Shown in pieces: positions 1 to 64,000 of a stretch of 64,000 bases of DNA (its first letter is position 1; every line of letters begins with the position of its first letter). A model generated the notes under the pieces. It saw only the letters and a program-made list of their open reading frames with translations, searched no databases and was not told where the DNA came from. This DNA comes from Aeromicrobium sp. Root472D3 (GTDB lineage Bacteria > Actinomycetota > Actinomycetes > Propionibacteriales > Nocardioidaceae), in NCBI RefSeq assembly GCF_001426485.1, contig NZ_LMET01000001.1:2036505-2100504 (forward strand). The letters are read 5' to 3'. The translations under genes and the position numbers were made by a program.

Positions 1-2285
1 TCGCGCGCAGCATCGGGCACGGCGCGCGCGACCTCGATCCCGAGCAGCGGCGTGACGGCATCGGCTTCGCCCTGCTCGCCCTCGGCATCGTCGCGGCGGG
101 CTCGGTGTGGTCCGACATGCCCGGCGCGATCGGCAACGTCGTGCGCGACGTCACCGGCAGCGCCGTCGGCCTGCTGGCCTGGGCCGTCCCGATCCTGCTG
201 ATCGTCGTCGCGTGGCGCACCCTGCGCCACCCCGACCGCAACGGCCCCGTCGGCCGTCAGGTCATCGGGTGGGGCGCCATGAGCGGAGGCATCCTCGGGC
301 TCGTCCACATCGCCCACGGCGTGCCGCGTCCCAGCGACCCCGACCCCGACGCGATGCGCGAGGCCGGTGGAGCCATCGGCTTCCTGTTCTCCGCGATCCC
401 CATGGACCTGCTCAAGAGCGGCTACGTCGTGTCGCCGATCCTCGTGCTGGTCGTGGCCTTCGGCGTGCTGGTGGTCACCAACACCCCCGTCTACGCCGTG
501 CCCGACCGCCTGCGCGAGCTGCGCGACCTCGCCGTGGGGCGCAGGGCCGACGCGGAGGAGTCCGAGCCGGCCGTCGAGCCCGCCAAGCGTCGTCACCCGC
601 GCACGACCCCCGACGAGCCCTACGACAACCCGCTGGTCGACGGCCCCGACGACGTGCGGACCGAGCCCGCGCCCGCCCGCGTCTTCGAGCCCGAGCCCGT
701 CGCGCCGTTCGTGCCCGACCTCGACGCCTACGACGACGAGCCGGAGCCCGAGGCCGAGGTCGAGCTGCCGCCCATGGAGCCGATCCCGGCGCGCGCCGAG
801 CAGCTGGCCCTGTCGGGCGACGTCGTCTACTCCCTGCCCGACAGCACGATGCTGCGCGAGGGCTCGCCGCACAAGGCGCGCTCCAAGGCGTCCGACGACG
901 TCGTCGCGCGCCTCACCGAGGTGCTCGAGCAGTTCCAGATCGACGCCGCCGTGACGGGCTACACGCGCGGCCCGACCGTCACCCGCTACGAGGTCGAGCT
1001 CGGCCCCGCGGTCAAGGTCGAGAAGGTCACGGCGCTGAGCAAGAACATCGCGTACGCCGTGGCGTCCAACGAGGTGCGGATCCTCAGCCCGATCCCCGGC
1101 AAGTCGGCGATCGGCGTCGAGATCCCCAACGTCGACAAGGAGATGGTCTCGCTCGGCGACGTCCTGCGCTCCGCCAAGGCGCGCAGCGACCACCACCCCA
1201 TGGTCATCGGCCTCGGCAAGGACGTCGAGGGCGGCTACGTCGTGGCCAACCTCGCCAAGATGCCCCACCTGCTGGTCGCCGGCGCGACGGGCTCGGGCAA
1301 GTCGAGCTTCGTCAACTCGATGATCTCGTCGATCCTGATGCGCTCGACCCCCGAGGAGGTGCGCATGATCATGGTCGACCCCAAGCGGGTCGAGCTGACG
1401 GCGTACGAGGGCGTCCCGCACCTGATCACGCCGATCATCACCAACCCCAAGAAGGCTGCCGAGGCGCTGCAGTGGGTCGTGCGCGAGATGGACATGCGCT
1501 ACGACGACCTCGCGAACTTCGGCTACCGGCACATCGACGACTTCAACAAGGCCGTGCGCGCCGGCAAGGTGCAGCTGCCGCCGATGAGCGAGCGCGTGCT
1601 GGCGCCCTACCCGTACCTGTTGGTGGTGGTCGACGAGCTCGCCGACCTCATGATGGTCGCCCCCCGCGACGTCGAGGACTCGATCGTCCGCATCACGCAG
1701 CTCGCGCGAGCCGCCGGCATCCACCTGATCCTCGCGACGCAGCGGCCGTCCGTCGACGTCGTGACGGGCCTGATCAAGGCCAACGTCCCGAGCCGTCTGG
1801 CGTTCGCGACGTCGTCGCTGGCCGACAGCCGGGTCATCCTCGACCAGCCCGGCGCCGAGAAGCTCGTCGGGCAGGGCGACGGACTGTTCCTGCCGATGGG
1901 CCAGAACAAGGCGATGCGCATGCAGGGCGCGTGGGTCACCGAGGCCGAGATCCAGACGATCGTCGAGCACTGCAAGACGCAGCTGCAGCCGACGTACCGC
2001 GAGGACGTCACCGCCGTCGCGGCCACCAAGCGCGAGATCGACGACGACATCGGCGACGACATGGACCTCGTGCTGCAGGCCATCGAGCTGTGCGTCACGA
2101 CCCAGTTCGGCTCGACCTCGATGCTGCAGCGCAAGCTGCGCGTCGGCTTCGCGAAGGCCGGACGCCTCATGGACATCCTGGAGAGCCGCGGCATCGTCGG
2201 CCCGAGCGAGGGCTCGAAGGCACGTGACGTGCTGATCAAGCCCGACGAGCTCGAGCAGTGCCTCGCGACGATCCAGGTCGGCTGA
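1..2285 (+). CDS. ftsK: DNA translocase FtsK/SpoIIIE (5' end outside window)
   Basis: This is the ATP-driven DNA pump that clears chromosome ends through the division septum. The reading frame is open from base 3, so the true start is upstream and the N-terminal membrane part is incomplete; hydrophobic segments remain at about bases 60-210 and 400-500. An acidic, proline-rich linker follows (bases 560-800), then the RecA-like motor with Walker [10 protein letters not shown] near 1288 and Walker [12 protein letters not shown] near 1618. The C-terminal winged-helix gamma domain ([20 protein letters not shown], from about 2097) would read polar KOPS-like sites. The stop overlaps the next start as TGATGA, so the two are probably co-translated. 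The motor leaves little doubt about the family. Confidence 0.97.
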
Positions 2286-2725
2286 TGACCGACGACGCCT
2301 TCGAGATCCGCCGCCGCACCGGGCTGTACCTGCTGCTGGTGCTGCTGTGCCTGGCGCTGGCGGCGGGCTTCGGATGGGTCGCGTACGACCGCCAGCAGCC
2401 GCTCCTCGCGGTGCCGGCCGTCGTCCTGGTGCTGGTCGCGGGCACCCACGCCCGCGGTCTGCGCGACGCCCGCACGCCCCTGTTCGTCGCGGACGACCAC
2501 GGGGTGCGCCTGCGCTCCGACCACGGCTGGGTCGGTCTGCTGTGGAGCGAGCTCGGCGAGATCAAGGTCGAGCCCCGCGAGGGCGTGCGCCACGACCCCC
2601 GGATCAAGGTCGTGAGCACCGACGGGCTGCGCTTCTACACGTCGCCGCTGGGCCTCGCCACGAACGTCTCGCCGGGCGAGGCGGAGATCCAGTTGGCGCG
2701 CCGCCGTGAGGCTGCCGCATACTGA
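2285..2725 (+). CDS. small membrane protein, unknown function
   Basis: A 146-residue protein starting at an ATG that overlaps the ftsK stop by one base (TGATGA). An in-frame ATG at 2258 inside ftsK is unlikely to be used. Two hydrophobic helices (about residues 13-35 and 42-60) sit between a short cytoplasmic start and a soluble tail of about 80 residues with the phrase GLLWSELGEIKVEP, which looks like a PH-like membrane-associated fold (inference). It lies between ftsK and pgsA in one transcript, so a cell-envelope role is possible. I do not recognise a named family. Confidence 0.8.
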   Translation: MTDDAFEIRRRTGLYLLLVLLCLALAAGFGWVAYDRQQPLLAVPAVVLVLVAGTHARGLRDARTPLFVADDHGVRLRSDHGWVGLLWSELGEIKVEPREGVRHDPRIKVVSTDGLRFYTSPLGLATNVSPGEAEIQLARRREAAAY

Positions 2726-2759
2726 GGAGTCGTTCCAGCCGCGCCGAGGAGAGGTACTC

Positions 2760-3380
2760 ATGGACGGGGCAACCCAGCCGAGCAACCTGAACATCGCGAA
2801 CGCCCTGACGCTCGTGCGGATCGTGGGCGTGCCGTTCTTCGGATGGCTGCTGCTGACGCACGACGGCGAGTCGATCGGATTCCGCGTCGCCGCGTGGGTC
2901 GCGTTCGCGCTGCTGATGATCACCGACCGCATCGACGGCGACCTGGCCCGCAAGTACGACCTGGTCACCGACTTCGGCAAGCTCGCCGACCCGATCGCCG
3001 ACAAGGCGTTGACCGGCATGGCGTTCGTCGGCCTGTCGATCATCTTCTCCGACGAGTCGTACGGATGGCTGTTCTGGACCATCACGATCGTGGTGCTGGT
3101 GCGCGAGTGGGGCATCACCGTCATGCGGTTCTTCATCAAGAAGTACGGCGTGATGCCCGCGAGCCAGGGCGGCAAGATCAAGACCGCGCTGCAGGCGCTC
3201 GCGATCGGCGGGTTCGTCCTGCCGTTCGAGATCTGGAACAACCCGCTGACCGACCTGCTGCTGTTCGTCACGTGGGTCGCCATGGCGGCGGCGGTCGCCG
3301 TGACGGTCGTGACGGGCGTCATGTACGTCCGCGACGCCCGGGTCATCCGCCGCGAGGCCAAGGCCGCCGCGCACCCATGA
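2760..3380 (+). CDS. pgsA: CDP-diacylglycerol--glycerol-3-phosphate 3-phosphatidyltransferase
   Basis: Makes phosphatidylglycerophosphate from CDP-diacylglycerol and glycerol-3-phosphate, the committed step toward phosphatidylglycerol and cardiolipin, in the inner membrane. The CDP-alcohol phosphotransferase signature D-x2-DG-x2-AR-x8-G-x3-D-x3-D is complete in DRIDGDLARKYDLVTDFGKL followed by ADPIADK (bases about 2926-3005). Several hydrophobic helices follow. The ATG at 2760 is chosen because GAGGAGAGG lies just upstream; an in-frame ATG at 2706 has no such site. It is 206 residues, normal for the family. Its end overlaps the next gene by 4 bases (ATGA). Related CDP-alcohol transferases share the motif, but the ftsK-cinA-clgR setting supports PgsA. 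Confidence 0.93.
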   Translation: MDGATQPSNLNIANALTLVRIVGVPFFGWLLLTHDGESIGFRVAAWVAFALLMITDRIDGDLARKYDLVTDFGKLADPIADKALTGMAFVGLSIIFSDESYGWLFWTITIVVLVREWGITVMRFFIKKYGVMPASQGGKIKTALQALAIGGFVLPFEIWNNPLTDLLLFVTWVAMAAAVAVTVVTGVMYVRDARVIRREAKAAAHP

Positions 3381-3865
3381 CGACGGCCGGCGACGCGGTC
3401 GAGGCGCTGCGCGCGGCGGGAGCCACGGTCGCGACGGCCGAGTCCCTGACGGGCGGTCTCGTCTGCGCGACGCTGGTCGGCGTGCCCGGGGCGTCCGACG
3501 TGGTCCGCGGGGGAGTCGTCGCGTACGCGGCCGACGTCAAGACGTCCGCGCTGGGCGTGCCGGCCGCGCTGGTCGCCGAGCGCGGCACGGTCGACGCCGA
3601 CGTGGCGGCCGCGATGGCCGCCGGCGTCCGCGACCGGCTGGGCGCGACGTACGGCGTCTCGACGACCGGGGTGGCCGGGCCGGGCCCCGCCGAGGGCAAG
3701 CCCGCCGGCACCGTGCACGTCGCCGTGGCGGGTCCCGCGGGCGTCCGGACGAGGCTCCTCGAGCTGGCGGGCGACCGGGCCGAGATCCGCGCGGGGACGG
3801 TCGATGCGCTGCTGTCGTGGCTGGTCGCTACGCTGGGGGAAGAATCTCGGCACGTCCGGGGTTGA
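3377..3865 (+). CDS. CinA-family nicotinamide-nucleotide amidohydrolase (PncC domain only)
   Basis: A 162-residue stand-alone CinA C-terminal domain. Family members deamidate nicotinamide mononucleotide to nicotinate mononucleotide, recycling NAD. The motifs ATAESLTGGL near the N-terminus and TTGVAGPGPAEGKPAGTVH are the usual PncC active-site stretches. The N-terminal MoaB-like domain of full CinA is absent, as is common in actinobacteria. The ATG overlaps the pgsA stop (ATGA), so translation is coupled. The next gene follows after 33 bases and appears to belong to the same transcript. Confidence 0.9.
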   Translation: MTTAGDAVEALRAAGATVATAESLTGGLVCATLVGVPGASDVVRGGVVAYAADVKTSALGVPAALVAERGTVDADVAAAMAAGVRDRLGATYGVSTTGVAGPGPAEGKPAGTVHVAVAGPAGVRTRLLELAGDRAEIRAGTVDALLSWLVATLGEESRHVRG

Positions 3866-3898
3866 GCACTACATGGCAGCGATGGACGGAGGCGCCCG

Positions 3899-4198
3899 AT
3901 GACCGCGATGCGACAGCTCGTCGGTGAGGTGCTCCGCGCGCGCCGGATCGCCCAGGGCCTGACCCTGCGCGACGTCTCGGGCAAGGCCCGGGTGTCGCTG
4001 GGCTACATCTCCGAGGTCGAGCGCGGCCAGAAGGAGGCGAGCTCCGAGCTGCTGGCGGCTCTCGCCGGAGCGCTCGACGTCCCCCTCTCCAAGGTCCTGC
4101 TCGACGTCAGCGCGATGCTCGAGCTCGAGGAGGCGTCGGTCGACCAGATCGCCAGCATCTCCTCGATCGCCCCCGACGTGTCGGTCTCGGCTGCCTGA
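3899..4198 (+). CDS. clgR: XRE-family regulator, ClgR-like
   Basis: A 99-residue transcription factor with a Cro/C1-type helix-turn-helix at about residues 10-65 ([20 protein letters not shown] then [13 protein letters not shown]). ClgR in other actinobacteria activates clp protease and chaperone genes under envelope and proteotoxic stress, and it sits directly after pgsA and cinA there too, so both sequence and order support the name. The short tail after the HTH contains the [12 protein letters not shown] stretch and ends in VSVSAA, a plausible Clp-degradable C-terminus (inference). GGACGGAGGCGC precedes the ATG. Confidence 0.88.
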
Positions 4199-4206
4199 GG
4201 GCCCGC

Positions 4207-4233
4207 CGCGCCCCGTCCCCGCGGACGGGCGCG
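4207..4233. terminator. GC-rich hairpin between convergent genes
   Basis: CGCGCCCCGTCC, loop CCGC, GGACGGGCGCG forms an 11-bp stem with one bulged C. It lies between clgR and the convergent MerR gene and could stop transcription from both sides. No U-tract follows. Confidence 0.5.
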
Positions 4234-4261
4234 AGACGCGACGGACGGTCTGCCGGCCGGC

Positions 4262-5029
4262 TCAGTCGTGGTGCTCGGCGTTGGCGTCGATCACCGCCCG
4301 CAGCCAGGTCGCCAGACCGGGTGCCAGCTCCTCGTAGGGGCGGGCGTACCGCTCGTCGTCGGTGTACAGCGACGCGACCTGCCGGTGCATCGCGTGGTCG
4401 GCGTCGTAGTACGTCCGCAGGCCCGCCAGGTGCTCCTCGGCGAGCCGGTCGGCCTCGTCGCTGCCGGGCGACACACCCGCCGCGAACGCAGCGGCCAGGC
4501 GGGCGTTGAAGGCGTCGGTGTCGGCCTTGATGCGGCGCCAGTCGTCCGGCGTGAACGCTGCCGTGCGCTCCTGCGACTGGCGCCACGCCTCGGTGTCTCC
4601 CCACCGCTGCTCGGCCTCGACCTCGTACGCGGGGTCGTAGTCGGCGCCGAAGATCTCCAGCTTCTGCTCGGCCGTGAGCTCGTTCCCGTTCATGTGTGCA
4701 CTCATCTCCTTCTCCAGGGCTGCGACCATCACCCGGATCCGCGCCAGACGGTCCGTCAGCAGACCGTGCTGTCGCCGCAGCTGCCCGACGTGGTCGTCCG
4801 ACTCGTCGAGCAGCGTCGTGATGGTCTCGAGGTCGAAGTCCAGGTCGCGGTAGTACAGGATGCGCGTCAGGCGGTCCAGGTCGTCCCGCGTGTACAGCCG
4901 GTAGCCGGCCGACGTCCGCGCACTCGGCGCGAGCAGCCCGACCGACTCGTAGTGGTGCAGCGTGCGCACCGTGGTGCCCGACAGCCGCGCCACGTCCCCG
5001 ATCAGGTACTCGTCATCGGTCCTGTGCAT
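4262..5029 (-). CDS. MerR-family regulator with TipAS drug-binding domain
   Basis: A 255-residue transcription activator. Residues about 5-75 are a MerR winged helix ([20 protein letters not shown]), followed by a long dimerisation coiled coil and a C-terminal TipAS-type domain rich in aromatic and acidic residues, like the thiostrepton-binding TipA family. The ATG at 5029 has CAGGGAGTG before it; an upstream in-frame ATG at 5074 would place coding sequence nearly on the promoter, so the later start is preferred. A 19-bp-spacer promoter with a palindrome lies upstream (see 5080-5110), so the gene is probably autoregulated. No obvious target other than itself is visible nearby. Confidence 0.88.
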
Positions 5030-5079
5030 GACACTCCCTGGTCTCGGTCCTCGGGCCGACGGGGTGTCGGCCACGGTCG

Positions 5080-5110
5080 ACGGTGCCGCCTCACGCTACG
5101 TCAGGGTCAA
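5080..5110 (-). promoter_or_regulatory. MerR-type promoter/operator with 19-bp spacer
   Basis: On the minus strand TTGACC (-35, 5110-5105) is followed by 19 bases and CACCGT (-10, 5085-5080). The spacer holds the palindrome CCTGACGTAGCGTGAGG. Stretched 19-bp spacers with a dyad between the boxes are the hallmark of MerR-activated promoters. It drives the TipA-like gene and probably is its own operator. Confidence 0.7.
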
Positions 5111-5142
5111 GTCCGTCGGGACCGGCCCGGCATACTGGTTCG

Positions 5143-5337
5143 GTGAGGCACAGCGAGTTCTGGGACCTGATGGACCGGCACCTCGGTCGCGGCTACGCGC
5201 GGGTGTGGGCCGACAGCCACGTCATGAGCGTCCTGGGCGGCCGCACCGCGGTCGAGGCGCTCGACGCCGGCGAGGACCCGAAGGTCGTCTGGCGCGCCGT
5301 GCACGCGACGCAGGGCCTGCCCGCCTCCGAGCGCTGA
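5143..5337 (+). CDS. DUF3046 family protein
   Basis: A 64-residue protein starting at GTG ([20 protein letters not shown]), which matches how DUF3046 proteins begin. This small family is common next to recA in actinobacteria; its role is unknown. The -10-like CATACT ends six bases before the GTG, so a leaderless transcript is likely. An earlier in-frame ATG at 5083 would overlap the MerR promoter and is rejected. Confidence 0.85.
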
Positions 5338-5443
5338 CCCCCGGGCCCGCGAGTGGTGCGTCGTGGACGTTTCGGGACGGCGTGTCCGACCGGATCGCAC
5401 CGCTCGGGGTCGGGAATGCACCACTCGGCGTGTCGGCGATCCG

Positions 5444-5466
5444 TCGAACACCTGTTCGTATAGGCT
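5444..5466 (+). promoter_or_regulatory. SOS box and -10 of recA
   Basis: TCGAAC-ACCT-GTTCGT (5444-5459) matches the actinobacterial LexA box TCGAAC-N4-GTTCGA in 15 of 16 defined or spacer positions. The -10 candidate TAGGCT (5461-5466) is immediately downstream, so LexA bound here would block RNA polymerase. The recA start is 123 bases past it, which leaves a leader of about 115 bases. Confidence 0.85.
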
Positions 5467-5588
5467 CGTGCACAGGTTGGACGCGAGAAGGACGGCATCC
5501 ACAGACGGGTCGACGAGGCCCACTTCTGTCTGAGGGTCCTTCTAGCGTCGTCGATGACCGGCCACCCACCAGCAGAAACGGATCCACC

Positions 5589-6668
<1,080 letters not shown>

Positions 6669-6685
6669 TCTGGCGGTCCTGATCC

Positions 6686-7204
6686 ATGGCGCGCACGCCC
6701 GTCGACGAGATGACCTCCGAGGAGCTGGCCGGCTTCGCCAAGGAGGTCGTCATCCGCAAGCTCAGCGAGCGTGCGCACAGCCGCAGCGACCTCGCTCAGG
6801 CACTTGCCAAGAAGCAGGTGCCTGAGGGGGTCGTCGAGGCCACGCTGGCCAAGTTCGAGGTGGCCGGCCTGATCGACGACGAGGAGTTCGCCCGCTCGTG
6901 GGTGCAGGCGCGGCAGCGCGGCAAGGGCCTCAGCTCGCGCGCCCTGGCCAACGAGCTGCGCACCAAGGGCGTCGACGACGAGATCTCCAAGGAGGTCATC
7001 GGCGAGCTCGATCCCGCCGACGAGCTCGCGGCGGCCCATCGCCTGGTCCGCACGAAGCTGCGCTCGATGAGCCGGTTCGACGACACGACCAAGACCCGCC
7101 GGCTCGTCGGCATGCTGGCGCGCAAGGGGTACCCCTCGCAGCTCGCGTTCCAGGTCGTCCGAGACGAGCTGGGGGCCGAGATCGAACCGCTCGAGAGCAT
7201 GTGA
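6686..7204 (+). CDS. recX: regulatory protein RecX
   Basis: Binds RecA filaments and limits their growth. The 172-residue protein has the all-helical three-repeat RecX fold, with the signatures RKLSERAHSRSDLAQALAKK, GLIDDEEFARSWVQARQRGKG and ARKGYPSQLAFQVVRDEL. It starts 17 bases after the recA stop and is almost certainly on the same SOS-controlled transcript. The short stem GTGAGG-CCT-CCTCAC spans its stop codon and may end transcription before the convergent PadR gene. Confidence 0.95.
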   Translation: MARTPVDEMTSEELAGFAKEVVIRKLSERAHSRSDLAQALAKKQVPEGVVEATLAKFEVAGLIDDEEFARSWVQARQRGKGLSSRALANELRTKGVDDEISKEVIGELDPADELAAAHRLVRTKLRSMSRFDDTTKTRRLVGMLARKGYPSQLAFQVVRDELGAEIEPLESM

Positions 7205-7211
7205 GGCCTCC

Positions 7212-7757
7212 TCACAGCGAGTCGCGGGTGCGATCGATCGCGGTGGCCTCGGCGTCGAAGAACGTCAGGCCCCACTCGGCCACCCGCGCGGCGTAGGCGA
7301 CCGACTCCCGGTCGCCCAGCATCGCGCGCACGGCCTCGAGCTCCTGACGTCGCTCCGACAGCGCCTGCTCGTAGCGGTCGAGCATGTCCCTGACCGCGTC
7401 GGTCCCCATCATCGCGCCGAGCATCAGGCGCAGGGCGACGGGATGCTTGAGCACCGGGAAGTCGTCCGTGGGGTCTCGCAGCCACGTGTCGAGCGCCTCC
7501 CGCCCGGCGGGCGTGATGCGGAACCTGCGAGTCGTCCGGCGGCCGTCGACGTCCTCGTCCACGCTGACGCAGGCGTGCGACGTCAGTCGCTCGAGCTCGG
7601 TGTAGATCTGGCTCATGGCCGGCGAGACCCAGTAGAAGCGCAGGGTGAAGTCGGCACGCTGCTTGAGCTCGTAGCCGGTGAGCCCGTCCTGGTTCTCGCT
7701 GTCGATGACCAGCAGGCTCAGCAGGGCGTACGACGTCATTGACAGAGGGGAAGCCAC
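7212..7757 (-). CDS. PadR-family transcriptional regulator
   Basis: A 181-residue repressor. The N-terminal winged helix (MTSYALLSLLVIDSENQDGL then TGYELKQRADFTLRFYW) and the VSPAMSQIYTELERLTSHA stretch are typical PadR, followed by the coiled-coil C-terminal dimer domain (VRDMLDRYEQALSERRQELE). The start is taken as GTG at 7757 because TACGCT ends six bases before it, fitting a leaderless start; ATG at 7739 is the alternative. It is divergent from the Asp-box gene, and the palindrome TTCC-TAATC-GGAA (7773-7785) between them is a possible operator for both. Confidence 0.88.
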   Translation of the reverse strand: MASPLSMTSYALLSLLVIDSENQDGLTGYELKQRADFTLRFYWVSPAMSQIYTELERLTSHACVSVDEDVDGRRTTRRFRITPAGREALDTWLRDPTDDFPVLKHPVALRLMLGAMMGTDAVRDMLDRYEQALSERRQELEAVRAMLGDRESVAYAARVAEWGLTFFDAEATAIDRTRDSL

Positions 7758-7796
7758 GGTCCTAGCGTACTGTTCCTAATCGGAATATCGGAGGCG

Positions 7797-8885
7797 ATGG
7801 CCGTGAGCGACGCAATCCTGCTGGCCGGCACGCGCAAGGGCCTGTTCATCGGCCGCTCGGACGAGCGACGCGAGCAGTGGAGCTGGGACGCCCCGGTGTT
7901 CCCGATGGAGGAGGTCTACTCCGTCGCGATCGACGAGCGCGGGCCGGTCCCGCGGTTCCTCGCGGGCTCGACGAGCATGCACTACGGTCCGCAGGTCGTG
8001 CGCTCCGACGACCTCGGGCGCACCTGGGACCGGTCGCACGCCGGCACGGTCCGCTTCCCCGAGGGGCTCGGCGCCTCGGTCGAGCGGGTCTGGCAGCTGG
8101 CCCCGTCGCCGGCGGACGGCGACGTCGTGTGGGCCGGCACCCAGCCGTCGGCGCTGTTCCGTTCCGGCGACAGGGGCGAGACCTTCGAGCTCGTGCGCAG
8201 CCTCTGGGACCACCCCCACCGGCCCGAGTGGGGCGAGGGCTTCGGCGGTCAGGCGATCCACACGATCGTGCCGCACCCCACCGATCCCGATGTCGTGACG
8301 ATCGCGATGTCCACCGGTGGCGTGTACCGGTCGAGCGACGGGGGAGCGACCTGGGCGCCGCACAACCGGGGCATCACGACGGAGTTCCTGCCGGGGGAGG
8401 CCCCGGAGTTCGGCCAGTGCGTCCACAAGGTCGCGGTCGACGCCGCCGACCCCGACCGTCTGTACGCGCAGAACCACGGCGGCGTGTTCCGGTCCGACGA
8501 CGCCGGTCGCAGCTGGACGTCGATCAGCGCCGGGCTGCCCGCCGACTTCGGATTCCCGATCGTGGCGCATCCCCGTCGCGGCGGCACGGTCTACGTCTAC
8601 CCGCTCGTCGGCGGTGACGAGCGGTTCCCGCCGCACGGGCACCCGGCCGTGTGGCGCTCGCAGGACGCGGGCGAGACCTGGCACGAGCTGGCCGCGGGGC
8701 TGCCGGCCGAGGCGTGGACCGCGGTGCTGCGCGACGGCTTCGGCACCGACCGCGGCGAGCCGGTCGGCCTGCACGTCGGCACGCGGCACGGCGCGATCTG
8801 GTCGAGCAACGACGAGGGCGAGAGCTGGCGGGAGATCCGCACCAACCTGCCGGACGTCCTGTGCGTCCGCGCGGCAGTGGTCTGA
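7797..8885 (+). CDS. Asp-box (BNR) repeat beta-propeller protein
   Basis: A 362-residue protein with six Asp-box turns (S-x-D-x-G-x-T/S-W/F): SDDLGRTW, SGDRGETF, SSDGGATW, SDDAGRSW, SQDAGETW and SNDEGESW. These mark the propeller seen in sialidases, sortilin-like proteins and xyloglucanases. There is no signal peptide, and the sialidase FRIP and arginine triad are not visible, so a hydrolase activity cannot be claimed; the family is often annotated as WD40/YVTN/BNR-like exo-alpha-sialidase. ATG at 7797 follows CGGAGGCG. It faces the PadR gene, which may repress it. Confidence 0.85.
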   Translation: MAVSDAILLAGTRKGLFIGRSDERREQWSWDAPVFPMEEVYSVAIDERGPVPRFLAGSTSMHYGPQVVRSDDLGRTWDRSHAGTVRFPEGLGASVERVWQLAPSPADGDVVWAGTQPSALFRSGDRGETFELVRSLWDHPHRPEWGEGFGGQAIHTIVPHPTDPDVVTIAMSTGGVYRSSDGGATWAPHNRGITTEFLPGEAPEFGQCVHKVAVDAADPDRLYAQNHGGVFRSDDAGRSWTSISAGLPADFGFPIVAHPRRGGTVYVYPLVGGDERFPPHGHPAVWRSQDAGETWHELAAGLPAEAWTAVLRDGFGTDRGEPVGLHVGTRHGAIWSSNDEGESWREIRTNLPDVLCVRAAVV

Positions 8886-8917
8886 CGGCCGGAGTTACTC
8901 GCCGGTAGCATGGCGGC

Positions 8918-9376
8918 ATGTCCTCGACTCTCGCGCTGTACAAGAAGGTCACCGCCCTGCCGCAGGGCAAGCGACTCTTCTCCGTCCTCTACGGGCAGAA
9001 GGCTCCGTACTTCGCCTCGATCCACATGACGGTCGAGGAGATGAAGCCCCACCTCGGCCGGGTCGTGATCCCCAAGCGACGGTCGGTGCAGAACCACATC
9101 GGCACGGTCCACGCGATCGCGGCGTGCAACGGGCTCGAGGCCGCGATGGGTCTGCTGGCCGAGGCCACGTGCCCGCCCGACATGCGCTGGCTGCCCAAGG
9201 GCATGGACGTGCAGTACCTCGCGAAGTCGACGACGTCGCTGACGTGCACCGCGGAGACCACCGAGGCCGACTGGGCGGGTGCCCCCGACGTCCCCGTGAC
9301 CGTCAAGGCCGTCACGAAGGACGGCACCGTGACGGTGGCGGGCACGATCCACCTGTGGGTCGTCCCGAAGAAGTAG
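8918..9376 (+). CDS. DUF4442 hotdog-fold protein
   Basis: A 152-residue protein of the DUF4442 group within the hotdog (thioesterase-like) superfamily. Visible features are the helix-containing stretch NHIGTVHAIAACNGLEAAMG and the MRWLPKGMDVQYLAKSTTSL strand pair, which are usual for PaaI/YiiD-like acyl-CoA thioesterases. Substrate is unknown. The -10-like TAGCAT ends six bases before the ATG, so the mRNA is probably leaderless and separately transcribed from the gene before it. Confidence 0.85.
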   Translation: MSSTLALYKKVTALPQGKRLFSVLYGQKAPYFASIHMTVEEMKPHLGRVVIPKRRSVQNHIGTVHAIAACNGLEAAMGLLAEATCPPDMRWLPKGMDVQYLAKSTTSLTCTAETTEADWAGAPDVPVTVKAVTKDGTVTVAGTIHLWVVPKK

Positions 9377-9386
9377 TCGTCCGGCG

Positions 9387-10427
9387 TCAGCGGGTCGGGT
9401 CGAGCAGCACCTTGGCCTGCGACGTCCGGCCCGAGTCGAGCTCGTCCATCATGGCGGCCAGGCCGTCGAGACCGATCGTGTCGGTGTGCAGCGAGTCGAC
9501 CTGCACCGATCCGTCGGCGATCGAGCGCATCGCCCCGACGAAGTCGTCGTGCGTGTAGGCCAGCGAGCCGATGACGGTGAGCTCGCGCACCTGCCAGTCG
9601 CCGTAGCTGACGGTCGAGTCGGTCATCGGGAAGCCGAGCAGCGACAGCGTCCCGCCGCGCCGCACCATCTCCGACGAGGGCTGCAGCAGCGCGGCCGCTC
9701 CCGTGCACTCGTAGAGGACGTCGGCGCCGAGCCCGCTCGTGACGTCCTCGATCCACGTCGTCGCGGTGTCGCCGGGCGCGACGACGTCGGTGAAGCCGAG
9801 GGCGGTGGCGGCGGCCCGGCGCTCCTCGTTGGGCTCGATGACGAGCAGCCGTCCGGCGCCGGCGTGTCGGGCGTGCTGGGCGGTGAGCAGGCCGATGGGC
9901 CCGGCTCCCTGCACGACGACGACGGCACCGAGGGGCTGGCGGGTGCGACGGACGGCGTGGAACGTCACAGCCGTGGGCTCGACGATCGCGGCCTGGACGT
10001 CGGTCAGTCCGTCGAGGACGGCCATGACGCGACGTGCCGACACGACGAGCGACGTCGCGAAGCCGCCGTGGGCGGGGGAGTCGGGGGTGACGCCGTTGGC
10101 CTCCGCGAACGCGGTGTCGCAGTGGTCGGCGTGACCGGCCAGGCACATCGCGCACGTGCCGCACGCCGGTCCGACGCAGGCGATGACGCGCTGGCCGACC
10201 GCGACCGACGTGACGTCCGCCGCGGCGCGCGCGATCGTCCCGGTCCACTCGTGCCCGAACGTCGCGGGCGGGATCTGGCCGCCCGACGTGTAGTTGTGCG
10301 TGTCGGTCGCGCAGATGCCGCACAGCGTGATGGTGACCTTGACCTGCCCCGGTGCGAGCTCCTCGGGGGGCGTCTCGCGGTCGAGGACGAGTGAGCTGGG
10401 CGCGTCGATGCGGGCGTAGGTGGTCAT
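9387..10427 (-). CDS. zinc-dependent alcohol dehydrogenase (MDR family)
   Basis: A 346-residue medium-chain dehydrogenase. Catalytic zinc ligands are seen in LCGICATDTHNY and FGHEWTG; the structural zinc cluster is CVGPACGTCAMCLAGHADHC. The Rossmann motif VVVQGAGPIGLLTAQHA binds NAD(P). Threonine dehydrogenase, sorbitol dehydrogenase and formaldehyde-type enzymes share this layout, so the substrate is open. It is convergent with the DUF4442 gene, 10 bases away. Upstream it faces the membrane-protein gene at 10529. Confidence 0.9.
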   Translation of the reverse strand: MTTYARIDAPSSLVLDRETPPEELAPGQVKVTITLCGICATDTHNYTSGGQIPPATFGHEWTGTIARAAADVTSVAVGQRVIACVGPACGTCAMCLAGHADHCDTAFAEANGVTPDSPAHGGFATSLVVSARRVMAVLDGLTDVQAAIVEPTAVTFHAVRRTRQPLGAVVVVQGAGPIGLLTAQHARHAGAGRLLVIEPNEERRAAATALGFTDVVAPGDTATTWIEDVTSGLGADVLYECTGAAALLQPSSEMVRRGGTLSLLGFPMTDSTVSYGDWQVRELTVIGSLAYTHDDFVGAMRSIADGSVQVDSLHTDTIGLDGLAAMMDELDSGRTSQAKVLLDPTR

Positions 10428-10528
10428 GCCTCCACCGTACCCAGTGGTTGAATCTCGAACTACATGAGCGGTCGTCGCGACTCTTGGACGGAGCGTCGAC
10501 GGCCCCCGGGGCTGGCAGGATGTGCGCC

Positions 10529-11371
10529 ATGTCCGTCCTGACCGCGCAGCGCCCGCCCGCGGTCGACGACCGCCGCGAGCGCCGGGCGATCGGCTGGCTC
10601 ACGCTGGGCCTGCTGCTCGGACCGATCGGCCTGACGGTCGGGTGGTACCACGTGCTCACGGCACCGCGGTGGTCGTGGCGCGACAAGCTCGCGGCGGCCC
10701 TCCTGCCGTTGCCGCTCGCCGGCGCGCGGCTGGCGATGCGAGCAGAGCTCGACGTGCCCAGATGCCGCCAGTCGGCCGACGGGTCCGTGGCGTGCACCGA
10801 CTCACCGCTGTCGACGATCCTCGGGTGGGTCGTCCCCATCGTGATGCTGGTCGTGCTGGCGGTGATGATCCGGCACCTACGGCGGTCGGCGCGACGGCTC
10901 GAGACGCACCCGGTGACGTCCGCAGCGGCGGCACTGGCGCTGGCCGTCGTGGCTGCGTGGTGCGCGCCCGTCGTCGTCGACACCGTCGAGGACACCTGGT
11001 CCCATCGTCAGCAGGACGCGGTGCTCGACGCGGCGGCGGACGCCGACCGGGCGGGGGAGGCATACACCGTGATCGGCGAGGACGCGCAGAGCGACTGGAC
11101 GTCCGACGTCGCACGCCCCGACGAGCGCGAGGCCGAACGGCTGGTCGGCGCCGGCAACCGCCGCTTCGACCGGCTGTTCGAGGAGCTCGCGGCCGAGACC
11201 GACGAGGACGGCGAGTGGAGCATCTCCGCCGCCGGGCGCCGCAGGTGCCACGTCTTCCCGGTCGTGCCCAGCGGGGATGCAGGCGACGTCCAGGACGTGA
11301 CGGCCCTCGTGCGGCTCTGCTACGGCGCGGTCGAGGGATCGGCGTCCCTGACGCTCGACGCCCCGCGGTGA
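10529..11371 (+). CDS. membrane protein, unknown function
   Basis: A 280-residue protein beginning MSVLTAQRPPAVDDRRERRA. Hydrophobic segments at about residues 25-45, 50-65, 90-112 and 130-148 are followed by a soluble, acidic C-terminal domain of about 130 residues with two cysteines (RRRCHVFPVV and VRLCYGAVEG) that could form a disulfide outside the cell. CAGGAT ends seven bases before the ATG, consistent with a leaderless start. I recognise no family. The reading frame stays open beyond its TGA (see next entry). Confidence 0.75.
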   Translation: MSVLTAQRPPAVDDRRERRAIGWLTLGLLLGPIGLTVGWYHVLTAPRWSWRDKLAAALLPLPLAGARLAMRAELDVPRCRQSADGSVACTDSPLSTILGWVVPIVMLVVLAVMIRHLRRSARRLETHPVTSAAAALALAVVAAWCAPVVVDTVEDTWSHRQQDAVLDAAADADRAGEAYTVIGEDAQSDWTSDVARPDEREAERLVGAGNRRFDRLFEELAAETDEDGEWSISAAGRRRCHVFPVVPSGDAGDVQDVTALVRLCYGAVEGSASLTLDAPR

Positions 11372-11527
11372 TCCGATGCGTCGTCACCGGCAGGCGGTCG
11401 CGATGCATCAGGATCGGTCGCCGGCGGCGCCACGCCGATCACGGACACGTCCCCGCGCCTGTCGCAGCACATCTGGGATGAGGCGTCCAAGTCGGACGAC
11501 GCGGACAGCCTCAAGGCCGAGAACTGA
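11372..11527 (+). other. in-frame open extension after the TGA; possible gene remnant
   Basis: Directly after the TGA at 11369-11371 the same frame stays open for 51 codons and ends with a hydrophilic stretch (TDTSPRLSQHIWDEASKSDD, then ADSLKAEN, stop 11525-11527). It has no ATG, GTG or TTG start in frame. It may be the C-terminus of a lost gene, a longer form of the upstream protein cut by a nonsense change, or chance. Confidence 0.3.
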
Positions 11528-11547
11528 GACCCCGCTGGAATTGCCTC

Positions 11548-11600
11548 ACTCCTTCGGGAGTAGGTATCAACCCCCCCCCGGGTCTTTGGCCGGGGGGTTG
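11548..11600. terminator. two consecutive hairpins
   Basis: ACTCC-TTCG-GGAGT (11548-11561) is a UUCG tetraloop hairpin. CAACCCCCC (11568-11576) pairs perfectly with GGGGGGTTG (11592-11600), followed by TTGCCGTTG. The pair probably ends transcription at the right edge of the ordinary high-GC region and, on the other strand, after the gene at 11617. Confidence 0.55.
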
Positions 11601-11616
11601 TTGCCGTTGTGCAGGG

Positions 11617-11817
11617 CTAGCGGGACTTGCCGTACTCCACCAGCCAGACGACGAAGGCCGAGAACGCGAGCATGACTCCGATGACCAGCAGTCCGAGCGA
11701 TGCAACCATCACGCCGTTGGAGACCCCGTGGGGGGTTGCGAGGGTAAGGAACACAACGTTGACGGCGATCAGGAAACTAGCCGTGAATCCGAAAGCTATG
11801 GGGAGTTGCATCGCCAC
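11617..11817 (-). CDS. tiny two-helix membrane protein
   Basis: A 66-residue protein (64 if the ATG at 11811 is used). Two hydrophobic helices, IAFGFTASFLIAVNVVFLTL and ASLGLLVIGVMLAFSAFVVW, are separated by a short polar loop (ATPHGVSNGV). No family is recognised. It is the last of four small genes running on the minus strand from 12312 to 11617 with gaps of 15-17 bases or overlaps, so they probably form an operon. Codon use is less GC-biased than in the flanking genes. Confidence 0.55.
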   Translation of the reverse strand: MAMQLPIAFGFTASFLIAVNVVFLTLATPHGVSNGVMVASLGLLVIGVMLAFSAFVVWLVEYGKSR

Positions 11818-11832
11818 AGACTAGGCCAGTGC

Positions 11833-11976
11833 CTACTTCCGTCCATACCTCATGTACAGCACTCCGACGCCGAGCACTGCCCAGACCGCAACGAACGTGA
11901 CAACGGCCCACGTCGGCCATGTGCCGTTGTCGTGACCGCCTCGGGGTATCGCCGTGAGCGAGTCCAAGCCGCTCAA
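11833..11976 (-). CDS. tiny single-helix membrane protein (TTG start)
   Basis: A 47-residue protein if it starts at the TTG at 11976, which overlaps the stop of the gene before it as TTGA; GGAG lies six bases upstream. Its soluble start (LDSLTAIPRGGHDNGTWP) leads to one helix (TWAVVTFVAVWAVLGVGVLY) and the basic end MRYGRK. A longer frame from GTG at 12057 would overlap the neighbouring small gene almost wholly and is less likely. The ending RYGRK resembles RIGRK of the gene at 12939. Confidence 0.45.
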   Translation of the reverse strand: MSGLDSLTAIPRGGHDNGTWPTWAVVTFVAVWAVLGVGVLYMRYGRK

Positions 11977-12101
11977 CGGGCTCTCCAGTACACGAAGAGG
12001 AAGCCGCCGACGAGAAAGGCGAGTGCTACGCCCGCTAGAGGCCACGGGAGTTCCCACCCTCGGCCCGCCCCCGAGGGAGCGACCTGCATCAGCGTTCTCA
12101 T
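11973..12101 (-). CDS. tiny single-helix membrane protein
   Basis: A 42-residue protein from ATG at 12101. It opens MRTLMQVAPSGAGRGWELPW, then one helix (PLAGVALAFLVGGFLFVYWR) and ends AR. It is too short for usual ORF lists. The layout of a short V-A-x-x-A-G-x-G leader, one membrane helix and a basic tail recalls the 40-residue protein at 12939-13061 (MTSNLVAVATPAGDG...). The stop overlaps the next start (TTGA). Confidence 0.45.
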   Translation of the reverse strand: MRTLMQVAPSGAGRGWELPWPLAGVALAFLVGGFLFVYWRAR

Positions 12102-12117
12102 GCCGGCGATTCTGCCA

Positions 12118-12312
12118 CTAGTCCTTGGGGCTGATGGACTGACTCAGTCGAAGGCCGCCGAAGGAAAGCAAACCGATCAGAGCCGTGATGAGTCCTGCCT
12201 TTACCTCGCCCGTCACACACATGTAGACCGCCCCGAGGGCTAGGAGCGGCAGAGTGCACCACGTCACGAATCTGTAGTACTTGACCATCTCCCAATCGGG
12301 TTCGCGCGTCAT
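12118..12312 (-). CDS. tiny two-helix membrane protein
   Basis: A 64-residue protein from ATG at 12312 (MTREPDWEMVKYYRFVTW). Helices CTLPLLALGAVYMCVTG and KAGLITALIGLLSFGGL flank a charged turn (EVKAG), with the tail RLSQSISPKD. The frame is open upstream to 12429 but that part is not protein-like. It is the first gene of the proposed minus-strand set; 16 bases separate it from the next start. The hairpin GGCGCT-GAT-AGCGCC (12357-12371) lies upstream. No family recognised. Confidence 0.5.
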   Translation of the reverse strand: MTREPDWEMVKYYRFVTWCTLPLLALGAVYMCVTGEVKAGLITALIGLLSFGGLRLSQSISPKD

Positions 12313-12454
12313 GGACACATCGTGCCCGTCGGACAGGGCCAGTCCTTCTCCAGTAGGCGCTGATAGCGCCCGGGTATTTAGACGGTCGCAGTCCTTGTGG
12401 GCGCGTCGGTCACCCGCGTTTGCTGCCACGTCCTCATGGCGCGACCATCGACCA

Positions 12455-12652
12455 GTGAAGAATTTCGGTCAGTACGAGGTGTGGTCTGTTCGGGTATGGG
12501 CAGGCGCAGGCTTCGCGGTCGGCCTCGCAATCCTGCTGATGGGTGTGCTGTTCGCGAGCCCCAGCGGGTCCTTCTTCCTAGCGCCCGTCGTGTTTGCAGG
12601 ATCGGCAGAATTTGCCGCGCGGGGTCACAACAAGTCGCTCGGACGCACCTGA
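12455..12652 (+). CDS. tiny two-helix membrane protein
   Basis: A 65-residue candidate from GTG at 12455 (VKNFGQYEVWSVRVWAGAGF). Two hydrophobic stretches, AGAGFAVGLAILLMGVLF and GSFFLAPVVFAGSAEF, are followed by a basic tail (AARGHNKSLGRT). No clear ribosome-binding site precedes the GTG, so the exact start is unsure. It is divergent from the small-gene set at 11617-12312. Confidence 0.4.
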   Translation: MKNFGQYEVWSVRVWAGAGFAVGLAILLMGVLFASPSGSFFLAPVVFAGSAEFAARGHNKSLGRT

Positions 12653-12739
12653 CTAGTCGGGCAGACTGGTCTTCATGCCCGATGACTTCTGGCCCAGATT
12701 CTGGACCAATGTTGTGATGATGTTCCCGTCTATTCGGGG

Positions 12740-12895
12740 ATGCCTTACGCCATCATGACGTGGGGATGGTGGCCGGGCTTCGTGATTGCTTTCGTCCTGG
12801 CAATGGCATGGTTCGCTCTGGTCGTGCTTGTCGCACGCCGTCGTCATCAAAGGCATGCGACCGCCAGCGACTCAGTCCCTGACGGCCGGGCCTAG
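12740..12895 (+). CDS. tiny single-helix membrane protein
   Basis: A 51-residue candidate starting MPYAIMTWGWWPG, then one strong helix (FVIAFVLAMAWFALVVLVAR) and a basic, polar tail (RRHQRHATASDSVPDGRA). A 27-codon frame from ATG at 12675 (MPDDFWPRFWTNVVMMF) overlaps its start; joined by a frameshift the two would make a plausible 70-residue protein, so this may be a frameshifted gene rather than two. CAGACT seven bases before the ATG at 12675 would suit a leaderless start. Confidence 0.4.
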   Translation: MPYAIMTWGWWPGFVIAFVLAMAWFALVVLVARRRHQRHATASDSVPDGRA

Positions 12896-12938
12896 GTTCT
12901 GCGCCATCACCCACACAATCGCTGTGCGGCCCGCTCCA

Positions 12939-13061
12939 CTACTTCCTCCCTATGCGCTTGAACAGCAGCAGTCCCAGAATGATGGCCATCAGTGGAAGGA
13001 AGATCCACAAGGGAAGGCCGTCGCCCGCCGGGGTTGCCACCGCTACCAAGTTGCTCGTCAT
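12939..13061 (-). CDS. tiny single-helix membrane protein
   Basis: A 40-residue protein from ATG at 13061, which has the strongest Shine-Dalgarno of the cluster (AAGGAGAG, 5 bases away). It opens MTSNLVAVATPAGDGLPLW, has one helix (IFLPLMAIILGLLLF) and ends KRIGRK. A longer in-frame start at 13175 adds non-hydrophobic sequence and is not needed. Single-helix peptides of this size can be toxins, membrane-complex subunits or regulators; nothing in the sequence decides. Confidence 0.6.
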   Translation of the reverse strand: MTSNLVAVATPAGDGLPLWIFLPLMAIILGLLLFKRIGRK

Positions 13062-13102
13062 GGTCTCTCCTTCAGTTGGTGGGTACGGCTGGGCCACGCC
13101 GT

Positions 13103-13396
13103 TCAGCACGGCAACCCCAGGAGATGTACGCGTCGATCCTTCACGACGGGGGAGAGGTTGCGCGCCGGTGCCCACACCGTCGTGGTCCCGTCAAAGTCCT
13201 CGTGTGCACTGGTCTTCGTCAGCATGATCACGAGGCCTTCCCGGTCACCAGCAGCGTCCTTGCGCCATTCCAGCAGCAGGCCGAGTAGGGACGGCTGTTG
13301 GTGCATGACGCGGGAGCGCAGCAGCAGTTTTGCCTGCCAGGGATGGTCAGCGTCACAGTCGCCGCACGTCTCGAGCTGTACATGGGGCTAGGTGCC
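13103..13396 (-). pseudogene. possible 5'-truncated gene fragment
   Basis: On the minus strand one frame is open from just after a TAG near 13396 to the TGA at 13103. The part after the only ATG (13306) would be 67 residues (MHQQPSLLGLLLEWRKDAAG...), and the open part before it also reads like protein (LETCGDCDADHPWQAKLLLR). The mixed, non-repetitive composition suggests a real C-terminus whose N-terminus is missing. It ends 41 bases before the small gene at 13061. Product unknown. Confidence 0.35.
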
Positions 13397-13482
13397 GCTC
13401 TGACAGGGCACAGTCCGCTAGGCCGAGGGCTCCTACACGTGCATGATGAAACTGTAGGTTTGTTGGATAATCTAAGGCGCAT

Positions 13483-14952
13483 ATGACGAAGACCTACGAA
13501 GTGCGCACCTACGGCTGCCAGATGAACGTCCACGACTCCGAGCGCCTGGGCGGGCTGCTGGAGACGGACGGCTACGTCCGCGCCGAGGACGGCACGACGC
13601 CCGACCTCGTCGTGTTCAACACGTGCGCCGTGCGCGAGAACGCCGACAACAAGCTGTACGGCAACCTCGGCCACATCGCGTCGGTCAAGCAGAAGAACCC
13701 CGGCATGCAGATCGCCGTGGGGGGCTGCCTGGCGCAGAAGGACCGCGACACGATCACGAAGAAGGCGCCCTACGTCGACGTCGTCTTCGGCACCCACAAC
13801 ATCGGCTCGCTGCCGGTGCTGCTCGAGCGGGCCCGCATCGCCGAGGAGTCGCAGGTCGAGATCCTCGAGTCGCTCGAGGTGTTCCCATCGACGCTGCCGA
13901 CCAAGCGCGACTCGGTCTTCGCCGCCTGGGTCTCGATCAGCGTCGGCTGCAACAACACGTGCACGTTCTGCATCGTCCCGGCGCTGCGCGGCAAGGAGAA
14001 GGACCGCCGGCCCGGCGACGTCCTCGCCGAGATCCAGGCACTGGTCGCCGACGGCGTCGTCGAGGTGACGCTGCTGGGCCAGAACGTCAACGCGTACGGC
14101 GTCGAGTTCGGCGACCGCCAGGCCTTCGCGAAGCTGCTGCGTGCGTGCGGCGAGATCGAGGGGCTCGAGCGCGTGCGGTTCACGAGCCCCCACCCCAAGG
14201 ACTTCACCGACGACGTCATCGCCGCGATGGCCGAGACCCCCAACGTCATGCCCCAGCTGCACATGCCGCTGCAGTCGGGCAGCGACCGCGTGCTCAAGGC
14301 GATGCGCCGCTCGTACCGCCAGGACAAGTTCCTCGGCATCATCGACCGCGTCCGCGAGGCCATGCCCGACGCCGCCATCACGACCGACATCATCGTCGGC
14401 TTCCCCGGCGAGACCGAGGAGGACTTCGCCGAGACGATCGACGTCGTCCGCGCGGCCCGGTTCACCAGCGCGTTCACGTTCCAGTACTCCCAGCGGCCCG
14501 GCACGCCCGCCGCCGACCTGCCCGACCAGCTGCCGAAGGACGTCGTGCAGGAGCGCTACATGCGCCTGACCGCCGTCGTCGACGAGGTCGCGACCGCCGA
14601 GGCGAGGAAGCAGGAGGGTCGCGTCGTCGAGCTGCTCGTCGCCGACCACGAGGGCAAGAAGGACGGCGCCAACCGCCGCCTCAGCGGGCGCGCCCGCGAC
14701 AACCGCCTGGTCCACTTCGTGCCCGGCGACCACGACGTCCGTCCCGGCGACATGGTCGAGGTGCGCATCACCCACGCCGCCCCGCACCACCTGGTCAGCG
14801 ACGACGCCCCGCTCTCGTACCGCCGAACGCCGGCCGGCGACGCGTGGGAGTCGCGCCAGGGACGCACCGAGGTGCGGTCGGTCGGGCTCGGCATGCCGTC
14901 GCTCGGCGTGCCGGCACCCCTGCCGGTCGTCGAGTCGCCCTGCGCGGTCTGA
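13483..14952 (+). CDS. miaB: tRNA-2-methylthio-N6-dimethylallyladenosine synthase MiaB
   Basis: Radical-SAM methylthiotransferase that converts i6A37 of tRNA to ms2i6A37, acting after MiaA (encoded at 28024). The 489-residue protein has the N-terminal UPF0004 domain ([16 protein letters not shown]; cysteines also in [10 protein letters not shown] and VGGCLAQKD), the radical-SAM cluster CNNTCTFC, and a C-terminal TRAM domain. The ATG at 13483 follows AAGG; TAATCT nine bases upstream is a possible -10. The gene stands alone at the edge of the lower-GC patch. Confidence 0.96.
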
Positions 14953-14963
14953 GGGGCTGACCC

Positions 14964-15749
14964 GTGCGGCCGGACGACGTCATCGACGACTTCGACGGCG
15001 ACGGGCTCGACGCGGCCGTGTGGTTGCCTCACTACCTGCCGCACTGGAGCACCCGCGAGACGTCCGCGGCGACGTTCGACGTCCGCGACTCGGTGCTGCG
15101 GCTGACGATCCCGGTCGATCAGGAAGTCTGGTGCGAGGGCGTGCACGATCCGGCGCTGCGGGTGTCGGCGATCCAGTCCGGCGAGCTCTCCGGACCAGCG
15201 GGCAGCACCCTCGGTCAGCAACCGTTCCTGCCCGGGCAGCTGGTCGTGCAGCAGCAGCCCGAGCTCCGCGGTTGGCTGCCCGAAGGGGGACGGATCGAGG
15301 TGCGTGCCCGGATGGACCTGTCACTTAGGTCGATGGCGTCGGTGTGGATGGTCGGCTTCGAGGAGGCACCGGAGCAGTCGGGGGAGATCTGCCTGTTCGA
15401 GATCTTCGGCGACAGCGTCTCGAGCGACGGGACGATGGTCCACGTCGGCAGTGGGATCCACCCCTTCCGGGACCCTCGGCTCACGGACGACTTCGCCGCG
15501 ATCGGTCGCACCATCGACACCGGAACCTGGCACGTGTTCGCCGCCGACTGGCACGACGACCACGTCGCGTTCTCGGTCGACGGCGAGCTGCTCCGTGCCG
15601 TCGAGCAGTCGCCCCGATACCCCCTGCAGATGGTCATCGGTGTCTTCGACTTCCCGGACCGGGACGGTCCGGAGGGGCACGAGCCGTGGCTCGAGGTCGA
15701 CTGGGTCCGAGGACCGTCCGGACGGTACAAGGTGTCTGGGTCGGCGTAG
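14964..15749 (+). CDS. GH16-like concanavalin-fold protein with altered active site
   Basis: A 261-residue protein with the beta-jelly-roll of glycoside hydrolase family 16 (laminarinases, lichenases). The family catalytic motif is GEIDxxE; here it reads GEICLFEIFG (about bases 15385-15415), so the central aspartate that tunes the nucleophile is cysteine. Later strands keep the pattern (HVFAADWHDDHVAFSVDGEL, WLEVDWVRG). There is no signal peptide from the GTG at 14964, so the product may be cytoplasmic. It starts 11 bases after miaB. It may be catalytically weak, a carbohydrate-binding protein, or an enzyme with a changed mechanism. Confidence 0.8.
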   Translation: MRPDDVIDDFDGDGLDAAVWLPHYLPHWSTRETSAATFDVRDSVLRLTIPVDQEVWCEGVHDPALRVSAIQSGELSGPAGSTLGQQPFLPGQLVVQQQPELRGWLPEGGRIEVRARMDLSLRSMASVWMVGFEEAPEQSGEICLFEIFGDSVSSDGTMVHVGSGIHPFRDPRLTDDFAAIGRTIDTGTWHVFAADWHDDHVAFSVDGELLRAVEQSPRYPLQMVIGVFDFPDRDGPEGHEPWLEVDWVRGPSGRYKVSGSA

Positions 15750-15843
15750 CGAATTCGACACCCGAGTTCTGTTGCACTTCGAAACCGTCCGTGTGATGTT
15801 GAACTCGGTCGACACAGGGTCGACCCGTCCCAACGGGGGGAAC

Positions 15844-17535
15844 ATGCACAAGAAGTTCACAGGCGTGCTGGCGGCGACCGCCGTCGCCGCGGTCACGCTC
15901 AGCGGGCCCGGCGTCTCGAGCGCGCAGGCCGAGTCGGCGTCCGACAGCGGCGTGACGATCGCCAAGTCGTCCATCAAGTGGGGCACGTGCACCAGTGCGC
16001 GTCTGCAGCAGGCCGGCGCCCAGTGCGCCAAGGTCGCGGTCCCGCTCGACTGGAGCAAGCCGCGCGGCAAGAAGATCAAGATCGCGATCTCGCGCAAGAA
16101 GCACACCGTCAAGGCCAGCAAGTACCAGGGCGTCATGCTGGTCAACCCCGGCGGACCGGGCGGCTCGGGCCTCTCGCTATCGCTGCTGCAGGGCGCCGTG
16201 CCCGAGTACAAGGGCCAGGACGTCGGCGGCGCCTACGACTGGATCGGCTTCGACCCGCGCGGTGTCGGCGAGAGCGAGCCCGCCGTCAGCTGCGACCCGA
16301 GCTGGGCGGGCTACAACCGTCCCCGCTACGAGCCCACCAGCGCCACCCCGTACCGCACGTACACCAAGAAGGACCCGTGGCCGGCGATCACCAACGCCTA
16401 CACGAACGCCTGCAAGGCCAACAACAGCAAGGGCATCCTGCGACACCTGACGACCAAGGACGTCGCCAAGGACATGAACCTGATCCGCCAGCGCCTCGGC
16501 GCGTCGAAGATCAACTACTACGGGTTCTCGTACGGCACGTACCTCGGCCAGGTCTTCGCGTCGATGTTCCCGAAGCAGGTGCGCCGCATGGTCTTCGACG
16601 GCACCGTCGACCCGCGCGGCGTCTGGTACGAGGCCAACCTGAGCCAGGACACGGCCTTCGACCGCAACATCAACATCTGGTTCAAGTGGGTCGCCAAGCA
16701 CGACAGCACCTACCACCTGGGCAAGACCGGCGCGGCCGTCCGCAACCTGTACTACGCGACCCGCAACCGGCTCTACGCCAACCCCGTGACGGCGCCCGGC
16801 GGCGTCCACGGCACGAGCGACAAGCTCGGTGGCAGCGAGTGGACCGACGCGTTCCTGTACGCCGGCTACTACGAGTCGACGTGGACCGACCTGGCCAACA
16901 CGTTCTCGTCGTTCGTCAACAACAACGACGTCGCGGCCCTCGAGGCGTCCTACCTCGACGCGTCGGGCTTCGGTGACGACAACGGCTACGCGGTCTACCT
17001 CGGCGTCCAGTGCACGGACACGTCGTGGCCGAAGAGCTGGAAGAAGTGGCGCGCCGACAACCAGCGCATCGCCCGCAAGGACCCGTTCCTGACGTGGTCG
17101 AACGCCTGGTACAACGAGTCGTGCCGCCACTGGCCCGCCCCGTCGCGCACGCCGAAGAAGATCGACGGGTCGAAGGTCAAGAGTGTCCTGATGCTCAACG
17201 AGACCCTGGACGCCGCCACGCCGTACGCGGGCAGCCTGCAGGTGCGCAAGCTGTTCCCGAACGCCAGCCTCGTCGCGACGAAGGGTGGCACGACCCACTC
17301 CAACTCGCTCAACGGCTACGCGTGCGTCGACAACAAGATCGCCCGCTACCTGTACGACGGCAAGCTGCCGAAGCGGGCGAAGGGCAACCGGGCCGACGCC
17401 TACTGCAAGGCGATCCCGCAGCCGCGGCCCGAGCCCGTCACGGGCTCGACGCAGCTGCAGGCGCAGTCGCAGAAGAAGTTGACGGTGCTGGAGCAGGTCA
17501 GGCTCGAGCAGCAGAAGATCGCGGCCCCGCGCTGA
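15844..17535 (+). CDS. secreted tripeptidyl aminopeptidase, alpha/beta hydrolase
   Basis: A 563-residue exported serine peptidase of the Streptomyces TAP/SlpD type, which removes tripeptides from extracellular protein N-termini. A signal peptide with cleavage near SSAQA-ES begins MHKKFTGVLAATAVAAVTLS. The oxyanion loop is NPGGPGGSG, the nucleophile lies in YGFSYGTYLGQ, and the C-terminal TAP-like domain supplies Asp (NETLDAATPY) and His (GGTTHSNS). GGGGGG precedes the ATG at 15844; earlier in-frame starts overlap the GH16-like gene. A strong hairpin (17571-17610) ends the transcript. Confidence 0.93.
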   Translation: MHKKFTGVLAATAVAAVTLSGPGVSSAQAESASDSGVTIAKSSIKWGTCTSARLQQAGAQCAKVAVPLDWSKPRGKKIKIAISRKKHTVKASKYQGVMLVNPGGPGGSGLSLSLLQGAVPEYKGQDVGGAYDWIGFDPRGVGESEPAVSCDPSWAGYNRPRYEPTSATPYRTYTKKDPWPAITNAYTNACKANNSKGILRHLTTKDVAKDMNLIRQRLGASKINYYGFSYGTYLGQVFASMFPKQVRRMVFDGTVDPRGVWYEANLSQDTAFDRNINIWFKWVAKHDSTYHLGKTGAAVRNLYYATRNRLYANPVTAPGGVHGTSDKLGGSEWTDAFLYAGYYESTWTDLANTFSSFVNNNDVAALEASYLDASGFGDDNGYAVYLGVQCTDTSWPKSWKKWRADNQRIARKDPFLTWSNAWYNESCRHWPAPSRTPKKIDGSKVKSVLMLNETLDAATPYAGSLQVRKLFPNASLVATKGGTTHSNSLNGYACVDNKIARYLYDGKLPKRAKGNRADAYCKAIPQPRPEPVTGSTQLQAQSQKKLTVLEQVRLEQQKIAAPR

Positions 17536-17570
17536 CCGCAGGGTCCGCACGCACCGCGTCCACGTGACCA

Positions 17571-17610
17571 GGACGGCCCGCTCCCCGCTCGCGCGGGGGA
17601 CGGGCCGTCC
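17571..17610 (+). terminator. long GC hairpin after the aminopeptidase gene
   Basis: GGACGGCCCG (17571-17580) pairs perfectly with CGGGCCGTCC (17601-17610), and CTCCCCGC pairs with GCGGGGGA inside with a small offset. It lies between the aminopeptidase stop and the M15 gene start. Confidence 0.7.
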
Positions 17611-17648
17611 GACGTGCGGGTGACACCCGCAGGTGCTGGAATGAGCCG

Positions 17649-19016
17649 ATGAATCGGGGCGGTGCGGGCGTGAGGGCTCTTCTCGGCGTGATGACGTCCG
17701 TCGTCGTCACCCTGACCCTGGTCGTGGGAGTGGCGCCGACACCTGCGTCGGCAGAGACAGCCGAGGCGCCCGTCGCGGGTGCCACCGAGACGACGGTGAC
17801 CGCCCCGGCCCAGGTCGCGCTGCGGCGGCCCGTCACGATCAGCGCGACGGTCGTCGCCGCGGGCGCGCCGGTGACCGAGGGCTCGGTGCGGTTCGAGCGA
17901 CCGTCGCCGGCGGGTTGGGTCGGCATCGGCGAGGGTGTCGTCGACGCGCAGGGGACGGCCGCCGTGCGGGTCGTCCTCGACGCCGACCCCGGTGCGGTGA
18001 GGGCCGTCTACACCGGCTCCGGGTCGTTCGGGCCGTCGACCTCCGCCGCCGTGCCCGTGCAGGGCGTGCCGCAGGCCGCGTCCGTCGTGCTGCGCGCCCC
18101 GCGGTCCGTGGTCGACGAGCGGACGCTCGACGTGTCGGCCGCCGTCACGACCCCCGACGGGCCGGTGCCGGGGGCCGCGGTGTCGTTCCAGGTGTACCGC
18201 TCGAAGGCGTGGCGGACGTACGGGGTCGTCGCGACCGACGCGAACGGTGTCGCGCGCACCGGGTCGCGTCCGCGCCTCACCTACCGCTACCGCGCCGTCG
18301 TGGCCGCCGGGAGCTGGTACACCGGGGCCCGGACGGCGACCGCGACGGTCAGGAACGTCCCGCCCGGCACCGTCGTCAAGCTCCCGCGCAAGGCACCCCG
18401 ACCCACGAGGCTCCCCGCCCAGCCGCGGGCGTCCGGTGACGGTGCGAACGCGTCGGTCTCGCGCATCGGCGACGCGACCTGGCGGAGCATGAAGGGACGC
18501 TCGTGGCGAGCTGGCTGCCCGGTCGGGCGCGCGTCGCTGCGCCTCGTGCGCGTCAACTACTGGGGCTTCGACGGCTACCGGCACCGCGGCGAGATCGTCG
18601 TGCACTCATCGATCGCCGGCAAGACCGCCCGTGCCTTCTCCGACCTCTACCGCAACCGCGTGCCGATCCGGTCGATGTACCGCGTCGACCGGTTCGGCTA
18701 CTCCTCGCGCGTCAAGGGCGCCGACGACCACGCGTCGATGCAGGCCGACAACACGAGCGGGTTCAACTGCCGCAGCGTCATCGGGCGGCCGAGCATCCGG
18801 TCACCCCACGCCCACGGCCGCGCGATCGACATCAACCCCTTCGAGAACCCGTACCGCTACCGCTGGGGCAGGTGGGCGCCCAACTCGTGGTGGAAGGACA
18901 AGGCAGCCGGGACGTACGCGTGGACCAAGCGCTCGCACCTCGTGCCGACGATCATGCGGCGCAACGGATTCCGCTGGACCTACGGCGCGATCGACGGGCA
19001 GCACTTCGACGGGTGA
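17649..19016 (+). CDS. secreted M15-family peptidase with Ig-like repeats
   Basis: A 455-residue exported protein. A signal peptide (VRALLGVMTSVVVTLTLVVG, cleavage near ASAET) is followed by two Ig-like/bacterial-surface domains (about residues 50-130 and 140-235), then a basic proline-rich linker and a C-terminal Peptidase_M15_4 domain. Zinc ligands are visible in SPHAHGRAIDIN (HxxGxxxD) and the terminal DGQHFDG. Family members are D-Ala-D-Ala or L-Ala-D-Glu peptidases acting on peptidoglycan. TGGAAT ends six bases before the ATG, suggesting a leaderless mRNA. It is probably a cell-wall remodelling enzyme. Confidence 0.9.
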   Translation: MNRGGAGVRALLGVMTSVVVTLTLVVGVAPTPASAETAEAPVAGATETTVTAPAQVALRRPVTISATVVAAGAPVTEGSVRFERPSPAGWVGIGEGVVDAQGTAAVRVVLDADPGAVRAVYTGSGSFGPSTSAAVPVQGVPQAASVVLRAPRSVVDERTLDVSAAVTTPDGPVPGAAVSFQVYRSKAWRTYGVVATDANGVARTGSRPRLTYRYRAVVAAGSWYTGARTATATVRNVPPGTVVKLPRKAPRPTRLPAQPRASGDGANASVSRIGDATWRSMKGRSWRAGCPVGRASLRLVRVNYWGFDGYRHRGEIVVHSSIAGKTARAFSDLYRNRVPIRSMYRVDRFGYSSRVKGADDHASMQADNTSGFNCRSVIGRPSIRSPHAHGRAIDINPFENPYRYRWGRWAPNSWWKDKAAGTYAWTKRSHLVPTIMRRNGFRWTYGAIDGQHFDG

Positions 19017-19039
19017 GCAGGTCGGCGGATGATGGACGC

Positions 19040-19603
19040 ATGACCGACGTCAAGGACCACCTGCACACCCGCCTGCGCGTCGTCCGCGCCGCCGTGCTGG
19101 CCGCGGTCGACGGGGTCGGCGAGCACGACCTGCGGCGTCCGCTCACGCCGACCGGCACCAACCTGATCGGTCTGGTCAAGCACCTGGTGGGCGTCGAGCA
19201 CGTCTACCTGGGGGAGTCGTTCGGACGTCCGGCACCCGACGTGCTGCCGTGGGTCGAGGACGGCTCGGTGTGGGACGGTGCCGACATGTGGGCGACGGCC
19301 GACGAGTCGAGCGCGCACATCGTCGACCTGTACCGGCGGGCGTGCGCCCACGGCGACGAGACGATCGCCGGGCTCGACGTCGACAGCCCCGGTCGCGTGC
19401 CGCACTGGCCGGACGACAAGGCCGACACGACCCTGGGGTTCCTGCTGGTGTGGATCGTCTCCGAGACGGCCCAGCACGCGGGGCACGCCGAGATCGTCCG
19501 TGAGCTCGTCGACGGTCGCCCGGCCGCTGCCACGTCGGCCGGCGGCACCGACTGGCCGACGTACGTCGAGCACGTCCGGGCCGCGGCCGACGCGCACCGC
19601 TAG
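19040..19603 (+). CDS. DinB/DUF664 four-helix protein
   Basis: A 187-residue member of the DinB-like (DUF664) four-helix-bundle family, whose metal-binding members include mycothiol- and bacillithiol-dependent transferases. Likely metal histidines lie in LIGLVKHLVGVEHVYLGES and SETAQHAGHAEIVREL. GATGAT ends six bases before the ATG at 19040, so a leaderless start is likely; 23 bases separate it from the M15 gene. Its TAG overlaps the TAG of the convergent gene by two bases. Substrate unknown. Confidence 0.88.
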   Translation: MTDVKDHLHTRLRVVRAAVLAAVDGVGEHDLRRPLTPTGTNLIGLVKHLVGVEHVYLGESFGRPAPDVLPWVEDGSVWDGADMWATADESSAHIVDLYRRACAHGDETIAGLDVDSPGRVPHWPDDKADTTLGFLLVWIVSETAQHAGHAEIVRELVDGRPAAATSAGGTDWPTYVEHVRAAADAHR

Positions 19604-21723
19604 ACCTGCAGCGTCGGGTGCAGCCGTGCCACGGTGACGGTCTGCCGCCGTCGCGCGGCGATCACCGTCACGCCCAGCGCGAGCGCCGTGAACAGCCCCA
19701 GCACGAGGAAGTCGCGCACGACGCCGTCGCTGCCACCGGCGAGCGCCGCCCTCAGGCCGTGCACGGTGTACGTCATCGGCAGCAGGTCGTGCAGCACGTT
19801 GAAGAACGGCGGCGCGGTCTCGATGGGATACGTTCCGCCGGCCGAGGTGAGCTGCAGGCTGACGAACACGAGGGCCGCGAACCGTCCGGCCCCGCCGAAC
19901 AGCGCCACGAACATCTGGTTGATCGCCGTGAAGACCGCACCGGTCGCGAGCGCGATGCCGACCAGCAGCGGCTCGTCGGCCGGCTGGACGCCCAGCACGC
20001 CCTGCAGCACCACCAGCAGCAGGACGACCTGCACGACCGACAGCGCGAGTCCGGGTGCGTAGCCCGCCAGGGCCACCCGGACGCTGCCGGTGGTCGACGC
20101 GATCGCCCGGGCCGAGAGCGGCCGCAGCAGCAGGTAGATCGCCATCGCGCCGACCCACAGCGCCAACGAGACGAAGTACGGGGCGAGGGCCGCGCCGTAG
20201 TTCTCGACGGGGTTGACGCGGTCGGCCGCGTCCTCGATCGGGGTCGCGGCGGTCTTGGCGAGCTGGTCGCGCTCCGACGTCGAGTAGTCGGGCACCTTGT
20301 CGCTGCCGTCGTTGAGGCCGTTGCTGAGCTCGAGCGCACCGGCCGAGAGCTGGTCGGCGCCATCGACGAGCTGGTCGCCCCCGTCGGCGAGCTTCCGGCT
20401 GCCGTCGGCCAGCTGGTCGGCGCCCCCCACGAGCCGTCCGGCGCCGGCGGCCGCGGCGACGGCCCCCTCGCGCAGCTGCGACGTGCCGTCGGTCAGCCGG
20501 TCGGCACCGTCGGACGCCTGGCCGATGGCTCCGACGAGCGCCGGGACGTTGCGGGCTAGCTTGGCGTTGCCGTCGGCGACCTGAGCGGCCCCGTCGGCGA
20601 GCTGCCGGGTCTGCTGCCCCGCGCTGGTGGCCTGCCCACGGACGTCGCGGACGAAGGTCTTGAGGTCGCCGGCACGTGCGGCGGCGTCCTCGATCGCGCC
20701 GCAGTCGACCCCGGCCGGCGCGCCGTCGGCCCGGCACTGGTCGGCCAGCGTGCGCAACGTCGTGGCGAGCCGGTCGATGTCGGCGTCGGCGGTGCCCGTC
20801 GCGTCGAGGATGCCCTGGGTGAAGGCCTGCACCGTCCGGTCGACCTGGGCCGTGCCGTCGGCGACCTGGCGCGAGCCGTCGGCCAGACGACGGGTGTCGC
20901 GCGGGAGGGTCAACGTGCTCGACTCGAGCTGCGACAGCCCGCGGGACAGCTTCTTCGCGCCCGAGTCGAGCTCGGTGGCGCCGTCGGCGAGCTGGCGGTT
21001 GCCGTCGGCCAGGGTGCCCGCCCCGTCGGCGAGCGCGCCGGCCCCGTCGGCCAGGGTCGTCGCGCCGTCGGCCAGGTCGGAGGCCCCGGACGAGAGGCGG
21101 TCGGCCCCGTCGGCCAGGTCGGAGGCCCCGTCGGCGGCGTCTGACAGCGAGGTCTTGATGTCGGAGAAGCTCAGGTAGACGTTGTCGAGGTACGTCTCGG
21201 TGACCTGTGCGTTGAGCGCGCCCTTCGCGGCCTGCAGGATCGTCTTCGCGATCGTCCCGTTGATGTAGTTGACGGCGTCGTTGGTCTGCAGGTCGAGCTG
21301 GCCCTGCACCGCGGCCGTGGGGTCGCCACTGGTCGACGTCGCCGCCGCCGACAGGTTCTCGGGGATTGTCAGGACGGCCTTGTAGTCGCCGTCGGCGAGC
21401 CCGCGCTGGGCGTCCTTCGCGTCGGTCAGCACCCAGTCGTAGTTGTCGTCGGCGTCGTTGCTGACGAGGTTGCCGGCCAGCTGGCGGCCGACCGCGACAG
21501 GCTGCGCGGCCCCGTCGGTGCCGGTGACCTCGACCATCTGGTCGTGGTTGACGACGGCTGCGCGCACGTGGTCGAGGCGGCCGGTCGGGTCGAGATTCGC
21601 CCAGACGTACATCGCGCCGTAGAACAGCGGCACGAGCATCACGGCGACGACCGCTGCGCGCGTCAGCCGGCTGCGCCGGAAGCGCGCGAGCTCGAACCAG
21701 GGGAGGGTGGGGGACGGGATCAT
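19600..21723 (-). CDS. YhgE/Pip ABC-2-type membrane protein
   Basis: A 707-residue membrane protein with the YhgE/Pip layout: one N-terminal helix (RAAVVAVMLVPLFYGAMYVW), a very long extracytoplasmic domain, and five or six C-terminal helices resembling ABC-2 permeases. The extracellular part has heptad-like repeats (SDLADGATTLADGAGALADG and many similar), as in phage-infection protein Pip and type VII secretion accessory EsaA. Its ATG overlaps the stop of the MMPL-ATPase gene (ATGA), so the two are translated together and probably work together: this is a permease without its own ATPase next to a transporter carrying one. Confidence 0.92.
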   Translation of the reverse strand: MIPSPTLPWFELARFRRSRLTRAAVVAVMLVPLFYGAMYVWANLDPTGRLDHVRAAVVNHDQMVEVTGTDGAAQPVAVGRQLAGNLVSNDADDNYDWVLTDAKDAQRGLADGDYKAVLTIPENLSAAATSTSGDPTAAVQGQLDLQTNDAVNYINGTIAKTILQAAKGALNAQVTETYLDNVYLSFSDIKTSLSDAADGASDLADGADRLSSGASDLADGATTLADGAGALADGAGTLADGNRQLADGATELDSGAKKLSRGLSQLESSTLTLPRDTRRLADGSRQVADGTAQVDRTVQAFTQGILDATGTADADIDRLATTLRTLADQCRADGAPAGVDCGAIEDAAARAGDLKTFVRDVRGQATSAGQQTRQLADGAAQVADGNAKLARNVPALVGAIGQASDGADRLTDGTSQLREGAVAAAAGAGRLVGGADQLADGSRKLADGGDQLVDGADQLSAGALELSNGLNDGSDKVPDYSTSERDQLAKTAATPIEDAADRVNPVENYGAALAPYFVSLALWVGAMAIYLLLRPLSARAIASTTGSVRVALAGYAPGLALSVVQVVLLLVVLQGVLGVQPADEPLLVGIALATGAVFTAINQMFVALFGGAGRFAALVFVSLQLTSAGGTYPIETAPPFFNVLHDLLPMTYTVHGLRAALAGGSDGVVRDFLVLGLFTALALGVTVIAARRRQTVTVARLHPTLQV

Positions 21724-24617
21724 GGCAGCATCAGCTCGTGGAGGGTGCGGTGGGTGTCGAGCTCCAGGCGGTGGAGCCGGCCGGACGGAACGCGGTCGGA
21801 GGGTGACGGGGCCGACGACGCGGCCTGGACGCTCGCGACGAGGGTGACGTCGCGATCGGCGAGCAGGATCGCGAGCGCTGACCACAGCAGCTCGACGTGC
21901 TCGGCGGCCCGCAGGTCGTCGGCGTCGTCGACCACCACGACGCGGGGGTCGTCGGTCAGGGCGAGGACGACGCCGAGCAGCTTGCGCTCGAGCCGCGTCA
22001 GCGTCGACACGAGCGCGTCGCCGTCGACGGGCTCGAACGGGATGCCGGCCTCGTCGTGGGCGCGGGCGAGGGCCGCGTTGAGGTCGCCGACGATCGGTGC
22101 GACGCGGCGCCGGCTGACCCACAGGCCGAACGACCGGATCGACAGCCGCTCGGCGACGTGCTGCTCGACGCTCAGGTTGTCCTCGAGGTCGTTGATGCCC
22201 GGCAGCTCGGCCAGCGCGACCGAGTGCCGGACGGCACGGGCCTCCTGCGGCAGCAGGTGCCCCATGACCCGCATGCGTCCGGTGTCGAAGGCCATGCGTC
22301 CGGCCACCGTCAGCAGCAGGGCGGTCTTGCCGGCGCCGCTCGGGCCGTGGACGACCAGCCAGTCCCCGGTCTCGACCTCGAACGAGACGTCGTTCAGCAC
22401 GGGGCCGTCGGGTCCGTCGGTCGTGACGGACGCCGCGGTGATCGCGGCCGTCGACCCTCGACGCGGCCACGTCTCGAGCTCGACCCGGCGGTGCAGGCCC
22501 TCTCCCTCGACGTCGACGTGCGGCAGGCGCCGGCCGAGCCACCCGGGCAGGGCCCACGCGCGGTCGCCGAACAGCTGCATGACGGCCGGTGCGAAGAGCA
22601 TGCGGATGAGGAAGGCGTCGACGAACACACCGACGGCCAGCGCGAACGCGATGGGCTTGATGTTCGGGTCGCCCTCGGGCACGAAGGCCGCGAACACCGC
22701 GAGCATGATGACGGCCGCGGCCGTGACGACGCGCGAGCTGCCGACGAACCCGTCCGAGATCGCGCGGTGGGCGTCGCCCGTGCGGGTGTACTCCTCCTTC
22801 ATCCGCGCCATCAGGAAGACCTCGTAGTCCATCGAGAGGCCGAACAGCACGGCCATCAGGATGATCGGCAGGAAGCTGATCAGCGGACCGGTCTGGTCGA
22901 GGTGCACGAGGTCCATCAGCCAGCCCCACTGGAAGACCGCGACGACCGCGCCGAACGACGCCCCCGTCGAGAGCAGGAAGCCGAGGGTCGCCTTGAGTGG
23001 CACCACGAGCGACCGGAACACGATCATCAGCAGCAGCACCGACAGGCCGACCACGACGACGCCGAACGGCACCAAGGCCTCCTGCAGGCGGTCCGAGACG
23101 TCGATGCCCCCGGCGGTCAGACCCGTCACGGCGACGGGCACACCGTACTCGTCGGTCCACTGCGGCGCGCGGTCGCGGATCTCGCGCACCAGGTCGGCGG
23201 TGCGGACGTCGGTCGGTCCGGTCGCCGGGACGACCTGCACGATGCCGGTGTCGGCGGTGCGGTTGGGCGTGGCCAGCCCGATCGCGGCGACGCCGTCCAT
23301 GCCGCGCAGGTCGTCGGCGATGCCGTTGACGACACCGACGGGATCGGTCGAGGAGATGATGTCGATGCTGACGAGCAGGGTGCCGTTGTAGCCCGGCCCG
23401 AAGTTGTCGTCGACGAGGTCGTAGGCGGTGCGCTGCGTGCTGCCCAGCGGTGCGGTGCCGTTGTCGGGCAGCGCGAGCTGCAGGTCCTTGGCCGGCACGG
23501 CCATGACGGCGAGCCCCACGACGACCAGCACGATCGCGATGAGGGGGAAGCGGGTCGTGACGCTGACCCAGCGACGCGAGAAGACGCCCGGAGGGGCGTC
23601 CCGACGGGGCGTGAGACGGTCGCCCGCGCGGCCGAGCAGGGCCGGCAGCACCGTGAGCGCGACGGCGACGGCGATCACGACCGACAGTGCGGCGACGGCG
23701 CCCATCACGGTCAGGAACGGGATGCGCGCGATCGACAGGCCCAGCAGGGCGATGACGACGGTGACGCCCGCGAACACGACCGCCGACCCGGCGGTGGCGA
23801 CCGACCTGGCGGACGCCTCCTCGGGCTCGAGGCCCTCGGCGAGCAGCTCGCGATGGCGCGACACGATGAACAGGGCGTAGTCGATCCCGACGGCCAGGCC
23901 GATCATGAGCGCCAGTAGGGGAGCGGTCGCCGAGATCGTGACGAAGCCGGTCAGCGCGATCGTGATCGCGATCGTCACGAGCACGCCGAGCAGGGCGGTC
24001 ACGATCGGCATCACCGCGGCACGCAGCGACCGGAACATCAGGAACAGCACGATGAACGCGACGACGACGCCGACGACCTCCGTGATCGACAGCTGGGGGC
24101 CGGTGCTCGTGAACACGTCGCCGCCGAAGGCCATCGTGTAGCCCGCGGCCTTCAACGCGTCACCGGTCTCGACGAGCTGCTCGCGGTCGGCCGGGGTGAC
24201 GGCGGTCAGCTCGCGGTCGAACTGCACCTGCACCTGCAGCGCGCGCCGATCGGCCGAGATGCCGACCGTGTTGCCGTCCGCGTAGGGGGAGACCACGTCG
24301 CTGACGCCGTCGACCTTCTTCATCCCGGCGACGGCGTCGGCCACGAGCCGCTTGGTCTCGCCGTCGTCGACGGTGCTGCCGCGGTCGGCGACGACCACGA
24401 GGTAGGCCGACGTCCCGCTGAGCTCGGGGAACGTGCGGCCGAGCGAGTCGATGGCCTCCTGCGACTCGGTGCCGGGGATGTCGAACGAGTTCTTGGTGCC
24501 GCCGCCGAGGCCCGCCGCGGCGACGCCCGCGACCAGCAGCACGAGGATCCAGGCGGCGATGACGCGGCGCGGGTGACGGAAGGCCCACCGGCCCAGCGAG
24601 TACAGGGAGTTCGACAC
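21720..24617 (-). CDS. MMPL/RND transporter fused to an ABC-type ATPase domain
   Basis: A 965-residue fusion. Residues about 1-710 are an MMPL-type RND exporter: helix near residue 20, periplasmic loop, five helices, a second loop (DLVDDNFGPGYNGTLLVSID) and a second helix set with LFGLSMDYEVFLMARMKEEY. After a linker with a second soluble start (VELETWPRRGSTAAIT), residues about 735-965 are an ATPase: Walker A GPSGAGKT near 759 and Walker B VVVVDDADD near 905. The ABC signature is degenerate (TRLERKLLGVVLAL) and the usual glutamate after Walker B is Asp. GTG at 24617 has TATCGT seven bases upstream (leaderless). Divergent tetR probably represses it. Confidence 0.9.
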   Translation of the reverse strand: MSNSLYSLGRWAFRHPRRVIAAWILVLLVAGVAAAGLGGGTKNSFDIPGTESQEAIDSLGRTFPELSGTSAYLVVVADRGSTVDDGETKRLVADAVAGMKKVDGVSDVVSPYADGNTVGISADRRALQVQVQFDRELTAVTPADREQLVETGDALKAAGYTMAFGGDVFTSTGPQLSITEVVGVVVAFIVLFLMFRSLRAAVMPIVTALLGVLVTIAITIALTGFVTISATAPLLALMIGLAVGIDYALFIVSRHRELLAEGLEPEEASARSVATAGSAVVFAGVTVVIALLGLSIARIPFLTVMGAVAALSVVIAVAVALTVLPALLGRAGDRLTPRRDAPPGVFSRRWVSVTTRFPLIAIVLVVVGLAVMAVPAKDLQLALPDNGTAPLGSTQRTAYDLVDDNFGPGYNGTLLVSIDIISSTDPVGVVNGIADDLRGMDGVAAIGLATPNRTADTGIVQVVPATGPTDVRTADLVREIRDRAPQWTDEYGVPVAVTGLTAGGIDVSDRLQEALVPFGVVVVGLSVLLLMIVFRSLVVPLKATLGFLLSTGASFGAVVAVFQWGWLMDLVHLDQTGPLISFLPIILMAVLFGLSMDYEVFLMARMKEEYTRTGDAHRAISDGFVGSSRVVTAAAVIMLAVFAAFVPEGDPNIKPIAFALAVGVFVDAFLIRMLFAPAVMQLFGDRAWALPGWLGRRLPHVDVEGEGLHRRVELETWPRRGSTAAITAASVTTDGPDGPVLNDVSFEVETGDWLVVHGPSGAGKTALLLTVAGRMAFDTGRMRVMGHLLPQEARAVRHSVALAELPGINDLEDNLSVEQHVAERLSIRSFGLWVSRRRVAPIVGDLNAALARAHDEAGIPFEPVDGDALVSTLTRLERKLLGVVLALTDDPRVVVVDDADDLRAAEHVELLWSALAILLADRDVTLVASVQAASSAPSPSDRVPSGRLHRLELDTHRTLHELMLP

Positions 24618-24625
24618 GGCATCGA

Positions 24626-24660
24626 CGATACGTTTGTGTATTGGATGCGTCAATGTATCG
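24626..24660. promoter_or_regulatory. divergent promoter with inverted repeat, probable TetR operator
   Basis: CGATAC (24626-24631) and GTATCG (24655-24660) are perfect inverted arms around an AT-rich centre, between the MMPL-fusion start and tetR. The minus-strand -10 TATCGT overlaps the left arm. A second small palindrome GTGTG-CGT-CACAC lies at 24669-24681, nearer tetR. The TetR protein probably binds one or both. Confidence 0.55.
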
Positions 24661-24699
24661 AGTACGCTGTGTGCGTCACACGGATGAACGGGGATCACC

Positions 24700-25362
24700 A
24701 TGACGACATCGGACGCCCGTCCCGCGGTGCGCCGACGCTCGGCCACGCGCGAGCGCCTCCTCGAGGCGACGCGCGAGGTGCTGGCCCGCGAGGGCATCCA
24801 GGGCGCGTCGGTCGAGCACATCTGCGAGCAGGCCGGCTTCACCCGCGGCGCCTTCTACTCCAACTTCTCGAGCAAGGACGTCCTGCTGCTGGCGCTGTTC
24901 CGACGCGAGCGCGACCTGATGTTCGAGAGCCTGAGGGCGGCGACGGCACCGGAGTCCTACGAGGGCCTCGAGCCCACCGAGGCCATCGCCGTGATCATCG
25001 ACCGCTTCCTCGGGCTGCAGTCGGTCGACCGCGCCGGCTTCCTCGTGCACCTCGAGTTCTCGATCCGCGGCATCCGCGGCGGCGAGGTCGGCGACGAGTT
25101 CAACGACTCGTGGCGCGAGATCAAGGACGAGCTCGTGTCGCTGATGACCACGATCGTCGCGTCGCTCGGGCGCGAGTTCACGGTCGACCCTCGCCACGCC
25201 GCGACGGTGCTCACCGGCACGTACGACGAGGCCGTGCGCGAGGCCATCACCGACGAGCGCGAGCTCGACGCCGAGCTGCTGCAGACGACCCTGCCGATGC
25301 TGCTGCTGGCCGCGACGCGGCCGCTCGACGCGGTGCCCGTCGACGTCAGTGCAGGAGCTTGA
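24700..25362 (+). CDS. TetR-family transcriptional regulator
   Basis: A 220-residue repressor with a TetR N-terminal HTH (TRERLLEATREVLAREGIQG then ASVEHICEQAGFTRGAFYSN FSSKD) and an all-helical ligand-binding domain. It is divergent from the MMPL-ATPase/YhgE operon with inverted repeats between, the classic arrangement of an efflux operon and its repressor. The final codons overlap the end of the convergent sugE-like gene by 17 bases. Ligand unknown; a lipid or hydrophobic drug would fit an MMPL exporter (inference). Confidence 0.93.
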   Translation: MTTSDARPAVRRRSATRERLLEATREVLAREGIQGASVEHICEQAGFTRGAFYSNFSSKDVLLLALFRRERDLMFESLRAATAPESYEGLEPTEAIAVIIDRFLGLQSVDRAGFLVHLEFSIRGIRGGEVGDEFNDSWREIKDELVSLMTTIVASLGREFTVDPRHAATVLTGTYDEAVREAITDERELDAELLQTTLPMLLLAATRPLDAVPVDVSAGA

Positions 25363-25660
25363 GCCCGGCGACGGCGGCGACGATCACCAGGATCAGCAGC
25401 ACCTTGACGACCGACGCGGACTCCTCGCCGGAGATCATCGCGTAGGCGACGGTCAGCGAGGCGCCGATGCCGACCCACACGGCGTACGACGTGCCGACGG
25501 GCAGCTCGCGCATCGCGTAGGCCAGGCCGGTCATGCTGAGCACGACCGAGACGGCGAACACCAGCGACGGGACGAGGCGGGTGAAGCCGTCCGAGCGGCC
25601 GAGGGCCGTGGCCCACACGGCTTCGAGGACGCCGGAGACGGCGAGGACGATCCAGGACAT
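25346..25660 (-). CDS. gdx: SMR-family guanidinium exporter (Gdx/SugE)
   Basis: A 104-residue four-helix small multidrug resistance protein. It opens MSWIVLAVSGVLEAVWATAL with the essential membrane Glu13 and the Gdx/SugE-type pattern, and carries YAVWVGIGASLTVAYAMISG. Gdx members exchange guanidinium for protons; EmrE-type members export drugs. The guanidine-III aptamer just upstream (25673-25715) decides in favour of guanidinium export. The ATG at 25660 has AGGGAG six bases before it, immediately after the aptamer, so the riboswitch can control ribosome access. Confidence 0.94.
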   Translation of the reverse strand: MSWIVLAVSGVLEAVWATALGRSDGFTRLVPSLVFAVSVVLSMTGLAYAMRELPVGTSYAVWVGIGASLTVAYAMISGEESASVVKVLLILVIVAAVAGLKLLH

Positions 25661-25672
25661 GTCATGCTCCCT

Positions 25673-25715
25673 GGCGCCGTCTTGTCGCTGTCCGGGTACG
25701 GCACCGCTCGTCCGG
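25673..25715 (-). promoter_or_regulatory. guanidine-III riboswitch (ykkC-III)
   Basis: The minus strand reads CCGGACGAG, GGTGCCGTACCCGG, then CAGCGACAAGACGGCGCC. These blocks match the known guanidine-III aptamer, which folds as a pseudoknot around guanidinium: CCGG pairs with the internal CCGG block, and GCCGT pairs with ACGGC near the 3' end. The Shine-Dalgarno AGGGAG (25669-25664) follows the last paired base, pointing to translational control. Recognition is from memory of the consensus; a covariance-model search would confirm it. Confidence 0.88.
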
Positions 25716-25758
25716 GAGCCCGTCGGGGCTCTGCCCCCAGCCTCTCACACCATCAGGC

Positions 25759-25810
25759 GGAGGTGGATCCTCAACCATCTCAGCGTCGGGACGGTTGCGG
25801 ATCCACCTCC
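25759..25810. repeat. 52-bp near-perfect inverted repeat
   Basis: GGAGGTGGATCC-T-CAACC (25759-25776) pairs with GGTTG-C-GGATCCACCTCC (25793-25810): 17 of 18 positions, with a 16-base loop. It lies between the start of the guanidine riboswitch transcript and the -10 box of the HhH-GPD gene, so it overlaps the latter's -35 region. Because both neighbours are transcribed away from it, it is not a terminator for them; an operator, or a small repeat element, is more likely. Confidence 0.7.
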
Positions 25811-25831
25811 TGCCGGTGGGACGATGGGGGC

Positions 25832-26419
25832 ATGGCCATTCGGATCGCCCAGGACGCCCACGCCGACCAGGTGCTGACGGACAGCCCGTTCGCCCTGCTG
25901 GCCGGCATGATGCTCGACCAGCAGTTCCCGATGGAGCGGGCGTTCGCGGGCCCGGCGAAGGTGCTCGAGCGCTTCGGCTCGCTCGACCCGGCCGCCATCG
26001 CGGACGCCGATCCCGAGGCGTTCGCCGACCTGTGCGCCACCCCGCCGGCGATCCACCGCTACGGCCGCTCGATGGCCGCGCGGATGCAGGAGCTGGCACG
26101 GGTCGTCGTCGACGAGTACGACGGCGACGCGTCCCGCATCTGGTCGGACGCCCGGAGCGGCGAGACGCTGGTCAAGCGGCTCAAGGCGCTGCCGGGCTTC
26201 GGCGACCAGAAGGCCACGATCTTCGCGGCGCTGCTCGCCAAGCAGCTCGACGTCAAGCCGCGCGGCTGGACGACCGTCACGGGCGACTACGGGCGCAAGG
26301 GGTTCCGGTCGGTCGCCGACGTCGTCGACCCCGAGTCGCTCGCCAAGGTGCGCGAGTTCAAGCAGGCCGCGAAGCAGAAGGCGAAGGCGGCCGGCGAGAA
26401 GAAGAAGCCCTCAGCCTGA
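25832..26419 (+). CDS. HhH-GPD-type DNA repair protein
   Basis: A 195-residue protein of the helix-hairpin-helix base-excision repair superfamily; the hairpin is seen in RLKALPGFGDQKATIFAALL. The N-terminal part (DSPFALLAGMMLDQQFPMER) resembles the actinobacterial HhH-GPD group of unknown lesion specificity. The Cys-rich Fe-S loop of EndoIII is absent. It has a lysine-rich tail (KQAAKQKAKAAGEKKKPSA) suited to DNA contact. GACGAT ends six bases before the ATG at 25832, so the mRNA is probably leaderless. Its end overlaps the convergent gene by 9 bases. Confidence 0.85.
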   Translation: MAIRIAQDAHADQVLTDSPFALLAGMMLDQQFPMERAFAGPAKVLERFGSLDPAAIADADPEAFADLCATPPAIHRYGRSMAARMQELARVVVDEYDGDASRIWSDARSGETLVKRLKALPGFGDQKATIFAALLAKQLDVKPRGWTTVTGDYGRKGFRSVADVVDPESLAKVREFKQAAKQKAKAAGEKKKPSA

Positions 26420-27001
26420 CAGCGCGTCGGCGTCGGGCGAGTCGATCGTGGGCGGCACCTCGCACGCGGCGTCGCCGAGCCACACGTCGGCCATCCGCTC
26501 GGTGACGGGGTCGCCGTCGCCGTCCACGGGCACCACCAGCGACGCGTTGGGGTCGCGCAGCAGCCGTCGGGCGAGACGCTCGCGGGCGCCGACGAGGCTC
26601 TCCCAGTCGTCCAGCCACTGGTCGGACGGACGATCGCGCGCGATCGCCGCGGCGGACTCGGTCCTGATCGCGTCGACCATGAGCCGGACGGCGCGGTCCT
26701 GGTCGCGGATCGTCTCGGACTGCTGCTGGGCCGTGCCGTAGACGGGGAGCATGTCGACGGTCGACGTCATGAGCGAGCACTCGACCGCGATCGTCGTCAG
26801 CAGCTCGTCGTCGTCGATCACGCCCGGCAGGTCGCCCGAGCCGAGTCGCGCCAGCACGACGACGAGCCCGCCGGCCACGACCAGGCCCGTCAGGGTCGCC
26901 AGCACCGCGACCCACACCCAGCGGGCGGACGAGGGCGGCGGAGGGAACTCCCACGTGTTGCGGGCCGGGGGATACGCGGCCCCTCCCGTGGCATCGAGCA
27001 C
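26411..27001 (-). CDS. single-pass membrane protein, unknown function
   Basis: With GTG at 27001 the product is 196 residues; GTG at 27034 gives 207. A proline-rich cytoplasmic start (NTWEFPPPPSSAR) leads to one helix (WVWVAVLATLTGLVVAGGLV) and a soluble extracytoplasmic domain of about 140 residues with two cysteines (VECSLM and DAACEV) that may pair. CACGAT ends six bases before the GTG at 27001, fitting a leaderless start, whereas the 27034 codon lies two bases from the start of the opposite gene. No family recognised. Confidence 0.7.
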   Translation of the reverse strand: MLDATGGAAYPPARNTWEFPPPPSSARWVWVAVLATLTGLVVAGGLVVVLARLGSGDLPGVIDDDELLTTIAVECSLMTSTVDMLPVYGTAQQQSETIRDQDRAVRLMVDAIRTESAAAIARDRPSDQWLDDWESLVGARERLARRLLRDPNASLVVPVDGDGDPVTERMADVWLGDAACEVPPTIDSPDADALSG

Positions 27002-27036
27002 GGTGTCATCGTGCCACGCCGGGTAGCGTTCCACCC

Positions 27037-27705
27037 GTGATCGTCGCCGCCGCCGTCTGCCCGCACCCGCCGCTCCTGGTGCCGGAGATCGCGCCGGGCA
27101 CCGACGCCGAGCTCGGCGAGCTGCGCGACGCCTGCCGGGCGGCCGTCGCGGGCCTCGTGGCGTCCGGCGCCGGGCGCGTCGTCGTCATCGGTGCGGGCGA
27201 CCTGGCCCACGACGTCGACGAGCACGCGGGCGGCACCCTCGCCGGCTTCGGCGTCGACGTGCGCGCCGGGGGAGACGACCTCGTGCTGCCGCCGAGCCTG
27301 ACGATCGGGGCCTGGCTGCTCGACGCTGCCGGGTGGTCCGGCCCGCGCACGTACGCGGCGGGAGCGCCCGACACGTCAGACGACGTCGCGCTGCTCGTGA
27401 TGGCCGACGGCTCGAACGGCCGCTCCGAGAAAGCGCCGGGCTTCCTCGACGAGCGGGCCGAGCCGTTCGACGCCGCCATCGCGCGGGCGCTCGCGGACGG
27501 CGACCCGGCGGCGCTGGTCGCGTTCGACGCCGAGCTCGGTGCCGCACTCGGCTCGACCGGCGTCCCGGCCCTGCAGGCGCTCGGCCGCGCGGTCGGTGCG
27601 ACGACGAAGGGCGCCACCGTCGCAGCACGCGTGCTGTTCGACGGGGCGCCCCTTGGCGTCGGCTACGTCGTGGCCGAGTGGGTGCCGTCCGGACGGACGG
27701 CGTAG
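27037..27705 (+). CDS. LigB-like class III extradiol dioxygenase family protein
   Basis: A 222-residue protein related to LigB/MEMO-type extradiol ring-cleavage dioxygenases. The opening IVAAAVCPHPPLLVPEIAPG carries the metal-site-like histidine of the family, and RVVVIGAGDLAHDVDEHAGG a second. Actinobacterial genomes usually keep this gene near miaA and dapF, but its substrate is unknown and a true dioxygenase activity is not shown. GTG at 27037 has TAGCGT seven bases upstream, so it is probably leaderless. Confidence 0.82.
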   Translation: MIVAAAVCPHPPLLVPEIAPGTDAELGELRDACRAAVAGLVASGAGRVVVIGAGDLAHDVDEHAGGTLAGFGVDVRAGGDDLVLPPSLTIGAWLLDAAGWSGPRTYAAGAPDTSDDVALLVMADGSNGRSEKAPGFLDERAEPFDAAIARALADGDPAALVAFDAELGAALGSTGVPALQALGRAVGATTKGATVAARVLFDGAPLGVGYVVAEWVPSGRTA

Positions 27706-27708
27706 CCG

Positions 27709-27933
27709 CTACGGCTTCTTGCGGCTCTCGTCGGCGAGCTTGTCGGCCGCGTCCTTGGCCTTGAGCGCGGCGTTGTCGATCTTGTCGTCGTACTTGCCCT
27801 TGGTGGCCTTGCTCGCCATGCCGGCGGCCTTCTGGATGCCCTGGTCGATCTGGGAGTTCTTGCTGGCCGCGAGATCGGCGGCCTTCTCCTTGAGCTCAGG
27901 AGCCTTCTTCTTCAGGTTGTCGAGGAAACCCAT
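27709..27933 (-). CDS. MT0933-like antitoxin-family protein
   Basis: A 74-residue, lysine- and alanine-rich, helical protein beginning MGFLDNLKKKAPELKEKAAD, which matches the MT0933-like antitoxin family of actinobacteria. No toxin gene is adjacent: the neighbours are the LigB-like gene and miaA. Many members occur alone, so a toxin-antitoxin role is not supported here. AGGAGGGAAG stands before the ATG at 27933, an unusually strong Shine-Dalgarno for this window. Confidence 0.85.
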   Translation of the reverse strand: MGFLDNLKKKAPELKEKAADLAASKNSQIDQGIQKAAGMASKATKGKYDDKIDNAALKAKDAADKLADESRKKP

Positions 27934-28023
27934 GGCTTCCCTCCTCGCGTGTCGTGTCGGGGTGCGGTCACCGGGGCGTGACCGCCACCGGATTCCCTCC
28001 AGCGTACTGGGATGATGGGCGGC

Positions 28024-28941
28024 ATGTCCGTGCGAGAAACCGTCGTGGCCGTCGTCGGTCCCACCGCATCGGGCAAGTCGTCCCTGGCCGTCCGCATCGC
28101 GCAGCGGGTCGGTGACGCCGAGGTCGTCAACGTCGACTCGATGCAGCTCTACCGGCACATGGACATCGGCACCGCCAAGCCCACCGCGGCCGAGCGCGCG
28201 GTCGTCCCGCACCACCTGTTCGACGTGCTGGACGTCGCCGACACCGCGAGCGTGGCGGAGTTCCAGCAGCAGGCGCGGGCCGTCGTCGCCGACTGCCACG
28301 CCCGCGGCGTCGTCCCGGTGCTGGTGGGCGGCTCCGCCCTCTACGTGCGCGCCGTGCTCGACCGGCTCGACTTCCCGGGCACCGACCCCGCCGTGAGGCA
28401 GCGCTGGGCCGACGAGCTCGAGCGCCGCGGCAGCCGGGCGATGCACGACGAGCTGGCGCGGCGCGACCCGGCGGCGGCCGCGCAGATCCAGCCGACCAAC
28501 GACCGGCGCATCGTCCGGGCGCTCGAGGTCGGCGAGCTGACGGGCCGGCCGTTCGTCGCGACGATGCCGCCGCTGGAGTCGATCTACCCCGCTCTGACGA
28601 TGCTGGGCCTCGACGTGCCCCGCGACGTCCTCGAGGTCCGTCTGGCCGACCGCGTCGACCAGATGTGGGCCGACGGGTTCGTCGACGAGGTCAGGGGCCT
28701 GCTCGAGCACGGCATCGAGGACAGCCTGACGGCGTCGCGGGCCCTGGGCTATCAGCAGATCCTGGCGTTCCTGCGCGGCGAGATCTCCGAGGACGAGGCG
28801 CGGGCCGACACCGTCACCGGCACCCGCAAGTTCGCCCGGCGGCAGGACCGCCTGTTCCGCAAGGACCCCCGCATCCACTGGCTGCCCCACGACGCCGACG
28901 ACCTGCTCGAGCGAGCCATGGCCACCGTCCTGTCGCAGTAG
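28024..28941 (+). CDS. miaA: tRNA dimethylallyltransferase MiaA
   Basis: Adds the dimethylallyl group to A37 of tRNAs reading UNN codons; MiaB (13483) then methylthiolates it. The 305-residue protein has the P-loop GPTASGKSS, the VNVDSMQLYRHMDIGTAKPT motif, and the SRALGYQQILAFLRGE stretch. ATG at 28024 is preferred, seven bases after GATGAT; an in-frame ATG at 28012 would add four residues. The stop codon TAG forms part of the -10 of dapF, nine bases before the dapF start. Confidence 0.95.
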   Translation: MSVRETVVAVVGPTASGKSSLAVRIAQRVGDAEVVNVDSMQLYRHMDIGTAKPTAAERAVVPHHLFDVLDVADTASVAEFQQQARAVVADCHARGVVPVLVGGSALYVRAVLDRLDFPGTDPAVRQRWADELERRGSRAMHDELARRDPAAAAQIQPTNDRRIVRALEVGELTGRPFVATMPPLESIYPALTMLGLDVPRDVLEVRLADRVDQMWADGFVDEVRGLLEHGIEDSLTASRALGYQQILAFLRGEISEDEARADTVTGTRKFARRQDRLFRKDPRIHWLPHDADDLLERAMATVLSQ

Positions 28942-28950
28942 ACTGGCGGC

Positions 28951-29784
28951 ATGACGTTCGCATGGCTGAAGGGGCACGGCACCGAGAACGACTTCGTGCT
29001 GCTCCCCGACCATGACGGCTCGGTCCACGGCGGGCTTGACGGTGGCTTCGTCGCCGCCCTGTGCGACCGGCGCCGCGGCATCGGGGCCGACGGCGTGCTG
29101 CGCGTCGTCCGGACGTCCGCGCTGAGCGGGATCGAGCCCGGCATCACCTCGGCCGGCGAGTGGTTCATGGACTACCGCAACGCTGACGGCTCGATCAGCG
29201 AGATGTGCGGCAACGGCACCCGCGTCTTCGCCCTGCACCTCGTGCAGGAGGGGCTCGCCGACCCGTCCGCCCCGTTCGTGATCGGCACCCGCGACGGCGA
29301 CAAGACGATGTCGTTCCACGGCGAGCAGATCAGCGTCGACATGGGCGTGCCCCGGGTGCAGGACGTCTCGAAGGTCTCGGCCGCCGGAAATACGTGGGAG
29401 GCGCAGGACGTTTGTACAGGTAATCCCCACGCCGTGGCCTTCGTCGACCGGCTGGACGACGTCGGCCCGCTGCTGACCGAGCCCGGCTTCGACCAGGTGG
29501 TCTACCCCGACGGCGTCAACATCGAGTTCGTCGTCCGCGAGGGCGAGCGGCACGTCGCGATGCGCGTGCACGAGCGCGGTGCGGGGGAGACGCGTTCGTG
29601 CGGCACCGGCGCCTGCGCCGTGGCCGTGGCCACCGCAGTGGCCGATCGGGCCGAACGACCCGTCACCTACCGGGTCGACGTCCCGGGCGGCACGCTGCAC
29701 GTGACCTGGGACGCCGACGACCACATCACCCTGACCGGACCCGCCGAGATCGTCGCGCGGGGCACCATGGATTGGACTGCATGA
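28951..29784 (+). CDS. dapF: diaminopimelate epimerase DapF
   Basis: Converts LL- to meso-diaminopimelate for lysine and peptidoglycan. Both catalytic cysteines are present, in SEMCGNGTRVFA and RSCGTGACAVAVA. The 277-residue length is normal. TAGACT (28939-28944) ends exactly six bases before the ATG and includes the miaA stop, so besides reading from miaA the gene probably has its own leaderless promoter. The end overlaps hflX by 4 bases (ATGA). Confidence 0.96.
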   Translation: MTFAWLKGHGTENDFVLLPDHDGSVHGGLDGGFVAALCDRRRGIGADGVLRVVRTSALSGIEPGITSAGEWFMDYRNADGSISEMCGNGTRVFALHLVQEGLADPSAPFVIGTRDGDKTMSFHGEQISVDMGVPRVQDVSKVSAAGNTWEAQDVCTGNPHAVAFVDRLDDVGPLLTEPGFDQVVYPDGVNIEFVVREGERHVAMRVHERGAGETRSCGTGACAVAVATAVADRAERPVTYRVDVPGGTLHVTWDADDHITLTGPAEIVARGTMDWTA

Positions 29785-31193
29785 CCGAACCGACGACAGG
29801 CCCCACCACCACGAGCCAGCCCCAGGGCACCGAGGGGCTCGACCTCGAGGAGCGCCACTCGCTGCGCCGTGTGGTCAACCTGCGCACCGAGCTCGAAGAC
29901 ATCACCGAGGTCGAGTACCGCCAGCTGCGCCTCGAGCGCGTCGTCCTGGTGGGCGTCTGGACCGAGGGCACCGTCGAGGACGCCGAGAACTCGATGGCCG
30001 AGCTCAAGCTGCTGGCCGAGACCGCCGGTTCCGAGGTGCTCGACGCCCTGATCCAGCGGCGGCAGAAGCCCGATCCGTCGACGTACATCGGCTCGGGCAA
30101 GGTCGAGGACCTCCGCGCCACGGTCGAGGCCACGGGCGCCGACACGATCATCTGCGACGGCGCGCTGGCGCCCAGCCAGCTGCGCAACCTCGAGGACAAG
30201 TGCAAGGTGAAGGTCGTCGACCGCACGGCCCTGATCCTCGACATCTTCGCGCAGCACGCCAAGAGCAAGGAGGGCAAGGCGCAGGTCGAGCTCGCCCAGC
30301 TGCAGTACCAGACCCAGCGCCTGCGCGGCTGGGGTGGCAACCTCTCGCGCCAGGCCGGTGGACAGGCCGCGGGCGGCGAGGGCATCGGCGGACGCGGACC
30401 GGGTGAGACCAAGCTCGAGACCGACCGCCGTCGCATCCAGATGAAGATGACGAAGCTGCGTCGCGAGCTCAAGGAGCTCGGCAAGGCCCGCGAGACCAAG
30501 AAGGGCAACCGGCAGCGCCACGAGATCCCGTCGGTGTCGATCGCGGGCTACACCAACGCCGGCAAGTCGAGCCTGCTGAACCGGCTCACCGACGCCGGGG
30601 TGCTGGTCGAGAACGCGCTGTTCGCGACGCTCGACCCGACGACGCGCCGCACGCAGACGTCCGACGGTCGCGTGTACACGCTGTCCGACACCGTCGGCCT
30701 GGTGCGCAACCTGCCGCACCAGCTCGTCGAGGCGTTCCGGTCGACGCTCGAGGAGATCGCCGAGTCCGACCTGATCCTGCACGTCGTCGACGGCTCCGAC
30801 CCCGACCCGGAGGGCCAGATCGCCGCGGTGCGCCAGGTCATCCTCGAGGCCGGTGCGGCCGAGGTGCCCGAGATCATCGTCATCAACAAGGCCGATGCGG
30901 CCGACCCGCTGGTCGTCAAGCAGCTGCTCGTGCGCGAGCCGCACGCCGTCGTCGTCAGCGCCCGCACGGGCGAGGGCGTCGACGAGCTGCTCAGCGCGAT
31001 CGAGGCCGACCTGCCGCAGCCCGCGAGCCACGTCGACGTCCTGCTGCCCTACGCGCGCGGCGACCTGCTCAACCAGATCCACGTGCAGGGCGAGATCGAG
31101 TCGCTCGACCACGAGGCCGACGGCACGCACGTCGTCGCCCGGGTCAACGGCGCGCTGGCCAACGAGCTGGAGCCCTTCGCGGTCGAGGCCTGA
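29781..31193 (+). CDS. hflX: ribosome-associated GTPase HflX
   Basis: A 470-residue GTPase that splits stalled or stressed 70S ribosomes. The N-terminal glycine-rich domain has RQKPDPSTYIGSGKVEDLRA, then a coiled coil and the linker GGQAAGGEGIGGRGPGETKL. G-domain motifs are GYTNAGKSS (G1), DTVGLVRNLP (G3) and NKAD (G4), with a C-terminal domain. The ATG overlaps the dapF stop. The transcript probably ends at the hairpin at 31212-31247. Confidence 0.96.
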   Translation: MTEPTTGPTTTSQPQGTEGLDLEERHSLRRVVNLRTELEDITEVEYRQLRLERVVLVGVWTEGTVEDAENSMAELKLLAETAGSEVLDALIQRRQKPDPSTYIGSGKVEDLRATVEATGADTIICDGALAPSQLRNLEDKCKVKVVDRTALILDIFAQHAKSKEGKAQVELAQLQYQTQRLRGWGGNLSRQAGGQAAGGEGIGGRGPGETKLETDRRRIQMKMTKLRRELKELGKARETKKGNRQRHEIPSVSIAGYTNAGKSSLLNRLTDAGVLVENALFATLDPTTRRTQTSDGRVYTLSDTVGLVRNLPHQLVEAFRSTLEEIAESDLILHVVDGSDPDPEGQIAAVRQVILEAGAAEVPEIIVINKADAADPLVVKQLLVREPHAVVVSARTGEGVDELLSAIEADLPQPASHVDVLLPYARGDLLNQIHVQGEIESLDHEADGTHVVARVNGALANELEPFAVEA

Positions 31194-31211
31194 GGGCTCG
31201 CAGATCTTCTG

Positions 31212-31247
31212 TCGACACCGACCCATCCACGGACGGGTCGGTGTCGA
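31212..31247 (+). terminator. 13-bp stem hairpin after hflX
   Basis: TCGACACCGACCC (31212-31224) pairs perfectly with GGGTCGGTGTCGA (31235-31247), loop ATCCACGGAC. It ends the miaA-dapF-hflX transcript before the collagen-like gene. Confidence 0.75.
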
Positions 31248-31292
31248 ACCGTGGACAATCAGTGTTACCCACCTCACAGAAGGTCCACTCCC

Positions 31293-32042
31293 ATGCGTCC
31301 TGGCATCAAGGTCACCCCCGCGTTCGTCGTCGCCTCCCTGGCCCTCGTGGTCGTCGCCTCTGGCGGCACGGCCTACGCGGCCACCAAGATCGGCTCCGCC
31401 GAGATCCGTGACAACTCCATCCGCGGCGTCGACATCCGCAGCAACGAGGTGCGCAGCTCCGACGTCAAGGACGGTGCGCTGCAGCCGCGCGACTTCGCGC
31501 CGGGCACCCTGACGTCGGGCTCCAAGGGCGACAAGGGCGACAAGGGCGACACGGGCGATGCCGGCGTCGGCCGCTGGCTGCTGGTCGACGCGAGCGGCGC
31601 GATCGTCGCCCAGTCGGGCGGCTTCAGCATCGCCTCGGCGTACGACCAGCCCGGCGCGCCGGCCGGTGCGGTCGGCAACGTGTACATCGACGCCAACGAG
31701 GACCTCAGCGACAACGGCATCGCCGTGACGGTCGCGCTGCAGAACGCGACCGACCAGAACGCCGACACCATCACGAACGGTCGGAGCCTCAACCCCGACG
31801 CCAACCCCGAGTTCTCCGGCGAGATCACGTCGACGATGTGCGGCATCGCGGGCGTCGTCACCTGCGCACCCACCGGCACCAACGACCGGACGCACCTGGT
31901 CGTCAGCCCGCGTCTGAGCGACGGTCAGGTGACGACGTCCACGAACCGCAAGCGGTTCTACGTGACGATCTCGGGCGACTCGACCGACCTGACGTCCGAC
32001 ATCCCCGCGGTCGCGCTGCCGGCGAACGCCCCGCAGGGCTGA
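31293..32042 (+). CDS. secreted protein with short collagen-like repeat
   Basis: A 249-residue exported protein. A signal peptide (TPAFVVASLALVVVASGGTA, cleavage near AYA-ATK) is followed by a pentapeptide-like polar stretch (SAEIRDNSIRGVDIRSNEVR, then SSDVKDGALQ) and a short Gly-X-Y run (GSKGDKGDKGDTGDAG), then a beta-rich C-terminal domain with two cysteines (TMCGIAGVVTCAP). This build is common in Nocardioidaceae surface proteins of unknown role. ATG at 31293 follows AAGG weakly; a longer in-frame start at 31251 would break the signal peptide. Confidence 0.82.
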   Translation: MRPGIKVTPAFVVASLALVVVASGGTAYAATKIGSAEIRDNSIRGVDIRSNEVRSSDVKDGALQPRDFAPGTLTSGSKGDKGDKGDTGDAGVGRWLLVDASGAIVAQSGGFSIASAYDQPGAPAGAVGNVYIDANEDLSDNGIAVTVALQNATDQNADTITNGRSLNPDANPEFSGEITSTMCGIAGVVTCAPTGTNDRTHLVVSPRLSDGQVTTSTNRKRFYVTISGDSTDLTSDIPAVALPANAPQG

Positions 32043-32107
32043 CGCCCCCGCCCGTCCCCTGTGGACGGGCCGCTCCCGTCGCGGGCACCCCCGGATAGCC
32101 TTCGGGG

Positions 32108-34039
32108 GTGCCTTCGATCCGTGACGTCCTCCACGCCGCGGTCGAGGCGGTCGGCGGCGACGACCGCCCCGGCCAGATCGAGATGGCCGAGGCCGTCGAG
32201 CACGCGCTCGACTCCGGCGAGCACCTGCTGGTGCAGGCCGGCACCGGCACCGGCAAGTCGCTCGGCTACCTCGTGCCGAGCCTGCTGCACGGCAAGCGCG
32301 TCGTCGTCGCGACGGCCACGCTCAACCTGCAGCACCAGCTCGTCGAGCGCGACATCCCCGCGCTGAAGGACGCCGCCCGCAAGACCCTCGAGAAGGTCCC
32401 GCACCACGCGGTCGTCAAGGGTCGCGGCAACTACGCGTGCCTGCACCGTGTCCGCGAGGGCGCCCCCGACGACCAGGGCACCCTCGTCGAGATCCCCGAC
32501 GGCTCGCTGGGCGCCGAGGTGCTCGAGCTGCGCGAGTGGGCCGAGGAGCAGGCGAAGGGGGGTCACACCGGCGACCGCGACTCCGCGCCGTCCCACAACG
32601 ACCGCGCCTGGCGCCAGGTCAGCGTCAACCACCGCGAGTGCCTGGGTGCGTCCCGCTGCGCGCACGCGCTCGAGTGCTTCGCCGAGCTGGCGCGCGAGGA
32701 CGCCCAGACGGCACAGGTCGTCGTCACGAACCACGCTCTGCTGGCGATCGACGCCATCGACGGCGTGCCGATGCTGCCCGAGTACGACGCCGTCGTGGTC
32801 GACGAGGCGCACGAGCTTGCGGCGCGCGTGACGCAGGCGTCGACCGACGAGCTCGACCCCGTCATCGTCGAGCGGGCCGCCCGTCGTGCCCGGGCGCGCA
32901 TCAGCTCGGGCGAGGGCGACGACCTCACCGACGCCTCCGACGCGCTCGCCGACATCCTGGCCCGCACCGAGGCCGGCCGCATCGACGAGCTGCCCCAGCC
33001 GCTGCACGCCGTCCTGTCGCTGGTCCGCGACAGTGCCCGGTCGTGCCTGTCGGCCTTCCCCAAGGAAGACAAGAGCGAGCCCGACGCGGCGTTGCAGCAG
33101 GCCCGCGGCATGGTCGACGACGTCCGCAAGATCGCCGAGCGCATGGCCGCCAAGATCGAGACCGACGTGCTCTGGACGAGCGACAACCGCGGCAACAAGC
33201 AGCTGCACATCGCGCCGATCGACGTGTCGGGCGCGCTGCGCGACAAGCTTTTCGCCGACAAGACCGTCGTCCTGACCAGCGCGACCCTCAAGCTTGGTGG
33301 CGGCTTCGAGCCCGTCGCCCGCTCGCTGGGCCTGTGGGGCGACGACCCGCCGTGGACGTCCCTCGACGTCGGCTCGCCGTTCGACTACGGCAAGCAGGGC
33401 ATGCTCTACGTCGCCAAGCACCTCCCCGCGCCAGGCCGCGACGGTCTCGAGGAGGCGCAGCTCGCCGAGATCACCGATCTCATCGAGGCGGCCGGCGGAC
33501 GCACGCTGGGCCTGTTCTCGTCGCGCCGTGGTGCCGAGAAGGCCGCCGAGGAGGTGCGCGAGCGTCTGCCCGACCTCGACATCTGGTGCCAGGGAGACGC
33601 GCAGCTGCCCGAGCTGGCCCGCCGGTTCGCCGAGTCGCCCAGCAGCTGCCTGTTCGGCACGCTGAGCCTGTGGCAGGGCGTCGACCTGCCGGGCGACACG
33701 TGCCAGCTCGTCATCATCGACCGCATCCCGTTCCCGCGGCCCGACGACCCCCTCATGAGTGCCCGACAGCGTCTCGTCGAGAAGCGGGGCGGCAACGGGT
33801 TCATGACGGTCGCCGCCCAGCACGCCGCGCTGCTGCTGGCGCAGGGCACGGGACGGCTGATCCGGCGCACGACCGACCGCGGCGTCGTCGCGATCCTCGA
33901 CCCTCGCGTCGTGACGGCACGCTACGGCTCGTTCCTGACCGCGTCGATGCCCGACATGTGGCGCACGACCGATCGCGCGACGGCGCTGTCGGCGCTGCGC
34001 CGGCTCGACGAGTCCGCCCGCGGGCGCAGCGGCTCGTGA
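32108..34039 (+). CDS. dinG: DinG-family ATP-dependent DNA helicase
   Basis: A 643-residue XPD/DinG superfamily 2 helicase, 5'-3', with an iron-sulfur cluster. Walker A is AGTGTGKS (near residue 46), the DEAH box VVDEAHE, and motif VI QGTGRLIRRTTDRG. Four cysteines spaced through NYACLHRV, HRECLGASRCAHALEC suit the 4Fe-4S ligands. The start is GTG at 32108, six bases after TAGCCT (leaderless). No SOS box is seen before it, in contrast to E. coli dinG. Confidence 0.92.
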   Translation: MPSIRDVLHAAVEAVGGDDRPGQIEMAEAVEHALDSGEHLLVQAGTGTGKSLGYLVPSLLHGKRVVVATATLNLQHQLVERDIPALKDAARKTLEKVPHHAVVKGRGNYACLHRVREGAPDDQGTLVEIPDGSLGAEVLELREWAEEQAKGGHTGDRDSAPSHNDRAWRQVSVNHRECLGASRCAHALECFAELAREDAQTAQVVVTNHALLAIDAIDGVPMLPEYDAVVVDEAHELAARVTQASTDELDPVIVERAARRARARISSGEGDDLTDASDALADILARTEAGRIDELPQPLHAVLSLVRDSARSCLSAFPKEDKSEPDAALQQARGMVDDVRKIAERMAAKIETDVLWTSDNRGNKQLHIAPIDVSGALRDKLFADKTVVLTSATLKLGGGFEPVARSLGLWGDDPPWTSLDVGSPFDYGKQGMLYVAKHLPAPGRDGLEEAQLAEITDLIEAAGGRTLGLFSSRRGAEKAAEEVRERLPDLDIWCQGDAQLPELARRFAESPSSCLFGTLSLWQGVDLPGDTCQLVIIDRIPFPRPDDPLMSARQRLVEKRGGNGFMTVAAQHAALLLAQGTGRLIRRTTDRGVVAILDPRVVTARYGSFLTASMPDMWRTTDRATALSALRRLDESARGRSGS

Positions 34040-34060
34040 CGGTCTGACAGGCTGGGACGC

Positions 34061-35032
34061 ATGAGTGTCCTCGTCACCGGCGGAGCCGGCTACATCGGTT
34101 CGCACGTCGTCCGCGCCTTCGTCCAGGCGGGGCTCGAGTGCGTCGTGGTCGACGACCTGTCGAGCGGGCACCGGGCGTTCGTCCCGTCCGACGTGACGTT
34201 CGTCGACGCGACGATCCTCGACGCCGATGTCGTCGCCAAGGCGATGGTCGAGCACGAGGTCGAGGCCGTCGTGCACCTCGCCGGCTTCAAGTACGCCGGC
34301 GTCTCGGTGCAGCGTCCGCTCCACACGTACGAGCAGAACGTGCAGGGCACCGTCGCGCTGCTGCAGGCCATGGGCGAGGCAAGCGTCGACAAGATCGTCT
34401 TCTCGTCGAGCGCCGCGGTCTACGGCACGCCCGACGTCGACCTCGTGACCGAGCAGACCCCCACGTCGCCGGAGTCGCCGTACGGCGAGACCAAGCTGAT
34501 CGGCGAGTGGCTGCTGCGCGACGCCGCGCGGGCGTTCGGCGTGCGTCACACGTCGCTGCGCTACTTCAATGTCGTCGGGTCGGCCGTCCCCGAGCTGTAC
34601 GACACGAGCCCGCACAACCTGTTCCCGCTGGTCATCGAGGCGCTGCTCGAGGGACGCACGCCTCGCGTCAACGGTGCCGACTACCCGACGGCCGACGGCA
34701 CGTGCGAGCGCGACTACATCCACGTCGCCGACCTCGCCGACGCCCACGTCGTCGCGGCGCGCACGCTGCTCGACGGTGGCACGCTCGAGCCGGTCTACAA
34801 CCTCGGCAGCGGAGACGGCGTCTCGGTGCGCCAGATCATGACCGCCGTGGCCGAGGCGACCGGCATTGCCTTCGAGCCCGAGGTCGGCGAGCGGCGCGCG
34901 GGTGACCCGGCCCGCATCGTCGCCTCGGGCGATCTCGCCGCCCGCGACCTCGGCTGGACCATGCTCCACTCGATCGACGACATGGTCCGCAGCGCCTGGC
35001 AGGCGCGCAGGTCGAACGAGCGCAGCGAGTGA
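34061..35032 (+). CDS. galE: UDP-glucose 4-epimerase GalE
   Basis: A 323-residue short-chain epimerase interconverting UDP-glucose and UDP-galactose. It opens with the NAD motif GGAGYIGSHV, has the catalytic SSSAAVYGTP serine and the YGETK tyrosine-lysine pair (SPYGETKLIGE), and the substrate stretch RYFNVVGS. CAGGCT seven bases before the ATG may be the -10 of a leaderless mRNA. It ends at the hairpin 35060-35098, convergent with lexA. Related UDP-glucuronate epimerases are possible but less likely. Confidence 0.92.
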   Translation: MSVLVTGGAGYIGSHVVRAFVQAGLECVVVDDLSSGHRAFVPSDVTFVDATILDADVVAKAMVEHEVEAVVHLAGFKYAGVSVQRPLHTYEQNVQGTVALLQAMGEASVDKIVFSSSAAVYGTPDVDLVTEQTPTSPESPYGETKLIGEWLLRDAARAFGVRHTSLRYFNVVGSAVPELYDTSPHNLFPLVIEALLEGRTPRVNGADYPTADGTCERDYIHVADLADAHVVAARTLLDGGTLEPVYNLGSGDGVSVRQIMTAVAEATGIAFEPEVGERRAGDPARIVASGDLAARDLGWTMLHSIDDMVRSAWQARRSNERSE

Positions 35033-35059
35033 CGTCGTAGCGCTCGAGGACGACCGGTA

Positions 35060-35098
35060 CGCCCCACCGTCCGTCGGCTAGGGACGGACGGTGGGGCG
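35060..35098. terminator. 16-bp stem bidirectional terminator
   Basis: CGCCCCACCGTCCGTC (35060-35075) pairs perfectly with GACGGACGGTGGGGCG (35083-35098), loop GGCTAGG. It lies between the convergent galE and lexA genes. Confidence 0.85.
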
Positions 35099-35109
35099 GT
35101 CCGACGGGG

Positions 35110-35835
35110 TCAGACGCGGCGGATGACCGCCGTGACCTTGCCCAGGATCGTGGCGTGGGTGCCGTCGATGGGGGAGTAGTCGCCATTGTGCGGCAGCAGC
35201 CACACCTGACCGTTCTTGCGCTGGAACGTCTTGACCGTGGCCTCGCCGTCGAGCATCGCGGCGACGATCTCGCCGTTCTCGGCGTCGGGCTGCTGGCGGA
35301 TGACGACGTAGTCGCCGCTGCAGATCGCGGCGTCGATCATCGAGTCGCCGGAGACCTCGAGCATGAACAACGTGCCGTCGCCGACCAGCGACTTGGGCAT
35401 CGGGAAGATCTCCTCGACGCGCTGCTCGGCCAGGATCGGCCCGCCCGCGGCGATGCGGCCGACCATCGGGATGTTGACCGCCGACGGCGCCGCGTCGTTG
35501 ATGCCGGTCTCGTCGAAGCCCTCGGCCTCGGGCGCCGCGCTCATCGACCGCCGGGCCGCCATGACGTCGGGCAGGAAGATCTCGAGCGCGCGGGGACGGT
35601 TGGGATCGCGTTTGACGTAGCCCAGCGCCTCGAGCGCACGCAGCTGGTGCGCGACCGACGACGTGCTCGTCAGACCGACCGCCGCGCCGATCTCGCGCAT
35701 GCTGGGCGGGTAGCCGCGCTTCTCGATCTCGTCGCGCAGGAACTCCAGCACCTTGCGCTGCCGGGAGGTCAGCCCGGAGGAGTCGGCGGGTCCGTCGGGG
35801 AGCTCGGTGACGTCGGCGGTTCGCTCATCGGTCAT
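35110..35835 (-). CDS. lexA: SOS repressor LexA
   Basis: A 241-residue repressor of the SOS regulon. The N-terminal winged helix ([39 protein letters not shown]) binds the SOS box; the C-terminal peptidase has the self-cleavage site Ala-Gly in GRIAAGGP, Ser in GDSMID and Lys in EATVKTF. TACTGT ends six bases before the ATG, so it is probably leaderless. An SOS box at 35868-35883 covers its -35 region, giving autorepression. Confidence 0.97.
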
Positions 35836-35867
35836 GGGCTGACAGTAGCCCGGACGAGGGGGTCAGT

Positions 35868-35883
35868 TCAAACATATGTTCGA
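35868..35883. promoter_or_regulatory. SOS box between lexA and an SDR gene
   Basis: TCAAAC-ATAT-GTTCGA differs at one arm position from TCGAAC-N4-GTTCGA. It lies 33-48 bases upstream of the predicted lexA transcript start and 36-51 bases upstream of the predicted start of the divergent SDR gene, so LexA here could repress both. Confidence 0.85.
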
Positions 35884-35918
35884 TGGCGTGTCGCGGGCGT
35901 GTCGCCTACCGTGACGCG

Positions 35919-36755
35919 GTGCCCCAGACGCTCGTGAGCCCCGACCAGCCCCGTTCCGCCGTCGTGACGGGAGCCGCCCGCGGCATCGGCCGCGCGATCG
36001 CCGCCGAGCTCGTGGGCCGCGGCTACCTCGTCGTGGTGACCGACCTCGACGCGTCCGCCGCTGCGGCGACCGCCGACGAGATCGGCGCCCACTCGGGTGC
36101 GGCCCTTGACGTGACCGATCCGGCGGCGAACCGCGCCCTCGCCGCCCGGGCGCGCGAGATCGCACCCCTGGGCGCGTGGGTGTGCAACGCCGGCGTCGCC
36201 TTCGACGGCGACCTGGGCGACCTCACGGACGGTCAGGTGCGCCTCAGCGTCGAGGTCAACGTGCTCGGGGTGGCGTGGGGCGCCCGGGCGGCCGCCGACG
36301 CCTTCCGCGAGCAGGCGGCGATCGGCGTGACGGGTGGCGAGATCGGCATCGTGGCGTCGTTGAGCGCCCACGCGCCCGTGCCGAACCTGAGCGTCTACGC
36401 CGCGACGAAGGCCGCCGTGCTGTCGCTGGCCACCTCGATCGCGTCCGAGCTGCGGCGCGACGGCATCCGCGTGCACGCGGTGTGCCCCGACGGCGTGTCG
36501 ACCGCGATGCTCGAGGGCTTCGACGCGAACGGCAGCACCCGCGAGATCCTGGCCGCGGGTGTGCTGCTGACACCCGACACGGTCGCGCGCGAGCTCGTCG
36601 CGATGTTCGGGACCGCCCGCGTCTACCGGACGCTCCCGGTGTGGCGCGGCGTGGTCGCCCGCTCGGCGTCGCTTGCCCCGACGCTCGCGATGCGGGTCGA
36701 CCCGCTCATGCGTCGCCTCGGTGCCCGGCGGCTGCGTCGGGCCGGGCTGCGCTGA
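35919..36755 (+). CDS. short-chain dehydrogenase/reductase (SDR)
   Basis: A 278-residue classical SDR. NAD(P) motif TGAARGIGRA, the NAG motif CNAGVAF, catalytic Ser in IVASLSAHAP and the YxxxK pair YAATK are present. Substrate is unknown. The start is taken as GTG at 35919, six bases after TACCGT (leaderless); a frame from 35883 would start inside the SOS box. Divergent from lexA and probably sharing its SOS box, so it may be damage-inducible, which is unusual for an SDR. Confidence 0.88.
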   Translation: MPQTLVSPDQPRSAVVTGAARGIGRAIAAELVGRGYLVVVTDLDASAAAATADEIGAHSGAALDVTDPAANRALAARAREIAPLGAWVCNAGVAFDGDLGDLTDGQVRLSVEVNVLGVAWGARAAADAFREQAAIGVTGGEIGIVASLSAHAPVPNLSVYAATKAAVLSLATSIASELRRDGIRVHAVCPDGVSTAMLEGFDANGSTREILAAGVLLTPDTVARELVAMFGTARVYRTLPVWRGVVARSASLAPTLAMRVDPLMRRLGARRLRRAGLR

Positions 36756-36764
36756 CGCGCTCGG

Positions 36765-37772
36765 TCAGCGCCGGGCGGTCTTCTTCGCGAACGGGTTGCG
36801 CAGGCGCTTGAAGACGGGTGTCGGGCGGTCGTCGCGCGCCTGCTCCTCGAGGTCCTCGTCGTCCTCGGCGGCGTCGACGACCTCGACGTGCACCTCGTCC
36901 CCGTCGGCCTCGGTGCCGCGCAGGTCGGCGATCTCGGCGTCCTCGGCGACGGTGTCGGCCGTGACGATCTGCTCGCGGACCGCCTCGACCGTCGCGCCGA
37001 ACAGGATCGCGTACATGCCGATCCAGAGCCACAGCAGCAGCACCACGACGCCCGCGAGCGCGCCGTACGTCTTGCCGTAGCTGCCGAAGTTGTCGACGTA
37101 GGTCGAGAACCCGACCGAGACCACGAGCCACAGCCCGCTCGCGACCAGCACACCCTTGGTCAGCAGGTGAGGGGCCTCCGAGCGGTCTGGCGCGACGCGG
37201 AACAGCACGCCCATTGCCACGACCAGGGCACCCAGCAGGACGACCCAGCGGCCGAGCTCGAGCAGGATGCGGGTGCCGGGCACGATGTCGATCGCGTCGA
37301 ACACGGCGGGTGCGGCCGCGACCAGGCCGACCACGACGATCAGGAACACGAGCGCACCGGCGGTCAGCGCCAGGGCCACGAGCTTCTTCTGGAGGAAGTT
37401 GCGCTGGTCGCGGATGCCGTACATCGCGTTGATCGCCGTGACCAGGTTGCCGACGCCGCCGGACGCGCTGTAGACAGCGAGCGTCACCGCCAACAGCAGG
37501 CCGACGCCGAGCGAGCCGTTGTCGGTCGACACCAGCGAGTCGAGCTGGCCCGTCACCAGCGAGGCGGCATCGGCCGGCAGCGCGTCGGCGAGCTCGGCCG
37601 ACTGGCGCTGCACGGTCTCGGGCGAGGCGACGAGTCCGTAGGTGAGCACGCCGGCGATCAGGGCGGGGAACAGCGACAGAAACGTGTAGAACGCGACGCC
37701 CGCTGCCAGGAGGGGCGCCTGCTGGGCCGACGCCTGCTTCCAGGCCGTGACGATCGTGCGTGGGGCGGGCAT
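36765..37772 (-). CDS. YihY/virulence factor BrkB family membrane protein
   Basis: A 335-residue inner-membrane protein with about six helices. It has the family signature AAGVAFYTFLSLFPALIAG and the ASGGVGNLVTAINAMYG stretch, and a charged cytoplasmic tail. The function of the family is not settled (formerly annotated as RNase BN). TACCGT ends six bases before the ATG (leaderless). The upstream region carries four SOS-like boxes shared with the divergent LysM gene. It is convergent with the SDR gene, 9 bases away. Confidence 0.92.
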   Translation of the reverse strand: MPAPRTIVTAWKQASAQQAPLLAAGVAFYTFLSLFPALIAGVLTYGLVASPETVQRQSAELADALPADAASLVTGQLDSLVSTDNGSLGVGLLLAVTLAVYSASGGVGNLVTAINAMYGIRDQRNFLQKKLVALALTAGALVFLIVVVGLVAAAPAVFDAIDIVPGTRILLELGRWVVLLGALVVAMGVLFRVAPDRSEAPHLLTKGVLVASGLWLVVSVGFSTYVDNFGSYGKTYGALAGVVVLLLWLWIGMYAILFGATVEAVREQIVTADTVAEDAEIADLRGTEADGDEVHVEVVDAAEDDEDLEEQARDDRPTPVFKRLRNPFAKKTARR

Positions 37773-37832
37773 GGCACGACGGTAGTGCGCGCGTGCGACG
37801 GGTGCCTCCTCGGTGGCAGCGCCGCCGTGACG

Positions 37833-37848
37833 TGGAACAAGTGTTCGA
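37833..37848. promoter_or_regulatory. SOS-box-like site 1 of the intergenic cluster
   Basis: TGGAAC-AAGT-GTTCGA has one arm mismatch to the consensus TCGAAC-N4-GTTCGA. It lies 61 bases upstream of the BrkB-family start codon, nearest to that gene. Confidence 0.65.
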
Positions 37849-37887
37849 TTTCTTCTGTCCGGAATTGCAGTCATTTCGGAGCACTGC

Positions 37888-37903
37888 TCGAAATTCTGTT
37901 CGA
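37888..37903. promoter_or_regulatory. SOS-box-like site 2 of the intergenic cluster
   Basis: TCGAAA-TTCT-GTTCGA has one arm mismatch. It is central in the BrkB-LysM intergenic region, 55 bases from site 1 and 51 from site 3. Confidence 0.7.
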
Positions 37904-37938
37904 GTGATGCTTCCTTTTGTCCGACCCGGCCCCTATCG

Positions 37939-37970
37939 TCGTACATGTGTTCGATCGAACGCCTGTTCGC
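37939..37970 (+). promoter_or_regulatory. two directly abutting SOS boxes before the LysM gene
   Basis: TCGTAC-ATGT-GTTCGA (37939-37954) is followed without a gap by TCGAAC-GCCT-GTTCGC (37955-37970). The junction forms the palindrome GTTCGATCGAAC. The -10 candidate TATCGT (37935-37940) touches the first box, so two LexA dimers could cover the promoter of the LysM gene. Confidence 0.8.
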
Positions 37971-38052
37971 ACCATCGAATGACATCGAGAACGGCGATCG
38001 GTCGGCACACCACACGTCACGCACCAGTCTCACTTCCCCCTTGGAGGCACTC

Positions 38053-38433
38053 ATGAGCACCATCACCTTCGGCCAGGCCCCGCAGCTCGTCCGCGCATCG
38101 CGCACCCCCAGCGCCGCCGGCGCCCCGAGCGCCGCCGTGCGGCTGACCCGCCGCGGCAAGATCGCGGTGCTGACGCTCGCGATCGTCGCGATCGGCATCC
38201 TGGCCGTCATGCTCGGCCCCTCGTCCACCGCGACCGACCAGGTGGGCACGCCCGAGCAGACCACGACGGTCGCGGTCATGCCGGGGCACACGCTGTGGCA
38301 GATCGCCGCGGCGGCCAACCCCGACGGCGACATCCGGGCGACGGTCGACGACATCATCGAGCTCAACTCGCTCCCCAGCGCCTCCGCCCTGCAGATGGGG
38401 TCGGAGATCGCGGTGCCGGTCTACGACAAGTAG
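38053..38433 (+). CDS. SOS-type LysM membrane protein (Rv2719c/YneA-like)
   Basis: A 126-residue protein with a basic N-terminus, one membrane helix (GKIAVLTLAIVAIGILAVML) and a C-terminal LysM domain for peptidoglycan binding (VMPGHTLWQIAAAANPDGD, then LNSLPSASALQMGSEIAVP). Proteins of this build near lexA (Rv2719c in M. tuberculosis, YneA in Bacillus) are LexA-controlled and slow cell division after DNA damage; the tandem SOS boxes just upstream make that role likely. TTGGAGGCA precedes the ATG at 38053. Confidence 0.9.
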   Translation: MSTITFGQAPQLVRASRTPSAAGAPSAAVRLTRRGKIAVLTLAIVAIGILAVMLGPSSTATDQVGTPEQTTTVAVMPGHTLWQIAAAANPDGDIRATVDDIIELNSLPSASALQMGSEIAVPVYDK

Positions 38434-38461
38434 CCGCTCCGCCGCATCGAGAGATGCACAC

Positions 38462-38516
38462 GACGCGACCCGGTGAGGCCACAAGGGAAGGTGGCCCCGC
38501 CGGGTCTCGTCGCGTC
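38462..38516 (+). terminator. branched hairpin after the LysM gene
   Basis: GACGCGAC (38462-38469) pairs with GTCGCGTC (38509-38516), ACCCGG with CCGGGT, and GGCCAC (38477-38482) with GTGGCC (38491-38496). Together they make a long stem that probably separates the SOS gene from the penicillin-binding-protein gene. Confidence 0.6.
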
Positions 38517-38616
38517 CGGCGAGGCTCGTTGACCGCAGTCGGTGCACCTGTTTGACTGCACGCGCGCCCGGCCGACCATCTGGGGCGAGAACCTGACACC
38601 AACGGGGAGGTACCAG

Positions 38617-40515
38617 GTGAGGCTCATCGAGGTTCGAGGTCGCCGCGCCGCAGCCGGCGTCGCCGCCGTGGCCTGCGTCGCGGGTCTGCTGGCAGCGTGC
38701 ACGTCAGGAGGACCCGATCCTCGCGACACCGCCGAGGCGCTGGCCAAGGGGCTCAGCCGTTCCGACGTCTCGAAGGTCCCGTCGACGGCGGGTGGTCCGA
38801 CCTCGCAGGCCGACCTCGAGCGCATCGTCGCGAGCATGGACGGAGCGCAGGCCCAGGTCACGGTCGACGACGTCTCCGAGGACGACGACACCGCCACCGC
38901 GACGCTGAAGACGACGTGGGACCTGCAGGGCCGACCGTGGAGCTACACCACGACGGCGACGCTGTCGCTGGTCGACGAGGCGTGGAAGGTCGAGTGGAAG
39001 CCGTCGATCGTCGCCCCCGACCTGACGGTCGACGACCGCCTGCGCGTCCGCACGACCGCCGCCGACCGCGGCGACATCCTCGGCGCCGGCGACCAGCCGC
39101 TCGTCACCGAACGCGCGGTCCTGCGCATCGGTCTCGACAAGACCAAGGTCGACGCGGCGCAGGTCGACGCCTCCGCCCGCGCGCTGGCGGCAGTCGTCGA
39201 CATCGACGCCGGCGAGTACGCGACGCGCGCGGCCGCGGCCGGGGCGCAGGCATTCGTCCCCGCCCTGGTGGTGCGTGCCGACGCGACCGACGCGCCGCGC
39301 CAGCAGGACGTCGACGCGATCGCCGGTGCCGTCGCGATCGACGACACCCTGCCGCTCGCACCGACCCGCAGCTTCGGGCAGCCGATGCTCGGCGCCGTCG
39401 GCGAGGCGACCGCCGAGATCGTCGAGAAGTCCAAGGGCGCGGTGCAGGCCGGCGACACCGTCGGGCTGTCCGGGCTGGCCCTGCGCTACGACCGTCAGCT
39501 GCGGGGCACCCCGGGCGTACGGGTCGAGTCGGTCTCGTCGGTCGAGGGCACCCAGCCCGTCGAGCTCTTCTCGGGCGAGGCCGTGGCCGGCAAACCCCTG
39601 CGCACGACGATCGACATCGGCCTGCAGGGCGAGGCCGACGCGATCCTCTCGGACGTCGGCCCGGCCAGCGCGATCGTGGCGGTGCGCCCCTCGACGGGCG
39701 AGGTCGTGGCCCTCTCGAGCGGCCCGGGCGGCGACGGTGCCGACACGGCGGCCGGTGGACGGTTCCCGCCCGGGTCGACGTTCAAGCTCGTCACGGCACT
39801 CGCCCTGCTGCGCTCGGGGCTCACGCCGTCGACCGAGGTGCCGTGCACCGAGTCGATCACGGTCGACGGTCGGCGGTTCACCAACTACTCCGACTACCCG
39901 AGCAGCGCGGTCGGCGACATCGCGCTGCGCACCGCGATCGCCAACTCGTGCAACACCGCGATGATCGCCGAGCGCGACAAGGCGCCGCAGGCCGATCTGT
40001 CCGGTGCCGCCGCGGCGCTCGGCCTCGGCCCCGACGTCGATCTCGGCTATCCCGCCTTCCTCGGCTCGGTGCCCGACACGGCCGAGGGCACCGAGCGGGC
40101 GGCGTCGATGATCGGTCAGGGACGCATCGAGGCCTCGCCGCTCGCGATGGCCACCGTCGCGGCGTCCATCGCGAAGGGCGAGCGGGTCACGCCGACGCTG
40201 CTGGCCGACACGCCCTCGAAGCCCGCGGCGGCGGCGTCGGCGCCGCTGACGTCGTCCGAGGCGGCCCAGCTGCAGGAGCTGTTCCGCGGCGTCGTCACCG
40301 ACGGCAGCGGGCGCTTCCTGGCCGACGTGCCCGGAGGCCCGGTGTCGGCCAAGACCGGCACCGCCGAGTACGGCGACGACACGCCCCCGCGCACCCACGC
40401 CTGGATGATCGCGACGCAGGGCGACCTCGCGGTGGCGGTGTTCGTCGCCGACGGGGAGTCGGGCTCGCAGACCGCCGGACCGCTGCTGGAGGAGTTCCTG
40501 CGGAGCGCCTCGTGA
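38617..40515 (+). CDS. lipoprotein penicillin-binding protein with MecA-like N-terminal domain
   Basis: A 632-residue class B transpeptidase that cross-links peptidoglycan. A lipobox (VAGLLAAC) predicts lipid anchoring at Cys 28 or so, then an NTF2-like MecA_N domain (about residues 38-130), a PBP dimerisation domain and the transpeptidase domain with SxxK in PPGSTFKLV (near 386), SxN in ANSCNTA (near 443) and KTG in SAKTGTAE (near 578). It resembles M. tuberculosis Rv2864c/PbpA-type lipoproteins and staphylococcal PBP2a. Start is GTG at 38617 after GGGGAGG. The stop overlaps the next gene (GTGA). Confidence 0.93.
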   Translation: MRLIEVRGRRAAAGVAAVACVAGLLAACTSGGPDPRDTAEALAKGLSRSDVSKVPSTAGGPTSQADLERIVASMDGAQAQVTVDDVSEDDDTATATLKTTWDLQGRPWSYTTTATLSLVDEAWKVEWKPSIVAPDLTVDDRLRVRTTAADRGDILGAGDQPLVTERAVLRIGLDKTKVDAAQVDASARALAAVVDIDAGEYATRAAAAGAQAFVPALVVRADATDAPRQQDVDAIAGAVAIDDTLPLAPTRSFGQPMLGAVGEATAEIVEKSKGAVQAGDTVGLSGLALRYDRQLRGTPGVRVESVSSVEGTQPVELFSGEAVAGKPLRTTIDIGLQGEADAILSDVGPASAIVAVRPSTGEVVALSSGPGGDGADTAAGGRFPPGSTFKLVTALALLRSGLTPSTEVPCTESITVDGRRFTNYSDYPSSAVGDIALRTAIANSCNTAMIAERDKAPQADLSGAAAALGLGPDVDLGYPAFLGSVPDTAEGTERAASMIGQGRIEASPLAMATVAASIAKGERVTPTLLADTPSKPAAAASAPLTSSEAAQLQELFRGVVTDGSGRFLADVPGGPVSAKTGTAEYGDDTPPRTHAWMIATQGDLAVAVFVADGESGSQTAGPLLEEFLRSAS

Positions 40516-41582
40516 CGGTCGGGCTGACGCCCACCACGCCACTGACGCCCGCGACGGAGGACACCGTGCGGAGGCGGGGGGTGCCCGCACTCGCGCTGGC
40601 GCCGCTCGCGGCCTTCGTGTGGTGGGGCGCCGGCTTCCTGCCGTGGATCGTCGACCTCTTCGGTCGAGACATCCTGAGCACGAATGGCTTCTCGCCCGCG
40701 GCCCTGCCGCTGCTGTCGGGCAGCAGTGCAGGCGGTCTGGTCGTGAGCGCGGGCGTGGGCGGCGTCCTGGCGGGTCTGGTCGTCACCCTCCGCCGCGGGC
40801 GCGGGGTGCCCGCTGTCCTGTCGGTCGTGGCGGGCACGGTCGTCGCGCTGGTCGTCGCGATCGTGCAGGCGCGGGCAGCACTCGGCGACGGCTCCGGCGC
40901 GGCCGGTCCGGTCGACGTCCGCGTGCTCGACGGGCTCGGGGCACTCGTGGTCGTCGTGACGGTGGTCGGTCTGGCCGTCGGTCTCGGGGCGCTGCTGGGG
41001 CGTCCCGGGCTCGGCGTCGCGCTGGCCGCGGTCGCCGGACTCGCGCCGATGTGGGCGTACGCGCTGGCCGTCGCGGTGACGAGCGAGGTGATGACGTCCA
41101 CGCACGCTGAGCCGGTCACCCGGTGGCTCGGAGCAGCCGTGCTGGTCGTCGCGCTCGTCGTCATCGGCGTCGCGCCGGTCGTCCGCCTGATCTGGTGGGT
41201 GCCGGCGCTCGTCCTGGCGTGGATCGCGGCGCCGACCGCGACCGCGGCGCTGTACCTGGGCACGTCGGTGTCGCGCGGTCCGCGCTCGGCCGACGCCGTC
41301 CGCGAGTACGTCTCGGCGTCGTGGCAGGTGTGGCGGCAGTCGGCCGAGCCCGAGGAGCGTCCGCTGGCCCCCTGGGTCACCGCGATCGTCCTCGCCCTCG
41401 TGGTGTCGGCGCTCCTCGCGCTGCGCACGCGGGCGCGCCCCGAGCACCCGGCGCCCGACCGACCGGTGCCTGACCGGATGGGGCCCGCTGACGAGGTGGC
41501 CGAGCACGCCGAGCCCCCGGCGTCCGACACCCAGGTCATCAGGCGTGACCCGCCACCGTCCGACGGCCCCGCCTGGCCGTAG
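40512..41582 (+). CDS. polytopic membrane protein, unknown function
   Basis: A 356-residue protein with about eight hydrophobic helices and a proline-rich acidic tail (about residues 320-356). Its GTG overlaps the PBP stop by 4 bases, so it is co-translated and may support PBP function (inference). The last four residues and stop fall within a 25-bp tandem duplication (41571-41620). No known family or motif recognised. Confidence 0.78.
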   Translation: MTVGLTPTTPLTPATEDTVRRRGVPALALAPLAAFVWWGAGFLPWIVDLFGRDILSTNGFSPAALPLLSGSSAGGLVVSAGVGGVLAGLVVTLRRGRGVPAVLSVVAGTVVALVVAIVQARAALGDGSGAAGPVDVRVLDGLGALVVVVTVVGLAVGLGALLGRPGLGVALAAVAGLAPMWAYALAVAVTSEVMTSTHAEPVTRWLGAAVLVVALVVIGVAPVVRLIWWVPALVLAWIAAPTATAALYLGTSVSRGPRSADAVREYVSASWQVWRQSAEPEERPLAPWVTAIVLALVVSALLALRTRARPEHPAPDRPVPDRMGPADEVAEHAEPPASDTQVIRRDPPPSDGPAWP

Positions 41583-41620
41583 CGGCACGCCCCCCGCCTG
41601 GCCGTAGCGGCACGCCCCCC
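41571..41620. repeat. perfect tandem duplication, 2 x 25 bp
   Basis: GCCTGGCCGTAGCGGCACGC plus five C occurs at 41571-41595 and again at 41596-41620 without a gap or mismatch. The first copy contains the stop codon of the membrane-protein gene (TAG 41580-41582); the second lies just before the amidotransferase promoter. Identity implies a recent event. Confidence 0.95.
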
Positions 41621-41650
41621 GCGTTCGTCGCGGTAGGCGACAATGGGCGC

Positions 41651-42346
41651 ATGCGGATTCACGTGGTCGCCGACGCGGCCGACAACGACGGCGGCTACGT
41701 CACCGAGCGTCTCGCCGAGCACGGGGCGGAGCTCGTCGAGGTCGACCGCGACGCCCTCCCGGCCTTCGACGCGCTGGGCGCGTCCGACCTGGTGCTGCTG
41801 CTCGGCTCCGACAAGTCGGCGCACGACGAGCGGTGGACCGACGCCGTGACGTCCGAGATCCGGCTGATCCGCGGTGCCCTCGCGGCGGGCACCCCCGTCA
41901 TGGGCATCTGCTACGGGGTCCAGGTCATGGCCCGGGCGCTGGGCGGGACGTCGTGGAGGTCCGACCGGCCCGAGCTCGGGTGGCAGCGGGTCGACACGAC
42001 CGACCCGGTGCTGTGCCCCGAGGGTCCGTGGGGCCAGATGCACAAGGACGTCTTCTCGCCCGGTCCGACGTCGCGCGTCATCGGCTCGTCGTGGCGGGGA
42101 CCGCAGTGCATCGTCGACGACGCCTGGGGCGCCCGGGCGATCGGCTGGCAGTTCCACCCCGAGGTCACCCCCGAGACGTACGAGCGCTGGGTCGCCGAGG
42201 GCTACTACGGCGACACGGGGGAGGACCCCAAGGACCTCGTGCGGCAGGCCCGCGCGAACGCCCCGCGGGCCCGCAACCTCGCCCACACGTTGACCGACAG
42301 CGCGCTGCGCCACCTGGGCGTCACCGCCGCGAGCAGCGCGACGTGA
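41651..42346 (+). CDS. class I glutamine amidotransferase-like protein
   Basis: A 231-residue GATase1 domain, like GMP synthase glutaminase or YfeJ-type proteins. The nucleophile is in GICYGVQ and the His-Glu pair in QFHPEV, so hydrolysis of a gamma-glutamyl substrate is possible. No synthase partner lies nearby. GACAAT ends six bases before the ATG (leaderless). The C-terminal extension (RARNLAHTLTDSALRHLG) is helical. Confidence 0.88.
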   Translation: MRIHVVADAADNDGGYVTERLAEHGAELVEVDRDALPAFDALGASDLVLLLGSDKSAHDERWTDAVTSEIRLIRGALAAGTPVMGICYGVQVMARALGGTSWRSDRPELGWQRVDTTDPVLCPEGPWGQMHKDVFSPGPTSRVIGSSWRGPQCIVDDAWGARAIGWQFHPEVTPETYERWVAEGYYGDTGEDPKDLVRQARANAPRARNLAHTLTDSALRHLGVTAASSAT

Positions 42347-42358
42347 CCGACCCCCAGC

Positions 42359-44020
42359 GTGCCGCGGGCTGACGCGGCCGTCGTGACGTCGTCCGAACCG
42401 CGCCGCCGCAGGAGCCACGTGATCCGGGTGCTCGCGGTCGTCCTGCTGCTGGGCCTGGTGACCCTCGCGGCCACCGACACGGCGCGACGCGGCGGCACCG
42501 ACGCGCGCGTCGTGCCCTACGCGGCGGCCGACGTCGTCAACCCGATGCGGGGTCAGTTCGACAACATCCTGACGGGCCTGTTCCCGCAGTCGAACGACGC
42601 GCAGGACGGCCTGCCGGCCTGGCCCGGCACCCGTGACGCCGCGATCCGTGTCACGTGGCGCTCGCTCCAGCCGGTCGATCCCGCGTCGCTGCCGGCCGGC
42701 GCTTCGGACGACGAGCGCTACGACTTCTCCCAGATCGACCGTGCGCTCGACCAGAACGGCGAGCGCGGCATGCGGCTGGGCCTGCGCATCACGACCTACG
42801 ACTCGTGCTGCGACCCGTCGCCGCCCGGCGGCGTCAACCTCGCCGTGCCCGACTGGCTGGCCGCGACCGACGGGGCCGTCGAGCGGTACGAGCGCGACGG
42901 TGTCACGCAGGTCATCCCGGCCTGGAACAGCCCGGCCTATCTCGACCGCTTCGACCAGCTGCTGGGCGCGCTGGGGCGACGCTACGACGGCGACGAGCGG
43001 CTCGCGGTCTTCGAGATGTCGGGATACGGCGACTTCGGCGAGAACGTGCTGCCGGTGCTGCGCGACGAGCTCGGGCGCCCGGGGCCGTCGGGCGACGAGA
43101 GCGAGGCGGCGCTCGGCTACTACAGCCAGTACGAGGACCAGTTCATCACCGCCGGCTCGGCGACCCGGCTGGTCGCGGCGAACCTGCGGGCGTTCCCGCG
43201 CACGCAGATGGTCACGGCACCGGGCAACGCGTTCATCGTCAAGCAGCTGATGCGCGACAGCGCGGCGCTCGACGGCGTCCTGCACCCCGTCGGCGTCCGG
43301 TCCGACTGCCTGGGGGTCTTCGACACGCTGCCGACGTGGGCGACCGACGAGTCGTCTGAGTACGTCCGCCGCGGCGACCCCATCGTCGAGGTGCTCGCCC
43401 GGCGGCTGGTCGAGGCGCCGGTGCTGACCGAGTGGTGCCAGCTGCCCGAGGGCGAGTCGTCCGCCGACTACTACCGCAGGGGTCTCGCGTCGGTCGTCGA
43501 GCGGCACGTCTCCATGACGTCCAGCAGCGGCTTCCCCGACCAGCTCGCCGACCGTCCGATGGACCGTGGCGACTACGAGCTGTGGCGACGGGCCAACGTC
43601 TACGCGGGCTACCGGTACGACGCGGCGGCCGCGGTCGTCGCCGACGGCGGAGTCGTGCGCGCCGACGTCACGTGGACCAACCGCGGTGTCACGTCGACGC
43701 ACGAGCGGTGGGACGTCACGTACCAGCTGCGGGACGGGTCGGGGCGCGTCGTCGCGACGGCCACCTCCGACCTCGACCTGCGCGACGTCGACACGTCGCA
43801 GCAGGGAGCCTCGTCCGTCCCGACGCCGGCGACCGCCCGTGACACCGCACGGTTCGACGTGCCGGACGAGGCCGGCCGGTACACCGTCACGGCACGCGTC
43901 GGGTGGGGCGAGCACAAGGCCGGTGCGACCACGACGTTCGAGGCCGGGCCGATGCGGTTGGCGATGACCGGTGGCGACGGCGACGGGACGTACGAGGTCG
44001 GCTCGGTCACGGTCCGGTGA
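42359..44020 (+). CDS. exported DUF4832-type TIM-barrel-like protein
   Basis: A protein of about 553 residues with an N-terminal membrane or signal helix (IRVLAVVLLLGLVTLAATDT). The central part follows the build of DUF4874/DUF4832 glycosidase-like proteins: NPMRGQFDN opening, TYDSCCDPSPPGGVNLAVPD, SGYGDFGENVLPV, and a C-terminal immunoglobulin-like domain (RYTVTARVGWGEHKAGATTT). An enzymatic activity on polysaccharide is plausible but not shown. The start is unclear: GTG at 42359 is taken; a GTG at about 42383 is possible. It follows the amidotransferase by 12 bases. Confidence 0.75.
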   Translation: MPRADAAVVTSSEPRRRRSHVIRVLAVVLLLGLVTLAATDTARRGGTDARVVPYAAADVVNPMRGQFDNILTGLFPQSNDAQDGLPAWPGTRDAAIRVTWRSLQPVDPASLPAGASDDERYDFSQIDRALDQNGERGMRLGLRITTYDSCCDPSPPGGVNLAVPDWLAATDGAVERYERDGVTQVIPAWNSPAYLDRFDQLLGALGRRYDGDERLAVFEMSGYGDFGENVLPVLRDELGRPGPSGDESEAALGYYSQYEDQFITAGSATRLVAANLRAFPRTQMVTAPGNAFIVKQLMRDSAALDGVLHPVGVRSDCLGVFDTLPTWATDESSEYVRRGDPIVEVLARRLVEAPVLTEWCQLPEGESSADYYRRGLASVVERHVSMTSSSGFPDQLADRPMDRGDYELWRRANVYAGYRYDAAAAVVADGGVVRADVTWTNRGVTSTHERWDVTYQLRDGSGRVVATATSDLDLRDVDTSQQGASSVPTPATARDTARFDVPDEAGRYTVTARVGWGEHKAGATTTFEAGPMRLAMTGGDGDGTYEVGSVTVR

Positions 44021-44054
44021 GCGACGGGCCGGGCCGACGCGTCACTATGGACGC

Positions 44055-44282
44055 ATGAAGCGTCCGAGCGGTTACGAGTGGGTCGTGCGCGACAAGGAGG
44101 TCGTGATCTCGCACCACGGCGCCGAGGCGTCGGTGCTGCGCGGCGAGCGGGCCCACCAGTTCGTCCGCGAGGTCGAGCGCGGCGACCCGCAGCTGCTGAT
44201 GGCGCGCATCGTCAGCGGCACCTACAAGGCGCCCGACAAGCGCCGCACGGGCCCGAAGCCGAGACCGCGCGGACGGCGCTAG
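44055..44282 (+). CDS. small basic protein, unknown function
   Basis: A 75-residue protein (MKRPSGYEWVVRDKEVVISH...) with a basic, proline-rich tail (DKRRTGPKPRPRGRR) that suggests nucleic-acid binding. CACTAT ends six bases before the ATG, so it is probably a leaderless gene; this promoter match is the main reason to believe in it. No family recognised. Confidence 0.7.
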   Translation: MKRPSGYEWVVRDKEVVISHHGAEASVLRGERAHQFVREVERGDPQLLMARIVSGTYKAPDKRRTGPKPRPRGRR

Positions 44283-44308
44283 ACCGCCTGGACCACCCCG
44301 TGCAGCAC

Positions 44309-44341
44309 GAAGCCCCGATCCAGCGCATGGATCGGGGCTTC
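44309..44341. terminator. 13-bp stem bidirectional terminator
   Basis: GAAGCCCCGATCC (44309-44321) pairs perfectly with GGATCGGGGCTTC (44329-44341), loop AGCGCAT, between the small basic gene and convergent dps. Confidence 0.85.
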
Positions 44342-44358
44342 GAGATGGGGGACGGACG

Positions 44359-44928
44359 TCAGTCGGTGACGTCCGCGTTGTCGTGCGCGGCCTGGGCGGC
44401 CTTCTTCTCCGAGCTCGCGCCGTCGGTCGACAGCTTGCCGCCGGTGCTCTCGAGGTGGGCGCGGATGAACCAGTGGAACAGCTCGAGCTGACGCTGCTGG
44501 CCGATGATCATGTCCTCGGTGACGGGGTCGAGGTCGGACGTCGCCTCCTGCGCCTTGCGGTGGTCCTTCAGCAGGTTGACGTAGACCTCGTCGAGCGCTC
44601 CGAGGTGCTCGTTGGTCGTGGCGCGACCGAGGGAGTAGTCCTCCCACGAGCGGCCGTTAACGATGGCGCCGGGGGTGCCCAGCGGGGACACGCCCAGCGT
44701 CGCGATGCGCTCGGCGGTCTCGTCGACCATCGCGATGACCTCGTCGACGTGCGGGTCGATCATCTCGTGGACGGCGATGAAGTGCGGTCCGACGACGTTC
44801 CAGTGAACGTGCTTGAGGGTCAGGTGCAGGTCGTTCAGGGCGTTGAGACGCTCCTGGAGGATGCCCGCGAGCTTCTCGCCCTCTTCGGTGGTCAGGCCGG
44901 GAATGGTGAATTTCGGTGAAGTAGCCAT
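44359..44928 (-). CDS. dps: Dps ferritin-like DNA protection protein
   Basis: A 189-residue subunit of the dodecameric Dps cage, which oxidises and stores iron and shields DNA. The ferroxidase ligands are in LKHVHWNVVGPHFIAVHEMI (His) and DPHVDEVIAMVDETAER (Asp/Glu). The C-terminal tail (GASSEKKAAQAAHDNADVTD) has two lysines that may touch DNA. GGAAGGGG stands about 14 bases before the ATG at 44928. Ends at the hairpin 44309-44341. Confidence 0.95.
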   Translation of the reverse strand: MATSPKFTIPGLTTEEGEKLAGILQERLNALNDLHLTLKHVHWNVVGPHFIAVHEMIDPHVDEVIAMVDETAERIATLGVSPLGTPGAIVNGRSWEDYSLGRATTNEHLGALDEVYVNLLKDHRKAQEATSDLDPVTEDMIIGQQRQLELFHWFIRAHLESTGGKLSTDGASSEKKAAQAAHDNADVTD

Positions 44929-45070
44929 GGGACGTGATTACCCCTTCCCGGCGGCTTCATGCGTGTCGGGCAAAAGTCGCTTCGGCGGGTCGGAACCGCT
45001 AGCGTCATGGGCTGCCGCCGCGCGCACACCTGCGCATCCGCGTCGGCTTCACCACCAAGGGAGGAACCCC

Positions 45071-45328
45071 ATGGGCATCATCGGATTCATCATCGTCGGT
45101 CTCATCGCAGGCTTCGTCGCCCGCGCGCTCGTTCCGGGCAAGGACGACCTCGGCATCATCGGCACCATCATCCTCGGCATCGTGGGCTCGTTCATCGGTG
45201 GCTTCCTCGGATCGCTGATCCAGGACGGCCCCGCCGACATCACGGCCTCCGGCATCATCGGCTCGATCATCGGTGCGATCATCGCGCTGCTCATCTGGCG
45301 CAAGGTCGGCGGACGCTCGCGCGTCTGA
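45071..45328 (+). CDS. GlsB/YeaQ/YmgE-family stress membrane protein
   Basis: An 85-residue protein with three hydrophobic helices separated by the family's charged loops (MGIIGFIIVGLIAGFVARAL, LVPGKDDLG, ending IIALLIWRKVGGR). These proteins are induced by envelope and acid stress in other bacteria; function is unknown. AAGGGAGGAACCCC before the ATG is a clear ribosome-binding site. The hairpin at 45351-45383 follows. Confidence 0.92.
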   Translation: MGIIGFIIVGLIAGFVARALVPGKDDLGIIGTIILGIVGSFIGGFLGSLIQDGPADITASGIIGSIIGAIIALLIWRKVGGRSRV

Positions 45329-45350
45329 GCCGCCCCGACGGACCTCCCCG

Positions 45351-45383
45351 CCGCCCCCTCCCGCCGTGTGCGGGAGGGGGCGG
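45351..45383 (+). terminator. 14-bp stem hairpin after the GlsB-family gene
   Basis: CCGCCCCCTCCCGC (45351-45364) pairs perfectly with GCGGGAGGGGGCGG (45370-45383), loop CGTGT. Confidence 0.85.
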
Positions 45384-45417
45384 TGCTGCGTGCGGAGGGC
45401 CGCCGTAGATTTGACCC

Positions 45418-46269
45418 ATGGCCTTGATCGTCTGTCCTCTGTGTGTCCGCGAGGACGACGTCCACCTCGTCCGCACCCTCGAGGACGGACGGAAGGAGGC
45501 CCGCTGCGACGACTGCGACTTCGCGTTCGTCTACGGCGCGCCGGTCGAGGCCAAGAAGGTCGCGGCGCCCCGCCGCCGGACGTCGACGCCCCGCGCAGCG
45601 GCCCCGTCGGTCGTCCCGATCGCGGTGGTGGCCAAGCGGTTCCCGACCGACGACGACGTCGAGCTCGTCGACCGTCAGCGCGCCGAGCTGCTGAAGCAGC
45701 AGTACCTCGCGACGGTGCCGTACGAGCCCGGCACTCTGGTCGGCCCGCACTGGACCAAGTACCGCTGGGTGTTCTCGGCCGACGGCCTCGAGAAGGTCGC
45801 GATCGCCGACCTCAAGTACTTCGCCGACGCGCCGATCGGCGGCTCGACGGGCGACCCGACGGCATTCGACAAGGCATGGGTGCTGCTCGGCGAGTTCGAG
45901 GGGGCGCGGCGCATCCGGGCCGTCACCAACCACCTGCTGCGCGGTCCCGGAGAGCTCGAGGACCGGCTGACGGCGCTGGTCGACGGATCGTTCGCCCAGT
46001 CGATGCCGGCGTGGGACGAGGCGCTGCTGACCAAGACCCTCGCCGTCGCCGACCCGTATCGCTTCGTCCCCGTCATGACGTACGCCGACAAGAAGGCGCT
46101 CGCGCAGTCGGTCTACGGCATCGAGCTGCCGATCGTCGACGAGACGTCGCTGACCATCGGCCGGCTCGCGGTGTGGAGCAACGACCTGCTGGTCTCGCTG
46201 GCCGGCGACGGGTTCGACGACCTGCACCACGTCGCCACGTTCCTGCGGTGGGCCGCGACGCAGGGGTAG
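45418..46269 (+). CDS. zinc-ribbon protein, unknown function
   Basis: A 283-residue protein. Residues 6-33 hold a zinc ribbon (CPLC ... CDDC), followed by an alanine- and arginine-rich linker and a C-terminal domain of about 200 residues that I do not recognise (VGPHWTKYRWVFSADGLEKV). TAGATT ends six bases before the ATG, so it is probably leaderless. It is convergent with the GGDEF-EAL gene, 10 bases away. Confidence 0.78.
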   Translation: MALIVCPLCVREDDVHLVRTLEDGRKEARCDDCDFAFVYGAPVEAKKVAAPRRRTSTPRAAAPSVVPIAVVAKRFPTDDDVELVDRQRAELLKQQYLATVPYEPGTLVGPHWTKYRWVFSADGLEKVAIADLKYFADAPIGGSTGDPTAFDKAWVLLGEFEGARRIRAVTNHLLRGPGELEDRLTALVDGSFAQSMPAWDEALLTKTLAVADPYRFVPVMTYADKKALAQSVYGIELPIVDETSLTIGRLAVWSNDLLVSLAGDGFDDLHHVATFLRWAATQG

Positions 46270-46279
46270 CCCGGCGGGC

Positions 46280-49200
46280 TCAGGCCGGATCGGTCTCGAC
46301 GACGTCGGCCGCGAAGCGGTCGGTCAGGATGCGCGACGAGCGCAGGCTCTCGACCGGCACCGCGGGGCTCCACAGCCAGCCCTGGGCGAGCCCGCAGCCG
46401 CGGACGCGCAGGGCGTCCAGGTGGGCCTGCGTCTCGACGCCCTCGGCGACGACCTTGAGGCCGAGCGAGCGGCCGAGCTCGATCAGCGAGCGGACGATCG
46501 CGAGGGAGTGCGCGTCCTCGGGGATGTCGGTGATGAAGCCGCGGTCGATCTTCAGGACGCTGATCGGCAGGTCGCGCAGGTAGGCCATCGAGCTGTAGCC
46601 GGTGCCGAAGTCGTCCAGGGCGATGTCGAAGCCGTGGTTGCGCAGCCGCTGCAGGATCGCGATCGCGAGGTCCTGGTCGGTCATGATCGCGCTCTCGGTG
46701 ATCTCGAGCATGACGGTGCTGGGGTCGAGACCGGCTGCGGCGACGGAGTCGACGATGTAGTCGGCAAGGCTCTCGTCCGACAGGCTCTGGCCCGACAGGT
46801 TGATCGCGACGTACATGTCGTCGGGCATCGTGAGGTCGGCGCGCAGCTCGCTGACGTCGCGCAGGGCCCGGCGGATGGCCCACCGGTCGACGTCGGTCGA
46901 GCTGGCGCTGAGCTCGGCGAGGGCCACGAACCGCTCGGGCCGGATCTCGCCGAGCGTGGGATGGTGCCAGCGGGCCAGGGCCTCGACGCCGACGACCTCG
47001 CCGGTGCTGACGTCGATGACGGGTTGGTAATGCATGTCGAGGGCGTCGTTCTCGAGGGCGGCCAGCAGCTCGCTGCTCACGACGTGCCGCTCCTCGGTCT
47101 GAGCGGCGAGCTCGGAGTCGAAGACGCGCACGCGTCCGCGACCGCCGGTCTTGGCGGCGTACATCGCGGAGTCGGCGAAGCGCACCAGGTGCTCGCTGGA
47201 CTCGGCGGGCGACAGGGCGACGCCGATCGTCGCGCCGACGCGGATCGTGTGGTGGCCGACGTGGTACGAGCCCGACAGCTCCTTGAGGATCGTGGAGGCC
47301 GCGTAGCGCGCGACCTGCTCGTCGACGTCGTGCATCACGACGATGAACTCGTCGCCGCCGAAGCGGGCGACCACGTCGTCCCCGTCGGTGCTGGCGAGCA
47401 GCCGCGCGGCGACCTCGACCAGCACGTCGTCGCCGGCGCTGTGGCCGCGTCCGTCGTTGACGTCCTTGAAGTGGTCGAGGTCGATGAACAGCACGGCCAC
47501 GCGGGACGTCGACCTGAGGTCGATCGTGTCGAGGTGGTCCATCAGCGTCTTGCGGTTCGACAGCCCGGTCAGCGGGTCGTGCTGCGCGGCGTGACGCAGC
47601 TCGTCGACGGCGCGCAGGCTGTCGGTGATGTCGGAGATCATGGCGAGCGACCCCTGGCGGACCCCGTCGACGTCCGGCATGGGCGAGGCCGCGACGTGCA
47701 GGCGGCGGGGTGAGCCGTCGGGGTGGTCGAACGTCACCTGGTAGCGCTCGGATCCGCGGTCCTGGCGGGTGTGGACACGGTCCTCGACGAGGTCGCGGTG
47801 CTGGTCGCGCAGCAGCGTGTATACGGGTGTGCCGAGCATCGCGTCGACGTCGAGGCCGAGCATCGCCCCGATGCGGGCGTTGGCGTAGGTGATGAGGCCG
47901 TCGGGCGAGATGACGAGCATGCCCTCCTCGGCCGTCTCGGCCATCGCGCGGTAGCGGGCCTCCGACGTGCTGAGCGCCTTCTGGGCGGTCACCTCGGCCG
48001 TGACGTCGCGGACCGTCGACACGATGCCGCCGACCTCGGTGTCGAGCAGGTTGGTCGACGTCTGCTCGACCCACCGCCACGCGTCGTCGGCGTCGCGGAC
48101 GCGGAAGCGCCACGTGTGCGACTCGGTGTGCGTCAGCACGCGCTGCCAGTGCGCCGCGGAGTCGGGGAAGTCGTCGGGGTGGATCGCCTGCATCTGCTCG
48201 TGGATCGGCCGGTCGTACCGCTGGCCGAACATGCGAAGGCCCGGGGGAGAGGCGTAGATCGTGCTGCCGGCGGCGTCGTGCATCACGACGAAGTCGCGCG
48301 AGCGGTCGGCGACGACGTCGAAGAACTGCTGCAGCTGCATGCGGGCCCGCTCGCTGTCCTGCAGCGGTCGCTGGTCGTGCAGCACGGCGGCGCACCCGCT
48401 CGGCTCGCCGTCGGCGTCGCGGAGAACCGTGATGTCGGCGCGCACGGCGATGGGGCTGCCGTCGGCGGCGCGCAGCACGCGGTCGCGCTGCAGGGTCTCG
48501 ACGCCCTCGAGGCGTGCAGTCTCGATCGAGCCGAGCTCGGGGGTGACGTCGTCGGCGTGCATGATCCAGCTCATGGGCCGGCCGATGAGCTCGTTGCGGC
48601 TGCGGCCCACGAGGGTGCAGAAGGCGTCGTTGACGGCGACGAACGTCTCGTCGGGGGAGTGCATCGTCTGCGGCAGGCGCGACTGCTCGAACCGTGCCCT
48701 GAACCGGGCCTCCTCGCGACGCTGCTGCAGCTGCACGAGCTTCTGCTCGGTGATGTCCGTCGAGTTGCCGACGACGGCCCGCACGTCGGGGTCGTCGCGC
48801 AGGTCGCTGATCACGATGCGACTCCACGAGACCGTGCGATCGGCGTGGACGAGCCGCACCTCGAGGGTCTCCTGGGCGCTGCGCCGCGTCGCGACGGCCT
48901 GCCAGGCGGCCTGGGCGGCGGGGCGGTCGTCGGGGTGGACGAACTGCAGGCCGAGCACCCCGACGACGTCGTCGATCTCCCAGCCGAGCCGACGGGGGAG
49001 CGCGGACGTCACGGACGTCAGGGCGCCGTCGTCCTGGATCGTGAAGACGATGTCGGCCGCGTTGCGCACCAGCGACTGCCACCGGCGCTGCTCCGACGCC
49101 AGGTCGCGCTCCTCGTGCACCCGGTCGGTCTCGTCGATGACCGCGACGACGATCTCGTGGCCGACCGCCGTCGCGACGAGCTGCACGTAGAGCTCGTCGA

Positions 49201-49435
49201 CGTCGTCGGACCGCAGGGCCACCTGCGCCTGGCCCGTGTCGCCCTGGGCGGCGGTCGTGACGCACTCGGCGATGTTCTCGGCGTCGGCCCGCGTGGCGCC
49301 GAACGTCTCGAGCCGGTGCCCGATGAGGTCGGCCGGGCGCAGACCCATCAGCACGACGAGGCCCGCGTCGGCGCGAAGGATCGTGCCGTCCTTCGCGCTG
49401 ACGGTCACGGTGGTCGCCAGATGAGGGGAGTGCAT
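46280..49435 (-). CDS. multi-PAS diguanylate cyclase/phosphodiesterase
   Basis: A 1051-residue soluble c-di-GMP enzyme. About five PAS domains (residues 1-620; e.g. RRWQSLVRNAADIVFTIQDD and RYRAMAETAEEGMLVISPDG) precede a GGDEF domain with an intact RFGGDEF near 692 and an EAL domain from about 810 with EALARWHHP, NLSGQSL, LEITESA, DDFGTGYSS and LKIDRGF. Both active sites look complete, so it may make and break c-di-GMP depending on the PAS signal. No membrane helix. The ATG at 49435 follows GGAGACG. The promoter faces nrdR. Confidence 0.94.
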   Translation of the reverse strand: MHSPHLATTVTVSAKDGTILRADAGLVVLMGLRPADLIGHRLETFGATRADAENIAECVTTAAQGDTGQAQVALRSDDVDELYVQLVATAVGHEIVVAVIDETDRVHEERDLASEQRRWQSLVRNAADIVFTIQDDGALTSVTSALPRRLGWEIDDVVGVLGLQFVHPDDRPAAQAAWQAVATRRSAQETLEVRLVHADRTVSWSRIVISDLRDDPDVRAVVGNSTDITEQKLVQLQQRREEARFRARFEQSRLPQTMHSPDETFVAVNDAFCTLVGRSRNELIGRPMSWIMHADDVTPELGSIETARLEGVETLQRDRVLRAADGSPIAVRADITVLRDADGEPSGCAAVLHDQRPLQDSERARMQLQQFFDVVADRSRDFVVMHDAAGSTIYASPPGLRMFGQRYDRPIHEQMQAIHPDDFPDSAAHWQRVLTHTESHTWRFRVRDADDAWRWVEQTSTNLLDTEVGGIVSTVRDVTAEVTAQKALSTSEARYRAMAETAEEGMLVISPDGLITYANARIGAMLGLDVDAMLGTPVYTLLRDQHRDLVEDRVHTRQDRGSERYQVTFDHPDGSPRRLHVAASPMPDVDGVRQGSLAMISDITDSLRAVDELRHAAQHDPLTGLSNRKTLMDHLDTIDLRSTSRVAVLFIDLDHFKDVNDGRGHSAGDDVLVEVAARLLASTDGDDVVARFGGDEFIVVMHDVDEQVARYAASTILKELSGSYHVGHHTIRVGATIGVALSPAESSEHLVRFADSAMYAAKTGGRGRVRVFDSELAAQTEERHVVSSELLAALENDALDMHYQPVIDVSTGEVVGVEALARWHHPTLGEIRPERFVALAELSASSTDVDRWAIRRALRDVSELRADLTMPDDMYVAINLSGQSLSDESLADYIVDSVAAAGLDPSTVMLEITESAIMTDQDLAIAILQRLRNHGFDIALDDFGTGYSSMAYLRDLPISVLKIDRGFITDIPEDAHSLAIVRSLIELGRSLGLKVVAEGVETQAHLDALRVRGCGLAQGWLWSPAVPVESLRSSRILTDRFAADVVETDPA

Positions 49436-49713
49436 GGTGCTGCGTCTCCGGTCTGTCGGCCTGTGTTCGGTCCCTCATCGTAGGACCGAGGCGGCCCGTT
49501 GTGGGGCAGTTCCGCAACGGATGGTCGCGCGGCGCGTCGGGACCTTGGTCATCATGGCGACTGCGACGGTTTCGACGGCTCCCCGCAGCGTCCCGGCAGC
49601 CCCCGGACACGCGTGTCGGCTGTGACGGGTGTGACTCGCACTACGCCTGACCTGCGCTTTCGCTGCGGCCCCGGCACATACCCCAGGAATGTCGGACGTG
49701 TCTGCGAAGGTCG

Positions 49714-49742
49714 TTGCACCGATCGTGCTCGACGCGTATGGT
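49714..49742 (+). promoter_or_regulatory. sigma-70-type promoter of nrdR-nrdJ
   Basis: TTGCAC (49714-49719), 17-base spacer, TATGGT (49737-49742). This predicts transcription from about 49749, inside the first NrdR box and about 160 bases before nrdR. Confidence 0.7.
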
Positions 49743-49744
49743 TA

Positions 49745-49791
49745 CCACTACATCTAGTACTTACACCCATGTAGTTCTCCACATGTGGGTC
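49745..49791 (+). promoter_or_regulatory. pair of NrdR boxes, centres 31 bp apart
   Basis: The core CTACATCTAG (49748-49757) and the palindrome CCACATGTGG (49779-49788) each fit the NrdR core CWATATATWG in its main positions. Their centres (49752.5 and 49783.5) are exactly 31 bp apart, the three-turn spacing seen in known NrdR operators. They overlap the predicted transcript start, so NrdR would repress nrdR and nrdJ. Confidence 0.75.
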
Positions 49792-49909
49792 CACAGGATG
49801 TCGCGGTCAGTGCACAGGTTTCGGCCCGAGTGCACAGCTTGATCCACAGATTCGTCCCCAGGCCCGCATGTCAGGTCCACGTCCCAGCCGCCCCGGAAGG
49901 AGCACCCTC

Positions 49910-50410
49910 ATGCACTGTCCGTTCTGCAAGAACACCGACACGAAGGTGCTCGACAGCCGAGTGGCCGACGAGGGGGGCGCCATCCGGCGTCGTCGGGTGT
50001 GCGCCCAGTGCGAGAAGCGGTTCACGACGATCGAGCAGATGCAGCTCATGATCGCCAAACGGTCCGGTGCCACCGAGCCGTTCATCCGCGACAAGGCCGT
50101 CGCCGGCGTCGCCAAGGCGTGCAAGGGGCGTCCGGTCTCGGCCGACGACCTAGCGCGTCTGGGCCAGCAGGTCGAGGACGCACTGCGTGACCGCGGTGCG
50201 GCCGAGATCCCGGCGCACGAGGTCGGCATGGCCATCCTCGAGCCGCTCAAGGCGCTCGACGAGGTCGCCTACCTGCGGTTCGCCAGCGTCTACAAGGCGT
50301 TCGAGTGCGCCGACGACTTCGCGGCCGAGATCGCGACCCTCATGGTCGCGGCCGCCGACGGCGAGCTCGCCGAAGAGGCGCGCAGCAACAGCCCCAAGCA
50401 CGGCGGCTGA
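49910..50410 (+). CDS. nrdR: ribonucleotide reductase repressor NrdR
   Basis: A 166-residue repressor with an N-terminal zinc ribbon ([17 protein letters not shown] ... CAQCEKRF) and a C-terminal ATP-cone that senses dATP ([20 protein letters not shown]). The ATG at 49910 has GGAAGGAGC before it; a frame from 49868 adds nothing like the family. nrdJ follows 94 bases later. The pair is the usual actinobacterial arrangement. Confidence 0.96.
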
Positions 50411-50504
50411 GCACCACCAGAACTTCCCAGCAGCACCCGCACGTCCAGCACCACCCGTACGAACTTCACACACGTATGCACGGCAACCACACAGGAGCAG
50501 CACG

Positions 50505-53450
50505 ATGACAGAGACGGTCAGCGGGTCCACCGGATCCCCGCGCAAGTCCAGCGCCAAGGCCAAGGCGGGTGCCGGTCTGACGATCGAGCGCGTCTACACG
50601 ACCGAGGGCGTGCACCCGTACGACGCCGTCACGTGGGAGCGTCGCGACGTCGTCCAGACCAACTGGAAGACCGGCGAGACCGTCTTCGAGCAGCGCGGCG
50701 TCGAGTACCCCGACTTCTGGAGCGTCAACGCCTCCACGATCGTCACGACCAAGTACTTCCGCGGCGCCGTCGGCTCGCCCGAGCGTGAGCAGAGCCTCAA
50801 GCAGCTGCTCGACCGCGTCGTCCTGACCTACACGCAGGCCGGCCGCGACAACGGCTACTTCACGACCGAGGAGCAGGCCACGATCTTCGAGCACGAGCTG
50901 ACGCACATGCTCCTGCACCAGGTCTTCAGCTTCAACAGCCCCGTGTGGTTCAACGTCGGCACGTCCAGCCCGCAGCAGGTCAGCGCCTGCTTCATCCTGG
51001 CCGTCGACGACTCGATGGACTCGATCCTCAACTGGTACAAGGAGGAGGGCCTGATCTTCAAGGGCGGCTCCGGTGCCGGCCTCAACCTGTCGCGCATCCG
51101 CTCGTCCAAGGAGCTGCTCCGCTCCTCGGGTGGCACCGCGTCCGGTCCCGTCTCGTTCATGCGCGGCGCCGACGCGTCCGCCGGCACCATCAAGTCGGGC
51201 GGCGCCACGCGTCGTGCGGCCAAGATGGTCGTCCTCGACGTCGACCACCCCGACATCGCCGAGTTCGTCGAGACCAAGGCCAAGGAAGAGGACAAGATCC
51301 GCGTCCTCCGCGACGCCGGTTACGACATGGACCTCGGCGGCGCCGACATCACGTCGGTGCAGTACCAGAACGCCAACAACTCCATCCGCGTCAACGACGA
51401 GTTCATGCGCGCGGTCGAGAACGGCACCGAGTTCGGTCTCCGCGCCCGCACCAACGGCGAGATCATCGAGACCGTCGACGCGCAGAAGCTGTGGCAGGAC
51501 ATCGCCCAGGCCGCGTGGGCGTGCGCCGACCCCGGCATCCAGTACGACGGCACGATCAACGACTGGCACACCTCGCCCGAGGCCGGACGCATCACGGCGT
51601 CCAACCCGTGCTCGGAGTACATGCACCTCGACAACTCGAGCTGCAACCTCGCGTCGCTGAACCTGCTGAAGTTCCTCAAGGACGACGGCTCGTTCGACAC
51701 CCAGACGTTCGTCAAGGCCGTCGAGTTCATCATCACCGCGATGGACATCAGCATCTGCTTCGCCGACTTCCCGACCGAGGCGATCGGCGACACCACGCGC
51801 GCCTACCGCCAGCTCGGCATCGGTTTCGCCAACCTCGGCGCGCTGCTCATGGCGTCGGGCCTGGCGTACGACTCCGACGGTGGCCGCGCGCTGGCCGGCT
51901 CGATCACGTCGCTGATGACCGGCACGTCCTACCGCCGCTCGGCCGAGATCGCCGGCGTCGTCGGACCGTACGACGGCTTCGCGCAGAACTCCTCGGCGCA
52001 CGAGCGCGTCATGCGCAAGCACCAGGCCGCCAACGACGAGATCCGCACGCTGCACTCGATGGACATCGACGTGCACCGTGAGGCCGCCAAGCAGTGGGCC
52101 GACAACCTGAAGATCGGTGCCAAGAACGGCTGGCGCAACAGCCAGGCGTCCGTCCTCGCGCCCACCGGCACCATCGGCTTCATGATGGACTGCGACACGA
52201 CGGGCATCGAGCCCGACTTCTCGCTGGTCAAGTTCAAGAAGCTCGTCGGCGGCGGCTCGATGCAGATCGTCAACCAGACGATCCCCGCGGCGCTGCAGAA
52301 GCTCAAGTACAACGTCGAGACCATCGAGGCCATCGTCGAGTACATCGCCGAGAACGGTCACGTCGTCGACGCGCCCGGCCTCAAGACCGAGCACTACGAG
52401 ATCTTCGACACCGCGATGGGCAAGCGCTCCATCAAGCCGATGGGTCACGTGCTGATGATGGCCGCGTGCCAGCCGTTCCTGTCGGGTGCCATCTCCAAGA
52501 CGGTCAACCTGCCCGAGACGGCCACGGTCGACGAGATCAAGGACGTCTACTTCCAGGGCTGGAAGCTCGGCCTGAAGGCGCTCGCGGTCTACCGCGACAA
52601 CTGCAAGGTCGGCCAGCCCCTGTCGGACGGCAAGGAGGCCAAGTCGTCCGGCTCGGTCGAGGTCAAGGAGGTCGTGCGCGAGGTCATCGTCGAGAAGCCG
52701 ATCCGTCGTCGTCTCCCGAAGTCGCGCCAGGCCATCACGACGTCGTTCTCCGTGGGCGGCGCCGAGGGCTACATGACCTCGGGTGCGCACGAGGACGGCT
52801 CGCTGGGCGAGATCTTCATGAAGCTGGGCAAGCAGGGCTCGACCCTGGCCGGCATGATGGACGCCTTCTCGATCGCGATCAGCATCTCGCTGCAGTACGG
52901 CGTGCCGCTGGAGACGTTCGTCAGCAAGTTCACCAACATGAAGTTCGAGCCCGCCGGTCTGACCGACGACCCGGACGTCCGCATGAGCCAGTCGATCATG
53001 GACTACACGTTCCGTCGCCTGGCCCTGGACTACCTGGACTTCGACACCCGTTCGGCCCTCGGCATCCACTCGGCCGACGAGCGTCAGCGCTACCTCGACA
53101 CCGGTTCGCACCAGGTGCCCGACAACGCCGGCACCACCGCCGCCGAGCTCGTCGACGACGCCCCCTCGCCGGCGCCCACCTCGCTCGCCAGCGAGGGAGC
53201 GCCAGCGACCGAGCGTGAGGGCGGAGCCCGAGGCGAGACCAACCTCGACGTCTCGGTCTCCGGCGACAGCCACGAGGCAGCCGCCTCGAAGCCCGCCCCG
53301 GCCACCGCCCACACGAGCGCCGAGCTCTTCGAGCAGATCACCGGATCTGCCGTCGACTCCCCGCTCTGCATGACCTGCGGAACCAAGATGCGTCCCGCCG
53401 GCTCCTGCCACGTGTGCGAGGGCTGCGGCAGCACCAGCGGCTGCAGCTGA
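50505..53450 (+). CDS. nrdJ: adenosylcobalamin-dependent (class II) ribonucleotide reductase NrdJ
   Basis: A 981-residue enzyme that reduces ribonucleotides with an AdoCbl radical, independent of oxygen. Visible are the substrate-site stretches FNVGTSSPQQVSACFILAVD and NPCSEYMHLDNSSCNLASLN (catalytic cysteine region), SVLAPTGTIGFMMDCDTTG and a C-terminal zinc-like tail CMTCGTKMRPAGSCHVCEGC. A linker at about residues 885-945 differs in base pattern (see 53181). ATG at 50505 follows AGGAG; longer in-frame starts overlap nrdR. No B12 riboswitch was seen before it; control appears to be by NrdR. Confidence 0.95.
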   Translation: MTETVSGSTGSPRKSSAKAKAGAGLTIERVYTTEGVHPYDAVTWERRDVVQTNWKTGETVFEQRGVEYPDFWSVNASTIVTTKYFRGAVGSPEREQSLKQLLDRVVLTYTQAGRDNGYFTTEEQATIFEHELTHMLLHQVFSFNSPVWFNVGTSSPQQVSACFILAVDDSMDSILNWYKEEGLIFKGGSGAGLNLSRIRSSKELLRSSGGTASGPVSFMRGADASAGTIKSGGATRRAAKMVVLDVDHPDIAEFVETKAKEEDKIRVLRDAGYDMDLGGADITSVQYQNANNSIRVNDEFMRAVENGTEFGLRARTNGEIIETVDAQKLWQDIAQAAWACADPGIQYDGTINDWHTSPEAGRITASNPCSEYMHLDNSSCNLASLNLLKFLKDDGSFDTQTFVKAVEFIITAMDISICFADFPTEAIGDTTRAYRQLGIGFANLGALLMASGLAYDSDGGRALAGSITSLMTGTSYRRSAEIAGVVGPYDGFAQNSSAHERVMRKHQAANDEIRTLHSMDIDVHREAAKQWADNLKIGAKNGWRNSQASVLAPTGTIGFMMDCDTTGIEPDFSLVKFKKLVGGGSMQIVNQTIPAALQKLKYNVETIEAIVEYIAENGHVVDAPGLKTEHYEIFDTAMGKRSIKPMGHVLMMAACQPFLSGAISKTVNLPETATVDEIKDVYFQGWKLGLKALAVYRDNCKVGQPLSDGKEAKSSGSVEVKEVVREVIVEKPIRRRLPKSRQAITTSFSVGGAEGYMTSGAHEDGSLGEIFMKLGKQGSTLAGMMDAFSIAISISLQYGVPLETFVSKFTNMKFEPAGLTDDPDVRMSQSIMDYTFRRLALDYLDFDTRSALGIHSADERQRYLDTGSHQVPDNAGTTAAELVDDAPSPAPTSLASEGAPATEREGGARGETNLDVSVSGDSHEAAASKPAPATAHTSAELFEQITGSAVDSPLCMTCGTKMRPAGSCHVCEGCGSTSGCS

Positions 53451-53460
53451 CCACGCAGTG

Positions 53461-53506
53461 ACGTTGAACGGGCCTCGACCGATCTTGGTCGGGGCCCGTT
53501 CAACGT
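53461..53506 (+). terminator. strong hairpin after nrdJ
   Basis: ACGTTGAACGGGCC (53461-53474) pairs perfectly with GGCCCGTTCAACGT (53493-53506); CGACC and GGTCG pair inside. It marks the left edge of the lower-GC island. Confidence 0.9.
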
Positions 53507-53603
53507 CTCGGAGTGAGAGCAATTAGCACCTGTGCACCAACCAGCCCGACGACGGTGTCGATTCAGTCCCTAATGGACCGGCGGCTAGCGGGTATCCGAA
53601 CGG

Positions 53604-56600
53604 TCAACCAGCGACGACTGAGGACACCTTGAACAGGTCGATCGGCATTGGATGGCCAAGGTTCCACGTCACAGCGATAGGACGTTCGCCCACGTGCGAG
53701 CGATACGTCGCTGGTCCGAGGAAGACGTATGGTGCAGTCCCAAATTCGTTGCTCGGCTGCGCGCGCGCAAAAATCAAGACGGTGCTGGTGCCATTGATGT
53801 ACCTCTGACCAGCTGGGGATTGGACGCTCGTGCGCGATTGGGATTCCCAGTGCAACAGCGTCGGACTGATCGGGTAGTCGCGGTACATCGTGGTCGGCGA
53901 GTAATCGGCCTCCGATTTTGTGAACGTCACGAAGAAGGCGTCGACGTTGAGGTCTGACTGGTACAGCACGCCTTCACGGAATGAGTCTGGCTTGCGGTTC
54001 ATCGATACATAGTCAATGCCGGCCAGAACCTCTTCAAGTTGGTAGCTAGCGTGGATGCGCAGAGGTAGGTGAGAGAGCTCGCCACCAAGCTCGGTGGTCT
54101 GGTGTCTTGCGGCGTCAAATGATAAATCCACGACTGTGCTTAGTTCTTCGCGAACAGCCGGCTCCGTACGCAGCGCGTTGAGCCCCTCGTTAAAGGACCT
54201 GTGCCCGCCGCCGCCTCGCCATAGCGAGAAGAAGAGCATTCGCGCAAAGCGCTGCTCTGACTCGGGGAGTTCATCGTATGTAGGTGAGTCGTCCGCGAGA
54301 ATCTGGCGATATGTGGCTGCCCGCTCGCGATCGTCGACGTGAGTGAAGGCTCGAACGCGCTTGAGCAGCTTCTCCTCAATCGCGGATCCGATCTGAGTTT
54401 GAAGCTGAGCATCCCTACGAAGTCGAGTCCATGAGCGGTCGCCTCGGCGAAGAATGTCTGAGAGCTCAAGGCCGGATTCTTCGAGGAAGGTTCTCAAGTC
54501 CTGGTCGCCGTACGATCTCAGCTCGGCGACGATTTGCGCCCACCTGTTTGCGACCTGCGACCTGATGTTGAGCAGGACGATGTCCTGCGACGTCTTGTCG
54601 AGCACGATCTGGCAACCGGATGGCAGGAATGGGAATCCGTGCTCGATGTCGTGTTCGAGCCCCCGACGTGTCTGCCCGGTGAGAGCCCTCAGTTTGAGGT
54701 CCCAACGGAACTCCTTTCGGTGGTAGCCGACGAAGTCCAGGACAGTCAGTACGGCTTTGTCGCGGGTTCGTCGAAGCCCCCTGCCCAGTTGCTGCAAGAA
54801 GATGGTCGCGCTCTCCGTGGGGCGAAGGAACAAGACCGTGTCGACATCGGGCAGATCCAAGCCTTCGTTGAAGAGGTCTGCTGCGAAGAGCACGTTGATC
54901 CGACGCTCGCGAAGGTCGGCCAGCGCCTGCTCGCGTTCGGCGGGCGAGGTTGACCCACTGACAGCGCGCGCCGGGATTCCTGCCGCCTCAAAGGTGTTTG
55001 CCATGAAGTGGGCGTGAGCGACGCTTACGCAGAACCCAAGGGCACGCATTGTGCCGGGGTCTAGGACTTTATCTTTGACCTGCGATAAGACGACTCGTGC
55101 TCGCTGGCCGTTCCCCGTGTACACGTTGTTCAGCTCGGCCTCGTCGTAACGCCCATGCTTCCAGGTAACCTGGCGCAAGTCGGTGTTGTCGGCCACGGCA
55201 AAATAGTGGAATGGGCATAACAGGTCAGCGCTGAGAGCTTCCCAGAGTCGAAGTTCTACAGCTGTCCGTCCCTCGAAGAACGAGCGAACGTCGGCGCCGT
55301 CTGCGCGCTCCGGTGTGGCCGTGAGACCTAACAGCTCGGCTGGGGTGAGGTGGCTAAGTATCTTCCGGTATGTCGACGCCTGGGCGTGATGGAACTCGTC
55401 GATGACAACGACCTTAAACGCGCCCACGGGGATGTTCTCGACGCCGTACGACGTCAAAGACTGGACGCTCGCGAAGACGTGACTCCATCGTTCTGGTCGA
55501 GCCCCACCGACGTACAGCTCGCCGAAGTTCGGGTCCGCGAGCACCTCGCGATACGTGCGGAGGGACTGTTCGAGGATCTCTCTACGGTGCGCGACAAATA
55601 GCAGTGACGGCTGAGTTCCTGACGCCGAGTCACACATAGATCGGTAGTCGAGAGCTGCGACAACAGTCTTTCCTGTGCCTGTTGCGGCAACAATCAGATT
55701 TCGATGGCGATCGTGAAGTGTGCGTTCGGCCTCAAGTGATTCGAGCATCTCGAGCTGGTACGGATAGCCGCGAACTTCCAGCCCAGACAGTGAGATCGTC
55801 ACGCGGCTACGAGTGGTGCGCCCCGACGCCTCGGAGATCGCGTCGTCGAGGCGGTCGCGGTCAGTGTCTGGGTCGTATCGCTCGAAGGACGGATCGTTCC
55901 AGTAGGTCTCGAACGTTGCGCTGAACTTGTCCAAAAGAGTTGAGTTGGCGATACGCGAGAGCCGGACGTTCCACTCCACGCCATCGAGAAGGGCGGCGCG
56001 AGACAGGTTGGAAGAACCGACGTAGGCCGTGTCGAATCCCGTGTCGCGATGAAAGAGCCAAGCCTTGGCGTGAAGCCTCGTGCGTAGCGCGTCGTACTGA
56101 ATGCTCACGTCGGCACCAAGTTCACGAATGAGACGATCTAGCGCTTCACGTTCGGTGGCCCCCATGTAGGTAGTAGTCACGATACGGAAAGGTTTCCCAC
56201 GAGCGCGAAGAATCTTTAACTCTGGCTCGAGTAACCGAACCCCGTGCCATTTGACGAACGCACACAGTAGGTCGACTCGATCTGCAGTCTCGATCTCGGC
56301 ACGGAGTTCCGCTCCGAGAGATGGTTCGCCATGCGCGTTAGTGAGGAGTGCTGCGTCGGAGAGCGGCGTGCGCGGGCGACGGCTCGAAAACGGGATAACG
56401 CCAGGCGCGTCCGGGTAGTTGAGGCGAAGCAGCTGCGTGATGCGAGGGTCTATAGGGTCTTTTTCGCCGGTCAGACTCTCCAAGAGTTCGTGCACAATCG
56501 CAAGACGCTTGTCGGAACTCGTCTCCAATTCGAGGCGCTTGAGCAGCGCCTGCGCCACGTGGCGGGTCAGCACGGCGGGCTGGTCCGCTGAATCGACGGT

Positions 56601-56687
56601 GGCGAGCTCACTCGCAAGCTGTGGTTCTAGTCCGATTGCCGTCCTCAACGAGGTGGTTACCAGCGATTCGTAGATCCCTTCGCGCAT
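53604..56687 (-). CDS. PLD nuclease - SF2 helicase - DUF3427 protein
   Basis: A 1027-residue three-part protein. Residues about 110-290 are a phospholipase D-type nuclease with one HKD motif (LHAKAWLFHRDTG ... AYVGSSNLSR, from about 205). Residues about 310-660 are a superfamily 2 helicase: Walker A AATGTGKT near 333, DEFHH box near 428, motif III GLTATPER, motif VI QQLGRGLRRT. The last third matches the DUF3427 tail (FREGVLYQSDLNVDAFFVTF, YRDYPISPTLLHWESQS). This architecture occurs in bacterial defence islands, but I know of no established mechanism. GC is visibly lower than the flanks (about 60% in one sampled 60-base line). The NERD-helicase gene lies upstream on the same strand. Confidence 0.92.
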   Translation of the reverse strand: MREGIYESLVTTSLRTAIGLEPQLASELATVDSADQPAVLTRHVAQALLKRLELETSSDKRLAIVHELLESLTGEKDPIDPRITQLLRLNYPDAPGVIPFSSRRPRTPLSDAALLTNAHGEPSLGAELRAEIETADRVDLLCAFVKWHGVRLLEPELKILRARGKPFRIVTTTYMGATEREALDRLIRELGADVSIQYDALRTRLHAKAWLFHRDTGFDTAYVGSSNLSRAALLDGVEWNVRLSRIANSTLLDKFSATFETYWNDPSFERYDPDTDRDRLDDAISEASGRTTRSRVTISLSGLEVRGYPYQLEMLESLEAERTLHDRHRNLIVAATGTGKTVVAALDYRSMCDSASGTQPSLLFVAHRREILEQSLRTYREVLADPNFGELYVGGARPERWSHVFASVQSLTSYGVENIPVGAFKVVVIDEFHHAQASTYRKILSHLTPAELLGLTATPERADGADVRSFFEGRTAVELRLWEALSADLLCPFHYFAVADNTDLRQVTWKHGRYDEAELNNVYTGNGQRARVVLSQVKDKVLDPGTMRALGFCVSVAHAHFMANTFEAAGIPARAVSGSTSPAEREQALADLRERRINVLFAADLFNEGLDLPDVDTVLFLRPTESATIFLQQLGRGLRRTRDKAVLTVLDFVGYHRKEFRWDLKLRALTGQTRRGLEHDIEHGFPFLPSGCQIVLDKTSQDIVLLNIRSQVANRWAQIVAELRSYGDQDLRTFLEESGLELSDILRRGDRSWTRLRRDAQLQTQIGSAIEEKLLKRVRAFTHVDDRERAATYRQILADDSPTYDELPESEQRFARMLFFSLWRGGGGHRSFNEGLNALRTEPAVREELSTVVDLSFDAARHQTTELGGELSHLPLRIHASYQLEEVLAGIDYVSMNRKPDSFREGVLYQSDLNVDAFFVTFTKSEADYSPTTMYRDYPISPTLLHWESQSRTSVQSPAGQRYINGTSTVLIFARAQPSNEFGTAPYVFLGPATYRSHVGERPIAVTWNLGHPMPIDLFKVSSVVAG

Positions 56688-57082
56688 GCAAGTCAGCTTG
56701 TCATCTCAAAGGGTCGTTAGGTGCCAACAGGCAGCTCAAGTAGCCGATTTCTGAGCGTTCCTGACTCGGGAGACTGCCCGTGTTCAAGAACCTCGAACCA
56801 AGGTCGAAGCGGTCGTCTTTGACTCGCTCGCTGAAGCCGCACGCGTGATGGCTAGACGACGGATTGGCCGGGTTCCTCGTAGGTGAAGGGAATCTCCTAG
56901 CATCGAAGTTGAAGGCGAAGACTGCTGCAAAGGCAAGAAGATCGAACTTGAGTCGCGTGCCCATTATTCGCGACGCACGACTTCCGTTACTTAGTCTCGC
57001 AACCCTCGGCGCAGGCAGAGTCGATTTCGGGAGGGACTGGACGGCGATTGGCCGGCTTCGTCCTGTCGCGGTGCGTGCGCGG
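56688..57082. other. 395-bp intergenic region between the two island genes
   Basis: No convincing gene is visible. One open frame on the minus strand (56964-56701, 87 residues, starting MGTRLKFDLLAFAAVFAFNF) has no ribosome-binding site and no recognisable family; it may be a decayed gene or chance. No terminator hairpin was found, so the two helicase genes may share a transcript or the second may have its own promoter here. Confidence 0.4.
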
Positions 57083-59176
57083 TTAGTCCAGATAGCCGAG
57101 CCATAGTGTGTCGCGAGCTCTCGTCATAGCGACATACCATTCGCGTCGCTCGATCTCGCAGCGCTCAGCGTAAGCACTGTCGGTCTCTGCATGAAAGCGC
57201 CTAGGGGGTTGATGCGACAGACCCGGAACGAAGACGACTTTGAACTCGAGACCCTTGGCTCGTTTCACCGTTCCGACCTTGACCTGGTCGGAAGCGACTC
57301 CGTCGTAATCGGTCAGGTCGCGGCAGGGGATCGACGCACGATGCATCACGGCGCGCAAGGCGTCGACGTCTGCGCGACGACGAGCCAGGACGACCATGTC
57401 ACCCCAGGCGGTCCCTGCGCCATGGGTACGTCTGAGTGCCTCGACGAGCCTGTTGTGGAGGTCGACTCTGCCGGACGCAATGACCGCCGTGGGCACCGCT
57501 CCGACGCGCGACGGAAGCTCGTCGGCGACCGGAGCCTGAGCCTCGTCGTCGAGGTCGTTGAAGACGTCACCGTCGACGAGTCGGCGAGCCTCGGCGACAA
57601 TTTCGCGTGTGTTCCGGTAGTTCAAGCGAAGGACGGTCGAGCGTCCCGTCACGTTGATCCCTGCCTCCGACAGGGTGAAGCCTCCTGGATATACCGACTG
57701 CTGACCATCGCCCATGATGAGGAACTGGTGCGTCGCGTGACCGGCCAACTCGTGCAAGAACTTCAGCGAGATTAGGTTGAGATCCTGCACCTCGTCGACG
57801 ATGACACCTCCGTAGCGAAACAGGTCCGGGTACCGCTGCACCGCGAGCCGTGCGTCGAGAATGAGGTCGTTGAAGTCACGGACGCCGCGCAACTCCAGTT
57901 CGGCCTCGTACGTGGCGAATAGGTCCCACATGAACTTGCGATCTTCCAGCCGCATAGGCGTTTTCCGTCCAACCCGCGTCAGGTTTTCGTATTGACCGAA
58001 CTCGGTAATCCCGCGCCCCTTGAGAACGTAGTTGATCTCGTCTTTCCAGTAGTTAGCGTTCTCATTGAGGCCGCGTAAGTGGCCTGCCGCACCCGAAGTG
58101 ATCCAGGCCCTGCCGAAGGCGGCATCGGCCTTGTCGGCGCTGACCGACGACGCCATCCCAGCCTTCTCGAGACATTGCCGAGCCAGCTTGTGGACTCCGA
58201 TGAACTCGATGTTCTGCGATGCGCTGGCCGACAGGCGGCGAGCCAGCGATGACAGGACGATGGGCAGCGTCTTGACGAAGCTCACGAACAGCACCGGGTC
58301 TCTCGAACGCTGAGCAAGATAGACGGCCCGGTGTAGCCCGACGACCGACTTGCCCGTCCCAGCCGGCCCGCGAAGCCGCGATGGTCCGTTGACCTGCTTG
58401 CATATCAGCTGGTTCTGTTCGGGGTGGAGGAATGTCATCCACGACTCGATCGGTTTGGCCAGGGCCGAATCCAGCAGTGCAGCAGTGAGGTCTCCGACTC
58501 CGGGCAGGGCATCCTGCGTGGGTGGTCTCTCGGTGGCAGCCGCGAGATGCCGGGGTTTCGGTCGGCGACGCGACAAGGACGGGAGTGGAAGGCCGATCTC
58601 GACCTCTGGGCATGCCGCGCCGATCAGGTCAGCGATCAGTAGGACCTGTTCGGACGTGAGCCGGACCGGCAGACGCAGCAACCACTGGACAACATTTCGG
58701 TCCCCCAAGATCGTCAGCGGTCCTGAGGCTTCTACAAGGTCACGGTCAGTAAACACCCAGACAGGCGAGATCGCGCTGACGGCCAAGCCGGTCGACGCCA
58801 CAGTCTCGGCTATTACATCTATGAGGCGGCAGTAGCCTGTCACCTCGTCGTCGACGCATTCTTGCCCGCGGAACAATGACCCCTTGAGAAGGCCGAGCTC
58901 AGCCCAGTGCTTGGCATCCAGCAGCACGATGCCTCCGGGTCCGACGAGGATGAAGTCGATGTTGGCGCGCTTGGACCCCGGCCACCGACGATCCTCTAAC
59001 ACGACCCATCCGTGGTCCATTAGGGGGCGGATAAGTGCTGCAGTGCTCGATTCCGACAGCGCGGCTGTGAGGTAGTTGCGCGCCTCCTTCATCTTTAGCT
59101 CGCGAAGCTCGAAGAGCGCGTCGGCCTCTGCGATGAGGCGATCGCCGTTAAAGCGCGCAGAAGCTCCAGCAACCAT
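57083..59176 (-). CDS. NERD-domain UvrD/Rep-type helicase
   Basis: A 697-residue protein. Residues about 45-160 are a NERD nuclease-like domain with the restriction-type core IDFILVGPGGIVLLDAKHW (Asp, Asp-x-Lys). After a basic linker (SLSRRRPKPRHLA) comes a superfamily 1 UvrD-like helicase: Walker A GPAGTGKS near 269, motif II VDEVQDL near 459, motif IV LRLNYRNTREIV, motif V-VI GTVKRAKGLEFKVVFVPG and YVAMTRARDTLW. A nuclease joined to a 3'-5' helicase suggests attack on or repair of DNA ends. ATG at 59176; a later ATG at about 59095 is possible. First gene of the island pair. Confidence 0.93.
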   Translation of the reverse strand: MVAGASARFNGDRLIAEADALFELRELKMKEARNYLTAALSESSTAALIRPLMDHGWVVLEDRRWPGSKRANIDFILVGPGGIVLLDAKHWAELGLLKGSLFRGQECVDDEVTGYCRLIDVIAETVASTGLAVSAISPVWVFTDRDLVEASGPLTILGDRNVVQWLLRLPVRLTSEQVLLIADLIGAACPEVEIGLPLPSLSRRRPKPRHLAAATERPPTQDALPGVGDLTAALLDSALAKPIESWMTFLHPEQNQLICKQVNGPSRLRGPAGTGKSVVGLHRAVYLAQRSRDPVLFVSFVKTLPIVLSSLARRLSASASQNIEFIGVHKLARQCLEKAGMASSVSADKADAAFGRAWITSGAAGHLRGLNENANYWKDEINYVLKGRGITEFGQYENLTRVGRKTPMRLEDRKFMWDLFATYEAELELRGVRDFNDLILDARLAVQRYPDLFRYGGVIVDEVQDLNLISLKFLHELAGHATHQFLIMGDGQQSVYPGGFTLSEAGINVTGRSTVLRLNYRNTREIVAEARRLVDGDVFNDLDDEAQAPVADELPSRVGAVPTAVIASGRVDLHNRLVEALRRTHGAGTAWGDMVVLARRRADVDALRAVMHRASIPCRDLTDYDGVASDQVKVGTVKRAKGLEFKVVFVPGLSHQPPRRFHAETDSAYAERCEIERREWYVAMTRARDTLWLGYLD

Positions 59177-59324
59177 CGTGGCTCTCTTCTCCCATAGAGG
59201 CTCGGACAGGTTGTCGAAATTGAATCACCTCAGGGAGGCATTCGTACAAGATTTGCGCAATTGGACGGCAACGACGTCGATCTACTCAAAGAGCAGTTCA
59301 GCGCGAGTAAACGTTGCCGGCGCC

Positions 59325-59429
59325 GTGAGCATCGAGCGTCCGATGGACGGCCACCGGGTCGACGAGCAGTATGAGTGGTTGCGCGAGAGCGTGCTCCAAC
59401 ACCTCGCGGACGACGATGAGACGGCGTGA
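59325..59429 (+). pseudogene. possible C-terminal fragment at the island edge
   Basis: From GTG at 59325 a 34-residue stretch (VSIERPMDGHRVDEQYEWLR, then ESVLQHLADDDETA) reads like a real, acidic protein end. The frame is open further upstream to about 59220 but without a protein-like start and into the promoter of the opposite gene. It may be what remains of a gene cut by the arrival of the island, or a very small gene. The rest of 59177-59575 shows the minus-strand promoter and nothing else recognisable. Confidence 0.35.
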
Positions 59430-59575
59430 CCCGGCACGCTGACGCGGCGGAGGCTCTCCCGACGAGGTCCGGGTGGGATGGGACACCACGACGTCGGGAT
59501 GAGATCGGGCGGCTGGCGGGTTGTCACTCAGTAGGCGGCGTCAGTTGGCGGCGCCGACGCGATGAAGGGTGTTCC

Positions 59576-60556
59576 ATGTCTGTGCCGGTTTCCATCCTCG
59601 ACCTCGCCACCGTCGGCAAGAACCAGACGATCGCCGAGTCCTTGGCCGGCAGCGTCGCCTTGGCGCAGACGGCGGAACGAGTGGGCTACCAGCGGGTCTG
59701 GTACGCCGAGCACCACAACATGGCGTCCATCGCCTCGTCCGCGACCTCGGTGCTGATCGCGCACGTCGCCGCTCACACCAGCACCATCCGGCTCGGCTCG
59801 GGAGGCGTGATGCTGCCGAACCACTCGCCGCTCACGATCGCCGAGCAGTTCGGCACGTTGGAGACGCTCCACCCCGGCCGGATCGACCTCGGCCTGGGTC
59901 GCGCGCCCGGTAGCGACCAGAACACGATGCACGCCCTGCGCCGCAACGCCGCGTCGTCCGACAGCTTCCCCGAGGACGTCCTCGAGCTGCAGGCCTACCT
60001 GCGCGGTCAGTCGCGCATCCCGGGCGTCTCCGCCTACCCGGGCGCCGGCACGGACGTCCCGCTCTACATCCTCGGCTCGTCGCTGTACGGCGCAGGACTG
60101 GCGGCGGCCCTCGGCCTGCCCTACGCCTTCGCCTCGCACTTCGCGCCGGCCGCCCTGCACGACGCGATCGCGCTGTACCGCAGCGAGTTCAAGCCGTCCG
60201 AGCAGCTCGACAAGCCCCACCTCATGGCTGCGTACAACGTCTTCGCCGCCGACGACCAGGCCTCTGCCGAGCGCCAGCAGCTCGAGGTCGCGCGCAGCCG
60301 CGTGGCACTGCTCGTGCGCCCCGGCACGAAGTACACCGACGAGCAGGCCGACGAGGTGCTCGCGTCCCCGCAGGGCCAGCACCTGCGCGAGATGATGACG
60401 TACAGCGCCGCCGGCACGCCCGACATCGTGGTCAAGCACGTCGAGCAGTTCGTCGACGAGACCGGCATTGATGAGCTCATCGTCACCCACCAGGGCTCGA
60501 CCGTCGACCAGCGGCTGCGCTCGGCCGAGCTGTTCGCCGAGAGCTACGTGGCCTGA
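59576..60556 (+). CDS. LLM class flavin-dependent oxidoreductase
   Basis: A 326-residue luciferase-like monooxygenase of the MsnO8 type. Typical stretches are RVWYAEHHNM, LGSGGVMLPNHSPLTIAEQF, HPGRIDLGLGRAPGSDQ and YPGAGTDVPLYILGSSLYGA. These use FMNH2 (or F420) on unknown small substrates. ATG at 59576 has GAAGGG before it. Back to high GC, so it lies outside the island. The 3' end overlaps the convergent zinc-ribbon gene by 13 bases. Confidence 0.9.
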   Translation: MSVPVSILDLATVGKNQTIAESLAGSVALAQTAERVGYQRVWYAEHHNMASIASSATSVLIAHVAAHTSTIRLGSGGVMLPNHSPLTIAEQFGTLETLHPGRIDLGLGRAPGSDQNTMHALRRNAASSDSFPEDVLELQAYLRGQSRIPGVSAYPGAGTDVPLYILGSSLYGAGLAAALGLPYAFASHFAPAALHDAIALYRSEFKPSEQLDKPHLMAAYNVFAADDQASAERQQLEVARSRVALLVRPGTKYTDEQADEVLASPQGQHLREMMTYSAAGTPDIVVKHVEQFVDETGIDELIVTHQGSTVDQRLRSAELFAESYVA

Positions 60557-60750
60557 GCTTCGCCGGCCGAGTCGGAGTTCGCGCCCGGGCAGTCGGGGTT
60601 CGGGCAGACGTCGACGGCCAGCGTCGGCGTGGGTGCACCCTCGTCGAAGTCGTTGGTCACCCGTGAGTCGACGACCTCGGACTTCAGCTCGGTGCCGCAG
60701 CGAGGGCAATTGGTCGGCCAGTCCACGGGGACGTCAACGTCAGAAGTCAT
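60544..60750 (-). CDS. small zinc-ribbon protein
   Basis: A 68-residue protein with two cysteine pairs, CPRC and CPNPDC, separated by about 30 residues, enough to bind one zinc. The acidic rest gives no family. Such proteins are often adaptors or DNA/RNA-binding. It overlaps the end of the LLM gene on the opposite strand. Confidence 0.7.
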   Translation of the reverse strand: MTSDVDVPVDWPTNCPRCGTELKSEVVDSRVTNDFDEGAPTPTLAVDVCPNPDCPGANSDSAGEAQAT

Positions 60751-60850
60751 GTGACCACGCTACGCGTCCCAGCGCCGACCGCGAGGCGGCGAGGGCGGCG
60801 ACCCGTCGCGGTCGAGACAGCCTGAGCCCGTCCGCCGTTAGTCTGCCGCC

Positions 60851-62170
60851 ATGGATGACGACGCGGCAGTCGCAGCACTGCAGGCCTTGGTGCGGATCCC
60901 CACCGTCAGCGATCGCGACCCCGCGAACGTCGACGTGGCCGCGTTCGACGAGGCGGTGGACGAGCTCGAGCTGCGGTTCCCGCTCGTCCACCAACACCTC
61001 GAGCTGACGCGCGTCGACACGCACGGCCTGCTGTTCCGCTGGATCGGCAGGAGCGACGCCAAGCCGGTCGTCATGATGGCGCACCTGGACGTCGTCGCCG
61101 TAGAGGGCGAGTGGCAGCACCCGGCCTTCGGCGGCGACGTCGTCGACGGCACCATTTGGGGCCGCGGCACGCTGGACGACAAGGGCAGCCTCGTCGGCAT
61201 CTGCGCCGCGGTCGAGCGTCTGCTCGCCGAGGGGTTCGTGCCCGCGCAGGACGTCTGGCTGTCGTTCGGCGGCAACGAGGAGGTCTCCGGCACGTCCGCC
61301 GTCCTCGCGGTCGAAGCACTGAGGGCCAGGGGAGTGCAGCCATGGTTCGTGATCGACGAGGGTGGCGCGATCGCGAGCGAGGCGTTCCCGGGCGTCGCCG
61401 CACCGATCGGCGTCATCGGCGTCACCGAGAAGGGCGTGACGTCGGTCGAGCTGCGGGTCGAGGGACGCGGCGGGCACGCGTCCACCCCCGCGAAGCTCGG
61501 CCCCACGGCCCGCATCGCGCGCGCGATCACCCGCCTCGACAACTCGCCGATGCCCGCCAGCGTCCCCGCCCCGACCGTCGAGCTGTTCCGCCGCATGGGC
61601 GCACACGCCCCGCTCGCACTGCGTCCGATCATGCAGAACGCCGGCCGCGCCAAGCCGCTGCTGACCCGCGCGCTCGTCCTCGCCGGCGCCGAGCCCGCCG
61701 CGATGACCCGCACGACCTTCGCCATCACGACCCTCTCGGGCGCGCCGGCGCTCAACGTCATCGCCGCCACCGCGAAGGCCGGCGTCAACATCCGCATCAT
61801 GGTCGGCGACACCGTGGCCGGCGTGCTCGAGCACGTCCGCAAGGCCGTCGACGACGACCAGGTGCACATCGACGTCGTCGAGCAGAACGAGCCCAGCCCC
61901 GTCTCGCCGATGGACGAGGCGTTCGAGCTGATCGAGGGCACGATCACCGAGATCTTCCCGGACGCCGTCCCGTCGCCGTACGTCATGATGGCCGCCACCG
62001 ACTCGCGCTTCTTCACCGCGATCTGCCCGCGGGTCTACCGCTTCGCGCCGTTCCGCATGACGAAGGCGCAGCGCGAGTCGATCCACTCCTTCGACGAGCA
62101 CCTGGGCGTGGACGCCTTCCTGGACGGCGTCCGCTGGTACCGCCGACTGATCGAGAGGCTCCCCGCATGA
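60851..62170 (+). CDS. M20-family dipeptidase/carboxypeptidase
   Basis: A 439-residue zinc peptidase of the carboxypeptidase S/ArgE-like M20 group. Metal ligands are in MMAHLDVVAV (HxD), GRGTLDDKG (Asp) and GGNEEVSG (catalytic Glu-Glu), with a dimerisation domain (GRGGHASTP). TAGTCT ends six bases before the ATG (leaderless). Its end overlaps the MFS gene (ATGA), suggesting uptake or export of a peptide-like compound linked to its cleavage. Confidence 0.93.
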   Translation: MDDDAAVAALQALVRIPTVSDRDPANVDVAAFDEAVDELELRFPLVHQHLELTRVDTHGLLFRWIGRSDAKPVVMMAHLDVVAVEGEWQHPAFGGDVVDGTIWGRGTLDDKGSLVGICAAVERLLAEGFVPAQDVWLSFGGNEEVSGTSAVLAVEALRARGVQPWFVIDEGGAIASEAFPGVAAPIGVIGVTEKGVTSVELRVEGRGGHASTPAKLGPTARIARAITRLDNSPMPASVPAPTVELFRRMGAHAPLALRPIMQNAGRAKPLLTRALVLAGAEPAAMTRTTFAITTLSGAPALNVIAATAKAGVNIRIMVGDTVAGVLEHVRKAVDDDQVHIDVVEQNEPSPVSPMDEAFELIEGTITEIFPDAVPSPYVMMAATDSRFFTAICPRVYRFAPFRMTKAQRESIHSFDEHLGVDAFLDGVRWYRRLIERLPA

Positions 62171-63627
62171 CGACGTCGACCGGCAGGGCCGCCGCGCAAG
62201 GGCTGGGCGCCGTCGTCGGCTTCCTCGTCGCCGTCGAGATCGCCAGCGGCGTGCTGCAGGGCTACTACACGCCGATCTACCCGCAGATCGCCGAGCACCT
62301 CGACATCTCCGAGGGCGACATCAACTGGTTCGAGGCGGCGCAGCTGATCGTCTCGGCGCTGGCGATCCCGCTGCTGGCGCGCCTCGGCGACCTCATCGGT
62401 CACAAGAAGGTGCTGGTGCTGGCCACCGCCGTCACGGCGCTGGGCTCGTGGATCACGGTCGTCGCGCCGTCCTTCACGACGTTCCTGATCGGCTGGGCAC
62501 TGCAGGGTGCCGCGATCATCTGGCTGCCGCTCGAGATCGCGATCATCCACCGCCGCACCCGCGACTCCGGACGTCAGGGGCTGCTGACGCGCCGCGGTGC
62601 CGCGGTGCTCGTCGGCGCGCTCGAGCTGGCGGTCATCATCGGCGCGCTGACGAGCGGCGCGATCGTCGACAGCCTCGACATGAAAGTCGTCCTCGCGGTG
62701 CCGGCGATCGTCCTGACGGTCGTGCTGGTGGCGGTGTGGTTCGGCATCGAGGACGCGCCGGGGGAGTCGTCCGGTGGCATCGACTGGACGGGCCTGGCCC
62801 TCGTCACCCTCGCGCTGGGCCTCGTGATGGCCGGGCTGGTGCTGGTGCGGCTCGAGGGCGCGGGCAGCGTCCGCGCGTGGATCGTCATGCTGCTCGGCGT
62901 GCTCGCGCTGGTGCCGTTCGTGCGGCACGAGCGGTCGGTCGCCGACCCCATCGTGGACGTCGACCTGCTCGCGAGCCCGAGCCAGTGGCCGATCCAGCTG
63001 ACGGCGTTCCTGTTCGGCATCCCGGTGCTGGGAGGTCAGATCCCCTTGTCAACCTTCGCCCAGGCCGATCCGGACGTCCGCGGGTACGGCCTCGGCGCCG
63101 ACTCCGGCTTCGTCTCGACGCTGATCGGTGTCTACGTCATCACGCTGGCGATCGGAGCGTTCACGCTGCCGGTGACGACGCGGCTGTTCGGCGTCCGGCG
63201 CACCCTGATCATCGCGTGCCTGTTCGTCGCGGTCGGTTACGCGCTGTGGCTGCCGTTCCACGACACGACGCTGCAGGCGATCATCAACATGGCGGTCGCC
63301 GGTCTCGGCTCGGGCGCGCTCGTCGCGTCGTTGCCAGCCGCCGCTGCGGCCGCGGCGCCACCGGAGCGGACGGGTATCGCGACCGGCATGACCAATGGCA
63401 CCAAGGTCATCGGCGGCGCGATCGCGTCCTCGATCTTCGCGATCGCGCTGGCCTCCACCGGCTCGATCGACAAGCTCGGCGAGGAGGCCGCCAACGCTCC
63501 GCTCTCGGGCTACCTCGTGGTCTGGAGCGTCTGCTCGGGCGCCGCCCTGCTCGCCGCGATCGCACTCATGCTGGCGCCGAAGGTCGCCTTCGCCCGCCAG
63601 GACGAGCCGGCTGCGCCGACGGCGTGA
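62167..63627 (+). CDS. MFS transporter
   Basis: A 486-residue major facilitator with about 14 hydrophobic helices (DHA2-like). The loop 2-3 motif is seen as LARLGDLIGHKKVLVLATAV. Helices end with AAIALMLAPKVAF. It is translationally coupled to the M20 peptidase gene by ATGA. Substrate unknown; drug or peptide-product efflux is the guess from context. Confidence 0.92.
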   Translation: MTTSTGRAAAQGLGAVVGFLVAVEIASGVLQGYYTPIYPQIAEHLDISEGDINWFEAAQLIVSALAIPLLARLGDLIGHKKVLVLATAVTALGSWITVVAPSFTTFLIGWALQGAAIIWLPLEIAIIHRRTRDSGRQGLLTRRGAAVLVGALELAVIIGALTSGAIVDSLDMKVVLAVPAIVLTVVLVAVWFGIEDAPGESSGGIDWTGLALVTLALGLVMAGLVLVRLEGAGSVRAWIVMLLGVLALVPFVRHERSVADPIVDVDLLASPSQWPIQLTAFLFGIPVLGGQIPLSTFAQADPDVRGYGLGADSGFVSTLIGVYVITLAIGAFTLPVTTRLFGVRRTLIIACLFVAVGYALWLPFHDTTLQAIINMAVAGLGSGALVASLPAAAAAAAPPERTGIATGMTNGTKVIGGAIASSIFAIALASTGSIDKLGEEAANAPLSGYLVVWSVCSGAALLAAIALMLAPKVAFARQDEPAAPTA

Positions 63628-63645
63628 CAGGTGCTGGCTCGGACG

Positions 63646-64000
63646 TCAAGCGTCCCCCTCAAGGGCGACCCACTCGTCGCGCGCCAGGTCGTAGCCGTCG
63701 AGTGGCATGCCCAGCGCGCGACGTACGCGGTAGCGACCGTTGAGGGCGCGCATGTCGACGTCCTCGACGTCGTCGGGGTGGACGTCGAGCAGCGGGAGCG
63801 TGAACCATCGCAGGGCCTGTCGCAGGCGTCCGGCCTCCTCCAGCGTGCTGGCGATCCACTCGCACTCCACGCCGCCGATCAGTCCTGAGCGCACACGCAC
63901 GAGCATCTCGGCGAGCAGCGCGTCGGCCCGGTCGTCCTCGCCGGCCTCCAGCTCTGACATGAGCAGCCCGCAGCGAGGGTCGAGCTCGGTCGGTCCGCCG
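63646..64000 (-). CDS. TPR-like protein, unknown function (5' end outside window)
   Basis: The frame is open to the right edge (GGPTELDPRCGLLMSELEAG), so the ATG at 63960 is probably internal and the gene starts beyond 64000. The visible 118 residues are helical and acidic (RADALLAEMLVRVRSGLIGG, WIASTLEEAGRLRQALRWFT), resembling tetratricopeptide-like repeats as in SEC-C-linked proteins. It is convergent with the MFS gene, 18 bases away. Confidence 0.72.
   Translation of the reverse strand, partial: GGPTELDPRCGLLMSELEAGEDDRADALLAEMLVRVRSGLIGGVECEWIASTLEEAGRLRQALRWFTLPLLDVHPDDVEDVDMRALNGRYRVRRALGMPLDGYDLARDEWVALEGDA

Follow-up and report, generated by a model that had tools for sequence, protein, structure and literature searches.

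The DNA between nrdJ and a luciferase-like monooxygenase gene in the 64,000-nucleotide stretch analysed here (the window) is probably what currently fills a defence hotspot located 3′ of nrdJ in Aeromicrobium and its relatives. Judging from sequence and structure comparisons, gene B would encode a type IV restriction enzyme of the SauUSI kind, and gene A an accessory nuclease-helicase that is not an obligate partner of B. An earlier note on this DNA had presented the two genes as a candidate undescribed defence system whose products act together on invading DNA. Both open reading frames lie at the positions and on the strand that it gave (Table 1), but the comparisons assign B to a named kind of enzyme instead.

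Table 1. Features of the nrdJ locus, in window coordinates.
Feature	Coordinates	Strand	Evidence or remarks
nrdJ (presumed class II ribonucleotide reductase)	50505..53450	+	Own gene prediction; left anchor of the hotspot
Terminator-like inverted repeat directly after nrdJ	53452..53515	.	29-nt arms, 86% complementary; left border of the variable segment
Variable (putatively acquired) segment, nrdJ to luciferase-like monooxygenase gene	53516..59488	.	blastn borders, GC
Gene B	53604..56687	-	1027 aa; Pfam PLDc_2, ResIII/Helicase_C, DUF3427; PADLOC; PDB; Foldseek
Gene B, DUF3427 region, candidate target-recognition domain	53628..54212	-	Residues 826-1020; PF11907, 60.5 bits
Gene B, SF2 helicase-like ATPase/translocase	54708..55781	-	Residues about 303-660; ResIII, Helicase_C; 7clg alignment
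Gene B, PLD nuclease domain	55899..56348	-	Residues about 114-263; H206/K208/N227
A-B spacer	56688..57082	.	395 bp; without gene remnant in the sequences compared
Gene A, NERD-UvrD nuclease-helicase	57083..59176	-	697 aa; Pfam NERD, UvrD_C/UvrD-helicase
Gene A, UvrD-type SF1 helicase	57086..58444	-	Residues about 245-697; Pfam, motif alignment, structure comparison
Gene A, NERD nuclease domain match	58877..59059	-	Residues 40-100; D74, D87, K89
Luciferase-like monooxygenase	59576..60556	+	Right anchor of the site; Pfam, comparison with relatives

The left anchor is a gene that we take to be nrdJ, the name used in the earlier note. The nrdJ 3′ DNA has matches in 39 of the 41 genomes of the genus, a few of them weak, and blastn similarity to most relatives stops at about the inverted repeat that follows the gene, which is where the earlier note had set the left edge. 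The stretch that is not conserved in relatives begins there, at about 53.5 kb, and ends near 59.49 kb, and the GC content, reported earlier as lower than that of the flanks, is 0.58-0.63 over 53.5-59.5 kb versus about 0.65-0.72 on both sides. The luciferase-like monooxygenase gene is also found 3′ of nrdJ in four other genomes (G034, G012, G030 and G035). In one of these relatives, G012 (locus L048), the site is nearly empty, with 495 bp from the nrdJ stop to the next gene versus 6,125 bp in the window, so that the search for an empty site in close relatives that the earlier note had recommended gave a positive result. Additionally, neither gene is core to the genus: of the Aeromicrobium genomes searched, only G000 and G095 had B, and only G000 and G033 had strict matches to A. 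The near-empty site and this patchy distribution uphold the description of the segment as acquired and of a defence type.

A search for borders of a mobile element gave no tRNA in the window or in 12 loci scanned, no Rfam match in 49000-60000, and no direct repeat joining the two edges of the segment among the 20 repeat families listed of 22. A ‘possible gene stump’ that had been proposed at the right edge (59180-59430) had no supported homologue in the sequences compared: the only tblastn matches there had E values of 0.006-0.009, and DNA similarity was limited to the conserved flank beyond 59489. The A-B spacer likewise gave no supported match to a gene remnant in the sequences compared. A scan of 53400-59700 for sigma-70-like promoters found none, with 1.2 expected.

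In Aeromicrobium, the region 3′ of nrdJ is a defence hotspot, where differing defence genes occupy one conserved site in relatives and a near-empty state is found. Restriction-type genes lie within 20 kb at 16 of 30 Aeromicrobium nrdJ 3′ sites, and 11 of the 21 strong C5-cytosine methyltransferase matches in 41 genomes fall within 20 kb 3′ of an nrdJ match, seven of them within 150 bp. HNH_2, GmrSD and NERD-UvrD genes are present at other nrdJ sites, and on the B tree, the copies located at nrdJ occupy scattered positions. A literature search on nrdJ, defence islands and hotspots gave no paper that mentions nrdJ among the matches listed, and the matches listed by a search on Aeromicrobium phages and restriction held nothing relevant; none of the matches listed reported such a hotspot for Aeromicrobium. 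The enzyme type of B is known, while the nrdJ slot and the companion gene A are less so.

Comparison of its sequence and predicted structure identifies B as a type IV restriction enzyme of the SauUSI kind. In PADLOC, the type IV restriction model mREase_IV (PDLC03659), which gives a family name rather than proof of activity, covers residues 92-1025 of B with 1146 bits. SauUSI of Staphylococcus aureus, itself a type IV restriction enzyme (PDB 7clg; PMC7913695), is both the best PDB relative of B by sequence (E 5.3e-74) and its best Foldseek match (E 6.8e-33 over 941 columns). SauUSI has the domain order PLD, SF2 ATPase, DUF3427 and a catalytic H119 (PMC7913695, PMC3874153). B residues 115-666 align with 7clg such that H206 falls on H119, and H206, K208 and N227 (HxK...N) are invariant, together with the helicase motif residues, in 27 aligned proteins. 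Over the C-terminal domain, sequence similarity to SauUSI is weak at 5.7 bits, and the predicted structure of B has a mean pLDDT of 66.7, so that its proposed base specificity rests on the DUF3427 match and on genome statistics. Were B to work in the manner shown for SauUSI, its DUF3427 region would be expected to recognise 5-methylcytosine-type DNA, its SF2 motor would use ATP to translocate, and its PLD nuclease, acting as a dimer, would cut both strands of the incoming modified DNA.

The genome statistics agree with such a specificity. C5-cytosine methyltransferases occur in 21 of 95 genomes with B versus 163 of 296 without it (odds ratio 0.23, p = 1.7e-8), an order-wide association whose statistics ignore kinship. 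Within the genus of G046, a methyltransferase is found in 1/15 genomes with B versus 14/23 without; each of the two occurs in 15 of the 38 genomes and both together in one (p = 0.0017). Strict matches to A carry no such bias (9/19 genomes, odds ratio 1.0). Against the avoidance, 15 of the 78 genomes in which B is a close one also have a C5-methyltransferase. In the host genome, a search for PF00145 (C5-methyltransferase) that was positive in 10 of 14 control genomes gave 0 matches. This avoidance, along with the lack of a match in the host, fits cleavage of m5C-containing DNA by B. PMC3874153 lists Sco2863 of Streptomyces coelicolor, at most a candidate relative of B, as m5C-restricting in vivo. 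The genome statistics lend genome-scale support to the idea that the actinobacterial SauUSI-like clade polices cytosine methylation, which is relevant to transforming these bacteria.

The motifs of gene A are intact, with D74, D87 and K89 invariant in 44 aligned proteins. Among solved structures its fold comes closest to UvrD, PcrA and Rep, and VIA structure comparison gave helicase folds, with the NERD part barely covered. Such folds are also what would be seen if A were a DNA repair or recombination helicase that lies in the hotspot by chance, a reading we consider improbable as A is rare and patchy in the family (9/341), has low GC, and sits near restriction genes in a defence hotspot. PADLOC models matched A in part, none covering its length among 25 of 28 matches listed, and a literature search on NERD, UvrD and anti-phage activity gave no description of this protein in the passages matched. 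The earlier proposal of an undescribed system is not supported for B. A could be a stand-alone, still unnamed one-gene anti-phage nuclease-helicase whose action is unrelated to that of B, which we regard as conceivable though on the unlikely side. The lack of a named model covering its length weighs against this, as do several A loci without an evident defence gene by eye (e.g. L143, L145, L147 and L152), and its domain content alone fits DNA repair too. A would most likely be an accessory effector against DNA, acquired separately and acting by unwinding or degradation that starts at ends or gaps, and it may profit when B, or another nuclease in the same slot, creates such ends.

The neighbours of A support this reading of the segment, since they vary: HNH_2 adjoins A in 5 of 30 other A loci and B in one, and a PIN-domain gene lies beside A in L191. 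The earlier note had held that rare adjacency of the two families elsewhere would speak against joint action. Adjacency is indeed rare and co-occurrence of A and B across genomes is at chance level (6/19 vs 4.6 expected, p = 0.42), but this objection is incomplete, since G457 shares the gene order of the window and another five loci have a NERD gene in the vicinity of B. The earlier suggestion of one helicase-nuclease per polarity gained no support from the analysis. In G457, which belongs to another genus, locus L192 holds A (9133-11220), B (11364-14435) and nrdJ (14520-17438) in the order A-B-nrdJ, and this locus, with a wider family search, overturned the notion that the pair is unique to the window. 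Neither for A nor for B are the window and G457 copies sisters (AU p = 0.00026 and 0.0045, respectively), so that the pairing arose separately. G386, a candidate second neighbour pair, was left out of the counts, its helicase being only 30% identical and without a NERD match.

Both the order in G457 and the NERD genes count against the view that A and B are loosely independent. In 6 of the 27 other B loci, a NERD-domain gene is found at most 3.1 kb from B; these genes are of several architectures, and the loci besides G457 are L160, L163, L164, L170 and L175 (0.1-3.0 kb away, Pfam-confirmed). Compared with random placement in the stretches examined, this nearness has P = 0.00085, or 0.0066 without G457, for a count that is post hoc and whose queries came partly from these same loci. 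A looser NERD-SauUSI partnership is thus possible. One could envisage that B cuts modified DNA to double-strand ends, onto which A or another NERD protein loads to degrade the DNA. The shared strand and order in the window and G457, the separate origin of the two pairs, which selection could explain, and the NERD genes of the five further loci favour such cooperation, as does a common longest contig of 2903995 bases for an A match (P0032) and a B match (P0194). These further NERD genes raised our estimate of cooperation a little and lowered that of the hotspot reading slightly, such that we still judge cooperation rather unlikely. Besides the rarity of the pair, the chance-level co-occurrence and the post hoc count, the 395-bp gap between the genes argues against it, and the nearest A among the genomes examined (G033, same genus and site) has HNH_2 replacing B. 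NERD genes also occur without B, a second one being present in 3 of 30 A loci and another in L058 among the 28 nrdJ sites other than L066.

It is with similar doubt that we entertain the broader proposal that SauUSI-like type IV enzymes recurrently pair with NERD nucleases that can replace one another, as in the window, G457 and the five further loci. If true, the NERD partner would take over once modified DNA has been cut and destroy the invader processively, the independent joining of A-B-nrdJ in two genera would be a footprint of synergy, and the gene A proteins that adjoin HNH_2 nucleases at five other loci would act likewise. The idea of a NERD nuclease joined to a type IV enzyme now comes as a short list of loci testable for synergy. 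We nevertheless favour the reading of the segment as hotspot content whose two genes are not obligate partners.

Among known systems, the best model match of gene A is PADLOC C3a187 ‘NERD+UvrD’ (PDLC01087; 113.9 bits), which has the same domain pair by description and whose best stretch reaches residues 443-692, the helicase end. The UvrD part of A also resembles GajB of Gabija (83.5 bits). In Gabija, however, GajA (AAA ATPase-TOPRIM) is adjacent to GajB, whereas A has its own NERD nuclease and is flanked by B and the luciferase-like gene, and we therefore rejected A as a GajB. Like SauUSI, B combines an N-terminal PLD nuclease, an SF2 helicase-like ATPase and a C-terminal DUF3427 in one polypeptide, with about 20% identity over the Foldseek alignment; unlike SauUSI, it is extended by roughly 80 residues at the N-terminus and has diverged in its C-terminal domain, and its specificity is a predicted one.

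Both genes of the pair lie in the window where the earlier note had placed them and carry the domains it named; their domain anatomy and conserved active sites are, judged from sequence, well established. The lower GC content described for the segment was likewise confirmed (0.58-0.63 versus about 0.65-0.72 in the flanks). Gene A has 783 relatives by protein search (the best 120 of 783 listed), and its NERD residues D74, D87 and K89 and its helicase motifs are invariant in 44 aligned proteins. Structure prediction gave a good model of it (mean pLDDT 88.2), with a helicase part that is UvrD-like by predicted-structure comparison. Gene A is rare, occurring in 9 of 341 family genomes and, at E < 1e-100, in 19 of 391 genomes of the order. 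The top match to gene A, 98% identical, is named A. fastidiosum, and because the clusters of the A. fastidiosum matches to A (P0001) and B (P0121) each have a longest contig of 85172 bases, that species probably carries both genes as well. Relatives of gene B in four genomes (G208, G203, G358 and G117) and a relative of gene A in G347 are split into two pieces, and B of G117 contains an in-frame TGA, which suggests frequent decay.

Features in the window and in compared loci (L numbers)
Feature	Locus	Coordinates (strand)	Size	Distance from gene B
Gene A, NERD-UvrD nuclease-helicase	window	57083-59176 (-)	697 aa	
Gene B, SauUSI-like	window	53604-56687 (-)	1027 aa	
nrdJ	window	50505-53450 (+)		
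Stretch inside the nrdJ coding linker	window	53161-53244		
Luciferase-like monooxygenase gene	window	59576-60556 (+)		
SNF2-type helicase gene	L048 (G012)	4909-7815		
Shorter NERD-UvrD gene	L193	11505-13160	about 550 aa	
Shorter NERD-UvrD gene	L139	9923-11581	about 550 aa	
NERD gene	L160			238 bp
NERD gene	L163			117 bp
NERD gene	L170			1.4 kb
NERD gene	L175			1.8 kb
NERD gene	L164			3.0 kb
Gene A as NERD gene	L192			143 bp

The site 3′ of nrdJ is polymorphic. Of 41 Aeromicrobium genomes, 39 gave a match, in a few cases weak, to the 3′ DNA of nrdJ, and we read 29 of these sites plus the window. From the nrdJ stop to the luciferase-like gene the window has 6,125 bp and G012 only 495 bp, largely short repeats. 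A repeat of 60-70 bases, present about five times, fills this near-empty site; beyond the luciferase-like gene, G012 has a low-GC SNF2-type helicase gene that may be a second defence segment. Within 20 kb, at least 16 of the 30 sites are occupied by a C5-methyltransferase, HNH_2, GmrSD, A or B (G000, the host genome, and G010, G011, G014, G019, G020, G024, G029, G030, G033, G034, G035, G036, G059, G060 and G061); because some occupants are related by descent, the 16 sites do not stand for as many separate events. Strong C5-methyltransferase matches (E < 1e-30; 21 among the 30 listed from 41 genomes, placed by coordinates) fall 3′ of the nrdJ match, at most 20 kb away, in 11 of 21 cases and within 150 bp in 7; G034 pairs one with a Vsr-type gene. 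HNH_2 genes occupy five sites (L066 and L049 checked by Pfam) and GmrSD genes two, one being the N-terminal domain only. In other genera, nrdJ lies in the fetched stretch of 5 of 21 B loci (L158, L161, L162, L163 and L168), and these are scattered over the tree of B (6 changes, of which at least 4 are forced). A stretch inside the nrdJ linker recurs at 26 other positions of the host genome (identity 76-86%, match length roughly 40-80 bases) and looks like a dispersed repeat that has inserted into the coding sequence.

The proposal that A and B belong together fared unevenly: the families share 6 of 391 genomes (A in 19, B in 95; expected 4.6, p = 0.42), yet one other locus has them as neighbours in the window's order, L192 of G457, from another genus, where A and B are followed by nrdJ tail to tail. 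This is the only case of B adjoining A among 30 other A loci (L066, L138-L154, L178-L186 and L191-L193, several stopping at contig edges; L187, on the same contig as L193, was left out). A simple gene finder, based on codon usage and trained on the window, supplied the neighbour lists; it misses atypical genes such as the G010 methyltransferase, so A, B, HNH_2 and nrdJ were recounted by tblastn in the A and B loci. HNH_2 adjoins A in five of the 30 loci (L066, L141, L142, L144 and L151), with a further match 8 kb from A in L140, and is found in 5 of 18 A loci versus 0 of 21 B loci (p = 0.015). A PIN-domain gene and a small partner separate A from nrdJ in L191. With nrdJ in the stretch of four A loci (L066, L140, L191 and L192) and the window counted, 5 of the 9 genomes of the taxonomic family that carry A have it near nrdJ. 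The window's A groups with that of G033 (support 98, long branch), where HNH_2 holds the position of B. Tests reject sister status of the window and L192 pairs for both B (p = 0.0045, L192 being a long row) and A (p = 0.00026), so either the hotspot united the two families twice or the neighbours are under selection.

It appears to be NERD proteins in general, and not gene A specifically, that keep company with SauUSI-like enzymes. The best evidence for this here is a post hoc survey of all loci (four NERD queries, two from B loci themselves; E <= 1e-6), in which 6 of 27 other B loci held a NERD gene. Those other than A exceed the Pfam NERD cut-off, and NERD genes lie closer to B than expected if they were placed at random within those stretches (P = 0.00085; 0.0066 without L192). 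As controls, the same queries showed that 3 of 30 A loci hold a further NERD gene and that, of 28 nrdJ sites other than L066, L058 alone holds one. A shorter NERD-UvrD family directly adjoins gene A relatives in L193 and L139, and a piece of it adjoins B in L160.

An m5C-dependent nuclease is not expected to coexist with C5-cytosine methyltransferases, and SauUSI-like genes avoid them. The order was represented by 391 genomes, of which 95 carry B (E <= 1e-40) and 184 match the methyltransferase profile PF00145 (E <= 1e-20); with kinship uncorrected, PF00145 is present in 21 of 95 genomes with B versus 163 of 296 genomes lacking it (odds ratio 0.23, p = 1.7e-8), and in 15 of 78 close-B genomes versus 169 of 313 others. 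Strict gene A, as a control, gave 9 of 19 (odds ratio 1.0). Because kinship was uncorrected, we repeated the comparison within one genus of 38 genomes: B in 15, methyltransferase in 15, both in 1 (p = 0.0017). PF00145 searches returned no C5-methyltransferase match in the host genome or in G095, the one further Aeromicrobium in which B was found.

By analogy with SauUSI, the Staphylococcus aureus type IV restriction enzyme, gene B would bind m5C-type DNA, translocate by ATP hydrolysis and cut both strands. Gene A may act on ends by UvrD-type unwinding and NERD cleavage. Their cooperation is a testable possibility; the helicase polarities suggested earlier are a guess. For specialists, the points of most interest are the nrdJ hotspot, the avoidance of methyltransferases and the possible part played by NERD proteins next to type IV enzymes. 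Gene B is a member of an already known kind, the SauUSI-like type IV enzymes. For gene A, no named PADLOC system model among the matches listed covers the full length, and the best of them, C3a187 'NERD+UvrD' (113.9 bits), does not span the gene but meets it best at its helicase end.
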